From Synaphobranchus kaupii (Eukaryota > Chordata > Actinopteri > Anguilliformes > Synaphobranchidae): a DNA stretch of 64,000 nucleotides. The notes beneath the pieces are model-generated. The model was given only the letters and a program-made list of their open reading frames with translations, was not told the origin of the DNA and searched no databases. Made by a program: the position numbers and the translations under genes. Location: NCBI GenBank assembly GCA_029718625.1, contig CM056380.1, positions 39,435,608 to 39,499,607 on the forward strand. The letters run 5' to 3'. Positions 1 to 64,000 of this stretch are shown here, piece by piece (position 1 is the first letter of the stretch; every line of letters starts with the position of its first letter).

Positions 1-92
1 TGTCCTGCTTTTCTTTTTGTCTGTACAAAATATATATATTTTTTATCCTTTCCATTTATAATTGCGTATGTTTCAGTGCTTTGTTTAATCTA

Positions 93-525
93 CAGACGAG
101 TGACAAATTAAAGAAAAAAAACCCTGCAGTCTGGCTCTGGTATGCTGGGGGGGGGGGGGGTAGTGGTAGTGGTCTCTTCCAGGATGACAGTGCCCCCATC
201 CACAGGGCACGAGGGGTCACTGAATGGTTTGAGTATGAAAATGATGTGAATCATATGCTATGGCCGTCGCAGTCACCAGATCTCAACCCAATTGAACACC
301 TATGGGTGTGGACCGATGTCCAGACAGCGCTCCCCACCACCATCATCAAAACGCCAAATGAGGGAATATCTTTTGGAATAATGGTATTCCATCCCTCCAG
401 TATAGTTCCAGAGACTTGTAGAATCTATGTCAAGGCGCATTGAAGCTGTTCTGGCGGGTCATGGTGGCCCAACACCTTACTAAGACACTCTATGTTGGTT
501 TTCCCTTTAATTTGTCACCCATCTG
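93..525 (+). mobile_element. Tc1/mariner-type element, non-autonomous, with transposase C-terminal remnant
   Basis: Terminal inverted repeats (CAGACGAGTGACAAATTAAA at the left, its near complement ending at 525) are flanked by TA on both sides (91-92 and 526-527), the normal Tc1/mariner target duplication. Inside, about 170-330 reads as the end of a Tc1 transposase, with the [15 protein letters not shown] block that holds the last catalytic acid of the DDE/D triad. A poly-G run at 148-158 and the 433-bp length show a deleted, inactive copy. It ends 36 bp before the splice acceptor of the ZNF365 exon. Confidence 0.8.
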
Positions 526-561
526 TATATGTATGATAATGAAAGTTAGTCTTCTTTCCAG

Positions 562-1227
562 GTCATTAATGAGATGCAGCAGAAGTTGAGTGTGAGGAAC
601 TTCCCACTGTGCAAAGAGATCAGGGATCTTCCTTTCCGCTGCCCCAGGTGCGGCGAGGGCGAAAGGTTCAGGAGCCTGTCGTCCCTGCGGGCCCACCTGG
701 ACTACAGCCACACCTACCACACCCTGCACGATCTCAGCCCGCACACCAGGTGGCGCCCCGCGGACGCTCTGCTGCCAGACCACAGGAAGGCCAAGGACGG
801 TGGCTGCACGGAGAGGTGCAAGAGAGCGCGCGCGGACACCCGCGCGGATGAGGGCTGCCTGAAACTGGGCGCGGTCACGGTAGTCGGGCGTGTCCCTGCG
901 GACGAGCGGCGGGAGGAGGGGGCACCCGAGGAGGCGAGGGGTGGCGGGACCCCCGGGGGCCTGCGTGCCGCGCAGGCTGGGGGAGATGCTGAGGGCGGCG
1001 GACGGCACGGCGGAGGGGCGGCTGCAGAGGGTGAGCACGGAGCTGGCCCGGGCCGACTCGGAGCTCCTGCGCCACCGCGCCCGCTCCGAGCACCTGGCGC
1101 AGGAGAAGCGAGAGCTCCGCGAGCGGGAGAGGGCACTCAGCCGGCAGGTGGACACCGCCGTCATGGTGATCGCCGCGCTGCGCCAGCAGCTCTCCGTATC
1201 CGAGCAGGAGCTGGAGAGAAAGGAACA
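562..1227 (+). CDS. znf365: ZNF365, first coding exon (zinc finger plus start of coiled coil), apparent frameshift
   Basis: The acceptor is TTTCCAG at 555-561; translation starts at ATG 574 (MQQK..., as in human ZNF365). Residues 20-50 hold one C2H2 finger with ligands C23, C26, H41 and H46, followed by the family phrase FRSLSSLRAHL. The second half, in another frame (about 960-1227), gives the coiled coil with ERALSRQVDTAVMVIAALRQ, close to the human RERALNRQVDVAVEMIAVLRQ. The exon ends at the donor GTGAGT (1228), phase 2, matching the next exon. The two halves are one base out of register: frame 2 is closed by TAG at 881, so the shift must lie between about 881 and 975, where there are G and C runs. 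That could be a base-call error or a real lesion. ZNF365 acts in centrosome and genome-stability processes in mammals; the function here is inferred only from homology. The middle of the exon is very GC-rich. Confidence 0.85.
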
Positions 1228-1580
1228 GTGAGTCGCTGTGGCTTCTTTTCATCAGCTTTGGCTTCATTGTCTCTTTCTCTCTGTTTATCTGTCCATCATC
1301 GGTATACATGTGTATATACTGTATCTGTCTATGTCTGCCTGCCTCTCTGTATTTCTGTCAGATAGCCAGGCATAGATGGATGTGTATACGTCGATATCAG
1401 TCTGTCCATTCATTTATTGGTGTAGCATCCAACGCTTGCACTATGCAGGAAGTCCCCTATCGTCCATCTCCAGTACCTGTTTAATTGAGCCGCACAACTT
1501 ATCACAGAAAAGTCAACTAAGCGAAACTTACAATAAAGACCCTATTAAAGAACGCTGGCAGTGAGTTACTTTCAAACATC

Positions 1581-1826
1581 GGGCGGCAGTGTAGTATAAT
1601 GGTTAAGGAACTGGCCTTGTAACCGAAAGGTTGCAGGTTCGATTCCCAGGTAGGACACTGCCGTTGTACCCTTGAGCAAGGTACTTAACCTGAATTGCTT
1701 CAGTATATATCCAGCTGTATAAATGGATAATATGTAAAATAATTTTTTTTTTAAAAATGATAAAACGTTGTGTAAGTCGCTCTGGATAAGAGCGTCTGCT
1801 AAATGCCTGTAATGTAATGTAATGTA

Positions 1827-1827
<1 letters not shown>
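1581..1827 (+). repeat. tRNA-derived SINE with TGTAA-repeat tail
   Basis: A pol III box A-like start (GTAGTATAATGGTTAAGG) and box B (GGTTCGATTCCC, 1636 onward) are followed by an unrelated body. The 3' end has the L2-type tail (CTCTGGATAAGAGCGTCTGCTAAATG) with TGTAA repeats at 1808-1827. A long C run follows directly (1829-1858). It lies in the intron between the two ZNF365 exons. Related copies are at about 6895, 13255 and 32600. Confidence 0.85.

Positions 1828-1828
<1 letters not shown>

Positions 1829-1858
<30 letters not shown>
1829..1858. repeat. poly-C run of about 30 bases
   Basis: An almost pure C homopolymer just 3' of a SINE. Its length in the assembly should be treated as unreliable. 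The rest of the intron (1859-2680) shows no other recognisable feature apart from a short CT-rich stretch near 2280-2330. Confidence 0.9.
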
Positions 1859-1859
<1 letters not shown>

Positions 1860-2680
1860 CCCCCGCCCCAGAGCTCTATTATGCAGCACAAGTCAGCATC
1901 ACAGACAACTCAATCAGAGAGGAGCAGCAAGTGCATGCACCTTCTGGCCATAGCACAAGGTACATATCTTACAAAGGAACTAGGAAGCTCTCAATTTTTG
2001 TCTCCCCCATGTGGAATTAAAAAGAGCTGTGAATGTTAAAGAAACCCTAAACAGCTAAAACTTAGTGTTTTTGGTGTATGATAAATAAATGCATAAGTAG
2101 TAAGATGTCCACACTGAAATTTGTATTGTTTATTTAAACATGGTCTCGATGACAGCATGCAGCTGTTTTGAGTAAACACTTCTCCCTTTTTTTGACTAGC
2201 CAGATGGCTAACCAGTTCACATATTTAAAATGCAGTAAGAAATCCCAATAGGTTCAGTAACTGCTTGGTGCTGCCTTCATCTCTGTCTCTCTTTCTCTTT
2301 TTCTTTCTCTATCTATCTCTCTCTCACTCAAAAGAAAAATACATGTATATGAGGGCTGGAGAATTAGATGTTATATTACACCCTGGGCTGTTTCTTTGAA
2401 GTATGTTTTTTTAATTTTTTATAAAAAGGTTTTTGCTGATGTCATTTAAACTCAGTGGAATTGGTGTGGACAATAAAACTCCTGTGAAGTATCTTGATTT
2501 ATCTATGCAGCTCTATCATGTGGCACTGGCAGAAGATCTGAAGGCTGCCGTTCCTGTAACTGCCAAGGCCTAAACTTTGGCAGCCTCGTCACAGAACGAT
2601 CCAGAAGAAATAAGCCTTCTCATTTCCCATCTTGTTCATTCCCCCATTTCCCCCATCTTCTTGTTTTTAATTAATTCCAG

Positions 2681-2852
2681 GGAAGTTATAACAATTCATC
2701 ACTTTCTGGAGGCAGCTGTTCAGCATGAGATGTGTGGGAAAGTACGGCTTCAAAACTTCATTGAGAATCTCTTACAACGTATCTCACTGGCAGAGAGGCT
2801 TTTGAAATACTATCAAAGCACTTCCGGTTGGCCCAACTGCACAACTCACTCT
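2681..2852 (+). CDS. znf365: ZNF365, second coding exon (coiled coil)
   Basis: Acceptor TTAATTCCAG ends at 2680 and donor GTAAGTAA starts at 2853. The first base completes the split codon (CA|G, Gln) left by the exon at 562-1227, so the two exons are phase compatible. The 57 following codons read EVITIHHFLEAAVQHE... then GKVRLQNFIENLLQRISLAE and KYYQS, matching the human ZNF365 block HFLEAAAEKEVQGKARLQDFIENLLQRVELAE. This is the helical, probably dimerising part of the protein. The exon ends in phase 0. I could not find the basic C-terminal exon(s) of the mammalian protein downstream, so the gene model is incomplete. Confidence 0.9.
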
Positions 2853-5800
2853 GTAAGTAACCCAAAGGATACCACCTGTCTTCAACGTGCGGATGTTGGA
2901 CTGTGACACTTTTAAACCATACAGTCTGTACTAAAACCAAGGATATGGATTCTAACAACATGCATACCCTGCCTGCTTCTGTAAGCAGTATGGTCCAATG
3001 TCCCTGCCTATTGTCGCCTAAAAAAAACATTTGAATACTTCAGCAGGGCTCCCTTATTTATGATTTCTATCCTTTAACTGGGCTGTATCTTAGTATTCAA
3101 GACAGATTTGTTATTTGTATTTTCTTTCAATTGAGGGCTCATCTTAGATTTATCTCAGAATTAAGTGAATACATTTTGAATGGTGTTCACTTTTGATTGC
3201 CATTTATTCATTCGAAATGTGGTCACAAAATCACTACTGTCTGGCTTTGTGGGCTGAGTGCTGGAGTGGCACATATGTTGGCCATTAGGAAAATTAGTTT
3301 TGAAATTGAGAGGTAACTAGCGGCCAGAGTCGGCTGGGGGAGGAAGTAGAAAATGGAAGGCAATTTCCAATATTTATTTTCCACAATGTCCATCTGTTGA
3401 GGCCACTTAAGAGATAAGATCAGGAAGTGCCCGTCAGAGCTTCATTTTTAAGGGGATGAAGCAGAAACGTCCTTGTAAGCTCGTATCATTTCGTCTTCTT
3501 TCCAGCTGTCCCACACCATTGAAAATGGACCTCTGAGAATAACCAAAAGCAGGTAATTGCGGTGAAAGTTTTTATTGCAGGAATAGCAAATCTCAGAACT
3601 TGCAGATAGGTGGTTGTGATAAATTTTTTCTCCTAATTTAATTTGAAAATCCCACATTGTCATGTGATTGATATGCTTCTTTACATTCAGCATGTAATAT
3701 GCCGTGTAGATCTTCTGCCTTTTCTTATAGGTGTCATGAGCCACAGTGAAAAAATCTGACACTGTAATTACAGGTCGGCAGGCGGTCTCCTGGCAACAGA
3801 GGACCCCACGGAGAGGAGGGAAACTTCAGATCGAAAAGGGCGGTCTTTTTCAAAATCGCCCAGAGAGAGCCAGGGACACTTCCTTGACTACAAGGGCGAA
3901 GTGAAGAGTCAGTGCAGACAGTTGGCCCACTACGAGGTCTAAGTATCCTTGCCCAGAGGGGGTTGCGCCCTCCGGTTGAAATGATCCAGAATATTCTAGA
4001 ATGTAGTATAGTGCCATGTTTTTTGTTAGCCGTTTGAATGTTTGCATCCCAGGACTGCAATTGTGTCTGAAGCACTGAGTCTGTGGCAGAAGCCTCTGGC
4101 CTCCTAGTGAGGGAGAACGCCATTTTGTCTTTCAGCTTCTTTCCCTCGCGTGTACTAACGTTGGGAACCGGCGAAGACAGACCGAAGATGGCTGTCCGTA
4201 CCTAAAAAGGACCGTTGAGTTGAGAGACCTTTCTCTCCAAGTGAATTTAACATTTGGCCTTTGGGAATCTGGTTTTAATGTACACATCTCTGAATGTAAC
4301 AAAATATTTAATCGATTGTTTAACGTCATTGAATATTGGTTTTCATATTGTCAGCTGGAATAGCAACTGAAACAACTGAGTGTTATTCTCTCCAAACAGT
4401 TGTTTTTCCCAAATGGCGTTTCTCATACACAATATTAGGCAGGTTGCTTCTGTTTACAATGTGACACACTCCGTTAAAGGTGTGAATGTTTGTAAGCTTT
4501 TGTAAGAGATCAGTCTTATGGTTAAAATGACCTTAGAATGTTATGTCTTGTTTATAGTGTACTTTGTATTTTTTTGATACTGCGTATTCATAAAAATTGA
4601 ACTGTGGATAATTGGTAACTAAAGATAATTATACACTATGGTTTTCTGAATGCATTACTTTGAATAGTGCTATCATTATTATGGTATTGTTGTTTATATG
4701 CTTTTTGCTGTCCAATTCTGAATATAGAGCAATACTGTGCAATAGCATAAAAATTTTTTTTTTTTCTCTAAACTGATACTCCTCTACGTCCAACACTGTG
4801 TTTATACTGGAGAGCGAAAAATGCCAATGACTGCAAATTTTCACTCGCAACTCATACTACTGAATGTTAAGTAATCATTAGAATCTGAGACTGTGATATT
4901 ATGGTTTTGTATATGCCTCTGGTAGGTTTATTTTTGTAGATGGCCAGATACTTTTGGTCCAGCCTTTCTGAAGTATTTTTAAATCACAATATTAAATGCA
5001 TGACCTGGTGATTTGCATATTGTTGAATCTGCATGTGCTTCTTTAGATGGTAAAACCTGTATTACGATATAGTAACTTGCACTACGTACTGTGGACAAAG
5101 TATATTTTTGTGGCGAAAAATCTTGTTGGTCCAAAAGAAAAACAATGCAGGTTTCTATATAAAACAATACACCTGACAATCAGACAGATGAAACAAATGT
5201 GCTAACTTAATGTTTAGTTTTGTCAATTGAATATTGTGTAATATCTCATATAATAGGTATTGATATTATATATGATATATATTCTAAAATCAAATATTTT
5301 TTGATGTTGAGTCCTGTTGCTTTTGAATTCCATTTAAGTGGGCAATGTACAAGACTAGTCACTTGTGTATGTGTGCCTCCACTTGAACAAATGTAGCCTT
5401 TGAAACACTGTGAGAAACACAACACTGTATATTCTTACTTTAAAATTGTGTTGCTCTCCTTCAAATCATAAAGAATAAAGTTTTAAATGATTTCCTTTAG
5501 TCTCTTAGCTGTGTGTGCAACATACAATCAATGTGGCTTTAATTTGCCTTAACTACCTAACAGTGTAGTCACTCAATGTATGGAAAAATGCTCTCTTTTT
5601 CCAACCCATAATTTTAAGATCATTATTTTATGCCTGGGTTAATGGTATTTTTAAAAAGGCATACTTGTTGTGCCAGTGAAATTACCAGCTTCTGTGGAGA
5701 GAAGTGCTCGGGCGGGGTTTTGTCGCTCTGTCACCGTGCTTTGTTTGTCTCCATGCTAGGCTTTGCTCACCAGTCCACAAGAAGTGTCTTCGTCGTCGCA

Positions 5801-5948
5801 GCCACGTGCGACCGGCTTCACCTCGTGAAGCATTTAAAACCGTGGCAGACGTTCCGGAAACCTCTCTTGCCCTCCGAGTGCTTTTTTATTCCACCTCTTG
5901 TAAGGCTCCGGTTCCTGAACTAGCAGTGACATTTAAAACCCTGTTATA
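2853..5948. other. ZNF365 downstream intron/intergenic, no gene recognised
   Basis: AT-rich sequence with short open frames only and no recognisable protein similarity. A slightly GC-richer island at about 5690-5900 has open frames in two phases, but no acceptor in the right phase to continue ZNF365. An AATAAA lies near 5473. Confidence 0.6.
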
Positions 5949-5950
5949 TA

Positions 5951-6472
5951 CAGTACTGTGCAAAAGTCTTAGGCGCATGTAAAAAAAATATGTTTCTTTC
6001 AAAAATAATGACATTTCTAAATTAAGTTTCTAAATATTAAACAATTGACTATAAAAATCAGTAAACAGTAAAAAGCTAAATCAATGCTAAATCAAATCAA
6101 TATTTGGTGTGACCACCCTTTGCCTTTAAAACTGCATCAATTATCTTAGGTACACTGTTCTGCATTTTTATAAGAAATGAGCTGGTAGGTTGTTCCAAGC
6201 ATCTTGGAGAACTTGCCACAGTTCTTCTGCAGACTTTGGCTGTCTCACTTGCTTCTGTCTGTTCAGGTAATCTCAGACAGCCTCGATAATGTTGAGACCA
6301 GGGCTCTGTGGAGGCCATACCATCTGTTGCAGAACTCCTTGTTCTTCTTTTCGCTGAAGGCAGTTCAGTTAATGTTTGGAAATCTAAAATTTGCTCTCAT
6401 CTTCAAGCACACTAATGCAGAAGACAAAAAATAAACATCTAAGAAAATGCCTAAGACTTTTTCACAGTACTG
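5951..6472 (-). mobile_element. Tc1/mariner element, deleted, transposase C-terminal remnant on minus strand
   Basis: Terminal inverted repeats CAGTACTGTGCAAAAGTCTTAGGC (left) and its near complement ending at 6472 are flanked by TA at 5949-5950 and 6473-6474. On the minus strand about 6310-6100 reads as the C-terminus of a Tc1 transposase (SPGLNIIEAV, AEELWQVLQDAWNNLPAHFL) with in-frame stops. It is 522 bp, so most of the transposase is gone. Confidence 0.85.
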
Positions 6473-6857
6473 TATGCTCTTCAATTTCTCAATTAGGTTG
6501 TTTTAATGCTAAAATAACAACTTATCAATTAATGTTTACCGTTATTGATATTACACCACATTCTATCATAATATTGAAAACAAAAATAACAGTGACAAAA
6601 GATTGTGCCAAATCTTTGCCTAATATTGAAAAATGTATATTGGAGATGAACTGTAGGTCTTTTACAGTGTGCAGGGGAACCATGCCAGTCAAACGGCTCT
6701 GTTTGACGGGCAGCGCTGGCTGTTGGCTTAGTGCAGGAATAGCTGACACTTTGACACCATCCAGACGGTAAGTAAACTGGTAAAAGCAAGGTTAGGAGCT
6801 GAGGACAACACATAATCCAGTGTAGCAGTGAACAACCATTAGTTATCTATACTGTAA

Positions 6858-6873
6858 CTGCCCTCTAGTGGTG
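6858..6873. promoter_or_regulatory. CTCF-like motif
   Basis: CTGCCCTCTAGTGGTG resembles the reverse complement of the vertebrate CTCF core (CCACNAGRGGGCAG). Motif match only; no evidence of occupancy. Confidence 0.3.
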
Positions 6874-6894
6874 ATTGGGTAATTTGCACAGAGT

Positions 6895-7050
6895 GGAATA
6901 GTGGTCACTCATTGGTTGTGGGTTCAATTCCCTGCCATCGTGCTGCTGCGGTGTATTGTACCCTTGCACAAGGTACTTAACCTGCATTAATCCAGTAAAT
7001 ATCCAGCTGTATTAATGCATTCAATGTGGATAAGAGAGTCTGCTGAATTC
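6895..7050 (+). repeat. Diverged tRNA-derived SINE
   Basis: Box B-like GGGTTCAATTCCC near 6921 and the SINE body (TGTACCCTTGCACAAGGTACTTAACCTG, then CCAGCTGTATTAATGCATTC) are shared with the copy at 1581. The tail GTGGATAAGAGAGTCTGCTGAA is mutated. It is older than the 1581 copy by eye. Confidence 0.7.
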
Positions 7051-7059
7051 CAAAATGTT

Positions 7060-8038
7060 AATGTGTGTGTGAGTGTGAATGCATAATGTTGGGAAAAGTA
7101 GGTCATCTAGCCCCCAAGGATTTCAATCAGACTCAAATATTTAATCATTAGCATTGGTTTCAGAAGTGTTCTCATCAAAATTACAAGGATGCAAAGGGGG
7201 GGGGATGTAGTTTTTTTTTTTTTTTTGTTGATGAAAATTTGATTTGTTGACTCCAGATGTTATGTGAGCCATTACATTGGTCAATTTAAGAGTATATTCA
7301 TATATATTATTTTGACATAATAAATGAATTAATAATAATTCACCAATGGATATCAACCTCACTCGATATTCTATCCAGCTCTGTTCAATTTCTTTCAAAA
7401 ACTCACTTGTCGAAAGGCTCTGATCAATTAAAAACAAACACAAATTAATATTACCAAATCTTTTCAAAAAGGCTGTGCAGCTGTTTCTAAATTTAAACTG
7501 AACCTTTGTGTATAGACAGAAAAATACAAACTGTGATCTAGCTATACACTTTATATTGTGTGGTTATGTGGAATAATTGTGTGTGTGTATATATACCTAT
7601 ATATACGGGTCAGGTTTAATAAATATTATGCCCTTTCGTCTTCTTAAAATTAAGTTTTAGTCCACTAGATGGCACAAAATCTTAACAGCAGACACCATGT
7701 GACCAGCTGTTGGGCTGAAAACTGGCTTTGGAAGCTGAAATCATCGTGTTTCATAGTCTGTGTGTATACATAATTTTAAGGGTGCATCAGTAAAACACAG
7801 ATTGTGCGGTGTTAACTAAACAAACACACAGAAGAGAATCTTTTGTCATTTATCTTTTTGTAATAAATGAATGCATCCCCAATAGTTATGTGGACTTTGT
7901 GTACAGTTTAATAGATAAATCTACTTTATGTTTGTTAGTTTTTTTTTTTTTTGATTATCATGATGGGTTAGTGATATGAATAATGAAATGTATAACTTAT
8001 GTTGTGGATGTTTTTACAATTGTCCACAATGCACAGTA
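7060..8038. other. Intergenic/intronic stretch, no gene seen
   Basis: AT-rich. It contains a G run and T run near 7195-7225 and a short TATA-rich stretch near 7580-7605. CCACTAGATGGCAC at 7662-7675 matches the CTCF core consensus well, but no binding data are available. No open frame with recognisable similarity. Confidence 0.5.
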
Positions 8039-8046
8039 CCACCAGC

Positions 8047-8585
8047 CAGTAGCGGCTGCTGAGCTGAAAATCGAGGAGGCAGAAAACTTCCCTTTAAACT
8101 GATTATTGGTCGCAATCATTTTCCAATCATTTTCCTTGATTAAAACGTGTGCCAACAATCTGAGTAATAATTTGCAGGTGAAGACACAGCTTCTTTCTTC
8201 ACAGCATGATAGGGAGATTAAATGAAAAAGTACACTTTACGAGAAAAGCACAACCTGCAATAAAAATAATCTAACAAAAGCTGAGCTTTAAGATCTTTTA
8301 ATATCCATGAATATTCTCGGAATTAGAGTGTGAAGAACGAAGAGCACATGTATCCACAATTATAATGTTGATTAAAATGTGCACAATTTTGCGACGCTAA
8401 TTAAAATTATTTAATTACTTGCCTAATAACCTAATTGAGGAGAACTGGCTACATTTGATGGCATTGAGTAATTTGTGAATTAAACACTGTGGCCTATTGT
8501 CAATCAAGGAAAATGATTGAGACCAATAATCAGTTTAAGGGGAAGGTTACTGCCTCCTCAATTTTCAGCTCAGCAGCCACCACTG
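8047..8585. mobile_element. hAT-type MITE with perfect 8-bp target duplication
   Basis: Ends CAGTAGCGGCTGCTG and CAGCAGCCACCACTG form terminal inverted repeats that continue for about 80 bp (shared AAACTGATTATTGGT and CAATCATTTTCC blocks). CCACCAGC is present immediately outside both ends (8039-8046 and 8586-8593), the 8-bp target duplication expected of hAT elements. There is no transposase in the 539 bp, so it was moved in trans. Confidence 0.9.
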
Positions 8586-8593
8586 CCACCAGC

Positions 8594-10955
8594 TACAAAT
8601 GATATGAAACGGCACACCTTGACATAGCATATTGTCCTTCATTTATTTGGAAAGAATCGCATTTTGGCAAATCCTTAAGACTTGTGGGTATTGTATTTCC
8701 ACACAGATAATGGCACACAGGCATGTTTTAAAGTATTTCGGTTTTTATTTCCTGTATTAGTCAACATTCATCTTTTGTTGGTTCATACAGCTCATCGGCG
8801 AGTGTTTCTGTGTAGCGAGTTTGAAGTCTGTGCACAGCACATTAATATCATTCAGAGATATCACTCACCATAAAACTTTGCACTTTGTTCTTTGAGCAAA
8901 CAAAAAGCTTGATTCAGTGTTGTGAATGAAATGTGTAGTTCATTGAAGGCCTGTCATGTGGTCTTTGAGGCAGCTCGGTGAGTTGGCTCTCCCTTTTCCT
9001 CTGTTTCCCAGAAAAGGTCACAGAGGTCACACCGCTAGTATGAATGAGGAAGTTGTGGATGAAGAGACAGAGTACAGAAAAACTCCAACTGTGCAGACGG
9101 CAACAATACCATTGTTGAAATAGGATTAGGTGACTGTTGATTGCGTGATGCAATGGCATCACTGGTTTCTCTTGACTCGAAAGCAGAAGCAAAAGCAAAG
9201 CTAGCGTGCTAGTTTTTAAGTTTAGGCTTAGTGTTGTCAAAGAATAATGATGCAAATACATTAAAAGCATATGCAGGAGCAAGGTGTAACTTAACAGAGT
9301 TCAAAGTCACAAGTGCGTAACCGAATCTGTCATCAAACTCACCCAGGGCTGCAAGAAGTCTGCTGTTGACAAAGATCAGTGCACCCTTAGTTTTGTTCAG
9401 TGAACAATATGGTTTTGCTCAATTCAGATACTTGGCATGTAGAGAATCTTTATTTAGTCAGGTCACTTGAGCCCAATAAAACTCAAAGTTTAGCAAGCTT
9501 TAGTTTTGTTTTTCATACTGTCACAGAAATTATATATAACAGTATACACGTGCGGCACAGCATTCACAAGCATGACCATCAATAACAGACTTCCGTCTGG
9601 GTAGATAGCAACTTCAACAAAGCCATAAACAACATCTGGCATCCATGTAGGCCAATATCCACTGTGCACTGTTAAGTGATCTATAACAAATTTTTATTGA
9701 AACGGAAAATTGTTTAGTTGAGCAGACTGTGCTGCAGTTGATTATTTGAATGATTCTGAAGCTAGCCCCTTAGAGTAAGTTGGGCGCTATTCAGTGGCAT
9801 GTTCCACTTGTAGGAAACAAGGATATGTTATAGGGTCAAAGGTCAAATGTCAGAAGGAATTACAGAAAGTACAGGAGATTGTAGATTTTAAGTATGGTAT
9901 CTTTAACGGTTTTATGGCCACCGTCTCTCTGCACATGAATTAAAAGATATACTATGAAACAGAGGTTTTGTACTTTACAACTTTGGCATTGTTTTTATTA
10001 GAAAACTGGAGTTAGCAAGTATATGAAAGACAAATCCCTTCTAAATTGCTGTTTGTTAATAAATTACTGTCTTTGCTTATGGCAGTATCCCGATAAATCA
10101 TTGCACATCTTCAAACTAGCCAAAAGCAACCTTGGAGAGATTATGCAATAGCAGAGTTTTCTTTAAATTTTTTCGCACATATCAATTTTGTCAGCTGTGA
10201 AGTTTAAGCTCTAAAGGAGAGGAAGCAGCATGAAAAGAAAATCACCAAACAGACGAATATAAAACGAGCATGGGCGTACGAATAATAAAAAACTGTTTGT
10301 CTTGTGGTAAATGCAGCACACTGACTGCCGTTCCTTCAGTTCTATCAGTGCCAATCTGAAGGAAGGGTTAAATGGATATACTGCTCCACATGGCATTAGT
10401 TACTTTGGAAGGACACTGATTCAGCGTGGAGTATACAGACATGCCAAAGCAGATGGTGGTTGTGCTTGTCGGAAAGGTTTGAAAAAACAGCATCTGCTCT
10501 TCATTTGAGACACGTTGGCTGTGAAAGAACTAGAGTACATTATCTGTATCTCTTCAACCAACAAATTATCCATATCTCTGTTACTAGTCAGAAAATGGGG
10601 GGTGTGTCTGTTTGTTTTTTAACAAATACACCTGTTGATGTGACAAAACTTATTAAAATGTGCTTCATTGTGCACTACAAATGACCTTTGTTTAACTTCC
10701 TCCTTAATGTTCAATTCTGCCACTAGTCTCATTTTAGTAATATCCTCCATATATCATTGGTCATTTCAGGAAGAGCAATTTGGGTTTGGATGCACGTAAG
10801 TAATGTAAATTTGTACATCTGTATTTATGTAACATATGCTTAATGAGATGTGTAACTGATTTTCAAGTAGAGATTTTGTTTTTGCTACGGATTTATAACA
10901 AACTTCTTCGCGTGTGGGTGCTTACTTTGTGTGGACATGTGTGTGCATACGAGTG
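8594..10955. other. Non-coding stretch, no gene seen
   Basis: Ordinary AT-rich sequence. Open frames are short and without recognisable similarity. No clear inverted repeats or SINE boxes noticed. Confidence 0.5.
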
Positions 10956-10961
10956 TCTGTC

Positions 10962-11128
<167 letters not shown>

Positions 11129-13254
11129 TGACAGTATTTAGTGGATTCCTGCATTCAGCCCGAGTGGGATTCAGCTCCACTATTGACCTTCAGTGTGACT
11201 GCGCTTCCCACTACCTCTAGGCCTCTACCCTCCTCCTTCCCCTCAGCATTCACTGTGAGTGTGGAGGTCTGCTCCGGGTTCTCCTTTTGACCCGGAATGT
11301 CCCAAGGCCCTCCATCTATTAGTGCAAAAGTATGAAAGACCATTCAAGGAAAAACATGGTTAAGTGATGCATCTTAAAACTCAGTCATGAATATGTTGGA
11401 AATGTATATGAATTGCCATCAGGATATTGAAACACCCCATTGTTGCTTTGTATACTGTGGAATTTATACATTAGATACCATCTGTTTATCATTTATTTCT
11501 TTCCTCAGATCAAGGATACTGTAACTGAAAACTTGTCCTGTTTGTTAGAGTGGCAACAGTTGTGTATTAAATGCAATGAAAGTATACAACCGATCTCTGA
11601 GCTGAAAGTACAATACATAAGGTTATGTACTGGCATTATGTATTGTGAAATTTCTTACGCTTGTCTTATTGAAAATTCACAAATGTGTGACAACTTTTAA
11701 TGCTCTGTGATTACCTCTCTTTGAATGGATATGATCTAAAACCCATATTGCACACTATCAAATACATATGCAGTGTCAGTGTCCATACCTTTATTGTATA
11801 GGCTATGCCATTTAGGATCTGTGCTCTTGCACTCGTGACTGTATGGTTTTCGGCGTGCTAAAACGCAAGAAAATAAAGACAAACCGACAAAAGCCAGAAT
11901 GAGTTTAGAGGAAGGAGGCCCTCAGGCCAAAGTAAATAAACTTTGCAGATCAGAAACGTACGTAAGAAGCTAAGCCCTTGGCCCTCGTCATTATATGGGG
12001 CTCTAACAGGATAAGACCACAGCTATAGGCCAGCACCTCTGATGCCATTGTCCACTCGACCCTGGACGACCCCCACCCCCACCCCCACCGTCCAGCCAAT
12101 GTCATACTTTTCAAAGCAGCGGATAACAGTGCATGAAGGAACTTCCTTAGAGGGCCTGATTTTAAGTGCGGTATAGTGTCTGATCATGAACACTCAGTCC
12201 TTAAAACTCGTTTGCCATTGCATTTTTTAAATATTTCGCAGATGTCAAAGGTCAAAAGCAAGTAACATCTCTTCCCTTTCCGGCCAAATATGGGTGAAAG
12301 AGTGGTAAATCACGCAAACTGCAAGCAAGCACTGAATAAACACATTTCACGCAAAGATCTGTATCCTCTCACTGACTGTTTTGAACTTAAATTCCATTTT
12401 TAAACCTCTCCTTCAAACCTGGCCCTGGAAAGCCACAATTTCTCCTGATTTTCATTCTAAAACCAGTACTAAATTTACATCCAAGGAATCATGTCAGATG
12501 AGTCAATTGCTGATAAATTGATTCAATAATTGTCAATTATTAAATAACACATAGTGTAAATAAGTTCCCTTTCGAGTATTGTTTTTAAGTTGCTCCGTAA
12601 TTTTGCAGTATAATAAGTGACTGCCTCTTCAAAACGATCATTTTATAGTATAGTAGGCCTGTTGGTTGAAATTGTCAGATGATTTCCAGTTTCACGATTG
12701 AATGTTGACATGACACTCTTACAGCAGAAGTGAACCTCAGCACCTCGGGGACTTGGGCAGTATGCATGCAGATGTCTCTGAACAGCTCTGTTTCCTGGGT
12801 ATATACCCACTGGGATCCCATCAGTACAATGCGCTGAATGATCTAAGGGTTTTTGTTTATTTGTTTGTTTCCTTTCAAATTGATATCATATACTGGCACA
12901 TAAACAAAACAGCAAGCACATTTCAATGGTCAAATACAGCATGTGCGTCATCATTGTTGTTATTGTTATTTGAGGAGATTTATTTATTGGCCGTCGAGAA
13001 CAAACAACAATCGTTACTGTATGATGCTTTGGTCTGTCTCCATATCAGGACAGAACCAACACATTAAAGCTTCCACAGAGATATATTTAAAAAATGTCCT
13101 TATATGAAGAAGAGTTATACATTTCATACTCTAAGGACACATCCTGGTAAAGTTTTCCAGAATTTCCATGATAAAAAGGAATACCACATAGATACCATAC
13201 TTTTTTCATCAGGAAATTTAAAAAAAATCTGTATCAAAGTACTCATTTTGCAAT
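11129..13254. other. Non-coding stretch with one weak exon-like segment
   Basis: An open segment from about 11508 to 11700 follows a good acceptor (TTTCTTTCCTCAG) and stays open for 63 codons in phase 0, the phase needed to follow the ZNF365 exon at 2681-2852. It has no recognisable similarity to ZNF365. Otherwise AT-rich with a short CCCCCA repeat near 12070. Confidence 0.35.
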
Positions 13255-13423
13255 TGCTTTTTTACATTTCACATTTTATCCATTCATACAGCTGGATATA
13301 ATACTGAATTCAGGTAAAGTACCTTGCTCAAGGGTACAACAGCAGCGTCCTACCTGGGAATCAAACCTGCAACCTTTCGGTTACAAGTGCAGTTCCTTAA
13401 GCATTATACTACACTGCCACCAG
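13255..13423 (-). repeat. tRNA-derived SINE, minus strand
   Basis: Reverse complement of the 1581 family. Box B (GGTTTGATTCCCAGG) and box A region (GTAGTATAATGCTTAAGG) are readable on the minus strand at 13423-13340, followed by the shared body. The 3' L2-like tail is absent, so this copy is truncated. Confidence 0.85.
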
Positions 13424-16845
<3,422 letters not shown>

Positions 16846-16875
16846 CAGTTTCAATCAATACTTTGATTGAAACTG
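16846..16875. repeat. Perfect 13-bp hairpin
   Basis: CAGTTTCAATCAA (16846-16858), loop TACT, then TTGATTGAAACTG (16863-16875): a perfect inverted repeat about 400 bp upstream of the ADO start. Role unknown. Confidence 0.8.
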
Positions 16876-16919
16876 TGTTGTCTTATTTTGTAAAGAACTT
16901 CACATAAAAACTACTGGGA

Positions 16920-17040
16920 AGAAACCACAGATCCCAGAATGCAATATTTTACGTCCGCATGCGATGTCACTGCGGACGTGTGAATCAGATGTCGACGAAT
17001 GGGGAGGTGAATAGACGCAATAAAGATGCGCGTTCTGAAG
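16920..17040 (+). promoter_or_regulatory. Probable ADO promoter region with ZNF143-type motif
   Basis: TCCCAGAATGC at 16932-16942, preceded by CCACAGA, matches the core of the vertebrate ZNF143/SBS promoter motif (ACTACAATTCCCAGAATGC). It is followed by a small GC-richer stretch with CG dinucleotides (16950-17035). No TATA box is evident. The placement 340 bp upstream of the ADO start codon fits a housekeeping-type promoter; this is inference. Confidence 0.45.
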
Positions 17041-17280
17041 GTAAAATTTGATATTACAAAAGCCTATTATTTAACACATTTAAATAGTAGTTATACTAGA
17101 TATTGACTGTTGCAGATATATAACTGAGATTGTTATATAGCCTAAACGAAACAGGTGAAAGAGAAAGCTTAACCGACATATAACGTTACAGATATAATAC
17201 GGCTGTAGGCTACAGCTGCTGTGCGAGGCTTCGCGTTGAATAAGACGACCATCGTTACATATACTAGCAAGCCAACTACA

Positions 17281-18036
17281 ATGCCCAGGGACAACATGAC
17301 CTCCCTTATCCAAAAGATTGCCCGGCAAGCCTTCGTCACCTTCAGAAACTCGTCTGCAATTGGGGATAAAGTATTTTTGGAAAATCAGAGTAAACTTAAC
17401 AGCCTTCTGACGGAAATGAGGGCAGCAGATCTACAAATTGTACCGCGGAAAGTTGAAAGCTCTCAAATATCTCTACCCCACAACTCTCCGGTCACCTACA
17501 TGCATATATGCGAGACCGACGCCTTTAGCATGGGGGTTTTCTTGCTAAAGAACGGAACTTCCATCCCTCTACACGACCACCCGGGGATGAACGGAGTGTT
17601 GAAAGTTATATACGGCAAGGTGAGGATCAGCTGCTTTGACAAGGTGGATAAGCAGTCGGAAGCAGCCAACGAGACGCAGTTCAGCCCACCCCTGTTGCCT
17701 TTCCAGAAGGACGCTCTGAGGAGATCGATTCTCAGGTCGGTAGGCGAATACACAGAAGAGAGCTGCCCGTGCATTCTAACGCCCCATAAAGACAACCTTC
17801 ATCAGATCGACGCGGTGGACGGGCCGACTGCGTTTCTCGACATACTGGCACCTCCCTACGACCCAGACGACGGGAGGGACTGCCACTATTACAAAGTTCT
17901 TACTCCTGTTTCGGAAGTGGTAGACAAGAAGCCAGATTCTCAGGAGCGGAGGGAAGTGTGGCTGCTTGAGATTCCGCAACCGTCAGACTTCTGGTGCGGC
18001 GGGGAACCCTTTCCCGGGCCCGAGGTCTCCCTGTAA
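17281..18036 (+). CDS. ado: 2-aminoethanethiol (cysteamine) dioxygenase
   Basis: ADO oxidises thiols (cysteamine to hypotaurine, and N-terminal cysteine of regulatory proteins) with a mononuclear Fe(II) in a cupin fold, and serves as an oxygen-sensing enzyme. The predicted protein is 251 aa, near the human length (270). The start at 17281 is chosen because MPRDNM(T)SLIQ(K)IARQA matches the human N-terminus. The frame stays open for 20 more codons upstream but has no ATG. The three-histidine iron site is visible: H98 and H100 in LHDHPGM, H174 in NLHQIDA. C201 and Y203 in DCHYY correspond to the human C220-Y222 crosslink pair. The block LDILAPPYDPDDGRDCHYY is intact, and the C-terminus VWLLE...DFWC is conserved. 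The coding sequence is a single exon, as in mammals. It lies between ZNF365 and a convergent EGR2. The human gene has an extra Gly-rich insert that this copy lacks. Confidence 0.97.
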   Translation: MPRDNMTSLIQKIARQAFVTFRNSSAIGDKVFLENQSKLNSLLTEMRAADLQIVPRKVESSQISLPHNSPVTYMHICETDAFSMGVFLLKNGTSIPLHDHPGMNGVLKVIYGKVRISCFDKVDKQSEAANETQFSPPLLPFQKDALRRSILRSVGEYTEESCPCILTPHKDNLHQIDAVDGPTAFLDILAPPYDPDDGRDCHYYKVLTPVSEVVDKKPDSQERREVWLLEIPQPSDFWCGGEPFPGPEVSL

Positions 18037-19084
18037 ACTGGTTCGCGTGGAGGCCGTCATCAAAGAAGCTCATGGATATTAGACTGTAATTGTGAAACGA
18101 ACTATACACTCAGGAGTCAATGGAGGGGAAAAAAAGTTTGAAGGAGCTATTAGCTATTTCTAATAGTGCATTTGCTTGTGTTTCTTGTCAGCAGGATTCT
18201 ATGTTTTTATGCCTGGCTCAAACGTGTGTTTCCTTATTTTAGTGACGGCAAACACTTAAAGCATAACTTTCCCTTTCAAGCTCTGTACAGGCATGTATTA
18301 TTGTTAATATGTAATGTGCTGTCTGCTTGTTTCATGCACATGAACTCAATATCAGAGTGATGATCAGCTACAGACTTTATACCCTTAAAATAGACTTAAT
18401 TTATTCGAAACTGCAGTCTATTCCGTCATATCACATAGGCCTACATGGGTAATGCATCTGGGAAGTATGCTATTATAAAAAATAAAATGTATCGGTTCTC
18501 TATGTTCAGATTGATTCAACTTCCAAGTTAAGTCATGAGTTGATTTGTTACTGACAATTATAAATGGTTTTGAAGCAATAAAAGTGAATATTCATTGTTT
18601 GGCTATACCATTTAATTTATGTACTATTCATAAGTGGACTGCTTTAGCAAAACGGTTTGTTGGTTGTTTCCTTTCATTTCTCATCAGAAACAACCTCCTT
18701 AAAAATTTATTTAGCTAATAATGCTGTACAGTGCTATTGTTTGGCCTTGTTGGTAGATTAGTTGCTTTAAGATAAACAGAAAGAGTATGTGGTTCAGAAG
18801 ACTTTTTTTTGGCTGTTTTGTGTTTTACATTTTCACTTAATTTAGAGCATCAGCAGGACATTAAATGTGTACCAGATGTACTGTATATGACATCATCATA
18901 TTAGCCATAGTCTTAGCTTATTGGCGAACAACAAGTTAGTTTTACGCTATTGTCGGCTGACACCGATACAACTGCATTATTGTCATGCAGCTCTAGTTGA
19001 AACAAAACAGCACCTGCGGACCTTGAGTCTAACGGAAGCAGTTTTCTGCAGTCACTTCTCTGCGTCTTTGATTGAATCATAATG
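18037..19084 (+). other. ADO 3' untranslated region and beyond
   Basis: AATAAA at 18481-18486 and again at 18577-18582 (GCAATAAAAG) are candidate poly(A) signals, giving a 3' UTR of roughly 0.45-0.57 kb. After them, non-coding AT-rich sequence. Confidence 0.5.
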
Positions 19085-19260
19085 GATTGCATTTATATAA
19101 TTTCTTTTTTTAAATTTTAGGATCTCAAGTGGTTTACAGTGAGGGGAGTGGGGACTCATCTCTCACCACCACCAATGTGTAGTGACCATTTGGGTAATGC
19201 ATGGCAGCCATTTTGAATCAGAACACTTACCACACAGCTTCTCCACAGGTGATGGCCCAT
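19085..19260. repeat. Dispersed fish repeat fragment
   Basis: GCATTTATATAATTTC... with GGATCTCAAGTGGTTTACAG, then CACCACCACCAATGTGTAG and GCCATTTTGAATCAGAAC, is a phrase I recognise from many teleost genomes (the CTCAAAGCGCTTTACAGTG...CACCACCAATGTGTAGC repeat). The parent family is not assigned. Confidence 0.5.
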
Positions 19261-21560
19261 TATGATGTGTGTGTTTAGCTTATTTCGGTTGCGTTTTGCT
19301 TCTGAGGTGTGATATGAGTTGCCATTTTGGCTCACATAATGGAAGAAACAATAGAAGATTGATGGAACTATCGAACCTGAGGAAGAGTATGGGATATTCT
19401 TGACTTAAACACTCACTGCTCCATGGCACTTATGAACACAAAGTGAATGGTGGGAGGAAGAATGCGACTTTTTCTTCTGTGTTTTAATATACAACAAAAA
19501 AATTGTACATCTGATATCTAAGCCTTGAGTTGAACTGTGTGTCATGTCTGGGGAATTAAAGCGTATTCAAAGAGACTCCACATGCAAGTATCCTCATGCT
19601 GAAAACTATAAGGTAAAAATGTAATGTATCTTATACTGATGAGAGAATGGTAGTTGCAGTCAAAGACTTTTCTAGTAATTTGCTTACAAGTGCTTACGGT
19701 TGGTATGTTGGTCATCTGATATGTAGTAATGAGAATACAAGGCTTCATGAAAACCCAAATGGGTAGAGCTATCACATGTGACTATCACCACTGACCATCT
19801 GATCGTGATGAATAAGTTACTGGTATTTGTAATTTTCCCTCATGGAATCAAAATGATCTGTAAAATGTGTAAAGTGTTTTGTGCGCCATCTGATGCTTAG
19901 GAACAGTATTGCAGCACACAAAATATACTGGTATTTTATGGGCGTCTTTTTCTGTCACATTTTTACATCCCGTCCATAGCAAAGTTAAGCTAGAAGCCAA
20001 AATCCTAGGATATTTTCAAAGCAAATGTAAATAGGATCAAAGGTGAACATTAATTTTGAAGAACATCACTACTTCGGTATTGATAAGGATTTGCATTCCG
20101 GCCCATCACTCTTACAGCAGGTCAAATAGGGGTGGCCTGGTCTACATCATTTCTGTCCTATAAATCTATTCCATTCCATTCCATTTTAAACTCTTGGTCT
20201 ACTTGTGAATTTGCTGATTTGTCACAAGAATATTTGATGTTAGTTCACTTCTGTGCAGAGACCTTTTGGTGGGCAGGTGCTCAAAGTGAGAAACGTGCAC
20301 ACCAACCTAGAAAAACTGTTTTACTACATCCAGTTATTGTGCAGAATATATTTAACCAAAATGAACAAATTAAAATTAATGCCAGTAACAATAATACAAA
20401 TTATTTTATATCAAATCAAAGGGGCATATCGGCCACTTGGAGAAAAAGAGTCAAGTGCTCGGACATTCGGTGCTTAACCAATTTACTCTGTACTGTTTCG
20501 TTTCTCATGCAGTACCCAGAGCTGTCATTTTCTGTAATGTGTTGAATTTAATTGCACATTACCTGAAACAAATGATAAAAAATGTAAACATATTTCTGAC
20601 TATCCTCTCACTGCTACCCACACCTATATTTTGTTTTCTACAAAAGCTATCAAGAAATTCGGGAAGGAGACAGGTTTGACTGATTCAAGGTCGAGTTTTA
20701 CTTTAATTTTGTTTTGCGTTTACTTTGTTCCCACGGGGATGAGAAATATTTTTGATCAAACAAACCTAAACTGAATGGGAGCTTGTATACTGCGTTAAAT
20801 GTTAGTTGAAGTTAAATAGTTTAACAATAGATCTAATTTAGGTTCGTTCAATGACGCTTAGAAAGGAAACGATTGTCAAGCTGGTGTAAACAATTTAACA
20901 GTAAAATTTTAGAAACCATTTTCCTAAGAATGCAATATTTTCAAGTGTGACAACTAAGGAACACTAGTACAAAACTCAATTATTATTAAAACAGTATTAG
21001 GCTACATTTGAATTCTTTACAGTTTAACACGTCTTTGACGTGCGTCCGAATATGTGAAAATGAGGTGAATTTGGAATAAAAATACTAGCATGTTAACAAA
21101 CGTTCATTTAATCTCTTTAGTAACTTCAATATTTTGTATAGGTGTGCAGTCATCGCAAGTTATCGTAACATCGATATTCGATGCTACAGTGTGAAGGTTT
21201 GTCAGTGGAATGTGAGCTGTTGATTTTAACACCAATGATATCAGGAGGTAAAATACTGCTTGATTAAAGTTCGAGTCTTATCTTTCATATACATTTTCTG
21301 TTCATATACATTCGTTCATTTAAGTGACAGTAGCTGCCGATGGTCCATGGAAAAGGGGAGCAAGATTATAAAAGTTTGTGCGTATGCGTAAAACACGATG
21401 GCGTGGACCTTCGTTGTTAAAACGACAAAAATATGAATAATGTCTTTTGGCACCTTTTCAATTAAACTACTTGTCAAACATAAAGTGTTAGTTTAGGTTA
21501 CTTAGTTCTTGGGTGGGCATAGTCTACACACGATTTCTGTTATATTCCCCTGTGGATACA
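19261..21560. other. Intergenic region between ADO and EGR2 3' ends
   Basis: No gene seen. The two genes converge here, so it should contain the EGR2 3' UTR (minus strand, below 21561). No repeat was recognised. The part near 20830-21560 is relatively balanced in composition and may be UTR. Confidence 0.4.
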
Positions 21561-22963
<1,403 letters not shown>

Positions 22964-23135
22964 CTCCTGAAGTTCCACTGATATGGTCGTAGTGATCCCG
23001 CAATTCCGCATCTGGAAAAACTGTCACCGAAGTTTGCACTGTTGTCGCAACTACATCCCCTGAGCAGTTTTCTGGGAGAGGGCGTCCAAAAGTAAGGTTT
23101 ACTGGGGGTTTCTCCAGAGACTTGGCTGTCATCAT
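22964..23135 (-). CDS. egr2: EGR2/Krox20, exon 1
   Basis: The start is the first of two Met codons (MMTAK, ATG at 23135), identical to the human MMTAK start. The exon encodes 57 codons plus one base. TSVTVFPDAEL matches human TSVTIFPNAEL, and the junction gives SGDGDV like human AGDGMI. The stretch between them is shorter and unlike mammals. Confidence 0.95.
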
Positions 23136-23480
23136 TTAGCCTGGACGGGATTTGTACAAGCCGTGTTATTGTAAATCTGTAAACTTATTTTAGATTTGTT
23201 TGAAGACAAACTGATTATAGCCTAGTCTTCTACTGCGATGAAACAGTTTTGTCAATTTCGTTTTCACAGATCCAGTGCGCGGCTCTGTACGTTAAAGTAG
23301 GCTATATAACGGCTGATGCATTGAATGACAGATCGTGGTGGCTTGGCTCGTTGTACTATGTATTTATGGAGAGTCTATGAATGTACCGTTGCGTCATTGA
23401 CTATACAAGGACTGGGTGGTGAAAAACGGCTTTGCTGGGATGGGACAACGAAGAGCAGGCTATTTATCAATGGAGAACTC
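23136..23480 (-). promoter_or_regulatory. Probable EGR2 promoter with CArG-like boxes
   Basis: On the minus strand, a TATATA stretch lies at 23303-23308. Imperfect CArG/SRE-like sequences occur further upstream: CCATAAATAC (about 23360-23369), CCTTGTATAG (about 23401-23410) and CCATTGATAA (about 23465-23474). Clustered SREs are the known basis of serum-response induction of EGR genes, but none of these matches CC(A/T)6GG exactly, so the assignment rests mainly on position. Confidence 0.35.
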
Positions 23481-24845
23481 TAGCATGAGGCGTCTTTAAA
23501 ATTAATTGATATAGAAATGGAAAAAGATACTCTAGGCACTGCTCTTAAAAGGGCAAGCTAACTTGATACAAATAGTTTATTTTATGTATCTATAGACTGT
23601 GTCATGAAGTGTGTTATGAAACGTGTGATTCACATCATTCTGATGCCAAAAAGGAATTTATTTTTGAGAGATTCCGGCGCACCTCCCACTCCTACATGAA
23701 AGATTGTATCCGATGAAGGAAAGGACACCCACTTACACATATATTAGGCTCCTTCCAATAGTCAGTCAAATAGTTTTTTTCGTAAAATCTTTTTCCTGGT
23801 ATTGTTCACTACTGCTATTGTCAATTTTATGGATTTTGTTCAATGAAGATAGTAGCCTGCAAGATTTAAGCTAATTCGATTAATATTATCAGAAAACAGT
23901 AATTACAGCCGCCACCAGCAATTCTACTACCAGTAGTCTATCATTATTATTATAGTTGCAATCACCAGTAATTTGGCAAAACGCAAAATGCCAGCATAAG
24001 TCATGACTGTGAGTAATATGTGAGAGTGAGTAATAAGTGAGATTAGTAAAACATGTCTCACAGATTTAGTGATTTAAATTTTCATAAATGCATCCCTAAC
24101 TCAAAAGTAAAATCACAGTGAAATTAAAATAATTTCTTGTGTTCGCAGGCCCAACAGATCATGTGGATATGGCATTTTAAGCTATTTACAAAATATATTG
24201 AATTTTCAATATGCTGTAGTGTTCAATTTCTTATTTTCATTTATTGTTATATATTTTTTTGCTGTAGTGCTCAATTTAAGTTGCTCTTCATTCTTTGACA
24301 TCAGAAATGATTCTGTGTACCACGTGGTCTCCTCGTTCCCAGCACCAGTCTGGCTTAAAGGGCAATTGCAACAGACAGGGTGGAAACATGTTGTCATGCA
24401 GTGTATTTAAATGCACGGAAGTTAAAACACAGCAGGTGTCTCTTTAGAGGATGTTCTTTACAGAAACCCTTGAGTTTGGCCGCGACTTTATTTCAGAAAT
24501 AAATACAGAGAATACCAAGCTGTGAGGAGTTAACAGCGATGCTAAATGCTGCTAAAGTCTCCAGTGTGAACAGAATGCATGTCTTCACACAGAGGGAACG
24601 TGGGTGGAAAGTGCTAAATGGCAAAGTCTTATCGGAGAAGTTGAGTCACAGTGACCATTCAATACGGGTTTCTAGCATTTTCCTTGCACAGACAGGCAAG
24701 GTGGGTTAACTTTTGGGCATGTTCTCTATCGAGCGTGAGTCAAATACATATTTTAAATACTTTAACTTTGCGTTGGCTGTTACCAGATTGTCCAGTGAGG
24801 TAGTTCCTTTGCAAAGTGTCCTCGGTCTTGAGTCACAATCTGGAG

Positions 24846-24891
<46 letters not shown>

Positions 24892-25209
24892 TGTGTGGTG
24901 TGCGTGTGCGTGCGTGCGCGTGCAGACATCTTGGCTGGCTTACCCACACCAACACTGCCAATTAATTATGAACTGCTTCTGGACCGGATATCCTGTGACA
25001 CGCTACTTGTTTTTTTTGGGTACGTTAGCGTGTCTCACGCTGGGGCAGTTATTCTGATGCATTCTTCAGGAACGTGGGCAACTCTTAAAAAGTGTGAATG
25101 CTTCCAGTTTAATGAAACACGCCTGCCGTTCTCAAATTGGGGTTGACCAGGAGGGAATATTTCTGAATTTTTACTCTAAGTATAAAACTGCCTGGTGCCC
25201 ATGTAATAG
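23481..25209. other. Non-coding stretch upstream of EGR2
   Basis: No gene seen. A (GT)n microsatellite lies at 24848-24890 and passes into GC-alternating sequence to 24922. Distal EGR2 enhancers could lie here, but none can be recognised by eye. Confidence 0.5.
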
Positions 25210-25273
25210 GATGTCCATTTGTGATTTAAAAATACCAACACCTGTATTTTAAACCACAAATGGACGTCCTTAA
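25210..25273. repeat. Imperfect hairpin
   Basis: GGATGTCCATTTGTG(A)TTTAAAATA pairs with TATTTTAAACCACAAATGGACGTCC across a short loop. Probably a tiny palindromic MITE or its remnant. Confidence 0.7.
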
Positions 25274-25619
25274 GGAAATAGGTGTTCTTATTATAAGTCT
25301 AATTAATATGAATACTTATGAATGATTAATACTAATAATAGTATTATTATAGTTACAGTTATAATGGGTATTAATACCAGTGAGCCTCCAGCTTTGGGCA
25401 CCTGCAATGAGACTGGTGCTCTCCGTGGTCCTGAAAACATCAGATTTTGGGAAATGGCAGGATTCTCTGAAGGTGGCCTACAGAGGAGGGGTAGCCCTTC
25501 CTGTTCCTCCCAAACCTGACCTGCCGTCACATTTCCCCAGTTGCTTTAAGTGGGGCTGATATTGGGTCTAATGATACCCTAAATTAAGAATTAATACAAG
25601 CAAGAGGTCCGCAGTCAGA

Positions 25620-25660
25620 ACAGTGTGTCTTTATTACTGGCATTAATAAAGACACACTGT
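25620..25660. repeat. Perfect 17-bp hairpin with poly(A) signals in both arms
   Basis: ACAGTGTGTCTTTATTA (25620-25636), 7-nt loop, then its exact complement (25644-25660). The right arm contains AATAAA and the left arm its complement, so an AATAAA is present on both strands. Confidence 0.85.
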
Positions 25661-25741
25661 ACTGTTCAGGCTGTGAGTGACTTGTTGTATGTGTTGGGCG
25701 AATCTCAGAATTTCAGAGACGGAGGGGTCACTGTTATATAA

Positions 25742-26273
25742 CCCTTTCATGCATGGAATCCACTATAGTGACCAGGCTTTTCAAAGTCTATTTTAACAGT
25801 CAAAAACATTTGTGATCTCCAAAAAATATCAGAGCAAGTTTCTTGCACCTTTGTCAAAATTTTTGATATGTGTCATCTTGTTATATTTTATTGGCTTTCT
25901 TAGTTTTGATACAGTGAAGGTCAAAATGGCAGGTGGAGGTGAAAACATACAAACTCCCTCTGATGTAGCTGTGAAAACCTTCTATTCCTAGAGAACAGAG
26001 CACGTTAAAAATATATACTTATTCGGGAAGATGCAAGGAGCAGAATTAGTTATATTTGTAACAAAAAATTACCGTAGTTCTTGTATTGTATACAAAAAAC
26101 CTTCTGTCCACTGAAGTGGACATCATGCATTAAGAGTTGTAATCTGCATGTGTGGTCTATGTTTTCAAGGCGCCATTTGGGGCACGTTTCTGTGACCTAG
26201 GTGGGTGAAACTCATGCAGAGTTTGATGTGAAAAAATATTGCTCTGTTTTGTAATAATTCATGCATGAAAGGG
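25742..26273. mobile_element. TTAA-site (piggyBac-type) MITE
   Basis: Left end CCCTTTCATGCATGGAAT and right end ATTCATGCATGAAAGGG are inverted repeats. The right flank is TTAA (26274-26277) and the left flank ATAA (25738-25741), a one-base decay of TTAA. No transposase inside. Confidence 0.7.
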
Positions 26274-26277
26274 TTAA

Positions 26278-27113
26278 AATGAATCCAGTTATGTTGTTAT
26301 AGTTTTGGATGGAGCAAAAACCAGGACCGTCTCTGCCACTCCAGGCCCAGGGTTGTCTAACCCTGTTGTAGACCTTTCTCATTGCTGCAAAATCCTCAGT
26401 AAAATTCTGGAGAGCACAGAAGAGTCCTCCTGTCCTCCTAAGCATGTGGGGGGCACTTATTTGCCCTCCAGAGTCCATCGGATGTGCTGTCGACAGTCAT
26501 TGTGTTGAAAAAGTAACCATCATGCACACTTGGAACAGTAAGACCACAAGCGCCCGTCACTCTTGTGCAACCCCGTTGACTTTAAACTCCCTCTCTGAGC
26601 AATGGCGGTCATTCGCCGGGGTTGTCTTTAGTTTCTCAGCGGTGACGCTTTGCCCATAAAAGCTGAATGAGAAACAATAATGCAATAAGGAGTACCTGTA
26701 TCTTGTGAAGTATTCTTTTTTACTATATAGAATCGTATGGTACATTCAAAACCAATCACTCATATTTTCATTGAAAATCAAAGTTGGTCAAATCCACCCA
26801 TCCACCCATTTAGTGATTACATTACAGTGCAGTACATTTTTAAATGATCTTTTTAGGGTAGGGAAAGGAATCCCTGAAATAAAATGTACCCTGAACATGT
26901 TTACCTCAGACTTCACATGAGATTTTAAACTCATCTAGAACATGTTAACATGTTTTTAAATGACCTGAAATGGATGTTGGAAAATGACTGTATTTAGCAT
27001 GTTTGTAATGGCATGTGCCTGTTGACAGAACAGCACTGCGGTGTGAAAAGGCAGCATGGATGCTGGACTCGAGCTGAGAGAGCCGATTGGGCGACATGCA
27101 GGCAGGACTTGTC
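26278..27113. other. Non-coding stretch, no gene seen
   Basis: No recognisable feature. Short open frames only. Confidence 0.5.
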
Positions 27114-27575
27114 CTGGGCCGTGACCGATTACGATCCCTTAACCCCTTTGGGGGCGCATATTTGAGTCTACTTCATCAAAAAGCTTTTGAGTGGGTGATT
27201 TTTTCTCACAAATGGGGGAACTTAAAATACCAAGATGAATTTCCGGGGTTTTGTTGTGGGAATTCAGGAGCACACTCAGCTGCAGAACTGTGCACTCATC
27301 CGACAATTTCAGTAAGTAGTAAAAACGTAAAAGACATAGAGCGTATATGCATATCTATGGTACAAGAGCGGGTCATATTACAAACTACTTTTTTTATTAT
27401 TGTTAATTCAATCTTCATTCATAATCTACACTTTGTAACCATCGTCATATGTAAACTGATTGATTACATATGATTTATTTCGCACACTGCTTTCAAAGTG
27501 AGGGGACAGGGAACATAGTAAACAGGGGTCGGAGTGGACAGGGAACAGGGTCATATTCGGTTGCAGCCCGGGGCT
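27114..27575 (+). mobile_element. MITE of a three-copy family (copy A)
   Basis: Shares long stretches (GCATATTTGAGTCYACTTCATC, AAAAGCTTTTGAGTGGGTGA, GTGCACTCATCCGACAATTTCAG) with copies at 32874-33428 (opposite strand) and 54467-55041. The ends of the better copies are GGCTGTGTCCGAAT and its complement. This copy has the most diverged ends (GGGCCGTGACCGATTACGATCC). Confidence 0.7.
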
Positions 27576-29699
27576 GTGTCCGAATCAGCACCCTTCCATA
27601 CTATTAGGTAGGCTTGTTGAGTAGACAGGACGAGAAAGTCTCTAAGTAGGCAAAATATTCTCTAAATATAGTATACTTAAAACCCCCATATGATATACTT
27701 CCGGGGTTTCACTGAGTATATTTGTGAGCACACTTTTCAAGAAGTACACAAACATTTGGTTGTATAAATATAGCGTACAGCTTCATTTAAAAAAATGAGA
27801 AGCAGTTTCACTGACGTTTTCCTTCAATAACAACAAAAACAACACGTGACATGGCCGTGCAAGGGTGGGACGTCTAACAACACTTCCACAGTATGGTTGG
27901 AAAATAGTACGGCGGATATTTTTCACATTCTGCACGTTGCTTGCTAAGCAGTGCACATTAAATAGCACACTTCTGCCAGTACCCTGTACACAGGAGACAG
28001 GGCTCAGTAGATAGGGCTCTGTGCTCTGAAAAGAAACCCCTCCGTTCCTTACTGCCACCCCTGTGTCAGAGAGAGACGCAACTTCCTGGATCCTCTGCCA
28101 ATGCAAACCACAGCATTAAGCACAGGAAGTAGTATAGTATCTTGGTTTGAATGGGAATCAATGTGACATTATCCCCAATCTTGTAATAAGGAAATGATTT
28201 TGCTCACAAATTAAATTAGTCATTTTTTTAATATTTGGGTAGTATTTCTTAGGTATTCCCAAGAAAATATTCTGATGAATTTGTAAACTTGTCACTTTTT
28301 TTTCAAGTATATTTATGAATATGGATGGCCATTTTTTTCAGGGAGATTAATATATTTAAAAAATATATTTTTTATATGGCCAACAAAGACTTGGCTAGCT
28401 GGCTTGCTTTCCAGCACGCTTGCCAGATTTGTGTCACGTGAGCACGTTATGCTTGAATATATTAAGTATAGTCATATTATGCTTATTCAATCTCAATGTA
28501 ATTTCCCCAATGGACTAAAACATAGTGACAGTTTTCCAGTGTATGTGTATTTTTTTAGTTCCACCACCATCTTTGTCTGTGTCCAGTGAGCTGGTACATG
28601 TGAGAAGGCATGAGCAGTAATAGGCTCCAGCACTTGTCCTGTGAGGTCTCATCAACTGTGTATGAAGGGCTCAACATCCGGCTGAATGACTGTGCTCAGC
28701 CGGTGGACTTACCAGCAAAAAAAGAGTCCTAGTTTCTCGTGCTGCTCTCAAATGAATGGAGGCCATGACAGCAATGTAGCAGGCCTATAAATGTAACTGG
28801 ACATTTGTAAATTGGAGGAAATTAAGAATTCATGGTTACAGAATCGACCAGAAAAAAAAAAAAAAGATTGTGGAAGTGTGCAGCGATTTGTTTTCAATGT
28901 TGAAATTACACGATGCTTCCCCAATCAAGGGTTCCATGCCAGGTAAAGGTGAGGCACCACTGTATTTTCCCAACTAATGGTGCGAGAGAAAAAAAAACAC
29001 GTACGTAATGTTAATTGTCACCGTTGATCAGTTAATAAATTGTGCAGTGATAAATTTAACGGGCTTGGAAACGGGCAAATCATGGAAGAAGAATGTCTAG
29101 GTTATGTGTCCAGTCTTGGATTATGGTTACAGTTGTAAAAAGATGTTTGTGACCTTTCTTTAAATTAGTGTTAAAATGCAGACTGGAATTAAGGAGTCCA
29201 AACTGGAATTAGGGTTGGAATTATAGGATTAAGCATGGATTAGATCCATAGTTAGAATCAGGTTAGGCTAAGGGGTTGTGATAGATATAGCTGTATGAGG
29301 AGACGAACAAGAAATGTGAAGCAGATAGGAGAGTGTATGGTTGTGGATAACTTCCACGTTGTTTAGTGGGTGTGGAGATGGATCATTAATTTCACATAAT
29401 CGGAGAGGGTTTTATTAAAGGCAAACAATGCCCCCTAGTGGTGGACATGCTTATAAAAATTAAGTTCATCCCCCAAATCACGTTGACAGAACAACCAGTG
29501 TATAATAGAATAAGCAATCCAGGCCTGATCAGCACCCTAGAAACAGTTGCAAGGTTGGTGAAATTAAAGGGGATGAAATGGAAGCATGCATCTGCTTTAG
29601 GGTTGATGTAGGATTAGGATTATTTGTGTAAGAGCTAGACAAAGGCTTATGGCAACGGGTAAGAAAATGGATAAGACTATAGGCGATGTCGAACAAGTG
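27576..29699. other. Repeat-like start, then unassigned non-coding sequence
   Basis: GGCTGTGTCCGAATCAGC at about 27569 resembles the end of the same MITE superfamily and may begin a second, different element; I did not find its other end. TGCCCCCTAGTGGTGG at 29429-29444 is a good CTCF-like match. The rest is AT-rich with no coding signal. Confidence 0.4.
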
Positions 29700-30316
29700 A
29701 TAAACTGGCAGAAAAATTTTAAATGCCATTTTTTTTATTTAGATCGATCGGAAATCATATTTATTTAAAGCTCATGAGAAAATTCTTGAATTAAAATTTT
29801 TTAACATTTATCATGAGAAGGGTGTTTCACTGTAAAAATAAGAACAAAACATAAGCCTATAGGGAAAAGTTACAAAAAAATAAGAAATGGCATTTTTTGA
29901 TTTAGATGGATAGGAAATGTTCTTTATTTAACACACAAGCAGATTAATGAATATAAATGTGTTTTCAGATAGTTATGATGAAGAATGTGTTTCATTAGAA
30001 AAAAAGAAAGAAAAATACATAAGGCTATATACTGTATATAGTCTTGTCGAAAAAGTGACAAAACGCCCCAAATTTTTAAATGCCATTTTTTCATTTAGAT
30101 CTATAGGAAATCATGATTAATTAACAGCCATGAGGAAATTATTGGAAAAAGGACATAAATGATAAAAAAAGTTTCACTGGAAGAACAGACAAATATGTAA
30201 CTAGTCTAACGTCCAAAAAGTAAAACAATTACAATCTTTTTTTACAATTGTCATTTTTATTCAACAACCAAGTAGAAGAAAACAAATAGAAATATATTTT
30301 TTTAAGAACTTTATAG

Positions 30317-30349
<33 letters not shown>

Positions 30350-30448
30350 TTCATTGGGGGAAAGGAAAAAACATGAGGCTATACTATATCTGTCTATACT
30401 ATATGTTTCACTGGATAAGCAGAAAAATAAATAAAGCTATAGTCTTAT
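29700..30448. repeat. Diverged tandem array, period about 190 bp (left part)
   Basis: The phrase AAATGCCATTTTTT...ATTTAGATCGAT-(A)GGAAATCAT recurs near 29720, 29887 and 30082, each followed by TGTTTCACTGGAAAA-type and AAGGCTATAGTCTTAT-type blocks. The same units resume at 31897 after an inserted element. A short (TA)n(TG)n tract lies at 30318-30348. Confidence 0.75.
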
Positions 30449-31891
30449 TGTTACGATCCTGATACGGGACGAACCCAAGTGCAACGACCAGGAGGCAGAT
30501 TCAAATAAAAGGAATATTTATTAAGCGTTGGGGTAGTCCCAAAGCTGTACAGAAAGGAAAACAAGGTTAATACACAGAACATAAATAAAGTCCTACACGG
30601 ACTGCTCCAAGCCGGAGCTGGACTTGAAAACAAGGTGGGTTCCAAGCCGGAACCGAAAGGAGTGCAGGACTGGAAGTCCAAGCCGGACTAGCTGCAGGGA
30701 GTGCCCTACTGTTCCAAGCCGGAACTGGAAACAGGGACTGGACTGGAACTGGACTGGAACGGAACTGGACCGGGAGGTCCACTCAGGAAACGGGTGCTGG
30801 AACGGAATACGTTCCAAGCCGGAACTGGACAGGAACTGGACTGGAACTGGACCGGGAGGTCCACTCAGGAAACGGGTGCTGGAACGGAATACGTTCCAAG
30901 CCGGAACTGGACTTTAACGGAATGGTGGGCTATACACCGGGACTGGACTGGAACTGGACCGGGAGAATTCACTCTGGTGCAGGTTCTGGAACGGCGCGAA
31001 TGTTCCAAGCCGAAACTGGACTTTACTTTGGCGGAGTATCTCACTCCGGGACTGAACAGGAACTGGACCGGGTTAACAACTTGAGTTAGAGGGTACAAAG
31101 CAGAGGTTAGCAGCAGGGTTCTACAGACAGGGTAACGACTGGGAGGTTTCAATGAAGGTTAAGTCGACAGCCAGGGTAAGCTGGCGAAAACCCGACGGAG
31201 CTGGGAGGTGAGGTGTAGCTTGGGTAGATCTCGTCGGAGCCGGCTGAACTCCAGGGATCCTGGAACCGTAACCGAAGTACAGGAGGTAGCTACGGCCGGA
31301 CAGGAACAACAGCGAGAGATAGCCAGGCAGATTAGACAGCGGATCTATACCCGAGCTGGAGGTGGGAGTACCGCAACACACTCACACAACATAAAGGGAA
31401 GACAAACACTGCTACAGGGAGGCTGGAACCACGGCGTCTGGAGATTTGAAGGGAGACAAGTAAGTAGCATGCAACAGCGAATGTTACGGGAAGATAGCTA
31501 CCAACCGCAGAACAGGTGAACAGATTAAACACAGCGGAATGCAAAAACTCCGGACCAGAAGCGTGACAAGACATAGACAGGGTAGGTTAGTTAACGAACA
31601 GGCCCCGACTAGCAACCAGACGGGGGATTAAATAGGGCAGTGAAATAGGAACCAATAAAGCACACGTGAGGAATGTAACCGGGAGTGATTGCTAATAACA
31701 CAGGTGAGGAATGTATGCAACGAGCGGGGAAGGCGATAGGCGGAAACTAAAGTGGGAAATCAAGAGAGCGAAACAGAGGGGAAACGCCCAGCCTGCAGCA
31801 GAGGGGAAAACACGGACAAGGGAATCCAACATGACACGGAAGGAAAAGGGGAAAACATGGAAAAAGGACAGGAAGGGAACGGAACGTTACA
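30449..31891 (-). mobile_element. Solo-LTR-like element, 1443 bp, inserted in the tandem array
   Basis: It begins TGTTACG and ends CGTTACA, with CTTAT directly outside both ends (30444-30448 and 31892-31896): TG...CA termini with a 5-bp target duplication, the signature of an LTR retrotransposon. There is no internal coding region, so a solo LTR is the simplest reading. On the minus strand a TATTTAA promoter-like stretch (about 31625-31635) and an AATAAA (about 30515-30525) suggest minus orientation. The middle (30600-31080) is a minisatellite of GGAACTGGACTGGAACTGG-type units with an 81-bp higher-order repeat. Confidence 0.7.
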
Positions 31892-31896
31892 CTTAT

Positions 31897-32250
31897 GTTG
31901 AAAAAGTGACAAAATAGCCCAAAAATTTAGAATGCCATTTTTTTATCTAAATTGTTAGGAAATCATCTTCATTTAACATCCATTGTGAAAATAATTAATA
32001 CAAATGTGTTTAGACATTTATGATGAAATCTGCATTTCACTGGAAAAGCAGAAAAATACATAAGGCTATACATAGTCTTATGTCAAAAAAAGTGACAAAA
32101 TGGCCCAAAAATTTAAAATGCCATTTTTTGATCTAGATTGATTGAGAACCATGTTTATTGAACAGTCTTAGTGAAAGTATTGAGTCCAAATGTGTTTTTA
32201 TTCATTTCGGATGAAAAATGTGTTTCAGTGGAATAACACTATAGTCTCAT
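31897..32250. repeat. Diverged tandem array, right part
   Basis: Two further units (AATGCCATTTTTT near 31932 and 32119, each with TTTCACTGGAAAAGCAG-type blocks) continue the array interrupted by the LTR-like element. Confidence 0.75.
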
Positions 32251-32276
32251 GTGCAAGAAGTGAAACAAAGATCCGT

Positions 32277-32490
32277 TTCCGGGGCACGGAGTAGAGGAGG
32301 TGGTAGTGGAGGAAGGGAGGGTGCATTTGAAAAGTGTGAAAAGCGCCTGCTGTTTGAGAAGTGGCCGAACAAAGAGGGTGCGTCCCAATAGTCGAAAAAT
32401 GCAACCTTTCCTCCTCCACTACCACCTCCGGCAACCAATCGTTCCTCCCTCCATTGTCCCAATAGTGTACAAGATATTACAGGTGGGTGC
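32277..32490. repeat. Foldback MITE fragment
   Basis: GAGGAGGTGGTAGTGGAGGA (from 32295) is complementary to TCCTCCACTACCACCTCC (from 32411). GTCCCAATAGT occurs on both inner and outer sides, so more than one fragment may be present. Confidence 0.5.
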
Positions 32491-32523
32491 TACACATTGG
32501 TGGTGGTAGAGGCGAGTTTCCCC

Positions 32524-32600
32524 CTCATCACTGTAAGCGCTTTGAGTATCGAGAAAGGCGCTATATAAATGCAAGGTAATATTATTATTATTATTATTAC
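32524..32600 (+). repeat. LINE/SINE 3' tail with (ATT)n
   Basis: GTAAGCGCTTTGAGTATCGA...GGCGCTATATAAATGCAA followed by (TTA)n is a common teleost retrotransposon 3' tail. Confidence 0.6.
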
Positions 32601-32831
32601 ATTACAGGTATTTAGCAGACACGCTTATCCAGAGTGACTTACACAACTTTTTAGCATTTAAAATGTTTTCTTTTTTACATATTATCCATTTATACAGCTG
32701 GATATATACTGAGGCGATTCAGGTTAAGTACCTTGCTCGAGGGTACAACGGCAGTGTCCTACCTGGGAATTGAACCTGCAACCTTTCGGTTACAAGGCCA
32801 GTTCCTTAACCATTATACTACACTGCCGCCC
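32600..32831 (-). repeat. tRNA-derived SINE, minus strand, near full length
   Basis: Reverse complement of the 1581 family: box A region ends at 32831, box B (GGTTCAATTCCCAGG) near 32775, and the L2-type tail (CTCTGGATAAGCGTGTCTGCTAAATACCTGTAATGTAA) runs to 32600. It abuts the tail of another retroelement. Confidence 0.85.
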
Positions 32832-32873
32832 AAGACCAGCGAAGCGGCTTCAAACCAAGGGTCCAAGACTGGG

Positions 32874-33428
32874 GCTGTGTCCGAATATGACCTCTGTTCC
32901 CTGTCCACTGTCCCCTGTCCACTCAGACCCCTGTCTACTATGTGCCCTGTCCCCTCACATTGCAAGCAGTGTGCGAAAGAAATCCCGCAAAACTCTTTCC
33001 AAACTAGTGAGGAAGTAGTTCGTAATCTTTTTTTAAAATTTTTTAATTGAAAATATCAATCAGTTAACATATGACAATTGTTACAAAGTGTAGACTATGA
33101 ATGAAGAATAGAATTATAATATATATAATAGAATTAACAAAAATAAAAGAGAGTATTTCGTAATATGACCCACTCTTATGCCATAGATATGCATATACGC
33201 TCTACGTCTTTTTACGTTTTTACTTCCGAGTTACTTACTGAAATTGTCGGGTGAGTGCACAGTTCTGCAGATGAGTGTGCTCCTGAATTCCCTCAACAAA
33301 ACCCCGGAAATAAGGGGTTCATCCTGGTATTTTAAGTGCCCCCATTTGTGAGAAAAAGTCGCCCACTCAAAAGCTTTTTGACGAAGTGGACTCAAATATG
33401 CGTACTGAAAAGGGTGTCAGACACAGCC
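32874..33428 (-). mobile_element. MITE of the three-copy family (copy B, minus)
   Basis: Ends GGCTGTGTCCGAAT (left) and GTCAGACACAGCCC (right). The interior is the reverse complement of copies at 27114 and 54467 (TACTTACTGAAATTGTCGGGTG, CACTCAAAAGCTTTTTGACG). Confidence 0.75.
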
Positions 33429-33639
33429 CGGGCTTTCGTTTTGAAGTTCACTTCCTGGTTCGGCTGGAAGCGGCAATTGTGCCGTTGCTCACTAGCGCCA
33501 CTGCGATTGGCTCCAGTATACGTCTTTCACCAGGTCAATGGCAGCAATGTGGTCAAAATACTCGGTCAATAAATTTTTCCCACAAAAAAAATTAAATTAT
33601 CTAATGCCTCTGCATGTGCTGATTTTTTTAAATATTGTG

Positions 33640-33860
33640 TCGTTTGGACAGGGTATTCATATTTGTTCAGGACCAATCTGAGGGACAGGTAGAGTCCTCT
33701 TCGGCTCCACGGAGCAGGCGCAGTTTGTACAAACGGGCGGCGAAAAAGAAATCCGAGCTTCAATTCAGTTTTTACGAGGCCGTGGAAAGGCAATGGGTGA
33801 CGTCACAGTGTCTTTGTTCATATTTTTATACAGTCTATGCTTCAAACTCGGCTTTTCCTC
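33640..33860. repeat. Probable dispersed repeat with CRE-like palindrome
   Basis: GCAATGGGTGACGTCACAG...ATATTTTTATACAGTCTATG is a phrase I recognise from teleost interspersed repeats. It contains TGACGTCA, a perfect cAMP response element, at about 33797-33804. Confidence 0.45.
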
Positions 33861-34560
33861 CCCTCCGGCGAAGCATACATCGATGTATGCTACTGCGGAA
33901 GTTTTTTCACATTTTTGGGTGACATCATCGCACTCGCCCACAGAGGCAACAGTGATGATGCGTTGCTATGCCTTATATGAATTCCCCCATGATAATGATG
34001 CCCCAATGCAAGATATTTAGCCTAAATTGTGTGCACTTCAGTAGGCTATTAGCACACAAAGGACATAGCATCCTAATGCCAGTCCGTTTTTGTGGTTCAT
34101 ATCCTACATAAAAATTTAAGTCGGGGAAACAGCTTTATTTATTTGCTTTCACATTAACGTTGCTCATTAACGAACATGACTGTAGGCCTACATAAACATA
34201 GCCTAAGCATGACAGCTACCATTTCAATAGCTATGTGAATATGCATTAATTAATTTATTCAACCATTCCAAAGGACGTTTTTAAATTTGATTTCAGAAAT
34301 TACTGTAGCCTATGCCTATAGCCTAGGTGAATTAGTGCTCGGTATGTTCAGACATTGGGGACATCGGGATTCTGGAATTACAGTAAATTGTTGTTTGCGT
34401 AGCCTATATTAGGCTACAACATGTTTACTTTTATCTAATGTTGCTGATTACATGTTAATTAGTGTCTCGACGCGAACCGCAATAAAGGCTTGTTTACACT
34501 GATGCAACTATAGGTTACTTGCACTTGTAACTTAAAATACATTTTGCAGCTTTAAATGGG
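33861..34560. other. Non-coding stretch, no gene seen
   Basis: AT-rich with frequent TAGGCCTA/AGCCTA words. No recognisable element ends. Confidence 0.4.
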
Positions 34561-34579
34561 CTGACCATGTGGAAGATCT

Positions 34580-35312
34580 GTGATTGGCTTTGGGAATATG
34601 TGTGGGTTCGGCATCAGTCAAAGTTATGATAGGGCGATTTCATCAATAGTCGATGACGATTTTGATGACGGTGAAGCAGATTCGCTGTCCCAATTTTGTT
34701 CACGGCTCCTCTCCTCCACTCCCCTCCCTTCTTCCACATACCTGCAGAAGACCAGGCGGTGGGGGAGGAACATCATCGGCAACCGTGCCATTGTCAATGT
34801 CCCTGGGCAGCGTGGCGGAAATGTCACCATGTGTGCAGCTATTGGTCACCATGCACAACTTGGTCTGTATAACACTCCCCGTTTGCTAACATTCCTTGAC
34901 AAACTCAAAAATATCCTCATCCCCCCCACAGGAAGAGGGACCAGAGCAGCCCACCTACGTTGTCATTTGGGATAATGTAATTTTCCACCGGGCTGCTCTG
35001 GTCCACAACTGGTTTGCTGACAACCCACGTTTTCTAGTGCTGTACCTTCCACCACATTCCCCATTTGTGAATCTGATAGAGGAATTATTTTCAACGTGGC
35101 AGTGGAGAGTGTACGACCGCAGACCCCACGAGCGTGTGGCACTACTCCAGGCAATGGAGGAGGCATGTGATGAAATCCACGCCGACGCATGTCAGGGATG
35201 GATCTGCCATGCCAGGCGTTTTTTCCCCCACTGCTTGGCCAAGGAGAACATCACAGCCGATGTGGATGAGGTCCTCTGGCCTGACCAGGATCGGAGGCGG
35301 GATGCAGAGTGA
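34580..35312 (+). pseudogene. IS630/Tc1-superfamily DDE transposase, frameshifted
   Basis: Two overlapping open frames (34580-34975, then 34896-35312) together cover a DDE_3-type catalytic domain. The first carries GRNIIGNRAIVNVPGQRGGN and MCAAIGHHA. The second carries VVIWDNVIFH (second catalytic Asp region) and YLPPHSPFVNLIEELFSTWQ (third acidic residue, E of NLIEE). The frames part at a run of seven C at 34921-34927, so one base has been lost or gained there. The N-terminal helix-turn-helix DNA-binding part was not found upstream. Inverted ends were not identified. Confidence 0.8.
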
Positions 35313-35962
35313 TCTGTTTCATTGCATTTTGCAATATTGGTTTTTCAGTCAGTTCAGTCAGCTGAACAAACTCAAAAATATTGCAGTAACAAATAAATAT
35401 TTCCTTTGTATCTGTGCACTGATTTATCATTACATCCCCAGAAAGACAGTCTAAACATTTTCTTTGTAGTGTTTCTCATTGTACTTATCAGAGTTTTGCT
35501 AAAATAGGTAACATTTGTGTTGCATCAACTATAGTAAATGCTATTTTGGGACAAAAAAACATACACTTTACCAAAACGAGAAAAAGGAAACTATTTCCAC
35601 ACAATTTTATGCATTTGAATATGTAACATGGCCTCATGAAGCCAAAACATACATGAACACTATTTTGATGGTAGTGTTTTAAATTTATCACACCAGTGTT
35701 TAATTGATGCTCTGTAAGACATAAACATATAATAGCTGTGTGTATTGTTTTGGTGGAAAGAATCAGTTTTGAGAAGAGAGAACATGGTTTTGAGTGCTGT
35801 GTTTCATTTTGCAAGAGATTTGTGGAGTTTTGACAAAGTGGGTAACTCTTTTCAGTTTTGTGTTTAGAGTTTTGAGAAATTGAGCCACAGTTTCTGGGAA
35901 TGTGGTTAAACGTTTGGGAAAAACTGTAACATGGACATTGGCTGCTTTGACCATGCTGGTCA
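35313..35962. other. Region downstream of the transposase
   Basis: Probably still part of the transposon. TTTTGAGAA and GTTTTGAGTG-type words recur between 35765 and 35880. No coding segment seen. Confidence 0.4.
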
Positions 35963-35966
35963 TTAA

Positions 35967-36931
35967 AGGGTAAGTTCGCTATTTTGGACCTTGGACCCTA
36001 TTTGCGGTCCATCTTCCATGAACCTGACCCATGAAGTCCATTTTTTCGCTGATCGGTCCAGTATTGAGTTCGCTACAGATTTCCTGTAGGCTCTCACTGG
36101 GCTACAATAGAAGTCAACGGGGCAATTAGAAATGTTCGATAAATGTGCTTTCATGTACAATAAATGAGACGGGAAGCTCAGGGTGTATTGTTACCGGTCT
36201 CAGTATGCTCTCCTGTGAAATGTATCTCAATCCGAACATTTTTACGTGCTTGGCATGGCTTGGAAGTAAGCATTTCTCTGTTGCTTGTTTTCGCTGCTCC
36301 CGCGGAGTACTATGTGTCGGGGGTAGGGGAGCGGGAAGGTGTGCCGGCCGTTTACGAAACTATCTAGTTGAGCAGTCTGCGTTTGTTTACCTGCAGCAAC
36401 GTAGGCTACAATTTCCACAAAAAAACTTGGATGATGGATGACTATAATGATTACGAAGACGAAGAATTCGATTTTGACTGACGTTACTCGCTACAGATTT
36501 GAGCCAGAATACACGGACACGGAACTACAAGAGATGGATGATAAGAGAGCAAGAGAAGAGAGAGAGGCTGAAGTTGCGCAGGTAATGTTATCCGAAGTCA
36601 GTGCGAGGTAGTGCGGTCGGAGAAATAGTTCTGTTTCAAATGGAACTGTTGTTTCAACGTTCGGTTTGCGTTTGCGATAGCCTACATTTCACAGGAGAGC
36701 ATACTGAGACCGTAAGAATACACACTGAGCTATAAAAGCACATTTATCGTTGTTTTTCCATAACATTTCTAATTGCCCCGTTGACTTCTATTGTAGCCCA
36801 GTGAGAGCCTACAGGAAATCTGTACCGAACTCAATACTGGACCGATCAGCGAAAAAATTGACTTCATGGGTCAGGTTCATGGAAGACGGACCGCAAATAG
36901 GGTCCAAGGTCCAAAATAGCGAACTTACCCT
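35967..36931. mobile_element. TTAA-flanked foldback element with internal exon-like acidic frame
   Basis: AGGGTAAGTTCGC at the left and GCGAACTTACCCT at the right end are terminal inverted repeats that extend for about 250 bp (shared TGGACCTTGGACCCTATTTG, CTGATCGGTCCAGTATTGAG and CAGTATGCTCTCCTGTGAAATGTA, all in opposite orientation). TTAA lies outside both ends (35963-35966, 36932-36935), as for piggyBac. The unique centre holds an acidic short frame at 36431-36581 that ends at a GTAATG donor. Confidence 0.85.
36431..36581 (+). pseudogene. Exon-like acidic reading frame inside the TTAA element
   Basis: ATG at 36431 opens MMDDYNDYEDEEFDFD, then a stop. From 36480, one base out of register, the frame continues DVTRYRFEPEYTDTELQEMD and a charged helix to Gln at 36581, directly followed by GTAATG. 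It looks like the first coding exon of a protein starting with an acidic segment, broken by a one-base shift. The RYxFEPEYT phrase reminds me of multicopy predicted fish proteins, but I cannot name the family with confidence. Confidence 0.4.
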
Positions 36932-36944
36932 TTAAGACCTAGAC

Positions 36945-37145
36945 CCTGAGCCGACCAGAGGAGGATGGGTTCCCCCCTTGAGTCTGGTTCCTCCCAAGGT
37001 TTCTTCCTAGTTACACCAGGGAGTTTTCCCTTGCCACTGTTGCCTTTAGCTTGCTCTTGTGGGGGGTTTAGGCTGGGTTTTTCTGTGAAGCGCATTGTGA
37101 CAACTAGTTGTGAAATGTGCTATATAAATAAATATTGATTTGATT
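36945..37145 (+). repeat. Retroelement 3' end with (ATTTG)n tail
   Basis: GAGTCTGGTTCCTCCCAAGG, TTTCTTCCTAGTTACACCAG, GGAGTTTTCCCTTGCCACTG, then GTGCTATATAAATAAAT and ATTGATTTGATTTGATT. This is a very common teleost retroelement 3' region. Its orientation is opposite to the LINE that follows. Confidence 0.7.
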
Positions 37146-37219
37146 TGATTAGTTTTACCCCAATATATATGTCTTTTGAAAATGTATTGTATACCACTAC
37201 TTAAGCAACATATCATCAC

Positions 37220-39180
37220 ACCTTTATTTATACTCGGAAAACCCATTGAGGATGGATCCTCATTTACAATGGTGCTGAGAGCAAAGACAACAAATAAATA
37301 AAATACATGAATAAGAACAAGAAAACATGGGTGCATAAAATGAAATAAATGATAAACTAAATAACATGATACAAATAAAGTAAAATACAAAGCCAAATAA
37401 ATTAAATGAATTAAAACAGCTGCATTTAAATACCACTTGACAAGCAATCTAAAATGGCTTAGGGAGGTCAAGGTATCTAATTTAAAAACATTTTGAATGC
37501 GGTTCCAGGTAGCAGGGGCACTAAAACTTATAGCAGACTTTCCAAGTTCTGTGTTAACATGAGGAACTTTAAGCATTAGGTAATCCGAGGAGCGTGTCAT
37601 ATAATTATTATTTTGCCATACAAAGAGGGATGAAATATAGTGTGGGAGTTTACCAGTTAAAGCTTTAAAAATAAATAAAAGCAAATGTTGATCGCGTCTT
37701 TCAGAAAGGGAGGGCAATCCAACATTAGAGTACAAGGTGCAATGATGAGTTAAAAAAGAATCACCAGAAATAAAACGGAGGGCAGAGTGATACACAACAT
37801 CCAGAGAGTGGTGTATGGAGATAGCAGCATTTCTATAAACAATGTCACCATAATCCAAGACTGATAAAAACATTGCCTCAACTATCTTTTTCCTGCAACT
37901 CCTAGGAAAGAACATTTTATTTCTATACAAAAAACCCACCCTCTGCCTTAGGTTAATGACCAGAGTTTCAATATGGTATTTAAAAGATAATTTGTCATCG
38001 ATCCAAATACCAAGATATTTATAAACATTAACTTTCTCGATTACATTGCCAGATGAAGATGAGAGCGAAAAAGCTTTATCACCAGTATTTTTTGCCTGGG
38101 AGAAAAGCATCCACTTTGTTTTCTGTGGATTTAAGACTATGATTTATTAGAGACTTTTGCATGACATGGAAAGATGATTGCAGTTTTAGCACCGCTTGTT
38201 GCACCGAATCCTCTATGCAGTAGATAACTGTAACATCTGCATAAAGATGAGCATAGCAATCAGATAGGGATAAAATTATGTCATTAATATAGATAGTAAA
38301 GAGAATAGGACCCTAGATGGAACCCTGTGGAACACCAATAGTTAGAGCTGATTTATCAGAGAAAGTACCATTTATCTTTGTTAATTGTGATCTGTCTAGG
38401 AGGTAGCTATGAAACCAATTGAAAGCAGTTGAGTCAAAACCTAAGGCAGAGAGTTTGTGCAATAGTAAAACATGATCAACTGTGTCAAAGGCTTTTGTAA
38501 GTTAGAAATAGGTAGTTAATAACAGTAGTTAAACCATCACTCTGCTGCCAGATATGCAGTAGATATGGATGGATCACATGAAGGGTTGATTTCGCCTGAC
38601 AAATTTTCCTATTGAACTCTATGGAAAAATAAGTCAGGAGAAGAAACCCTTCAAGTTAAAAAATTAGCAAAAGCAGAGGGAGGCCTATACACTCCTGCTA
38701 CAACAATATAATTATTAAGACCTAGCTCTACCTTTAGCGCAATAAACTCACAATGCTAAGGAATAGAAGCAGTACAAAGAACAGTAACAGTAAATTGTTC
38801 TTAACATAAATTGTTACACCACCACCCCTATCAGCTCTGTCAATTCTGTAAATGTTATAGTTGTTAATAAGTATATCAGAATCTTGGACACATCTTGAGC
38901 CGGGTTTCAGTAATAACCAAGATATCTGGATCTGCCTGTGAAATTAAAATTTTTAAATGATCCAGTTTGTCTTGCTGAAACAGGCTTTGGATGTTCCAAT
39001 GCAAAAGTCCAAGGCCTTTTCGAGCTTTAAAAGAGCAGGGATTGAATAGAATGTTCTGTGCAGATTCCACAATGAGAGGGGCAGAAGTGCAAGGTTGAAG
39101 GATAATTGGGAGTAAATTTGAGGAGGTAATGCAACGATTTGTGTAAGGTTTGGCGGCTCTTTGTGTAACCATAACAGGAA
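37220..39180 (-). pseudogene. Non-LTR retrotransposon (LINE) remnant: endonuclease and reverse transcriptase pieces
   Basis: On the minus strand, 39070-38880 reads as the start of an AP-type endonuclease (GLLHWNIQSL, PDILVITETRL). About 38500-38110 gives reverse transcriptase motifs (KAFDTVDHVLLLHKL, NWFHSYLLDR, GVPQGSI then a stop). The 354-codon frame 38110-37046 gives YKYLGIWIDDKLSFKYHIE and the C-terminal domain. The catalytic motif is YADV instead of YADD (about 38232-38245), so the enzyme would be dead even without the stops. The stretch 38520-38860 between endonuclease and RT is replaced by other sequence. The 3' end has AATAAA near 37226. Confidence 0.85.
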
Positions 39181-39217
39181 TGGAGTCAGTAGGAGCTTAT
39201 TTATGATTGAAAAACTA

Positions 39218-40418
39218 CAGTGGGCACCAGAATTCCTGCCTGGCAAAGCACACAAAAAAATCATAAATAAATAACTTTGAGAATTGTTGAGAATAATTAT
39301 TGGCACACCTGGTTTAGTACTTGGTGCAACCACCTCTGGCAAGGATAACAGCATGGAGTCTTTTCCTGTAGTGTTTGACAAGGTTAAGGAACACATTTGG
39401 CTGGAAATTGGACCATTCCTCCATGCAGAGCTTTTCAAGATCCTTCACATTCTTGGGTGGTCCGGCAACTGAGATGGACATTTCAGAACATTGATTTTGT
39501 TGTCAGAATAATTTCTCTGTGGATTTTGAGATATGCTTTGGGTCAATGTCTTGCTGGAAAGTCTCAGTCCTCTGGCAGAGGCAACCAGATTGTCAGGCAA
39601 AATTGGCTGATACTTGGTGGAATCCATTATGCCATTGATCTTACCCAGTGCCCCTGTACATCTGGAATTAAAACAGCCCCTAAACATCACTGACCCACCA
39701 CCATATTTCACCATGGGTATGAGGTGCCTCTTCTTGTATGCATCTCTGTTTTGACGCCAAACATGCCAATGCTTTATCTGACCAAAATGTTCAATTTTGG
39801 TCTCATCTGACCACAGCACCTTCATCCAGTCACATGTTAAATGACGTTTGGCAAACTCCAAGCACATGGAGGGCAAAATGCTTTTGCCTCCTCTACCTGT
39901 CAGGATTTCAACTGTTTCCTATCTTTAGAATTTTTGAATAATTGCCCTAACAGTGCTCAGTGGTATTTTCAATCGTTTGTGCATCTTCTTGTAGCCATTA
40001 CCAGATTTATGAAGGTCTATGACCATCTGTCTCTTTTGAACTGCCAGTTCTTTTGTTTTCTTCGTGGTGCTGGATGACAAAGGGATATTGCATGCGTGTT
40101 ACCTCATTTGGATACCCTAGTGAGACAGGAAGTGATGTAATGAAACAATATTGATCCTTAAGACTTAGATAAACCTAAATAAGTAGAATTTCATTCCTGG
40201 TTTAACTTTGGTACATTTTACTCACAATAATCTTTAGGGGTACCATTAATTCTGAAACCTTGATTTGGAGGAAATAGATTTTTAATTAAATGAGTAAATG
40301 ATTTTGGATGGTTACATTGAACATTAATAAAGCACAGTATTTGTGGAGGTTCTCAATAATGTTATTTTTATTTTAGTGCATTTCCCGTCAGGGGCGCCAT
40401 TAATTCTGGAGCCCACTG
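39218..40418 (-). mobile_element. Tc1-type transposon, about 1.2 kb, decayed
   Basis: Ends CAGTGGGCACCAGAATTCCTG and (complement) CAGTGGGCTCCAGAATTAATGG are terminal inverted repeats flanked by TA (39216-39217 and 40419-40420). The minus strand 39876-39445 encodes the middle of a Tc1 transposase ([37 protein letters not shown]), including the first catalytic Asp of WSDE. The last third is broken by frameshifts. Confidence 0.9.
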
Positions 40419-40624
40419 TAGGTAGGTGATATGGATTTGTTTCTCTGTTTTGTGTTCACATAGGTATGAAAAGTAATAATAGCAAAGACTGACAGAAATG
40501 AAAAGCAGTTTATAATTTATCCAGTCATGGAGGGTCTGAAGATGTTTGTGACTGTACTTATAAGATAGAATCCCTCGTCTCTGTCAAGTCCTTTTTCTGA
40601 GCATCACTGTCTGCCCCTAGAGAG

Positions 40625-40910
40625 AGAGAATGAGAACAATGTCTTCAGTAAGAGTCAGATTGGTTTTCTTCCAAAACATCACACTAGTGATCATATTTAC
40701 ATTCTACTCACCCTAATTAATAAACATGTACACCAAAAAAAAAATGTTTGCTTGCTTTATAGACTTCAAGAAAGCACTTGATTCAATTCGGTGGTGTAGG
40801 GGGTAAAGTTTATGATATAATTACATCAATATATACGCAAAATAAAATTAATATAAAAATCTCTGTGCTGATCAAAGTGAGGGGGTGACGCAGGGATGCT
40901 CGTCACACAT
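40625..40910 (+). pseudogene. LINE reverse-transcriptase fragment
   Basis: Plus-strand reading gives KSQIGFLPKHHTSDHIYILL, then after a shift in an A-run CFIDFKKALDSI and a GGKVYDIITSIYT-like segment. This is the fingers/palm region of an L1- or jockey-like reverse transcriptase. Several frameshifts. Confidence 0.7.
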
Positions 40911-41015
40911 TGCGCCTCATTCATGAAACGCTCCTAAATATGCGAGTACATTTACGTACGAATGTGTTTTGTACAAAAAATCTACTTTGATTCATAAAAC
41001 CGTGTGGAAAGGCAC
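40861..41015 (+). repeat. Repeat, left copy of an inverted pair 11 kb apart
   Basis: CTGTGCTGATCAAAGTGAGG...CCTCATTCATGAAACG... GTGTTTTGTACAAAAAAT...CCGTGTGGAAAGGCA is repeated in inverted orientation at 51756-51900. The pair encloses the last two TRP-channel exons and the giant palindrome between them. Confidence 0.75.
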
Positions 41016-41308
41016 ATTTTTTTTTGCGATTAGCATAAATCCTCTTGGGAAATTGGAGGAAAAAGAGGGTTTTTAGAGCCTTAAAAAACAGTTCATACAC
41101 AGCCTCTCTCTGTCAGGTGACCTTAAAGTCAAATATTTTTGTGGGACAGAATTGCCACCACACAGGATCTTCTTCCCATCTTAGTTTGTATTATGCCCTG
41201 TGGTTGGATGTGCTCAGCTCCCACTGGTTCTGACCCATACTGATTGCGCTCAGATCTCTCTCTGGCAGACTGTGCTCAGCCCACTCTGGTTCTGACCCGA
41301 TGGGAATA

Positions 41309-41441
41309 CTAACGTGAGCCAGTTCCACACTGGATCAGCTGGTGCAGCAGATCCTGCAGCTTTTTCATGTCCGTCCTCAGCGCGGCAAGGTCTTCAGTCA
41401 GCTGGTTCTGATCCATAGCTGTAGTCCGGCTTTTTTTACCC
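41309..41441 (-). CDS. TRP-family cation channel, last exon (C-terminal coiled coil)
   Basis: The minus-strand acceptor CTCTCTCTCTTAG ends at 41442. The exon's first base completes AG|G (Arg) left by the exon at 51313-51398, and 43 further residues end at TAG (41309-41311). The sequence starts GKKSRTTAMDQNQLTEDLAA and continues in a heptad-like helix (LRTDMKKLQDLLHQLIQ), so it is a short coiled coil, a common tetramer-assembly element at TRP C-termini. The join is supported by phase, by polypyrimidine tract and by composition, not by similarity to a named protein. Confidence 0.75.
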
Positions 41442-42175
41442 CTAAGAGAGAGAGAATTTCTTAAGACTTTTAAGCCTTTACTAGGACAACTTGTCAGTCA
41501 ATGCATCAACTCAAAAGTCAGAACAATCACCTTCCCTGATAAACAAAACAATAGCTGCACTAAACCAATACCACAAATATTAACTCAAATGAAGACAGAT
41601 TAAGTTGCCAAATAAACATAAAACCTCTCCCATGCCTCCATAAATGATACCAAATTGAATCTTTCGGTAAACATGTTCAAGAAAAGTTAAGCCTTGTGAT
41701 TTATTGGAGGATATCAAGTTGTTAGCTAGCCTACCTGTCTAGCTCTGCATAGAAACGCGCTGCAAGGGCAGTATAGCTACAGGCTGGACGAAAACAATGG
41801 AACTAGTCTAGTGCAAGTAGTACAGACCGACAGATATTCATAATACAATTATGCCCTCTATGATTAAGACGGCATTGCCTTGGGATAACTTAAGTGTGCA
41901 CATCCAGGCCAGGCTGAGTGATGAAGTTTCTGGACCCACAAAATGTCTTGATAGAGGTAACAAATGTCAACGAACAACAATGCCCCATTCTAGCACACTC
42001 AAGGCCCCCTACAAAATACCATAAATGAAATAATGTTAACACTACATAACCTAAACTAGGTTACAGTGTTCGTAGAAAATATTAACCACAACAGCCACTA
42101 CAAGGAATTTGACTATAAATGAAGTGAATCCCCCACTCCCCAAATGTCTCTCCTCACTTTCTACTGTAGCCTACA
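41442..42175 (-). other. Last TRP intron, 3' part
   Basis: The last intron runs from 51312 down to 41442 (about 9.9 kb). This part shows no recognisable element. Confidence 0.6.
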
Positions 42176-42312
42176 TATACACGTCCGTACGTACTTATAC
42201 ACGCGCGTATAGACGTGCGTCTGCTTATACACGTACTTATACACGTCCGTTTACACGCGCGTATACACGTACGTCTGCTTATACACGTACTTATACACGC
42301 GCGATTACACGA
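42176..42312. repeat. Alternating purine-pyrimidine minisatellite
   Basis: Variants of TACACGTACTTATACACGCGCG / TACACGTCCGT repeat about six times. The alternation of purine and pyrimidine with CGCG steps is typical of Z-DNA-forming sequence. Confidence 0.8.
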
Positions 42313-42538
42313 TTGGCTGCTCAGTTAGCAAAGTAATGTCAGTTATCACACCCCATATCCAACTCCCCCTCCCCTCTCGTGCTCTCATTCAAACTGATTC
42401 AAACAGCCAGCCAGCAGCCCAACAGTTCATAAAAATGAAATGCCAACAGCAGTTAAATTGAATGTCTTTCTTTGGAGAGGGGATGAAAATAAAGAAAGGA
42501 AATGTGAGTTGGTGGTTGATTAGTGGTTGTAAAACTAC

Positions 42539-42877
42539 GGAAGCGTAATGCATTCACTTGAGAAAGAAAATTCTGCTGTTTTTCTGAATTAACGAGATTA
42601 GCTAGCTAGCTAGAATAGCTTCTTCTACTTCTGTGGTAAGCTAGCAAGCTACCTAGCGCAGCCCGTAGTTAGGCCTGTCATGTGAGGTAGCTAGCTAGCT
42701 TAGCACAGAAGTAGAAGAAGCTATTCTAGCTAGCCAGCTAATCTCGTTAATTCAGAAAAACAGAGCAGAATTTTTTTTCCCCATGAAAACTTTTCTCATA
42801 ATTCTCAGATAATTATGTAGTTAATTCAGAAAAACAGGGCAAAATGTTTTTTTTCAAGTGAATGCATAACGCTTCCA
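42539..42877. repeat. Imperfect foldback element rich in GCTAGCTA
   Basis: GGAAGCGTAATGCATTCACTT at the left is complementary to AAGTGAATGCATAACGCTTCC at the right. The inner arms share CTGAATTAACGAGATTAGCT and AATAGCTTCTTCTACTTCTG in opposite orientation. The right arm carries a partial internal duplication (two GTTAATTCAGAAAAACAG blocks). Confidence 0.8.
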
Positions 42878-43033
42878 TGTATGAAACAGCATTATTTTTC
42901 TATTAACCTATGTAACTTGAAAACGAGTCCACCTTAAACTGCAGCACGTATCCGTCAACAATGTATGAAAAGTAGTCTCTCTCGCTGCTAGTTTAATTTT
43001 ATGTTAGACTCACACACCAAGGGCTCAATAGAA

Positions 43034-43040
43034 TAACTGG
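43034..43040. repeat. Left target duplication of the giant foldback element
   Basis: TAACTGG; identical to 49970-49976. Including the preceding A (43033) and the A at 49969 makes it 8 bp. Confidence 0.75.
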
Positions 43041-43159
43041 TATGGGGGGCCAACAGTGCCAAAACTCTGTCGTCTGCGAGTGCGACTGCGACTGCGACTG
43101 CGAATGCAATTGCCTTATACTGTGCGCTTTAATTGGTCACAACATCTCACTCGCAGGTT

Positions 43160-43366
43160 TACTCGTGTCACTCATACGCACTTGCACTCGCAGTCGCATT
43201 CGCACTCGCATTCGCACTGGCACTCGCAGTCGCATTCGCACTGGCACTCGCAGTCGCATTCGCACTGGCATTCGCATTCGCAGTCGCACTGGCACTCGCA
43301 GTCGCATTCGCACTGGCACTCGCAGTCGCATTCGCACTGGCACTCGCACTCGCAGTCGCACTTTTA
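43160..43366. repeat. GCGANT hexamer tract, left outer
   Basis: Tandem hexamers CACTCG/CATTCG/CAGTCG with interspersed CACTGG. It lies near the outer end of the left arm; its counterpart is at 49620-49838 and differs in length and order. Confidence 0.95.
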
Positions 43367-44805
43367 TGAGTGTAGTTAGTAGCCTAGGCTACTAATTGTT
43401 AGCTTGCTGATATAGCTAGCATGCCAGACGGTTAGGTAACGTTAAGAAGATCAGTATAGGCTACTTTGCTGAATAAAATACAGTAGACTATATGGTTAGG
43501 CTACTGAATCAGTTCATTAACCTTAGCTAAATAGTTCGCAAGTTTGATCTTTGATCAGCTCGAGTAGCGTAGGCTACTATAGCCTATCTAGCTATCTGAT
43601 CAGCTAAATTAGGCTAAATATAGGCCTATTATTTTTTATTAAAAGACGAAGATTTTGTTTTCCTGTCAGGTTGAACGTATTATGGATTTCCTTGTAGTGT
43701 GTCAACAATGTCACATTCGAAGAATTTGACGTGGTTTATGAAAAGCTTGCATGAGTTCACCATTTAGCTACTGAAATTATAATGCTGGTTAATGCTTTTA
43801 TGGCTCCCGTGCCGAAATTTGACTGCCTGTCAGAATTTGACAGACCCTCGCGTGCACGCGCGCCCACTCTGCATTATTCCTTTCTTTGCGACTGTGTTCT
43901 TCTCCTTTTGCAATTTCCGACTAATATCTTCCTTCTTTCGGTGCATGATCAAGCCATTCTGTGTCACTGTCCGTACAGATAGCCTACTCTTTTTCTCATT
44001 TGAAATGCTCGATTTTCGTGGAGTTCTCACATAGACCTAATTTAAGCAGCATACTTTGCAAGAATCAGCCTAGCCTACGTTAAAAGCGGATAAAATCCAT
44101 GTAAATTAGGCTATCGTTTTTTTTTTGTTTTTTTTTTAAACGGCGTTAACGTAGGCTAGTGGAACATAAAAGAATCGCAGTTTGACAGCTAGTCTACAAG
44201 ATCTGGGAATAGCCTACGATTCTTCGTTAAGTTCAATGTCGACATAATGTCCAGGACAGCATTATGCTGTGGTGACACATCTGGTCCTCTACTGTAGCCT
44301 ACACCATCAAAATGTTTTGTTCATACAGTGAGCACCATAATTCATTGGACAGTGACACATTTTTTGTTATTTTGGTTTTATAGCCTACTCTCGCACTTTG
44401 AGTTTGAAAGGATACAATGACAATGAGTTTGAAGTGCAGACTGTCAGCTGAGGGTTTTTTCATCCATATCGGATGAACCGTTTATAAATTATAGAACTTT
44501 TTGTAGGCCTACATAGTCCCCCCCATTTTCGGGCATCAAAAAATATTGGTCAGTTTAACATAATGTAGAATAAAGTAATCATTTTGTCAATAATTCCTGA
44601 TGCCTGTGACCCAACAATATCAAAAGACAAAAACGGATATGGAGAGGGCTTCGGCGTTCTTGGTTTTGTGTTTAAGTTGTAGGTGCTCTTTGGATTAGAT
44701 CCGGGGTAGGATCCGTGATAATTAGAAAAAAATAGTAATCCAAGGCAGCTCTACAAAATTAAAAAGCCTTTATTAAATGGCTCACATTATTTAGAATATT
44801 AAAAA

Positions 44806-44844
44806 ACCAACATGTTTCGGCCTACATAGGGCCTTCATCAGGGT
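44806..44844 (-). ncRNA. Hammerhead-ribozyme-like motif (minus copy)
   Basis: Mirror image of the motif at 45101-45139 in the other half of the palindrome, with identical core bases. Confidence 0.5.
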
Positions 44845-45100
44845 ATCTAGAACAAAGACCGAACACTGACTAATATGGGGAGTCCTGAGCTCTGGGAGAG
44901 TCTAATTACAATGATAAACAGCTGGTGCTGAAAGAATGGAACAATATATAACTTTACCAGGAGGGGTCAGTCGACTGACCCCTCCTGGTAAAGTTATATA
45001 TTGTTCCATTCTTTCAGCACCAGCTGTTTATCATTGTAATTAGACTCTCCCAGAGCTCAGGACTCTCCATATTAGTCAGTGTTCGGTCTTTGTTCTAGAT

Positions 45101-45139
45101 ACCCTGATGAAGGCCCTATGTAGGCCGAAACATGTTGGT
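45101..45139 (+). ncRNA. Hammerhead-ribozyme-like motif (plus copy)
   Basis: The core CTGATGA (45104-45110) is followed by one unpaired A, then stem II GGCC (45112-45115) and GGCC (45123-45126) with loop CTATGTA. GAA (45127-45129) comes next, then a minimal stem III (AC with GT around AT) and the putative cleavage position after T45136. Stem I would pair ACC (45101-45103) with GGT (45137-45139). Penelope-like elements are known to carry minimal hammerheads of this kind, often active as dimers. The extra A and the two-base stem III are deviations, so activity is uncertain. Confidence 0.55.
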
Positions 45140-46653
45140 TTTTTAATATTCTAAATAATGTGAGCCATTTAATAAAGGCTTTTTAATTTTGTAGAGCTGC
45201 CTTGGATTACTATTTTTTTTTCTAAATATCAAAAGACTCTTGATATCTTATGTTCTGGTATTCCTACAAGCGATACTAGGCTATCACCTCTCTGCATTTG
45301 AACGGGTCTCTATGGGAATTGGGGGGTTGGACTAGATTTAGCTGTAAATTACACTGGAACAGTATGGTTGGCTAAATGGCTCTAAGTCATCAAGGGTCTG
45401 ACGTATCAAACAAGCCTCAAACCATCTGCTGCCAGATATGCAGTAGCCTAGTTATGGATGGATAACTTGAAGGGTTGTTTCTCCGGGCAAATATTCCTAA
45501 AACAAACTGCGATTGTTTTATGTTTCACTAGCCTACGTTAATGCAGTTTTAAAAATAAACTATAGCCTACTTTACATGCATTTTATCTGCTTTAAACGTA
45601 AGGCCTAGGCTACTGATTCTTGCAAATTATGCTGCTTAAATTATGCCGGAACGCCACGAAAATCGAGCATTTCAAATGAGAAAATAATAGGCTATCTGTA
45701 CGGACAGTGACACAAAATGGTCCAATCATCCACCGAAAGAAGGCAGATATTAGTCGGAAATCGCGAAAGGAGAACGAGCAGAGTCACAAAGAAAGTAGCT
45801 AATATTGCAGAGTGGGCGCGCGTGCACGCGGGGGGTTGTCAAATTCTGACAGGCAGTCAGATTTCGGCACGGGAGCCATAAAAGCAGTAGCAGAATGCTT
45901 GACTTCCAGTAATGGTGAACTCGTGAAAGCTTTTAATAGACCACGTCAAATTCTTCGAATGTGACATTACTACAAGGTAATCCATAAGACGTTCAACCTG
46001 ACAGTAAAAATAAATAAATAATAATCGTCTTTTGGCAAATGCGGACGAGCGAATGGTTGGATCAGTTCCCTTACAAATGTTCTCATCTGCTCCATTAAAC
46101 TCAAATTGCATATTAATTAAAGTTAATATATTTATCTAAGCAACAGAAATAGGCTAATCATTTTGGGCTGATCATAGGCTAGTACCCGAGCTGATCAAAG
46201 ATCACGCGAACTTGCAAACTATTTAGCTGAGGTTAGTGAAATTATTGAAGTAGCCCAGCGAACATATACTGTATTTTATTCAGCAAAGTAGGCTAGCCTA
46301 TATTGATCTTCGTAACGTTACCTAGCCGTCTGGCATGCTAACTATCAGCAAGCTAACAACTAGTAGGCTACTAACTACACTCAGAAATGTTACTCTGAAA
46401 CATGTAGCCTAGGTTCATGTTTTCAGGACGTTACATTTTAAATCCTCCATTTCTGCCAATTGCGATATTTCTCTGTATCGTCCTTCATTAAATAGGCTCG
46501 CCTAGGCTACTCTACTTCTAGCCTACTATATGGCCGCGTTTGACATTTCTCTGTTGTTCTTGGGATTGTATCGCCACCCTGTGGATTTAAATGCTAACTG
46601 CAGTGGTATAATCATGAGAGTTAGAATACGAGCGCTATATCAGTGGTATAATC

Positions 46654-46922
46654 ATGAGAGCGCAACTGCGAGTGCGAATGCGAGTGCGAATGCGAATGCG
46701 AGTGCGAGTGCGAATGCGAGTGCGAATGCAATTGCCTTATACTGTGCGCTTTAACTCGCAACTGCGAGTGCCAGTGCAAGTGCTACGAGTAAACCTGCGA
46801 GTGAGATGTTGTGACCAATTAAAGCGCACAGTATAAGGCAATTGCATTCGCACTCGCACTCGCATTCGCACTCGCATTCGCACTCGCACTCGCACTCGCA
46901 TTCGCACTCGCAGTTGCGCTCT
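46654..46922. repeat. Central hexamer tracts and spacer of the giant foldback
   Basis: GCGAGT/GCGAAT hexamers (46660-46727) and their inverted counterpart (46845-46915) flank the 65-bp central spacer (46754-46818). A 20-bp direct repeat, CAGTGGTATAATCATGAGAG, occurs twice just outside each tract. Confidence 0.9.
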
Positions 46923-49619
46923 CATGATTATACCACTGATATAGCGCTCGTATTCTAACTCTCATGATTATACCACTGCAGTTAGCATTTAAATCCACAG
47001 GGTGGCGATACAATCCCAAGAACAACAGAGAAATGTCAAACGCGGCCATATAGTAGGCTAGAAGTAGAGTAGCCTAGGCGAGCCTATTTAATGAAGGACG
47101 ATACAGAGAAATATCGCAATTGGCAGAAATGGAGGATTTAAAATGTAACGTCCTGAAAACATGAACCTAGGCTACATGTTTCAGAGTAATAGCACCTCTT
47201 GGCCTTTACATTTTCTGAGTGTAGTTAGTAGCCTACTAGTTGTTAGCTTGCTGATAGTTAGCATGCCAGACGGCTAGGTAACGTTACGAAGATCAATATA
47301 GGCTAGCCTACTTTGCTGAATAAAATACATGTTCGCTGGGCTACTTGAATAATTTCACTAACCTCAGCTAAATAGTTTGCAATTTCGCGTGATCTTTGAT
47401 CAGCTCGGGTAGGCCTACTAGCCTGTGATCAGCCCAAAATGATTAGCCTATTTCTGTTGCTTAGATAAATATATTAACTTTAATTAATATGCAATTTGAG
47501 TTTAATGGAGCAGATGAGAACATTTGTAAGGGAACTGATCCAACCATTCGCTCGTCCGCATTTGCCAAAAGACGATTATTATTTATTTATTTTTACTGTC
47601 AGGTTGAACGTCTTATGGATTACCTTGTAGTAAAGTCACATTCGAAGAATTTGACGTGGTCTATTAAAAGCTTTCACGAGTTCACCATTACTGGAAGTCA
47701 AGCATTCTGCTACTGCTTTTATGGCTCCCGTGCCGAAATCTGACTGCCTGTCAGAATTTGACAACCCCCCGCGTGCACGCGCGCCCACTCTGCAATATTA
47801 GCTACTTTCTTTGTGACTCTGCTCGTTCTCCTTTCGCGATTTCCGACTAATATCTGCCTTCTTTCGGTGGATGATTGGACCATTTTGTGTCACTGTCCGT
47901 ACAGATAGCCTACTATTTTCTCATTTGAAATGCTCGATTTTCGTGGCGTTCCGGCATAATTTAAGCAGCATAATTTGCAAGAATCAGTAGCCTAGGCCTT
48001 ACGTTTAAAGCAGATAAAATGCATGTAAAGTAGGCTATAGTTTATTTTTAAAACTGCATTAACGTAGGCTAGTGAAACATAAAACAATCGCAGTTTGTTT
48101 TAGGAATATTTGCCCGGAGAAACAACCCTTCAAGTTATCCATCCATAACTAGGCTACTGCATATCTGGCAGCAGATGTTTTGAGGCTTGTTTGATAGCCT
48201 ACGTCAGACCCTTGATGACTTAGAGCCATTTAGCCAACCATACTGTTCCAGTGTAATTTACAGCTAAATCTAGTCCAACCCCCCAATTCCCATAGAGACC
48301 CGTTCAAATGCAGAGAGGTGATAGCCTAGTATCGCTTGTAGGAATACCAGAACATAAGATATCAAGAGTCTTTTGATATTGTTGGGTCACAGGCATCAGG
48401 AATTATTGACAAAATGATTACTTTATTCTACATTATGTTAAACTGACCAATATTTTTTGATGCTGCCCGAAAATGGGGGGGACTATGTAGGCCTACAAAA
48501 AGTTCTATAATTTATAAACGGTTCATCCGATATGGATGAAAAAACCCTCAGCTGACAGTCTGCACTTCAAACTCATTGTCATTGTATCCTTTCAAACTCA
48601 AAGTGCGAGAGTAGGCTATAGAACCAAAATAACAAAAAATGTGTCACTGTCCAATGAATTATGGTGCTCACTGTATGAACAAAACATTTTGAGGGTGTAG
48701 GCTACAGTAGAGGACCAGATGTGTCACCACAGCATAATGCTGTCCTGGACATTATGTCTACATTGAACTTAACGAAGAATCGTAGGCTATTCCCAGATCT
48801 TGTAGACTAGCTGTCAAACTGCGATTCTTTTATGTTCCACTAGCCTACGTTAACGCCGTTTAAAAAAAAAAAAAACCGATAGCCTAATTTACATGGATTT
48901 TATCCGCTTTTAACGTAGGCTAGGCTGATTCTTGCAAAGTATGCTGCTTAAATTAGGTCTATGTCAGAACTCCACGAAAATCGAGCATTTCAAATGAGAA
49001 AAAGAGTAGGCTATCTGTACGGACAGTGACACATAATGGCTTGATCATGCACCGAAAGAAGGAAGATATTAGTCGGAAATTGCGAAAGGAGAAGAACACA
49101 GTCGCAAAGAAAGGAATAATGCAGAGTGGGCGCGCGTGCACGCGAGGGTCTGTCAAATTCTGACAGGCAGTCAAATTTCTGCACGGGAGCCATAAAAGCA
49201 TTAACCAGCATTATAATTTCAGTAGCTAAATGGTGAACTCATGCAAGCTTTTCATAAACCACGTCAAATTCTTCGAATGTGACATTGTTGACACACTACA
49301 AGGAAATCCATAATACGTTCAACCTGACAGGAAAACAAAATCTTCGTCTTTTAATAAAAAATAATAGGCCTATATTTAGCCTAATTTAGCTGATCAGATA
49401 GCTAGATAGGCTATAGTAGCCTACGCTACTCGAGCTGATCAAAGATCAAACTTGCGAACTATTTAGCTAAGGTTAATGAACTGATTCAGTAGCCTAACCA
49501 TATAGTCTACTGTATTTTATTCAGCAAAGTAGCCTATACTGATCTTCTTAACGTTACCTAACCGTCTGGCATGCTAGCTAACAATTAGTAGCCTAGGCTA
49601 CTAACTACACTCATAAAAG

Positions 49620-49838
49620 TGCGAATGCGAGTGCCAGTGCGAATGCGACTGCGAGTGCCAGTGCGAATGCGACTGCGAGTGCGACTGCGAATGCGACTGC
49701 GAGTGCCAGTGCGAATGCGACTGCGAGTGCGACTGCGAGTGCCAGTGCGAATGCGACTGCGAGTGCCAGTGCGAATGCGACTGCGAGTGCGAATGCGACT
49801 GCGAGTGCGAATGCGAGTGCCAGTGCAAGTGCTAGTGC
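49620..49838. repeat. GCGANT hexamer tract, right outer
   Basis: Counterpart of the tract at 43160-43366. It has more units and a different order of GAGTGC, GACTGC, GAATGC and CAGTGC variants than the left tract. Confidence 0.95.
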
Positions 49839-49976
49839 GTATGAGTGACACGAGTAAACCTGCGAGTGAGATGTTGTGACCAATTAAAGCGCACAGTATA
49901 AGGCAATTGCATTCGCAGTCGCAGTCGCACTCGCAGACGACAGAGTTTTGGCACTGTTGGCCCCCCATATAACTGG

Positions 49977-50797
49977 ACTCTGCTTTCATATCAGAAATCA
50001 GATGAGGTGGAGGTGGTGCCAAGAGAAGCCATATGTATGTGAATGTACATTGAGAATGTATGTCTCATATTCTTTATTTCTGTATTGTTTGCAGTTTTAC
50101 AATCACCAGTAAAGACCATAATCTTCCTTCGCCTTGGATCCTTATTGGAGCTGTTAGCTGTTTTTAAAAAAAAATTAAAGCCCCCCTTACTACAACAGAT
50201 AAACCGGAACTATGAATTAGGGAATAACAGATCAGATGTATAAAACAGCTGTTTTAACTAGTTAGTAATGTAGAATTTTCTCTTGTAACTTTGTGTTGTT
50301 ATGTGATGTGTCAGCTAACATTAGTCATTGAACATAAAATTCAATAGGCTATCCTAGTCGTTGTGCTAGCTAGCTAGCTACCTCAATCATTCGAAATGCA
50401 AGCCAGGTGGCAAACAAACTTAATGCAAGCTAATGGTAGCTGACATTATTTAGCTAGATAGCATTTCCACAGCTAGATAGCAAAAAAAGAAAAAAAGGTA
50501 GCTAGGTAGCTAGCTATAGTGAGTTTCTCAACCTAAAATTTTGCCCTTGACTATACATGCAAATACTTGTACTTGAAATGTACTGGCAGTTTTGCATACT
50601 TCCGGGTAGGAGACGAGTAGAGGCGAGGAGTGGAGGAAAGGTGGTGAGGAGTGAAGAATATTGGAACGCAGCCACACTGTTCATGAGAGAGCAAGAGCAG
50701 AATGATAGAGGAAGAAATAGCCCACATTCTGGGATAACTTTCTGTGTGACAGGTTGTCTTCAGAAACATAATGCATAGAAAAGGAGTAGAGATCATG
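49977..50797. other. Last TRP intron, 5' part
   Basis: Includes TAGCTAGCTAGC-rich stretches near 50370 and 50500. No coding segment recognised. Confidence 0.5.
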
Positions 50798-51297
50798 GGT
50801 TCATTCCAATCGCTTATTTTCACTCCTTGCATCCTTTCCTCGTTCCCTAGCTCCACCCAACAGAGGACGCGAGGAAAGGATGCAAGGATCAGATATGAGG
50901 ACGGAGGAATCAAGGCAACATGCATTAGGCAAATGGAACGTGGCCTTTGTTAGTCATAAAGAATGAGTGTCATTATGGATTAAAGTGCATTATAATAAAT
51001 AGAAAAGACGGATGAAATAGAATTTGTGCAGGGTTGTACCCGCGACGTGACAGATGTGGAAAGGTGGATAATTTATACACGTCACATGGTCCGATTAAAA
51101 GCTTCTACGAAGGCTACACTGCTTCCTCACTGAAGCATCCTCCGGGAGCCTCCTTGTTCCTCGCACCTCGCTCCCCCGAGGAGCATTCAGTGGTTTAGAA
51201 TGTCCTTAAAGATGGTGAACCTCGATGGATTTCCGGGTCAGGCGAGGATCGAGGAGACGAGGACGGATAAAATGATCGATTGGAATGGAACCCCATG
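50798..51297. mobile_element. MITE ending 15 bp from a splice donor
   Basis: GGGTTCATTCCAATCGCTTATTTT at the left and (complement) GGGTTCCATTCCAATCGATCATTTT at the right are inverted ends. Inside the left end there is a perfect 19-bp hairpin arm pair (50824-50842 and 50870-50888, CCTTGCATCCTTTCCTCG). It fills the start of the last TRP intron. Confidence 0.7.
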
Positions 51298-51312
51298 AGT
51301 CTCAGGACCCAC

Positions 51313-51398
51313 CTTGCTCCTCTGTTCCGCTTGCCAGATTTGCTGGGTTTCAGCGGGTGTGCCTCCTTGCGCATCTCCTGAAACTCCTCCAGGGTTTC
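51313..51398 (-). CDS. TRP-family cation channel, penultimate exon (cytosolic linker)
   Basis: The minus-strand acceptor CTTCTGCAG precedes 51398 and the donor GTGGGT follows 51313. It enters in phase 0, as the exon at 57436 requires, and leaves two bases (AG). It encodes 28 residues, ETLEEFQEMRKEAHPLKP then a basic SKSGKRNRGA segment: a charged cytosolic linker between the post-S6 helix and the coiled coil. It may carry a basic targeting or lipid-binding patch. Confidence 0.75.
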
Positions 51399-51948
51399 CT
51401 GCAGAAGCGGGGTTAAGAGAGTTGCAGTTACATGCGCACGCAGCATGAAACGTGAACAGAACAAATTTCCACCATTGTTTTCGTATCTGAGATTTGTTCC
51501 TACGTACGAACAAACTTTACACCTGCTTGGGACCACGCGTACCACGTACGTAAATTAAAAATGCCACTAAATGTAGCTTCTGAATATCAATTCAAGTATA
51601 AATGTATTTATTTTTTCTGTTAAATTCACGTGACAAAATGTAGCCTCTGAAATGCAGAATGCAAACGTAGCTAATAAATTACGATGAAAATGTGCACACA
51701 CCTGTCATTTACGGTGAATCTAAATCTATGAACATATGTACGTGAATACAAAAGAATCTGCCTTTCCGCACGGTTTGATGAAACAGGAGTACATTTTTTG
51801 TACAAAACACGTTCGTACATAAATGTACTCACATATTTAGTAACGTTTCATGAATGAGGCCCACTGTGCCACCCCCTCACATTGATCAGCACAGAGATGT
51901 TTTTCATATTTGCGTGTTGTTCCGGGTTGATTGCCATGTCCTCCTTGT
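51399..51948 (-). other. TRP intron sequence before the hAT element, with repeat
   Basis: The segment 51756-51900 is the inverted partner of 40861-41015 (CCTCATTCATGAAACG phrase). ACGTAC-rich words near 51500-51560. No gene. Confidence 0.6.
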
Positions 51949-52544
51949 AGGGGTGGGCGATATCACGGTAGAAACATTGAAATCCGGGCCGTGATATGGC
52001 TTTGACCATACCGTTTCTACCGGGTAGAGCATTAGGCTACTTGCATATTTGTAAAATGTTCACATCTATAAATGTAGCCTAAGCTACCACATAACGCACG
52101 CTGTCATTAAATGCACCAGGCATGTAACGTGCATCTCCAATCAAAAACGACCTTCATGGATTAATTGCAGCTTTCAATGCAATACATTCCCCTGCAATAC
52201 ATATTGCCATTGCATTACTGTTCAAAACAAGTGGTAATTCAATAGCCTAGGTATTACTATTTCTATTTTCTATCTGTTGCTTCTCCAAACACAGGCGAGC
52301 AATGAGCAAGGTAAAATGTGCATAAACAAACATTACCCACTTCACCATTGGACTTACAATATTAGCAATAACGCATTTTAATCAGCATTCCTAACTGATA
52401 GCTACATTTCTATATTAGCCTACATTTTAATTTCCACAAAGGTTCAAGAGTGGTTCACTAGACATTTTTTAAATTTCAGAATAGGAGTAAGCGCTCACAC
52501 AAACAAAACGTAGCAGATGTAGGCCTATACGTATGCACATGTAC

Positions 52545-53930
<1,386 letters not shown>

Positions 53931-54466
53931 ATGCGTGAGAAATATGAGGCGTGAGAGCGTGTGATCTGGATGTGCGTCTCACGCTCAGTCCTGAATTTAA
54001 AGTCAATATATCTTTTAATAGTCTTACATCTACCTGTAATGTCTCCAAGCTAGCTAGGCTACCGTAGCCTAAGTTAGCTGCGCTGGCTTATGAATAGAGG
54101 TATGGGTTGATGCATTTTTGCTCCTCGGCTTCTGTTGGACAAATACTTTTAATTTCCTTTGTTTTTGTTCCCTGCTATTAAAAGCTGTTGGCAGCTAATG
54201 ACATTTTCTTTTGGTAAACAATTACTGTATAAATATTCATGTCATTCTAACGTCTCACGTATTTTAAAATGTTCTTAAAGACCCCACACAACGGAAGACA
54301 TTTTTCCTAATGCTTTTCAGAAGGGTTACTCGTGAAACCGGACGTTGTGGGCGGGACTTATTTGTATTTTTTTTTAAATGGGCGGGCTTTCGCGGTGGCT
54401 AGCTAGTTAGCTTCTGAATAGCAGTGCTCAAAAGAAAGCTAACGCGTTAGCCAAAATGGATGACAT

Positions 54467-55041
54467 TGGCTGTGTCCGAATACGACCCCTACGCCCTTTT
54501 GAGGGTGCATATTTGAGTCCACTTCATCAAAAAGCTTTTGAGTGGGTGACTTTTTCCCACAAATGGGGGCACTTAAAATACCAGGATGAACCCCTTATTT
54601 CCGGGGTTTTGTTGAGGGAATTCAGGAGCACACTCATCTGCAGAACGGTGCACTCATCCGACAATTTCAGTAAGTAACCCGGAAGTAAAAACATAAAATA
54701 CATAGAGTGCATATGCATATCTATGGTACAAAATAGGTTCATATTACTACTACTCTTTTTTTATTTTTGTAAATTCTATCTTCATTCATAATCTACACTT
54801 TGGAACAATCGTCATATGTTAACTGATTGATATTCTCAATAAAAATATATATATATATTACAAACTACTTCCTCACTAGTTTGGAAATAGTTTTACGGGA
54901 TTTCTTTCGCACACTGCTTGCAAAGTGAGGGGACAGGGCACATAGTAGACAGGGGCCTGAATGGACAGGGCACATAGTAGACAGGGGCCTGATTGGACAG
55001 GGGGCAGTGGACAGGAAACAGGGGTCGTATTCAGACACAGT
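54467..55041 (+). mobile_element. MITE of the three-copy family (copy C)
   Basis: Ends GGCTGTGTCCGAATACGACCCC and GGGGTCGTATTCAGACACAGTC are clear inverted repeats. The interior matches copies A (27114) and B (32874). A directly repeated 34-bp block (GGACAGGGCACATAGTAGACAGG...) occurs at 54921-54990. This is the best preserved copy. Confidence 0.8.
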
Positions 55042-56492
55042 CACAGTGTCTCAAATTGAGGATCACTCTCCTCCTCCATCCGCCTCTGTTGAGGAGGAGG
55101 AAGCATCATTTCTGTGGGACAACAAGGGGCAGGAGGATGAAGACGAAGGACGGGGAGGGCGAGGATGGTACCGCGAGGGAGGGAGATCGCTACGAGTATG
55201 GGGCCGGCTTCGCTATATGTTTGAGCCACCCCCTGTTGCTGCTGCTGCCTGAGCTGCAGAAAATGCAGTCCACACAGAGAGAATCTTGATGTTTCTGAAT
55301 GGTATGATAACAGTCATATGTAACATCAAAAGCTGTAATAAATATTTGCCTAGAATCCAGAATCCTGTTTTGTTTTTCTATTAACGTTATGTTACCATTA
55401 CCGCAATAACAGGATAGGTGTGTGCAAATTGCTGGACAGCAACAACTACCGTTTAGCTGTTAACAAATCATATCCATCATTTTAAACTAAAATCTGTGGA
55501 CTATCAGTAGATATTAGTATTGACTGTCAAAGCTAGCATGACCCGGCAAAGCAAAGGGGGTTGAGATCTGCAGGGGAATCGAAAAACGGCACAACACCGG
55601 CGGTCAAATCCCACCTTGGCGGCCAAATCCTCCGTCTTTCTTACAAGAGTGGTCAAATTAACTGGTGAATTAAACATAACGTTATACGGAAATGTTAATT
55701 AGTTACTTACTTTCAAAGGGAGTGAGGGACCATTGTAGTGGATGGTGGGAATGGCCCACTCAGTGAGGGAGTAGAAGCTCCCAAATCCCATTTTAACAGC
55801 AATTGCATTCATGAATAAATAATTCTCGAAATGCAAATTACAGATCCTTGAGCTTGAGCAGATTGCAGCCTACTTCATGTGGCCAAATTCTAGCCATTTT
55901 TTCCGTAGCCATGCGTTTGTGGGGAAACTAAATAGTGTGTGAGGACTCTCACCCAAACAAGTACTTTCGTCCCATTTTGTTCACAGTTCGCACTCGCACT
56001 GACAGTTGCTAACTTGCTACTGTGAGCAACCTAAATTACTCTAAGCTAGCTGTCACTCACATTGACGTTGAGGACAAGTTGAAAATCAGCAATGTAATTG
56101 GAGGAAAAACTTTTTTCCACTGTCTGCCAGTACAGGTACGCGCCACCAAAACTTCACACAACCGTTTACAGGAAGAAGTGAGGGAAATATTTAGCCGTGA
56201 AAATATCAACTTTAAATTAGAAAAAAATATGTTTTGGTCTACATCACGTCCTTGAAGTTATTAAACTATAGATAACCATTTCATCACTTAAGAGGTAAAT
56301 GTTCATTGTGTGGGGCCTTTAAAATATGTGACTTTGTAAATTTTGTCCTCATATACAGAATATGAAAGGAACAGCACAGTAGCAAAAACACCCCAAGGCA
56401 AAATTTGTCTAATTGTTACCATTCTACACTCTTGCATTGCTACTATAATATTTTCAATGAAATTATATTACAACAACAACTATACCGTGATA
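55042..56492. other. Interior of the hAT-like element, unassigned
   Basis: An open frame at 55007-55252 encodes an acidic stretch (SASVEEEEASFLWDNKGQED) that could be a remnant of the element's own transposase, but no catalytic motif is visible. The rest shows short frames only. Confidence 0.35.
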
Positions 56493-57303
56493 TACACCAA
56501 TCAGCCACAACATTAAAACCACTGACAGGTGAAGTGAATAACATTGATTATCTCGTTATTTTGGTTCTGTACTTTAGAACTTTGAGTTTGGAAGGATACA
56601 ATGACAATGAAGTTGAAGTGCAGACTGTCAGCTTTAATTTAAGGGTATTTTCATCTATATCGGATGAACCATTTAGAAATTATAGAACTTTTTGTACATA
56701 GTTTCCCCCATTTTTGGGCATCAAAAAATATTGGACAGTTTAACATAATGTAGAATAAAGTAATCATTTTAAATATTTGGTCGCATATCCTTTGCATGCC
56801 ATGACTTCCTGATGTCTGTGACCCAACAACATCAAAACACTCTTGATATTTTATTTTCTGGTACTCTTAGCGTCTCTGCATTTGAATGGATTTGTTTTCT
56901 ATGGGAATCCATCCATATCTACTGCATATCTGGCAGCAGAGTGATGGTTTAAGGCTTGTTTGATATGTCAGACCCTTGATGACAGAGCAATTTAGACAAC
57001 CATGTGTTCCATACTGTTCCAGTGTAATTTACAGCTAAATCTAGTCCCACCCCCCAATTCCCATAAAGATCTATTCAAATGCACAGAGGTTATAGTATCG
57101 CTTGTAGGAGTAGAGGAAAATAAGATATCAAGAGTCTTTTGATATTGTTGGGTCACAGAAAACAGGGAGTCATGGCATGCAAAGGATATTGTCATTGTAT
57201 CCTTTCAAACTCAAAGTGCTAGAGTACAGAACCAAAATAACGAGATAATCAATGTTATTCACTTCACCTGTCAGTGGTGTTAATGTTGTGGCTGATCGGT
57301 GTA
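56493..57303. mobile_element. Tc1/mariner-type foldback MITE
   Basis: TACACCAATCAGCCACAACATTA at the left and its near complement at the right form inverted ends beginning with the TA target. The arms extend inward for more than 100 bp (GATTATCTCGTTATTTTGGT, AGGATACAATGACAATG). The interior (GGATGAACCATTTAGAAATT...) is related to the spacer inside the giant foldback (44330-44615). Confidence 0.85.
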
Positions 57304-57435
57304 TATCGTTACTATCCAAAATTTATTTAATACCGTGATATATATCGTTACTATCCCACATTTAATGAATACCTTGATATGAATTTAACGCTATATCGCC
57401 CACCCCTACCTCCTATGCTAAGGGATGACAGTTAC

Positions 57436-57535
57436 CTTGGCAAAGAAACGACAGAGGTTGGGCATGGATTCCTCCACCAGCAGGGTGATGGAGGCTTGCT
57501 GCATGACTGCATTTGCCAAGGCCTTATCATAAACC
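57436..57535 (-). CDS. TRP-family cation channel, exon after S6
   Basis: Minus strand: acceptor TTCTGCCCTACAG, donor GTAACT. The first base completes Arg (AG|G), then 33 residues: VYDKALANAVMQQASITLLV, EESMPNLCRF, FAK. It is helical sequence directly following the S6 gate, and exits in phase 0. The donor is 28 bp from the end of the hAT-like element. Confidence 0.85.
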
Positions 57536-57701
57536 CTGTAGGGCAGAAACACACACACACTGAGACCGATACTCCTATACAAGTATGGACACACACACAC
57601 ACACATACACACACTGAGACAGATAATCCTATACAAGCATGGACACACACATCAAATATACACACATACACTGAGAAACATACACACACGTATTCAAGCA
57701 T

Positions 57702-57750
<49 letters not shown>

Positions 57751-57997
57751 TGCTAGTGCACCCTCAAATGCACATTGAGACATCTAAAATAAAAACACAT
57801 AAGCTCTCACACATGCATACCTAGAAAAAAAAACACACCAAGACGTGCACACGCAAATGTGCACACCGTCATGCTCACAGAACCTGAAACAAACACACGC
57901 TTCACACACGTCACCCGACACCACACACGCACACAGGTGCTCGTACGCGGAACTCCCCGACAAGAGAAGAGCACAGGCCGACACACTCTTGGTGCGC
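57536..57997 (-). other. TRP intron with (AC)n tracts
   Basis: Several CA-rich stretches, the longest (AC)n at 57710-57748. Open frames across it are repeat artefacts. Confidence 0.8.
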
Positions 57998-57999
57998 AC

Positions 58000-58204
58000 C
58001 TCTGGAAGGTGTCGGACAGGAGGGCGATCATCAGGTTGACGCACAGGAGGGCCGACAGCGCCAGAAAGGTGCCACAGAGCAGGTAGGCCATGGTGCGATC
58101 CACCTTCACCATTTTGTCAAACTCGTATTCATCTACCAGCGTGAGGCGGTAGAGGCTGTACATAAGCTTGGGGATGGTCTCCATGCTCGGCACCTCTGGA
58201 TTAT
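58000..58204 (-). CDS. TRP-family cation channel, pore and S6 exon
   Basis: Minus-strand acceptor CTGTTCCAG before 58204 and donor GTGCGC after 58000. The codon GAT is split across the previous intron (G|AT), then 67 residues and AG. IPKLMYSLYRLTLVDEYEFD is the pore helix and selectivity-filter region; MAYLLCGTFLALSALLCVNL and MIALLSDTFQR form S6 with the conserved NL.IAL..DT.Q ending of TRP channels. By recall it is unlike TRPC, TRPM and TRPML; I cannot place it securely among TRPA-, TRPN- or TRPV-like groups. Confidence 0.88.
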
Positions 58205-58655
58205 CTGGAACAGGGCACAACCGCCATTTTGAGACCACAATACAGCTGAGCATCCACACACCACTCCCTGCTTCTGCTGTTTCCAAAAAAAACAATAAAC
58301 ATGATCGCAGTTTATCTGCACACATCTGCTGAGAGTCTGTTCAGACTTCTTCAACAGTCAGATCCCTGAATAAAGTGCGCTGCTGTACTTTTCATAATCA
58401 CCATTCTTGAAACTCCTGAAAATTTGGTTAAGCCCAAATCTTGAAATTCATCTGTGTGTGTTTCCGGTCTAGCTGTGCTTTTCTTCTGGAGGATACCCCA
58501 TAATTTTACAGGTATTCAGCTTGGGGTCAGGGAGCAAACTTTTTTAAATTCCTGTATTGCTTATCTGTACTTCATCACCTGTAGTTGCTATTGTCCTGCA
58601 TTTGTATCACATACTTGTAATATACTGACAATATTATTTCAAGTTCTTATCTTAA

Positions 58656-59925
58656 AGGTTAATTCCACCCAAAAACAACATTAACCTTATTGAACAGATC
58701 AAGGCGCAACTAATTAAGTCTTTCTTTGTGGCTGGCCTGAAAATTCAGTAGAGGTATACGTCATTTTGATGTATACCTCTACCACTTCCTCGTTTTTGAA
58801 AGACTACAGTGTTTTCAAGTGGCCATGTAAATTACATAGCAAGTAGGCGGAGCCAGCGAGGGGACACATTGTAGATCAAGCTATCATTACTATTTTATTA
58901 TAATGTCAGAAAATTACATTGATAGGCTACGTTATTTCCTAAAGATATTTCAGCAAACTAAACCAAACAGGACTTGAGTGCTGTCGGTTAGAGTGGAGCT
59001 TCCCTGATTCCCTGTAGCCTACATCTTCCCCTGCCTTAGTGAATCACCCGGTAAGAAACCAGAAGCAATGTATTTTTTCTGGGCTAGTGCGTTAGCTGTT
59101 GTTAGCTACGGGTTTATTGGCATAAAACAAATTGGTTTTTAAATATGTTTGCCATGGAGGCTATAGTAGCTAACCTTGCATTCGTTAATGGAAGGAGGTT
59201 GGATATCGGGGTGAAAAATGCGTCATTTCCATGTTTTTATCGACATCAGTGCGTTTGAGTTGCACTGGGAAAGTTTTGGCTTCTCTAGCAAACATAGCTA
59301 AAACGGCTAAAAAGTAGCCTACAGCAATGACGTTTTAACTTTTAATTGTATATGTTTAATATTCTGTATCGGCATGTTGGTCGATACAAAAGCATTTCAT
59401 ACTGAAAAATGGGATGTCGGGGTTGATTTTCCGACATGGAACCGGGGTGCCTAGCCTAGCTGTGTTACAGACTTCTGGTTAGGCTGGCTCATGTTTTCAC
59501 GATACCAAACGTAGATAAATAAAGGGCCGTGTTTCCCCCATTTTTCTGGAGACTGAGCTAATGATGGTGGTATTTTCTCAGTATAACTGTTACATTAGTG
59601 GCTAACATGCCAGCGAGTTATGTGGTCTCTCTCGTCTCTAAGAAACGCTGCAGAGACAGGCAAGCACTACACTAGCAATAAAATGCCCAGCCCCTTGGCC
59701 TCCGCTTCTGTAACATCATTCAGTGGGCGTGGCAACCTGCTGTCTGAACTGTAAGCTTCTTGGCTGTTGTAGTTCATTCTAAGGCAAGTACCTGGTACAT
59801 GCGCAGTAGTTTGGGGCTATATCTCTGCTCTCACTACAGGTAGAAAGTTGGCTGAGAGCTCATTTTAATCAGGAGGAGAGCTACTTTTCTACAAACCAAA
59901 CATCATTTTTGGGTGGAATTACCCT
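58656..59925. mobile_element. TTAA-flanked foldback element in a TRP intron
   Basis: Left AGGTTAATTCCACCCAAAAA and right TTTTTGGGTGGAATTACCCT are inverted ends; TTAA lies outside each (58652-58655 and 59926-59929). A perfect inner hairpin, GTAGAGGTATAC...GTATACCTCTAC, is at about 58749-58783. The AGGGTAA-type termini resemble the element at 35967. The 1270 bp contain no transposase. Confidence 0.8.
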
Positions 59926-60260
59926 TTAACTGCTGTTAAATTTTATATGCCGATTGTATTTTGTAATTATACATTTCTACTTTTTGACAATTGTAACATT
60001 GTTTTTTTTATTAGAGCTTTGTTCTTTTATTTTGAGAGTGCTTTAAATATAATGTATGAAAAAGTAATAATAATATTATTATTGCTATTATTACAACAGA
60101 ATGGGACACATTTCCCTTTGGAAGGAAAATAAAGGGACATGGGAATTTTGTAACAGCATGCTACGATGTAAAGTTGACATTTTCTCAGTGGAACGAAAGC
60201 CTTAACTACACACAATCTGCACAGCTTTGAAGAAGAGTTCTAATTCATGATTCTCCTCAC

Positions 60261-60379
60261 CTCCAAAAATGATCCAAAAAGCACAGGCATACGGGATGAA
60301 GATCTCTATGTAGAGGAAGGAAAACCGCAAAACATCCCCAATAATCTTCCCCAGCATTACGATAAAAGGGCCCATTATC
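60261..60379 (-). CDS. TRP-family cation channel, S5 exon
   Basis: Minus-strand acceptor GTGCATTTAG and donor GTGAGG. 39 residues: IMGPFIVMLGKIIGDVLRFS continues the S4-S5 linker, and FLYIEIFIPYACAFWIIFG is S5 running into the pore turret. Phases (2 in, 1 out) match both neighbours. Confidence 0.88.
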
Positions 60380-60475
60380 CTAAATGCACAACACAACACA
60401 TCACACAGTTACCAGGCAACATGGATACAGACACTTTATGCCAGCATTAGCATAGATAAGACTGTGGGACAGTAC

Positions 60476-60643
60476 CTAAAGCCTCGGACGTGCTTCATAA
60501 GTCGCAACCAGAGGAAGATCAAGGTCACGGCAAAGAGACGTAGCCTGTACACCCGGAGTACGCTTTTGTAGATGAAGATATCCGTGACGTGGATCCCAAA
60601 AACCACCATCAATAGCATGTACACCAACCAATCAAACACATTC
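60476..60643 (-). CDS. TRP-family cation channel, S3-S4 exon
   Basis: Minus-strand acceptor GATGTCTTTACAG; donor GTACTG. The split Trp codon (TG|G) joins it to the previous exon, giving WNVFDWL, a phrase typical of the start of S3. S3 is VYMLLMVVFGIHVTDIF. S4 is VYRLRLFAVTLIFLWLRLMK, with few regularly spaced positive charges, as in TRP channels rather than voltage-gated channels. 55 residues plus split codons. Confidence 0.88.
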
Positions 60644-61217
60644 CTGTAAAGACATCAGCCAATAAGACAGGTCCACAGTAATCAATCAGAAAACAATGCT
60701 CGCACTTGGGAATACAACATTACGTCTTTATAAAGTCTGTCATAACCACAGCATGATATAAGGCTTTAACTTCTTGTAATATGCTGCAATACGGCACATG
60801 GTTGTTTTTGAAAGATGTTACATTTTGTATTGCTTCACTGATGGACCTAGGGAGCTGAAATCTGAATTTGCAAATCCTGAAAGTGTGGACAACTGGTCAT
60901 TGATTGAACCAAAATCATTTTTGAGAAAAAAAGAGCTTGAACAAAGACCAATTGGTAACAAGCCAAACCTGTGTTGTCTTACAGTCTTTTACAGCAGACA
61001 TTTATGTAACTTAAAACCATGTTTTCAATAACCTTCAGTAATTAAGAATTAAGAATGAATTCAGTAATTAACCATTAAGAATGGTTGGAATGAAAACCAG
61101 CATGCACACAAGTTATAAAGAATCCAGGGTTTGCAACCCCTGCCGTGTATCAAGAAGTATGTTGAGCACAAAGTTTCTTTTCTTTTTACATGATAAAATA
61201 TCTGTAAGAATATTTAC
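60644..61217 (-). other. TRP intron, no feature
   Basis: AT-rich intron sequence with short open frames. No repeat recognised. Confidence 0.6.
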
Positions 61218-61288
61218 CAGAGATTATGGAAGTATGACGGCTTCATGTTTCTAATTTCTTCAAGTTGTTTATCTAAGTACAATTGCTC
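61218..61288 (-). CDS. TRP-family cation channel, S2-S3 linker exon
   Basis: Minus-strand acceptor TTCTCTTTTGAAG; donor GTAAAT. 23 residues (EQLYLDKQLEEIRNMKPSYF, HNL) plus TG of the following Trp. It is too short for a simple ORF search. It is supported by exact phase continuity on both sides and by the S2-S3 linker character (charged, then SYF...W before S3). Confidence 0.8.
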
Positions 61289-61644
61289 CTTCAAAAGAGA
61301 ATGAATAAATATTCTCATTCAATCACAGCATTGGACACTCCTGCACAACAGAAAGACTGGGAAATTATTTTTTAATTGTAAAAATTATACAAATCATTTA
61401 TTTCAACCATTAGTACATGAACTAGAAGATCAATGGAGAATGTCAGCCTCTCATTTATTCATTTAGTGGAGAAAAATAATTTTGTATCTTAAATCCATTC
61501 TGTGATAAGTATGGGGTAACAACGTAGGCGGCATGAGGTAAAAAAAGTATGGAATTTTGTCATAATACCCAGAAGCACCTGTGTGGAAAATGAAATACAG
61601 AGGAAGGGTATTGAGCATGTTGACCAGTAGGGGGCACTGTGTAC
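61289..61644 (-). other. TRP intron with CTCF-like site at its donor
   Basis: CCAGTAGGGGGCACTG at 61624-61639 is a close match to the CTCF core and lies 6 bp inside the intron donor at 61644. Otherwise no feature. Confidence 0.4.
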
Positions 61645-61808
61645 CTTGGGCCACAGGGGGTGTGCATGGCTCAGATCGTCGTTTATTCTCTTCTCACACA
61701 AGTGTTTCCAGTGCCGCAGCTTTCTGCGGGATCGCGACACCTCTGCCACCTCCTGATACAGCTGCACCACCGTGAACCCCACTGCCAAAAACACTACCAA
61801 CACAAGTC
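61645..61808 (-). CDS. TRP-family cation channel, S2 and S2-S3 linker exon
   Basis: Minus-strand acceptor TCCCTCTAG; donor GTACAC. Two bases finish a split Gly codon, then 54 residues: LVLVVFLAVGFTVVQLYQEV is a membrane helix (S2 by position), followed by VSRSRRKLRHWKHLCEKRIN and DDLSHAHPLWPK, a basic cytosolic linker. Exits in phase 0. Confidence 0.87.
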
Positions 61809-62149
61809 CTAGAGGGAGGGAGGGAGGGAGAGAGAGACCTTTGAAACTCTTTTATTTTAGCCTCTCTCATTTAGCGTCAAAGGCCTGCTAAAATATATAC
61901 TTACACAATGAGAGCATTAACTATTTACAGACAAAAAAGAAAGAAAATGTCTCAATACTCTGGAGCCAGAAAACAACATAACTCACAAAAACAAATAACA
62001 GAAACCAAAATAAATAAATAAATAAAACATTTCCCATCTCTTTCCAAACCTAACCCCTTAAACAATGATATGATAACCCCTTGAAACTCAAGACAGAGAG
62101 AGAGACAGAGAGAAGCTGAGTTCATGCCTCCCACACAACGGCAGCCCAC
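61809..62149 (-). other. TRP intron with GGGA/AGAG repeats
   Basis: A short (GGGA)n/(GA)n stretch at 61811-61838 lies next to the acceptor. No other feature. Confidence 0.5.
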
Positions 62150-62185
62150 CTATGCAGAGGTGGTACATGGTAACAGTCACCCAGA
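62150..62185 (-). CDS. Candidate 36-bp TRP exon (S1-S2 loop to start of S2)
   Basis: On the minus strand, after GTCTGAATAG, the codons read WVTVTMYHLCI and end with G before GTGGGC. That one base is exactly what the exon at 61645-61808 needs (G|GA). An in-frame stop lies just upstream, so the exon cannot be longer. The short length and weak polypyrimidine tract keep this uncertain. The remaining N-terminal exons (S1 and the cytosolic domain) must lie right of the window. Confidence 0.45.
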
Positions 62186-63156
62186 CTATTCAGACATGGG
62201 AGCGGTCCGGCAACTAATATGCAGGATCATTAGATGAGCACATAAACACATGCACGCACGCGTATACACACACGCAACATGCACACACACATACACACAC
62301 AAGCACGCACACACAAAGGATGAGTTTAACATATCACGAGTTTCATATGAGTACCAATATGGATGAGATATATATTCCCTTTCATATCCCAATTAGAATA
62401 GGCCTCAGAAGTCGTGTCATTTCCTCCAGATTTGTTAGCATTTTTGAGATCAAGAAAATAGACGGACTACGGGAGAAATGAATGGGGTTTCCCTAACTCC
62501 TTCAAAATAATATATGACATTTGGACTTGTTTGTTTGTATATGAAAAAAAAAGTTTTTCAGTCATTTTTTATAATCTAAAAAAATTTGGTGTAATTTTAA
62601 AAAGCAAATTGCTAGCAGCTAAGTGGTTAATACACTCGTAGTGACCCCTGACCCGCTGCACAATTTCAACATCACACACAGGACTGTAGCTATTAATTCA
62701 AGCATTTCAAGCTACCATTCACATGTAAATCGTTTGCTGTTACAAGTGTAATTAATTATACATTTTTCTATTTTGTATATAACGATGGATTAAATTGATA
62801 CGGTATGTTAGGCCCACTGTCATCCTAAATGAGCAAAAACAATAAAAACTCATTCAATTTGCGCAGTAAGCCGAACTGCTCCGGATGTCATATTCATTGC
62901 AACTTTCTGCTATAACGTAACCTAACTTGGAAAACGTAGGCTACGACATAAAAAGCAGTCTGTAAACATTACCGGTATGGTGTCATTTTCTTTCTGTTAG
63001 CTAGCAGTTGTAATGTCTACCGTTAGCAGATCAAGCGTTTCAAAGCTAGCCAATAATGGTAAGAGTCAGTTAACAATCTTTCTAATGACAGCCTACATGA
63101 AGAAGGAGTTTAGCAGAAACATTGGCAGAATCCGCTTTGTTTGAATTCGTACAGGC
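62186..63156. other. Intron of the TRP gene, no exon recognised
   Basis: A CA-rich patch at 62245-62315; otherwise AT-rich. I found no further TRP exon with a matching phase. Confidence 0.45.
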
Positions 63157-63651
63157 TACGTGCTAGAAGTGTCATTTTCAGACTGTTTTAGCTGCCTCAT
63201 AGAAGTGAATGGAGAGCGACAAATACCCTATTCTGGATTATCACCCCAGGGGAGCACAGAGCAACTAATGAACATATTCCACCATCATTTAGACTATCAT
63301 GGCCAGGAAACTACACAACCCAAAGTTCTACCAAAGTTCAGTTGTGCTTTAAAAATAATTGGACAACCAAAGAACACCCAATCAGAGCCCTGCAAACCTG
63401 TTCAAAATAAACCCAACATATACAAATGGGCTCCAAATTGCGTGGCTGAATTTAAAGCACAACCGAACTTTGGTAGAACTTTGGGTTGTGTAATTACCTG
63501 GCCATGATGAGTCCAAATAGTGGCGAAATATGTTCGTTAGTTGCTCTGTGCTCCCCTGGGGTGATAATTCATTATAATAGGGTATTTGTCGTTCTCCATT
63601 CATTTCTATGGGGCAGCTAAAATGGTCTCAAAATTACACTTCTAGCACGTA
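63157..63651. mobile_element. Foldback MITE, 495 bp
   Basis: TACGTGCTAGAAGTGT and its exact complement ACACTTCTAGCACGTA form the ends. The inner arms share GAATGGAGAGCGACAAATAC, GGGGAGCACAGAGCAACTAA and CAAAGTTCTACCAAAGTTC in opposite orientation. The arms cover almost the whole element, leaving a short unique centre. Confidence 0.9.
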
Positions 63652-63707
63652 TATGACCGCGAAAGAAGTGGATTCTGTCAATACAAACAATAACCAGTCC
63701 TCATACT

Positions 63708-64000
63708 GTCATACACCTCATACATTTCTTCCCTTGTGGTCGTTTCTCTCGGTAGCCATGCGAGGGCGCCGCCCTTTTAGTGGATGTTTGCTTCGCCCCG
63801 TCTTTATCGCGGAGCTTCTCTCAGCATCCACACCTGTGCGTGGTTACCTCGGAGCTATTTAAGCCCACGTTTCCTTCGTTCGGGGCTTCTGTATTATTTT
63901 GCACTGTTTTGTATACTGTTTGGGTATTCAGTGTTTGTTGGGTGTGTGTTTTATTTTTACCATTTGTGCTACTCGCCTGTTCTTACGTTCTCTTCACTGA
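63708..64000 (+). mobile_element. Possible truncated LTR at window edge
   Basis: TGTCATACACC begins a segment with GAGCTATTTAAGCCCACG (TATA-like) and a T-rich R-like region, the layout of a fish LTR promoter (compare TATTTAATCCCC in the solo-LTR-like element). The far end is outside the window, so no terminal or target-duplication check is possible. Confidence 0.3.

Follow-up and report, generated by a model that had tools for sequence, protein, structure and literature searches.

A 64,000-nucleotide stretch of the genome of the eel Synaphobranchus kaupii (hereafter the window, the whole stretch of DNA that was analysed) contains a near-perfect palindrome at positions 43041-49969, with a 64-bp spacer between its arms. 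A long palindrome would be expected to break easily and to be lost, and the locus raises the question of whether this one arose where it now lies or was carried there whole. Our analysis makes it very probable that it is a young, non-coding and mobile palindrome of a foldback family, which originated by the folding back of a left end, transposes as a whole unit and exchanges sequence between its arms. The features of the window copy are as follows.

43034..43040, plus strand: target-site duplication, left copy, TAACTGG (7 bp)
43041..46754, plus strand: left arm, in the order terminal inverted repeat (TIR), tandem 1, core, tandem 2, A, X, A', Z, inner tandem
43041..43074, plus strand: terminal inverted repeat, left (34 bp), missing from both inner ends
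43177..43362, plus strand: subterminal tandem repeats of 6/12 bp, CGCACT type, left outer
43363..44184, plus strand: segment A, left outer
44366..45463, plus strand: segment X, split by the 609-bp stretch; also at 56555-57241
44616..45224, no strand: extra stretch of 609 bp, left arm only, a later insertion
45503..46390, minus strand: segment A', older inverted partner of A, left inner
46390..46655, plus strand: segment Z, left
46755..46818, no strand: asymmetric spacer of 64 bp
46819..49969, minus strand: right arm, without the insertion
49618..49839, minus strand: subterminal tandem repeats of 6/12 bp, right outer
49936..49969, minus strand: terminal inverted repeat, right
49970..49976, plus strand: target-site duplication, right copy, TAACTGG

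A first-pass annotation had described near-perfect inverted arms, and these were recovered at the positions listed, with a perfect 40-bp stem adjoining the spacer; the spacer is also present, its size being 64 bp and not the approximately 65 bp given earlier. Once the tandem repeats, the insertion and the centre are set aside, 2,659 body sites of the two arms of the window copy can be aligned, and 15 of them carry substitutions. The older inverted pair proposed inside each arm was confirmed by alignment of A with A', which over their alignable parts differ by 87 substitutions in 699 sites in the left arm and by 93 in 689 in the right arm. In line with the annotation, which had found no encoded transposase, the window copy encodes nothing, the only open reading frames (ORFs) of at least 100 aa in the element being three repeat-coded ones. 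Foldback elements as a structural class are marked by a non-coding middle between long inverted repeats that contain subrepeats, and by a direct target-site duplication where the repeats end; the arm, subrepeat and ORF analysis found this architecture, and the independent two-ended insertions described below show the duplication, in a host that is indeed a fish. No tRNA gene was found in the window, and the only Rfam match at gathering score is a UnaL2 tail at 1759-1812.

The arms differ in length mainly because of the 609-bp stretch in the left arm. This insertion has a 13-bp direct repeat, AATATCAAAAGAC, with its second copy at 45225-45237, carries its own palindrome of 247 + 247 bp, and has left its empty site visible in the right arm. 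Rfam in permissive mode gave six matches across 42900-50100, all below gathering scores and read as chance; four lie on the palindrome that this insertion carries, and the left tandem repeats account for the other two.

The outer ends TATGGGGGGCC and GGCCCCCCATA are exact in the window copy and TAACTGG abuts both, in agreement with the annotation. Among nine boundary offsets tried, the symmetric one alone gave a 7-bp match, and chance matches of 7 bp were found at 43 of 400,000 random position pairs. Family ends read TATGGGGGGCCAACAGTGCC, with TATGGGG as the end type. Sixteen copies, found by this terminal sequence, have both ends at it, as the annotation had anticipated; in L019, L020 and L021 one arm stops 15-116 bp before the terminus. 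Two-ended single copies, whose existence had been presumed, do occur as a type (L016/L017, L023 and L024; 3.1-3.6 kb). The annotation had given a duplication of 7 or 8 bp for the palindrome; in the family, 12 of the 13 independent two-ended insertions with a duplication have 6 bp and only the window copy has 7 bp. Comparison of the flanks of two-ended insertions by blastn (300 bp each side, E 1e-3) gave no match except between L016 and L017, which are one duplicated locus. Ends were searched by terminal sequence, with 100 of 134 ends listed and with one or no end found in 15 of the 27 fetched stretches; the both-end readings leave out seven convergent pairs (C1:71838028, C1:73921191, C3:19908439, C3:63729479, C5:9980639, C10:54129768 and C11:17340306). 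The exact 20-mer of the end had no match in viral_contigs or genome_contigs, nor did blastn find one in plasmids; none of these collections is fish DNA, and the result says nothing on rarity.

The duplication of the window copy alone is no proof of transposition, because an inverted copy made in place and re-annealed to a surviving right end keeps the duplication. The decisive evidence is the junction between arm and spacer. We found the 32-mer at 46746-46777 at eight places in the 1.503 Gb genome (seven exact and one with one mismatch, up to 2 mismatches being tolerated), compared with none for the control. All eight places, spread over seven contigs, fall inside palindromes (the window copy, L009-L013, L015 and L022), and their spacer is 64 bp except in L013, where it is 58 bp. 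Seven of these copies were read to both ends; their flanks are unrelated and their target duplications separate, of 6 bp in six copies and of 7 bp in the window copy; the spacer lies in plus polarity in five of the seven and in minus polarity in two, with L022 adding another minus. Because the junction is shared and the duplications are separate, a palindrome must have arisen once and afterwards been carried intact to six or more other places, which upholds the earlier proposal that the entire palindrome transposed as a unit. Body divergence in the seven copies is 0.23-0.56% within copies and 0.34-0.66% between copies, a star-like burst. These palindromes measure 6-8 kb.

An origin in place would have required that a broken single element had its left half copied backwards and re-annealed to the surviving right end. 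Such an event would keep the original target duplication, with which the duplication of one copy is compatible, and Galileo offers a parallel in non-coding two-TIR copies with recruited, extended inverted repeats (excerpt of PMC3573991). Furthermore, the loci C5:275048 and C9:3469928, which we counted apart from the 13 independent insertions, have mirrored flanks instead of a duplication, the flank being the same in both; hence inverted duplication in place also happens in this family. However, the same asymmetric junction is common to eight loci, seven of them with their own duplications and unrelated flanks, and independent events would not yield an identical scar. We consequently regard formation in place as very unlikely for the window palindrome, though a single founder among the eight copies with the junction may have arisen in this way. 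A short spacer enclosed by nearly identical arms is also the pattern of fold-back read artefacts, in which reads folded at a missed adapter or a hairpin are joined into a false palindrome, and judged from the assembly alone the locus has that pattern. Against this, the flanks are not mirrored (25% ungapped identity over the 300 bp outside the ends), the 609-bp insertion is confined to the left arm while the right arm shows its empty site, 15 sites distinguish the two arms, and eight loci spread over seven contigs have the same junction, which together make an artefact extremely improbable.

Among 80 variant alleles in the 14 arms of the seven copies, 7 occur in both arms of a single copy and nowhere else (in L009, L012 and L013), 3 are common only to arms on the same spacer side, and 68 are confined to one arm. 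In a tree of 30 arms, the two arms of a copy are sisters in 8 of 12 copies, with ultrafast-bootstrap support of at least 95 in three, and they are not sisters in the other 4, the window copy among them. The arms of L021 differ by 1 mismatch in 1,659 sites, with the nearest relative among the copies compared 0.65% away, and those of L022 by 1 in 1,470, with the nearest relative 0.33% away. The arms could instead be alike merely through the youth of the palindrome, and the similar divergence within and between copies and the large share of one-arm variants fit that explanation; yet the variants private to both arms, the sister arms and the distance of L021 from every other compared copy speak for exchange, and youth by itself is an unlikely explanation. 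Collectively, these patterns indicate that arms exchange sequence, which helps keep them alike, possibly by gene conversion, and that this conversion is partial, because 68 of the 80 variants sit in one arm only.

The source of the palindrome is suggested by a relative of 16,373 bp on C6, which has family ends and the duplication CACTCC. Each half of the palindrome corresponds to the left 3.2 kb of this relative at 80-93% identity with gaps. At that left end, the order A-X-A'-Z-module leads directly up to a 617-aa ORF, and the inner end of Z in the left arm of the window copy resembles, by eye, an inverted copy of the sequence immediately preceding the ORF exon. The first-pass annotation had two elements fused head to head; this is unsupported as stated, since the 34-bp terminal repeat is missing from both inner ends and the halves match the left 3.2 kb of the longer relative. 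We also dropped the idea that a symmetric parent gave rise to the palindromes by simple deletion, as the right end of the relative matches A and X, not A' or Z.

That this relative is close to the autonomous parent, with its ORF as part of the family's transposase, is possible but less likely than not. It is favoured by the family ends and the 6-bp duplication, by the left module directly before the ORF, and by the existence of homologues of 1,115 and 1,122 aa. Conversely, homology to the other gene copies begins at residue 33, and the upstream exons are missing in front of the ORF. Four copies of the ORF at 98% are found (C5:45590876, C7:28145758, C3:40750799 and C12:861742); three have no exact end within 20 kb among the 100 of 134 ends listed, a check that covers these three, the C12 copy lying beyond the listed end places. 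No Pfam or NCBIfam family was matched, the ORF and its homologues falling below every Pfam cut-off, and the AlphaFold model of P0081 (mean pLDDT 58, pTM 0.37) is too weak for use. With no exact end near those three copies, the gene may have been captured. In the protein alignment a DDE-like motif order was suspected by eye. It is doubtful that an unclassified multi-exon protein, with its last exon in the 16.4-kb copy, drives the family. If it did, Pfam would lack this transposase group altogether; the group would produce duplications of 6 bp, its left ends would repeatedly fold into mobile palindromes, and each arm would serve to rewrite the other, keeping the palindrome near-perfect while it jumps.

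Other ORFs inside long copies were treated as later insertions and not as the family transposase: those of L036 on C3, LTR-retrotransposon polyprotein-like by eye, a nested insertion in L014 with a DDE_1 ORF by Pfam, and two kinds in L037, namely ORFs that look LINE-like by eye and one of CXC type that lies between A and A'. Among these, Pfam was run on the L014 and CXC ORFs.

We propose that the source was a larger element whose left end was built as a TIR-A-X-A'-Z-hairpin module. The inverted tandem repeats of this module would have allowed a template switch or fold-back that copied the left end onto itself and so produced a palindrome with two left ends. A transposase acting in trans may have recognised the two identical outer ends, presumably by cut and paste, and would thereby account for the movement of the whole palindrome that the shared junction and separate duplications record. 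Afterwards the arms of a copy exchange sequence, presumably through gene conversion or hairpin-templated copying, and the window copy later gained its 609-bp insertion.

Here a vertebrate genome holds a palindrome of about 6.4 kb, with a 64-bp spacer, that arose once, reached six or more additional sites and keeps its arms alike. In each copy the two arms serve as an internal clock, the spacer as a polarity mark and the target duplication as a birth mark, so that the birth of a palindrome, its transposition as a unit and the conversion between its arms can each be told apart and dated. The survival of long palindromes and the likeness of foldback arms become directly testable questions.

In the open-access papers searched, no title or abstract describing this element was found, nor any paper combining Synaphobranchus kaupii, genome and transposable element; Repbase and subscription journals lay outside the search. 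The exact TIRs set the family apart from Dada, defined by the lack of terminal inverted repeats and by insertion into small RNA genes (excerpt of PMC3706591), and at the window insertion site, the one site checked, there is no such gene. The duplications are likewise not the TA of Tc1/mariner and pogo. Six base pairs, found in 12 of the 13 independent insertions, is the size given for the hAT6 group (title of a Repbase report cited in PMC12730594), and no hAT transposase was found in the eel copies examined. By description only, the Atlantic cod elements gadMor-hAT-1784/8043 are similar, being non-coding, palindromic fish elements of about 1.3-5.8 kb whose inverted repeats are complex and nested. 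They are placed in hAT and have been linked to the breakpoints of inversions; the passages of PMC12368964 consulted report no palindrome junction repeated with separate duplications, and the text lacks the term TSD.

The composite inverted repeats of the Mutator-group foldbacks Muta1 and Tm1, and of Tetris, many or all of them non-autonomous, also resemble the eel arms; they have internal tandem repeats of 12 bp in Muta1, 13-15 bp in Tm1 and about 220 bp in Tetris, whereas their duplications are 8-10 bp against 6 bp in the eel family (excerpts of PMC5225508, PMC3169594 and PMC4079207). For the P superfamily, the terminal sequence of zebrafish Pdre2, CATACCTGTCAAC (excerpt of PMC10983969), differs from the eel ends. 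In yeast, template switching makes inverted junctions where interrupted inverted repeats are already present, most of them totalling 40-80 bp, and the 64-bp eel spacer, inside an inverted tandem repeat native to the family, is an approximate match in size, although the yeast junctions belong to chromosomal amplicons and not to mobile elements (excerpt of PMC10766183).

The annotation had drawn its analogy to Galileo partly from duplication size, which fails, since the 12 other independent insertions all have 6 bp rather than the 7-8 bp of Galileo and P, and nothing was found that ties the eel family to the P superfamily. An autonomous Galileo or P copy would carry a THAP-type transposase; the single ORF-bearing eel copy that was read through to both ends has an ORF which, like its homologues, stays below every Pfam cut-off. 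In structure, Galileo of Drosophila mojavensis has long, internally repetitive inverted repeats and non-coding two-TIR copies in which the repeats are lengthened by recruiting inverted inner sequence, with TIRs of up to about 1.26 kb and 7 bp duplications (excerpt of PMC3573991), compared with eel arms of 3.1-3.7 kb. Unlike in Galileo, each eel arm is itself an inverted pair, and what is new here is a variant of the foldback element whose giant palindrome transposes whole, with arm-to-arm copying.

The window palindrome consists of two arms separated by a 64-bp spacer, and the adjoining stem is perfect over 40 bp. Each arm contains an inverted pair, A and A′, with a segment X between the two, and an inner segment, Z, is confined to the inner halves:

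43041-46754, left arm
46819-49969, right arm
46390-46655, segment Z

We found 15 differences between the arms over 2,659 aligned sites (tandem repeats, insertion and centre excluded), compared to 87 substitutions over 699 aligned sites between A and A′ in the left arm and 93 over 689 in the right; the A/A′ pair is older than the palindrome arms. Both ends of the palindrome are exact terminal repeats, starting TATGGGGGGCC, and are directly adjoined by TAACTGG.

A genome search placed the window at C5:39435608-39499607 of the 1.503-Gb assembly. The first 1,210 bp of the element, used as query, yielded 596 candidates; we scored 40 of them and read 27 stretches around scored matches (named L0nn), parts of three longer copies on contigs C3, C10 and C6, and the ends and middles of two more copies. 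Exact matches to the 24-bp end number 134 in the genome (67 per strand; control 0), and 100 of these places were listed. Both ends and a direct duplication were found in 14 copies, namely 12 of the 27 stretches, the window copy and the C6 copy, which count as 13 independent insertions because L016 and L017 share flanks; apart from this pair, no flank-to-flank match over 300 bp was found among the duplication-bearing copies. The duplication is exact and 6 bp long in 12 of the 13, and 7 bp in the window copy. The other 15 stretches show one end or none within the part fetched, and in L019, L020 and L021 one arm terminates 15-116 bp before the terminus. Two further loci, C5:275048-281755 and C9:3469928-3475707, are two-ended with mirrored flanks in place of a target duplication; the mirrored flank is the same sequence at both (entries L039-L042, L047, L048), at least 120 bp long and LINE-like by eye, and the near-middle stretches read there contain X and lack the window junction. 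At C2:67002451-67034769, among the matches listed, four family ends lie in a single orientation with an exact 10,765-bp period; this is a tandem array including one family copy.

Eight two-ended, duplication-bearing copies (window, L009, L010, L011, L012, L013, L014 and L015) have the double layout. In L014 the inner part of one arm is missing; the other seven share one asymmetric spacer and junction, in one polarity in five copies and in the other in two. The spacer is 64 bp in these copies apart from L013, where it is 58 bp. A genome-wide search with a 32-bp junction query, allowing at most 2 mismatches, matched exactly eight places (control 0), these seven copies and L022, for which one end was read; seven matches are exact and L011 has one mismatch. 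A common scar with separate target duplications means a single origin of the palindrome, which then transposed as a unit to six or more other sites, provided that the founder is among the seven. Separately, L014 holds at 2378-6056 a nested insertion of about 3.7 kb with a DDE_1 transposase ORF, inside the rearranged palindrome.

Next we examined divergence in the 14 arms of the seven complete junction copies, with L022 left out of the variant count. Body divergence is 0.23-0.56% within a copy versus 0.34-0.66% between copies, the pattern of a star-like burst. Out of 80 variant alleles, 68 are found in a single arm, seven occur in both arms of one copy and nowhere else (four in L013, two in L012, one in L009), three are shared among arms from one side of the spacer only, and two among arms from both sides. 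Furthermore, of the 12 copies represented by both arms in a 30-arm tree, eight have their arms as sisters (ultrafast bootstrap: L021 100, L013 99, L022 96, L018 92, L019 90, L029 88, L009 85, L012 72), and the arms of the window copy, L010, L011 and L015 are not sisters. The arms of L021 differ at 1 of 1,659 sites, with the nearest other copy 0.65% away, and those of L022 at 1 of 1,470, with the nearest 0.33% away. Simple descent gives no reason for changes private to both arms, and gene conversion or hairpin-templated copying supplies one; the sequences suggest that the arms of a copy evolve together in part by one of these routes. As most variants are still found in a single arm, the exchange is partial.

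At 44616-45224 the left arm alone carries 609 additional bases, accompanied by the 13-bp direct repeat AATATCAAAAGAC; the right arm has the uninterrupted site, which argues against a mirrored assembly artefact. The insertion holds a 247+247-bp palindrome without spacer and with one mismatched position, and looks like an inverted-dimer retro-insertion; it is younger than the large palindrome, or else was never copied to the right arm. About 90 bp of unpaired sequence precede the 247+247-bp palindrome.

Substantial half-unit portions, forward and then backward, are also found in L019, L020, L021, L025, L029 and L037, while L027, L031 and L034 have one half, the centre and merely a short start of the second half. 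The window-type junction is absent from all nine, and their arm divergence, where comparable, ranges from 0.06% (L021, 1,659 sites) to 3.2% (L037, 380 sites). Palindromic doubles therefore recur in the family, and the window copy is a member of one young set. In L037, a 397-aa ORF lies between A and A′ (5434-6624); it has 71 homologues, one named Tesmin/TSO1-like CXC domain, and a Pfam search gave no match.

The C6 copy, a relative of 16,373 bp with target duplication CACTCC, reads terminal inverted repeat (TIR), A, X, A′, part of Z, a tandem-core-tandem module, an ORF of 617 aa and, further on, X′, A and TIR. The window half-unit matches its left 3.2 kb at 80-93% identity, with gaps. At the right end of the C6 copy the match is limited to A and X, so the half-unit corresponds to the left end, and the palindrome to a left end joined to a left end. 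The joint falls in a module already built as an inverted tandem repeat; in yeast, inverted junctions arise at pre-existing interrupted inverted repeats, mostly 40-80 bp in total (PMC10766183). A fold-back or template switch at this module may have joined the two left ends, and the inner terminal repeat would have been lost in the process.

The C6 ORF is a candidate, not a proven, transposase of the family. Four further 98% copies of its gene are present (C5, C7, C3, C12), and similarity to other gene copies begins at residue 33. No exact family end lies within 20 kb of the C5, C7 and C3 copies among the matches listed; the C12 copy is positioned beyond the listed places. Similarity between C6 and the C5 gene copy covers the exon and 3′ flank; the C5 copy does not match the window element. 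None of the homologues, up to 1,122 aa, reaches a Pfam cut-off; the sturgeon homologue comes near it with Agenet (25.9 bits versus 27). A structure model of the protein was of unusable quality.

Elsewhere in the window, X is also found at 56555-57241, inverted on itself. A second inverted-repeat element (56489-57307) has outer 120 bp that are 96% complementary and two inverted X copies inside, so X belongs to another repeat family too. Self-complementary or inverted-repeat stretches at 42562-42779, 63121-63682 and 35958-36939 (86%, 77% and 89% identity, respectively) are perhaps MITE-like. The remaining features are:

1759-1812, UnaL2 LINE tail
17209-18036, ADO (PCO_ADO)
21564-22643, EGR-family zinc-finger gene
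34890-35309, DDE_3 (Tc1/mariner-type) transposase remnant
53351-53905, DDE_3 (Tc1/mariner-type) transposase remnant
57810-58340, ion-channel fragment

What is new here is the mobile double, whose arms co-evolve in part. By structure, the window element is a foldback element. The cited reports give target duplications of 7-8 bp for Galileo/P (PMC3573991, PMC10983969) and of 8-10 bp for Mutator-like elements (PMC5225508, PMC3169594), whereas here they are 6 bp in 12 of 13 insertions and 7 bp in the window; by duplication size, the family is neither Galileo/P-like nor Mutator-like. The 6-bp duplication agrees with hAT6, a group to which the title of a report assigns this size.
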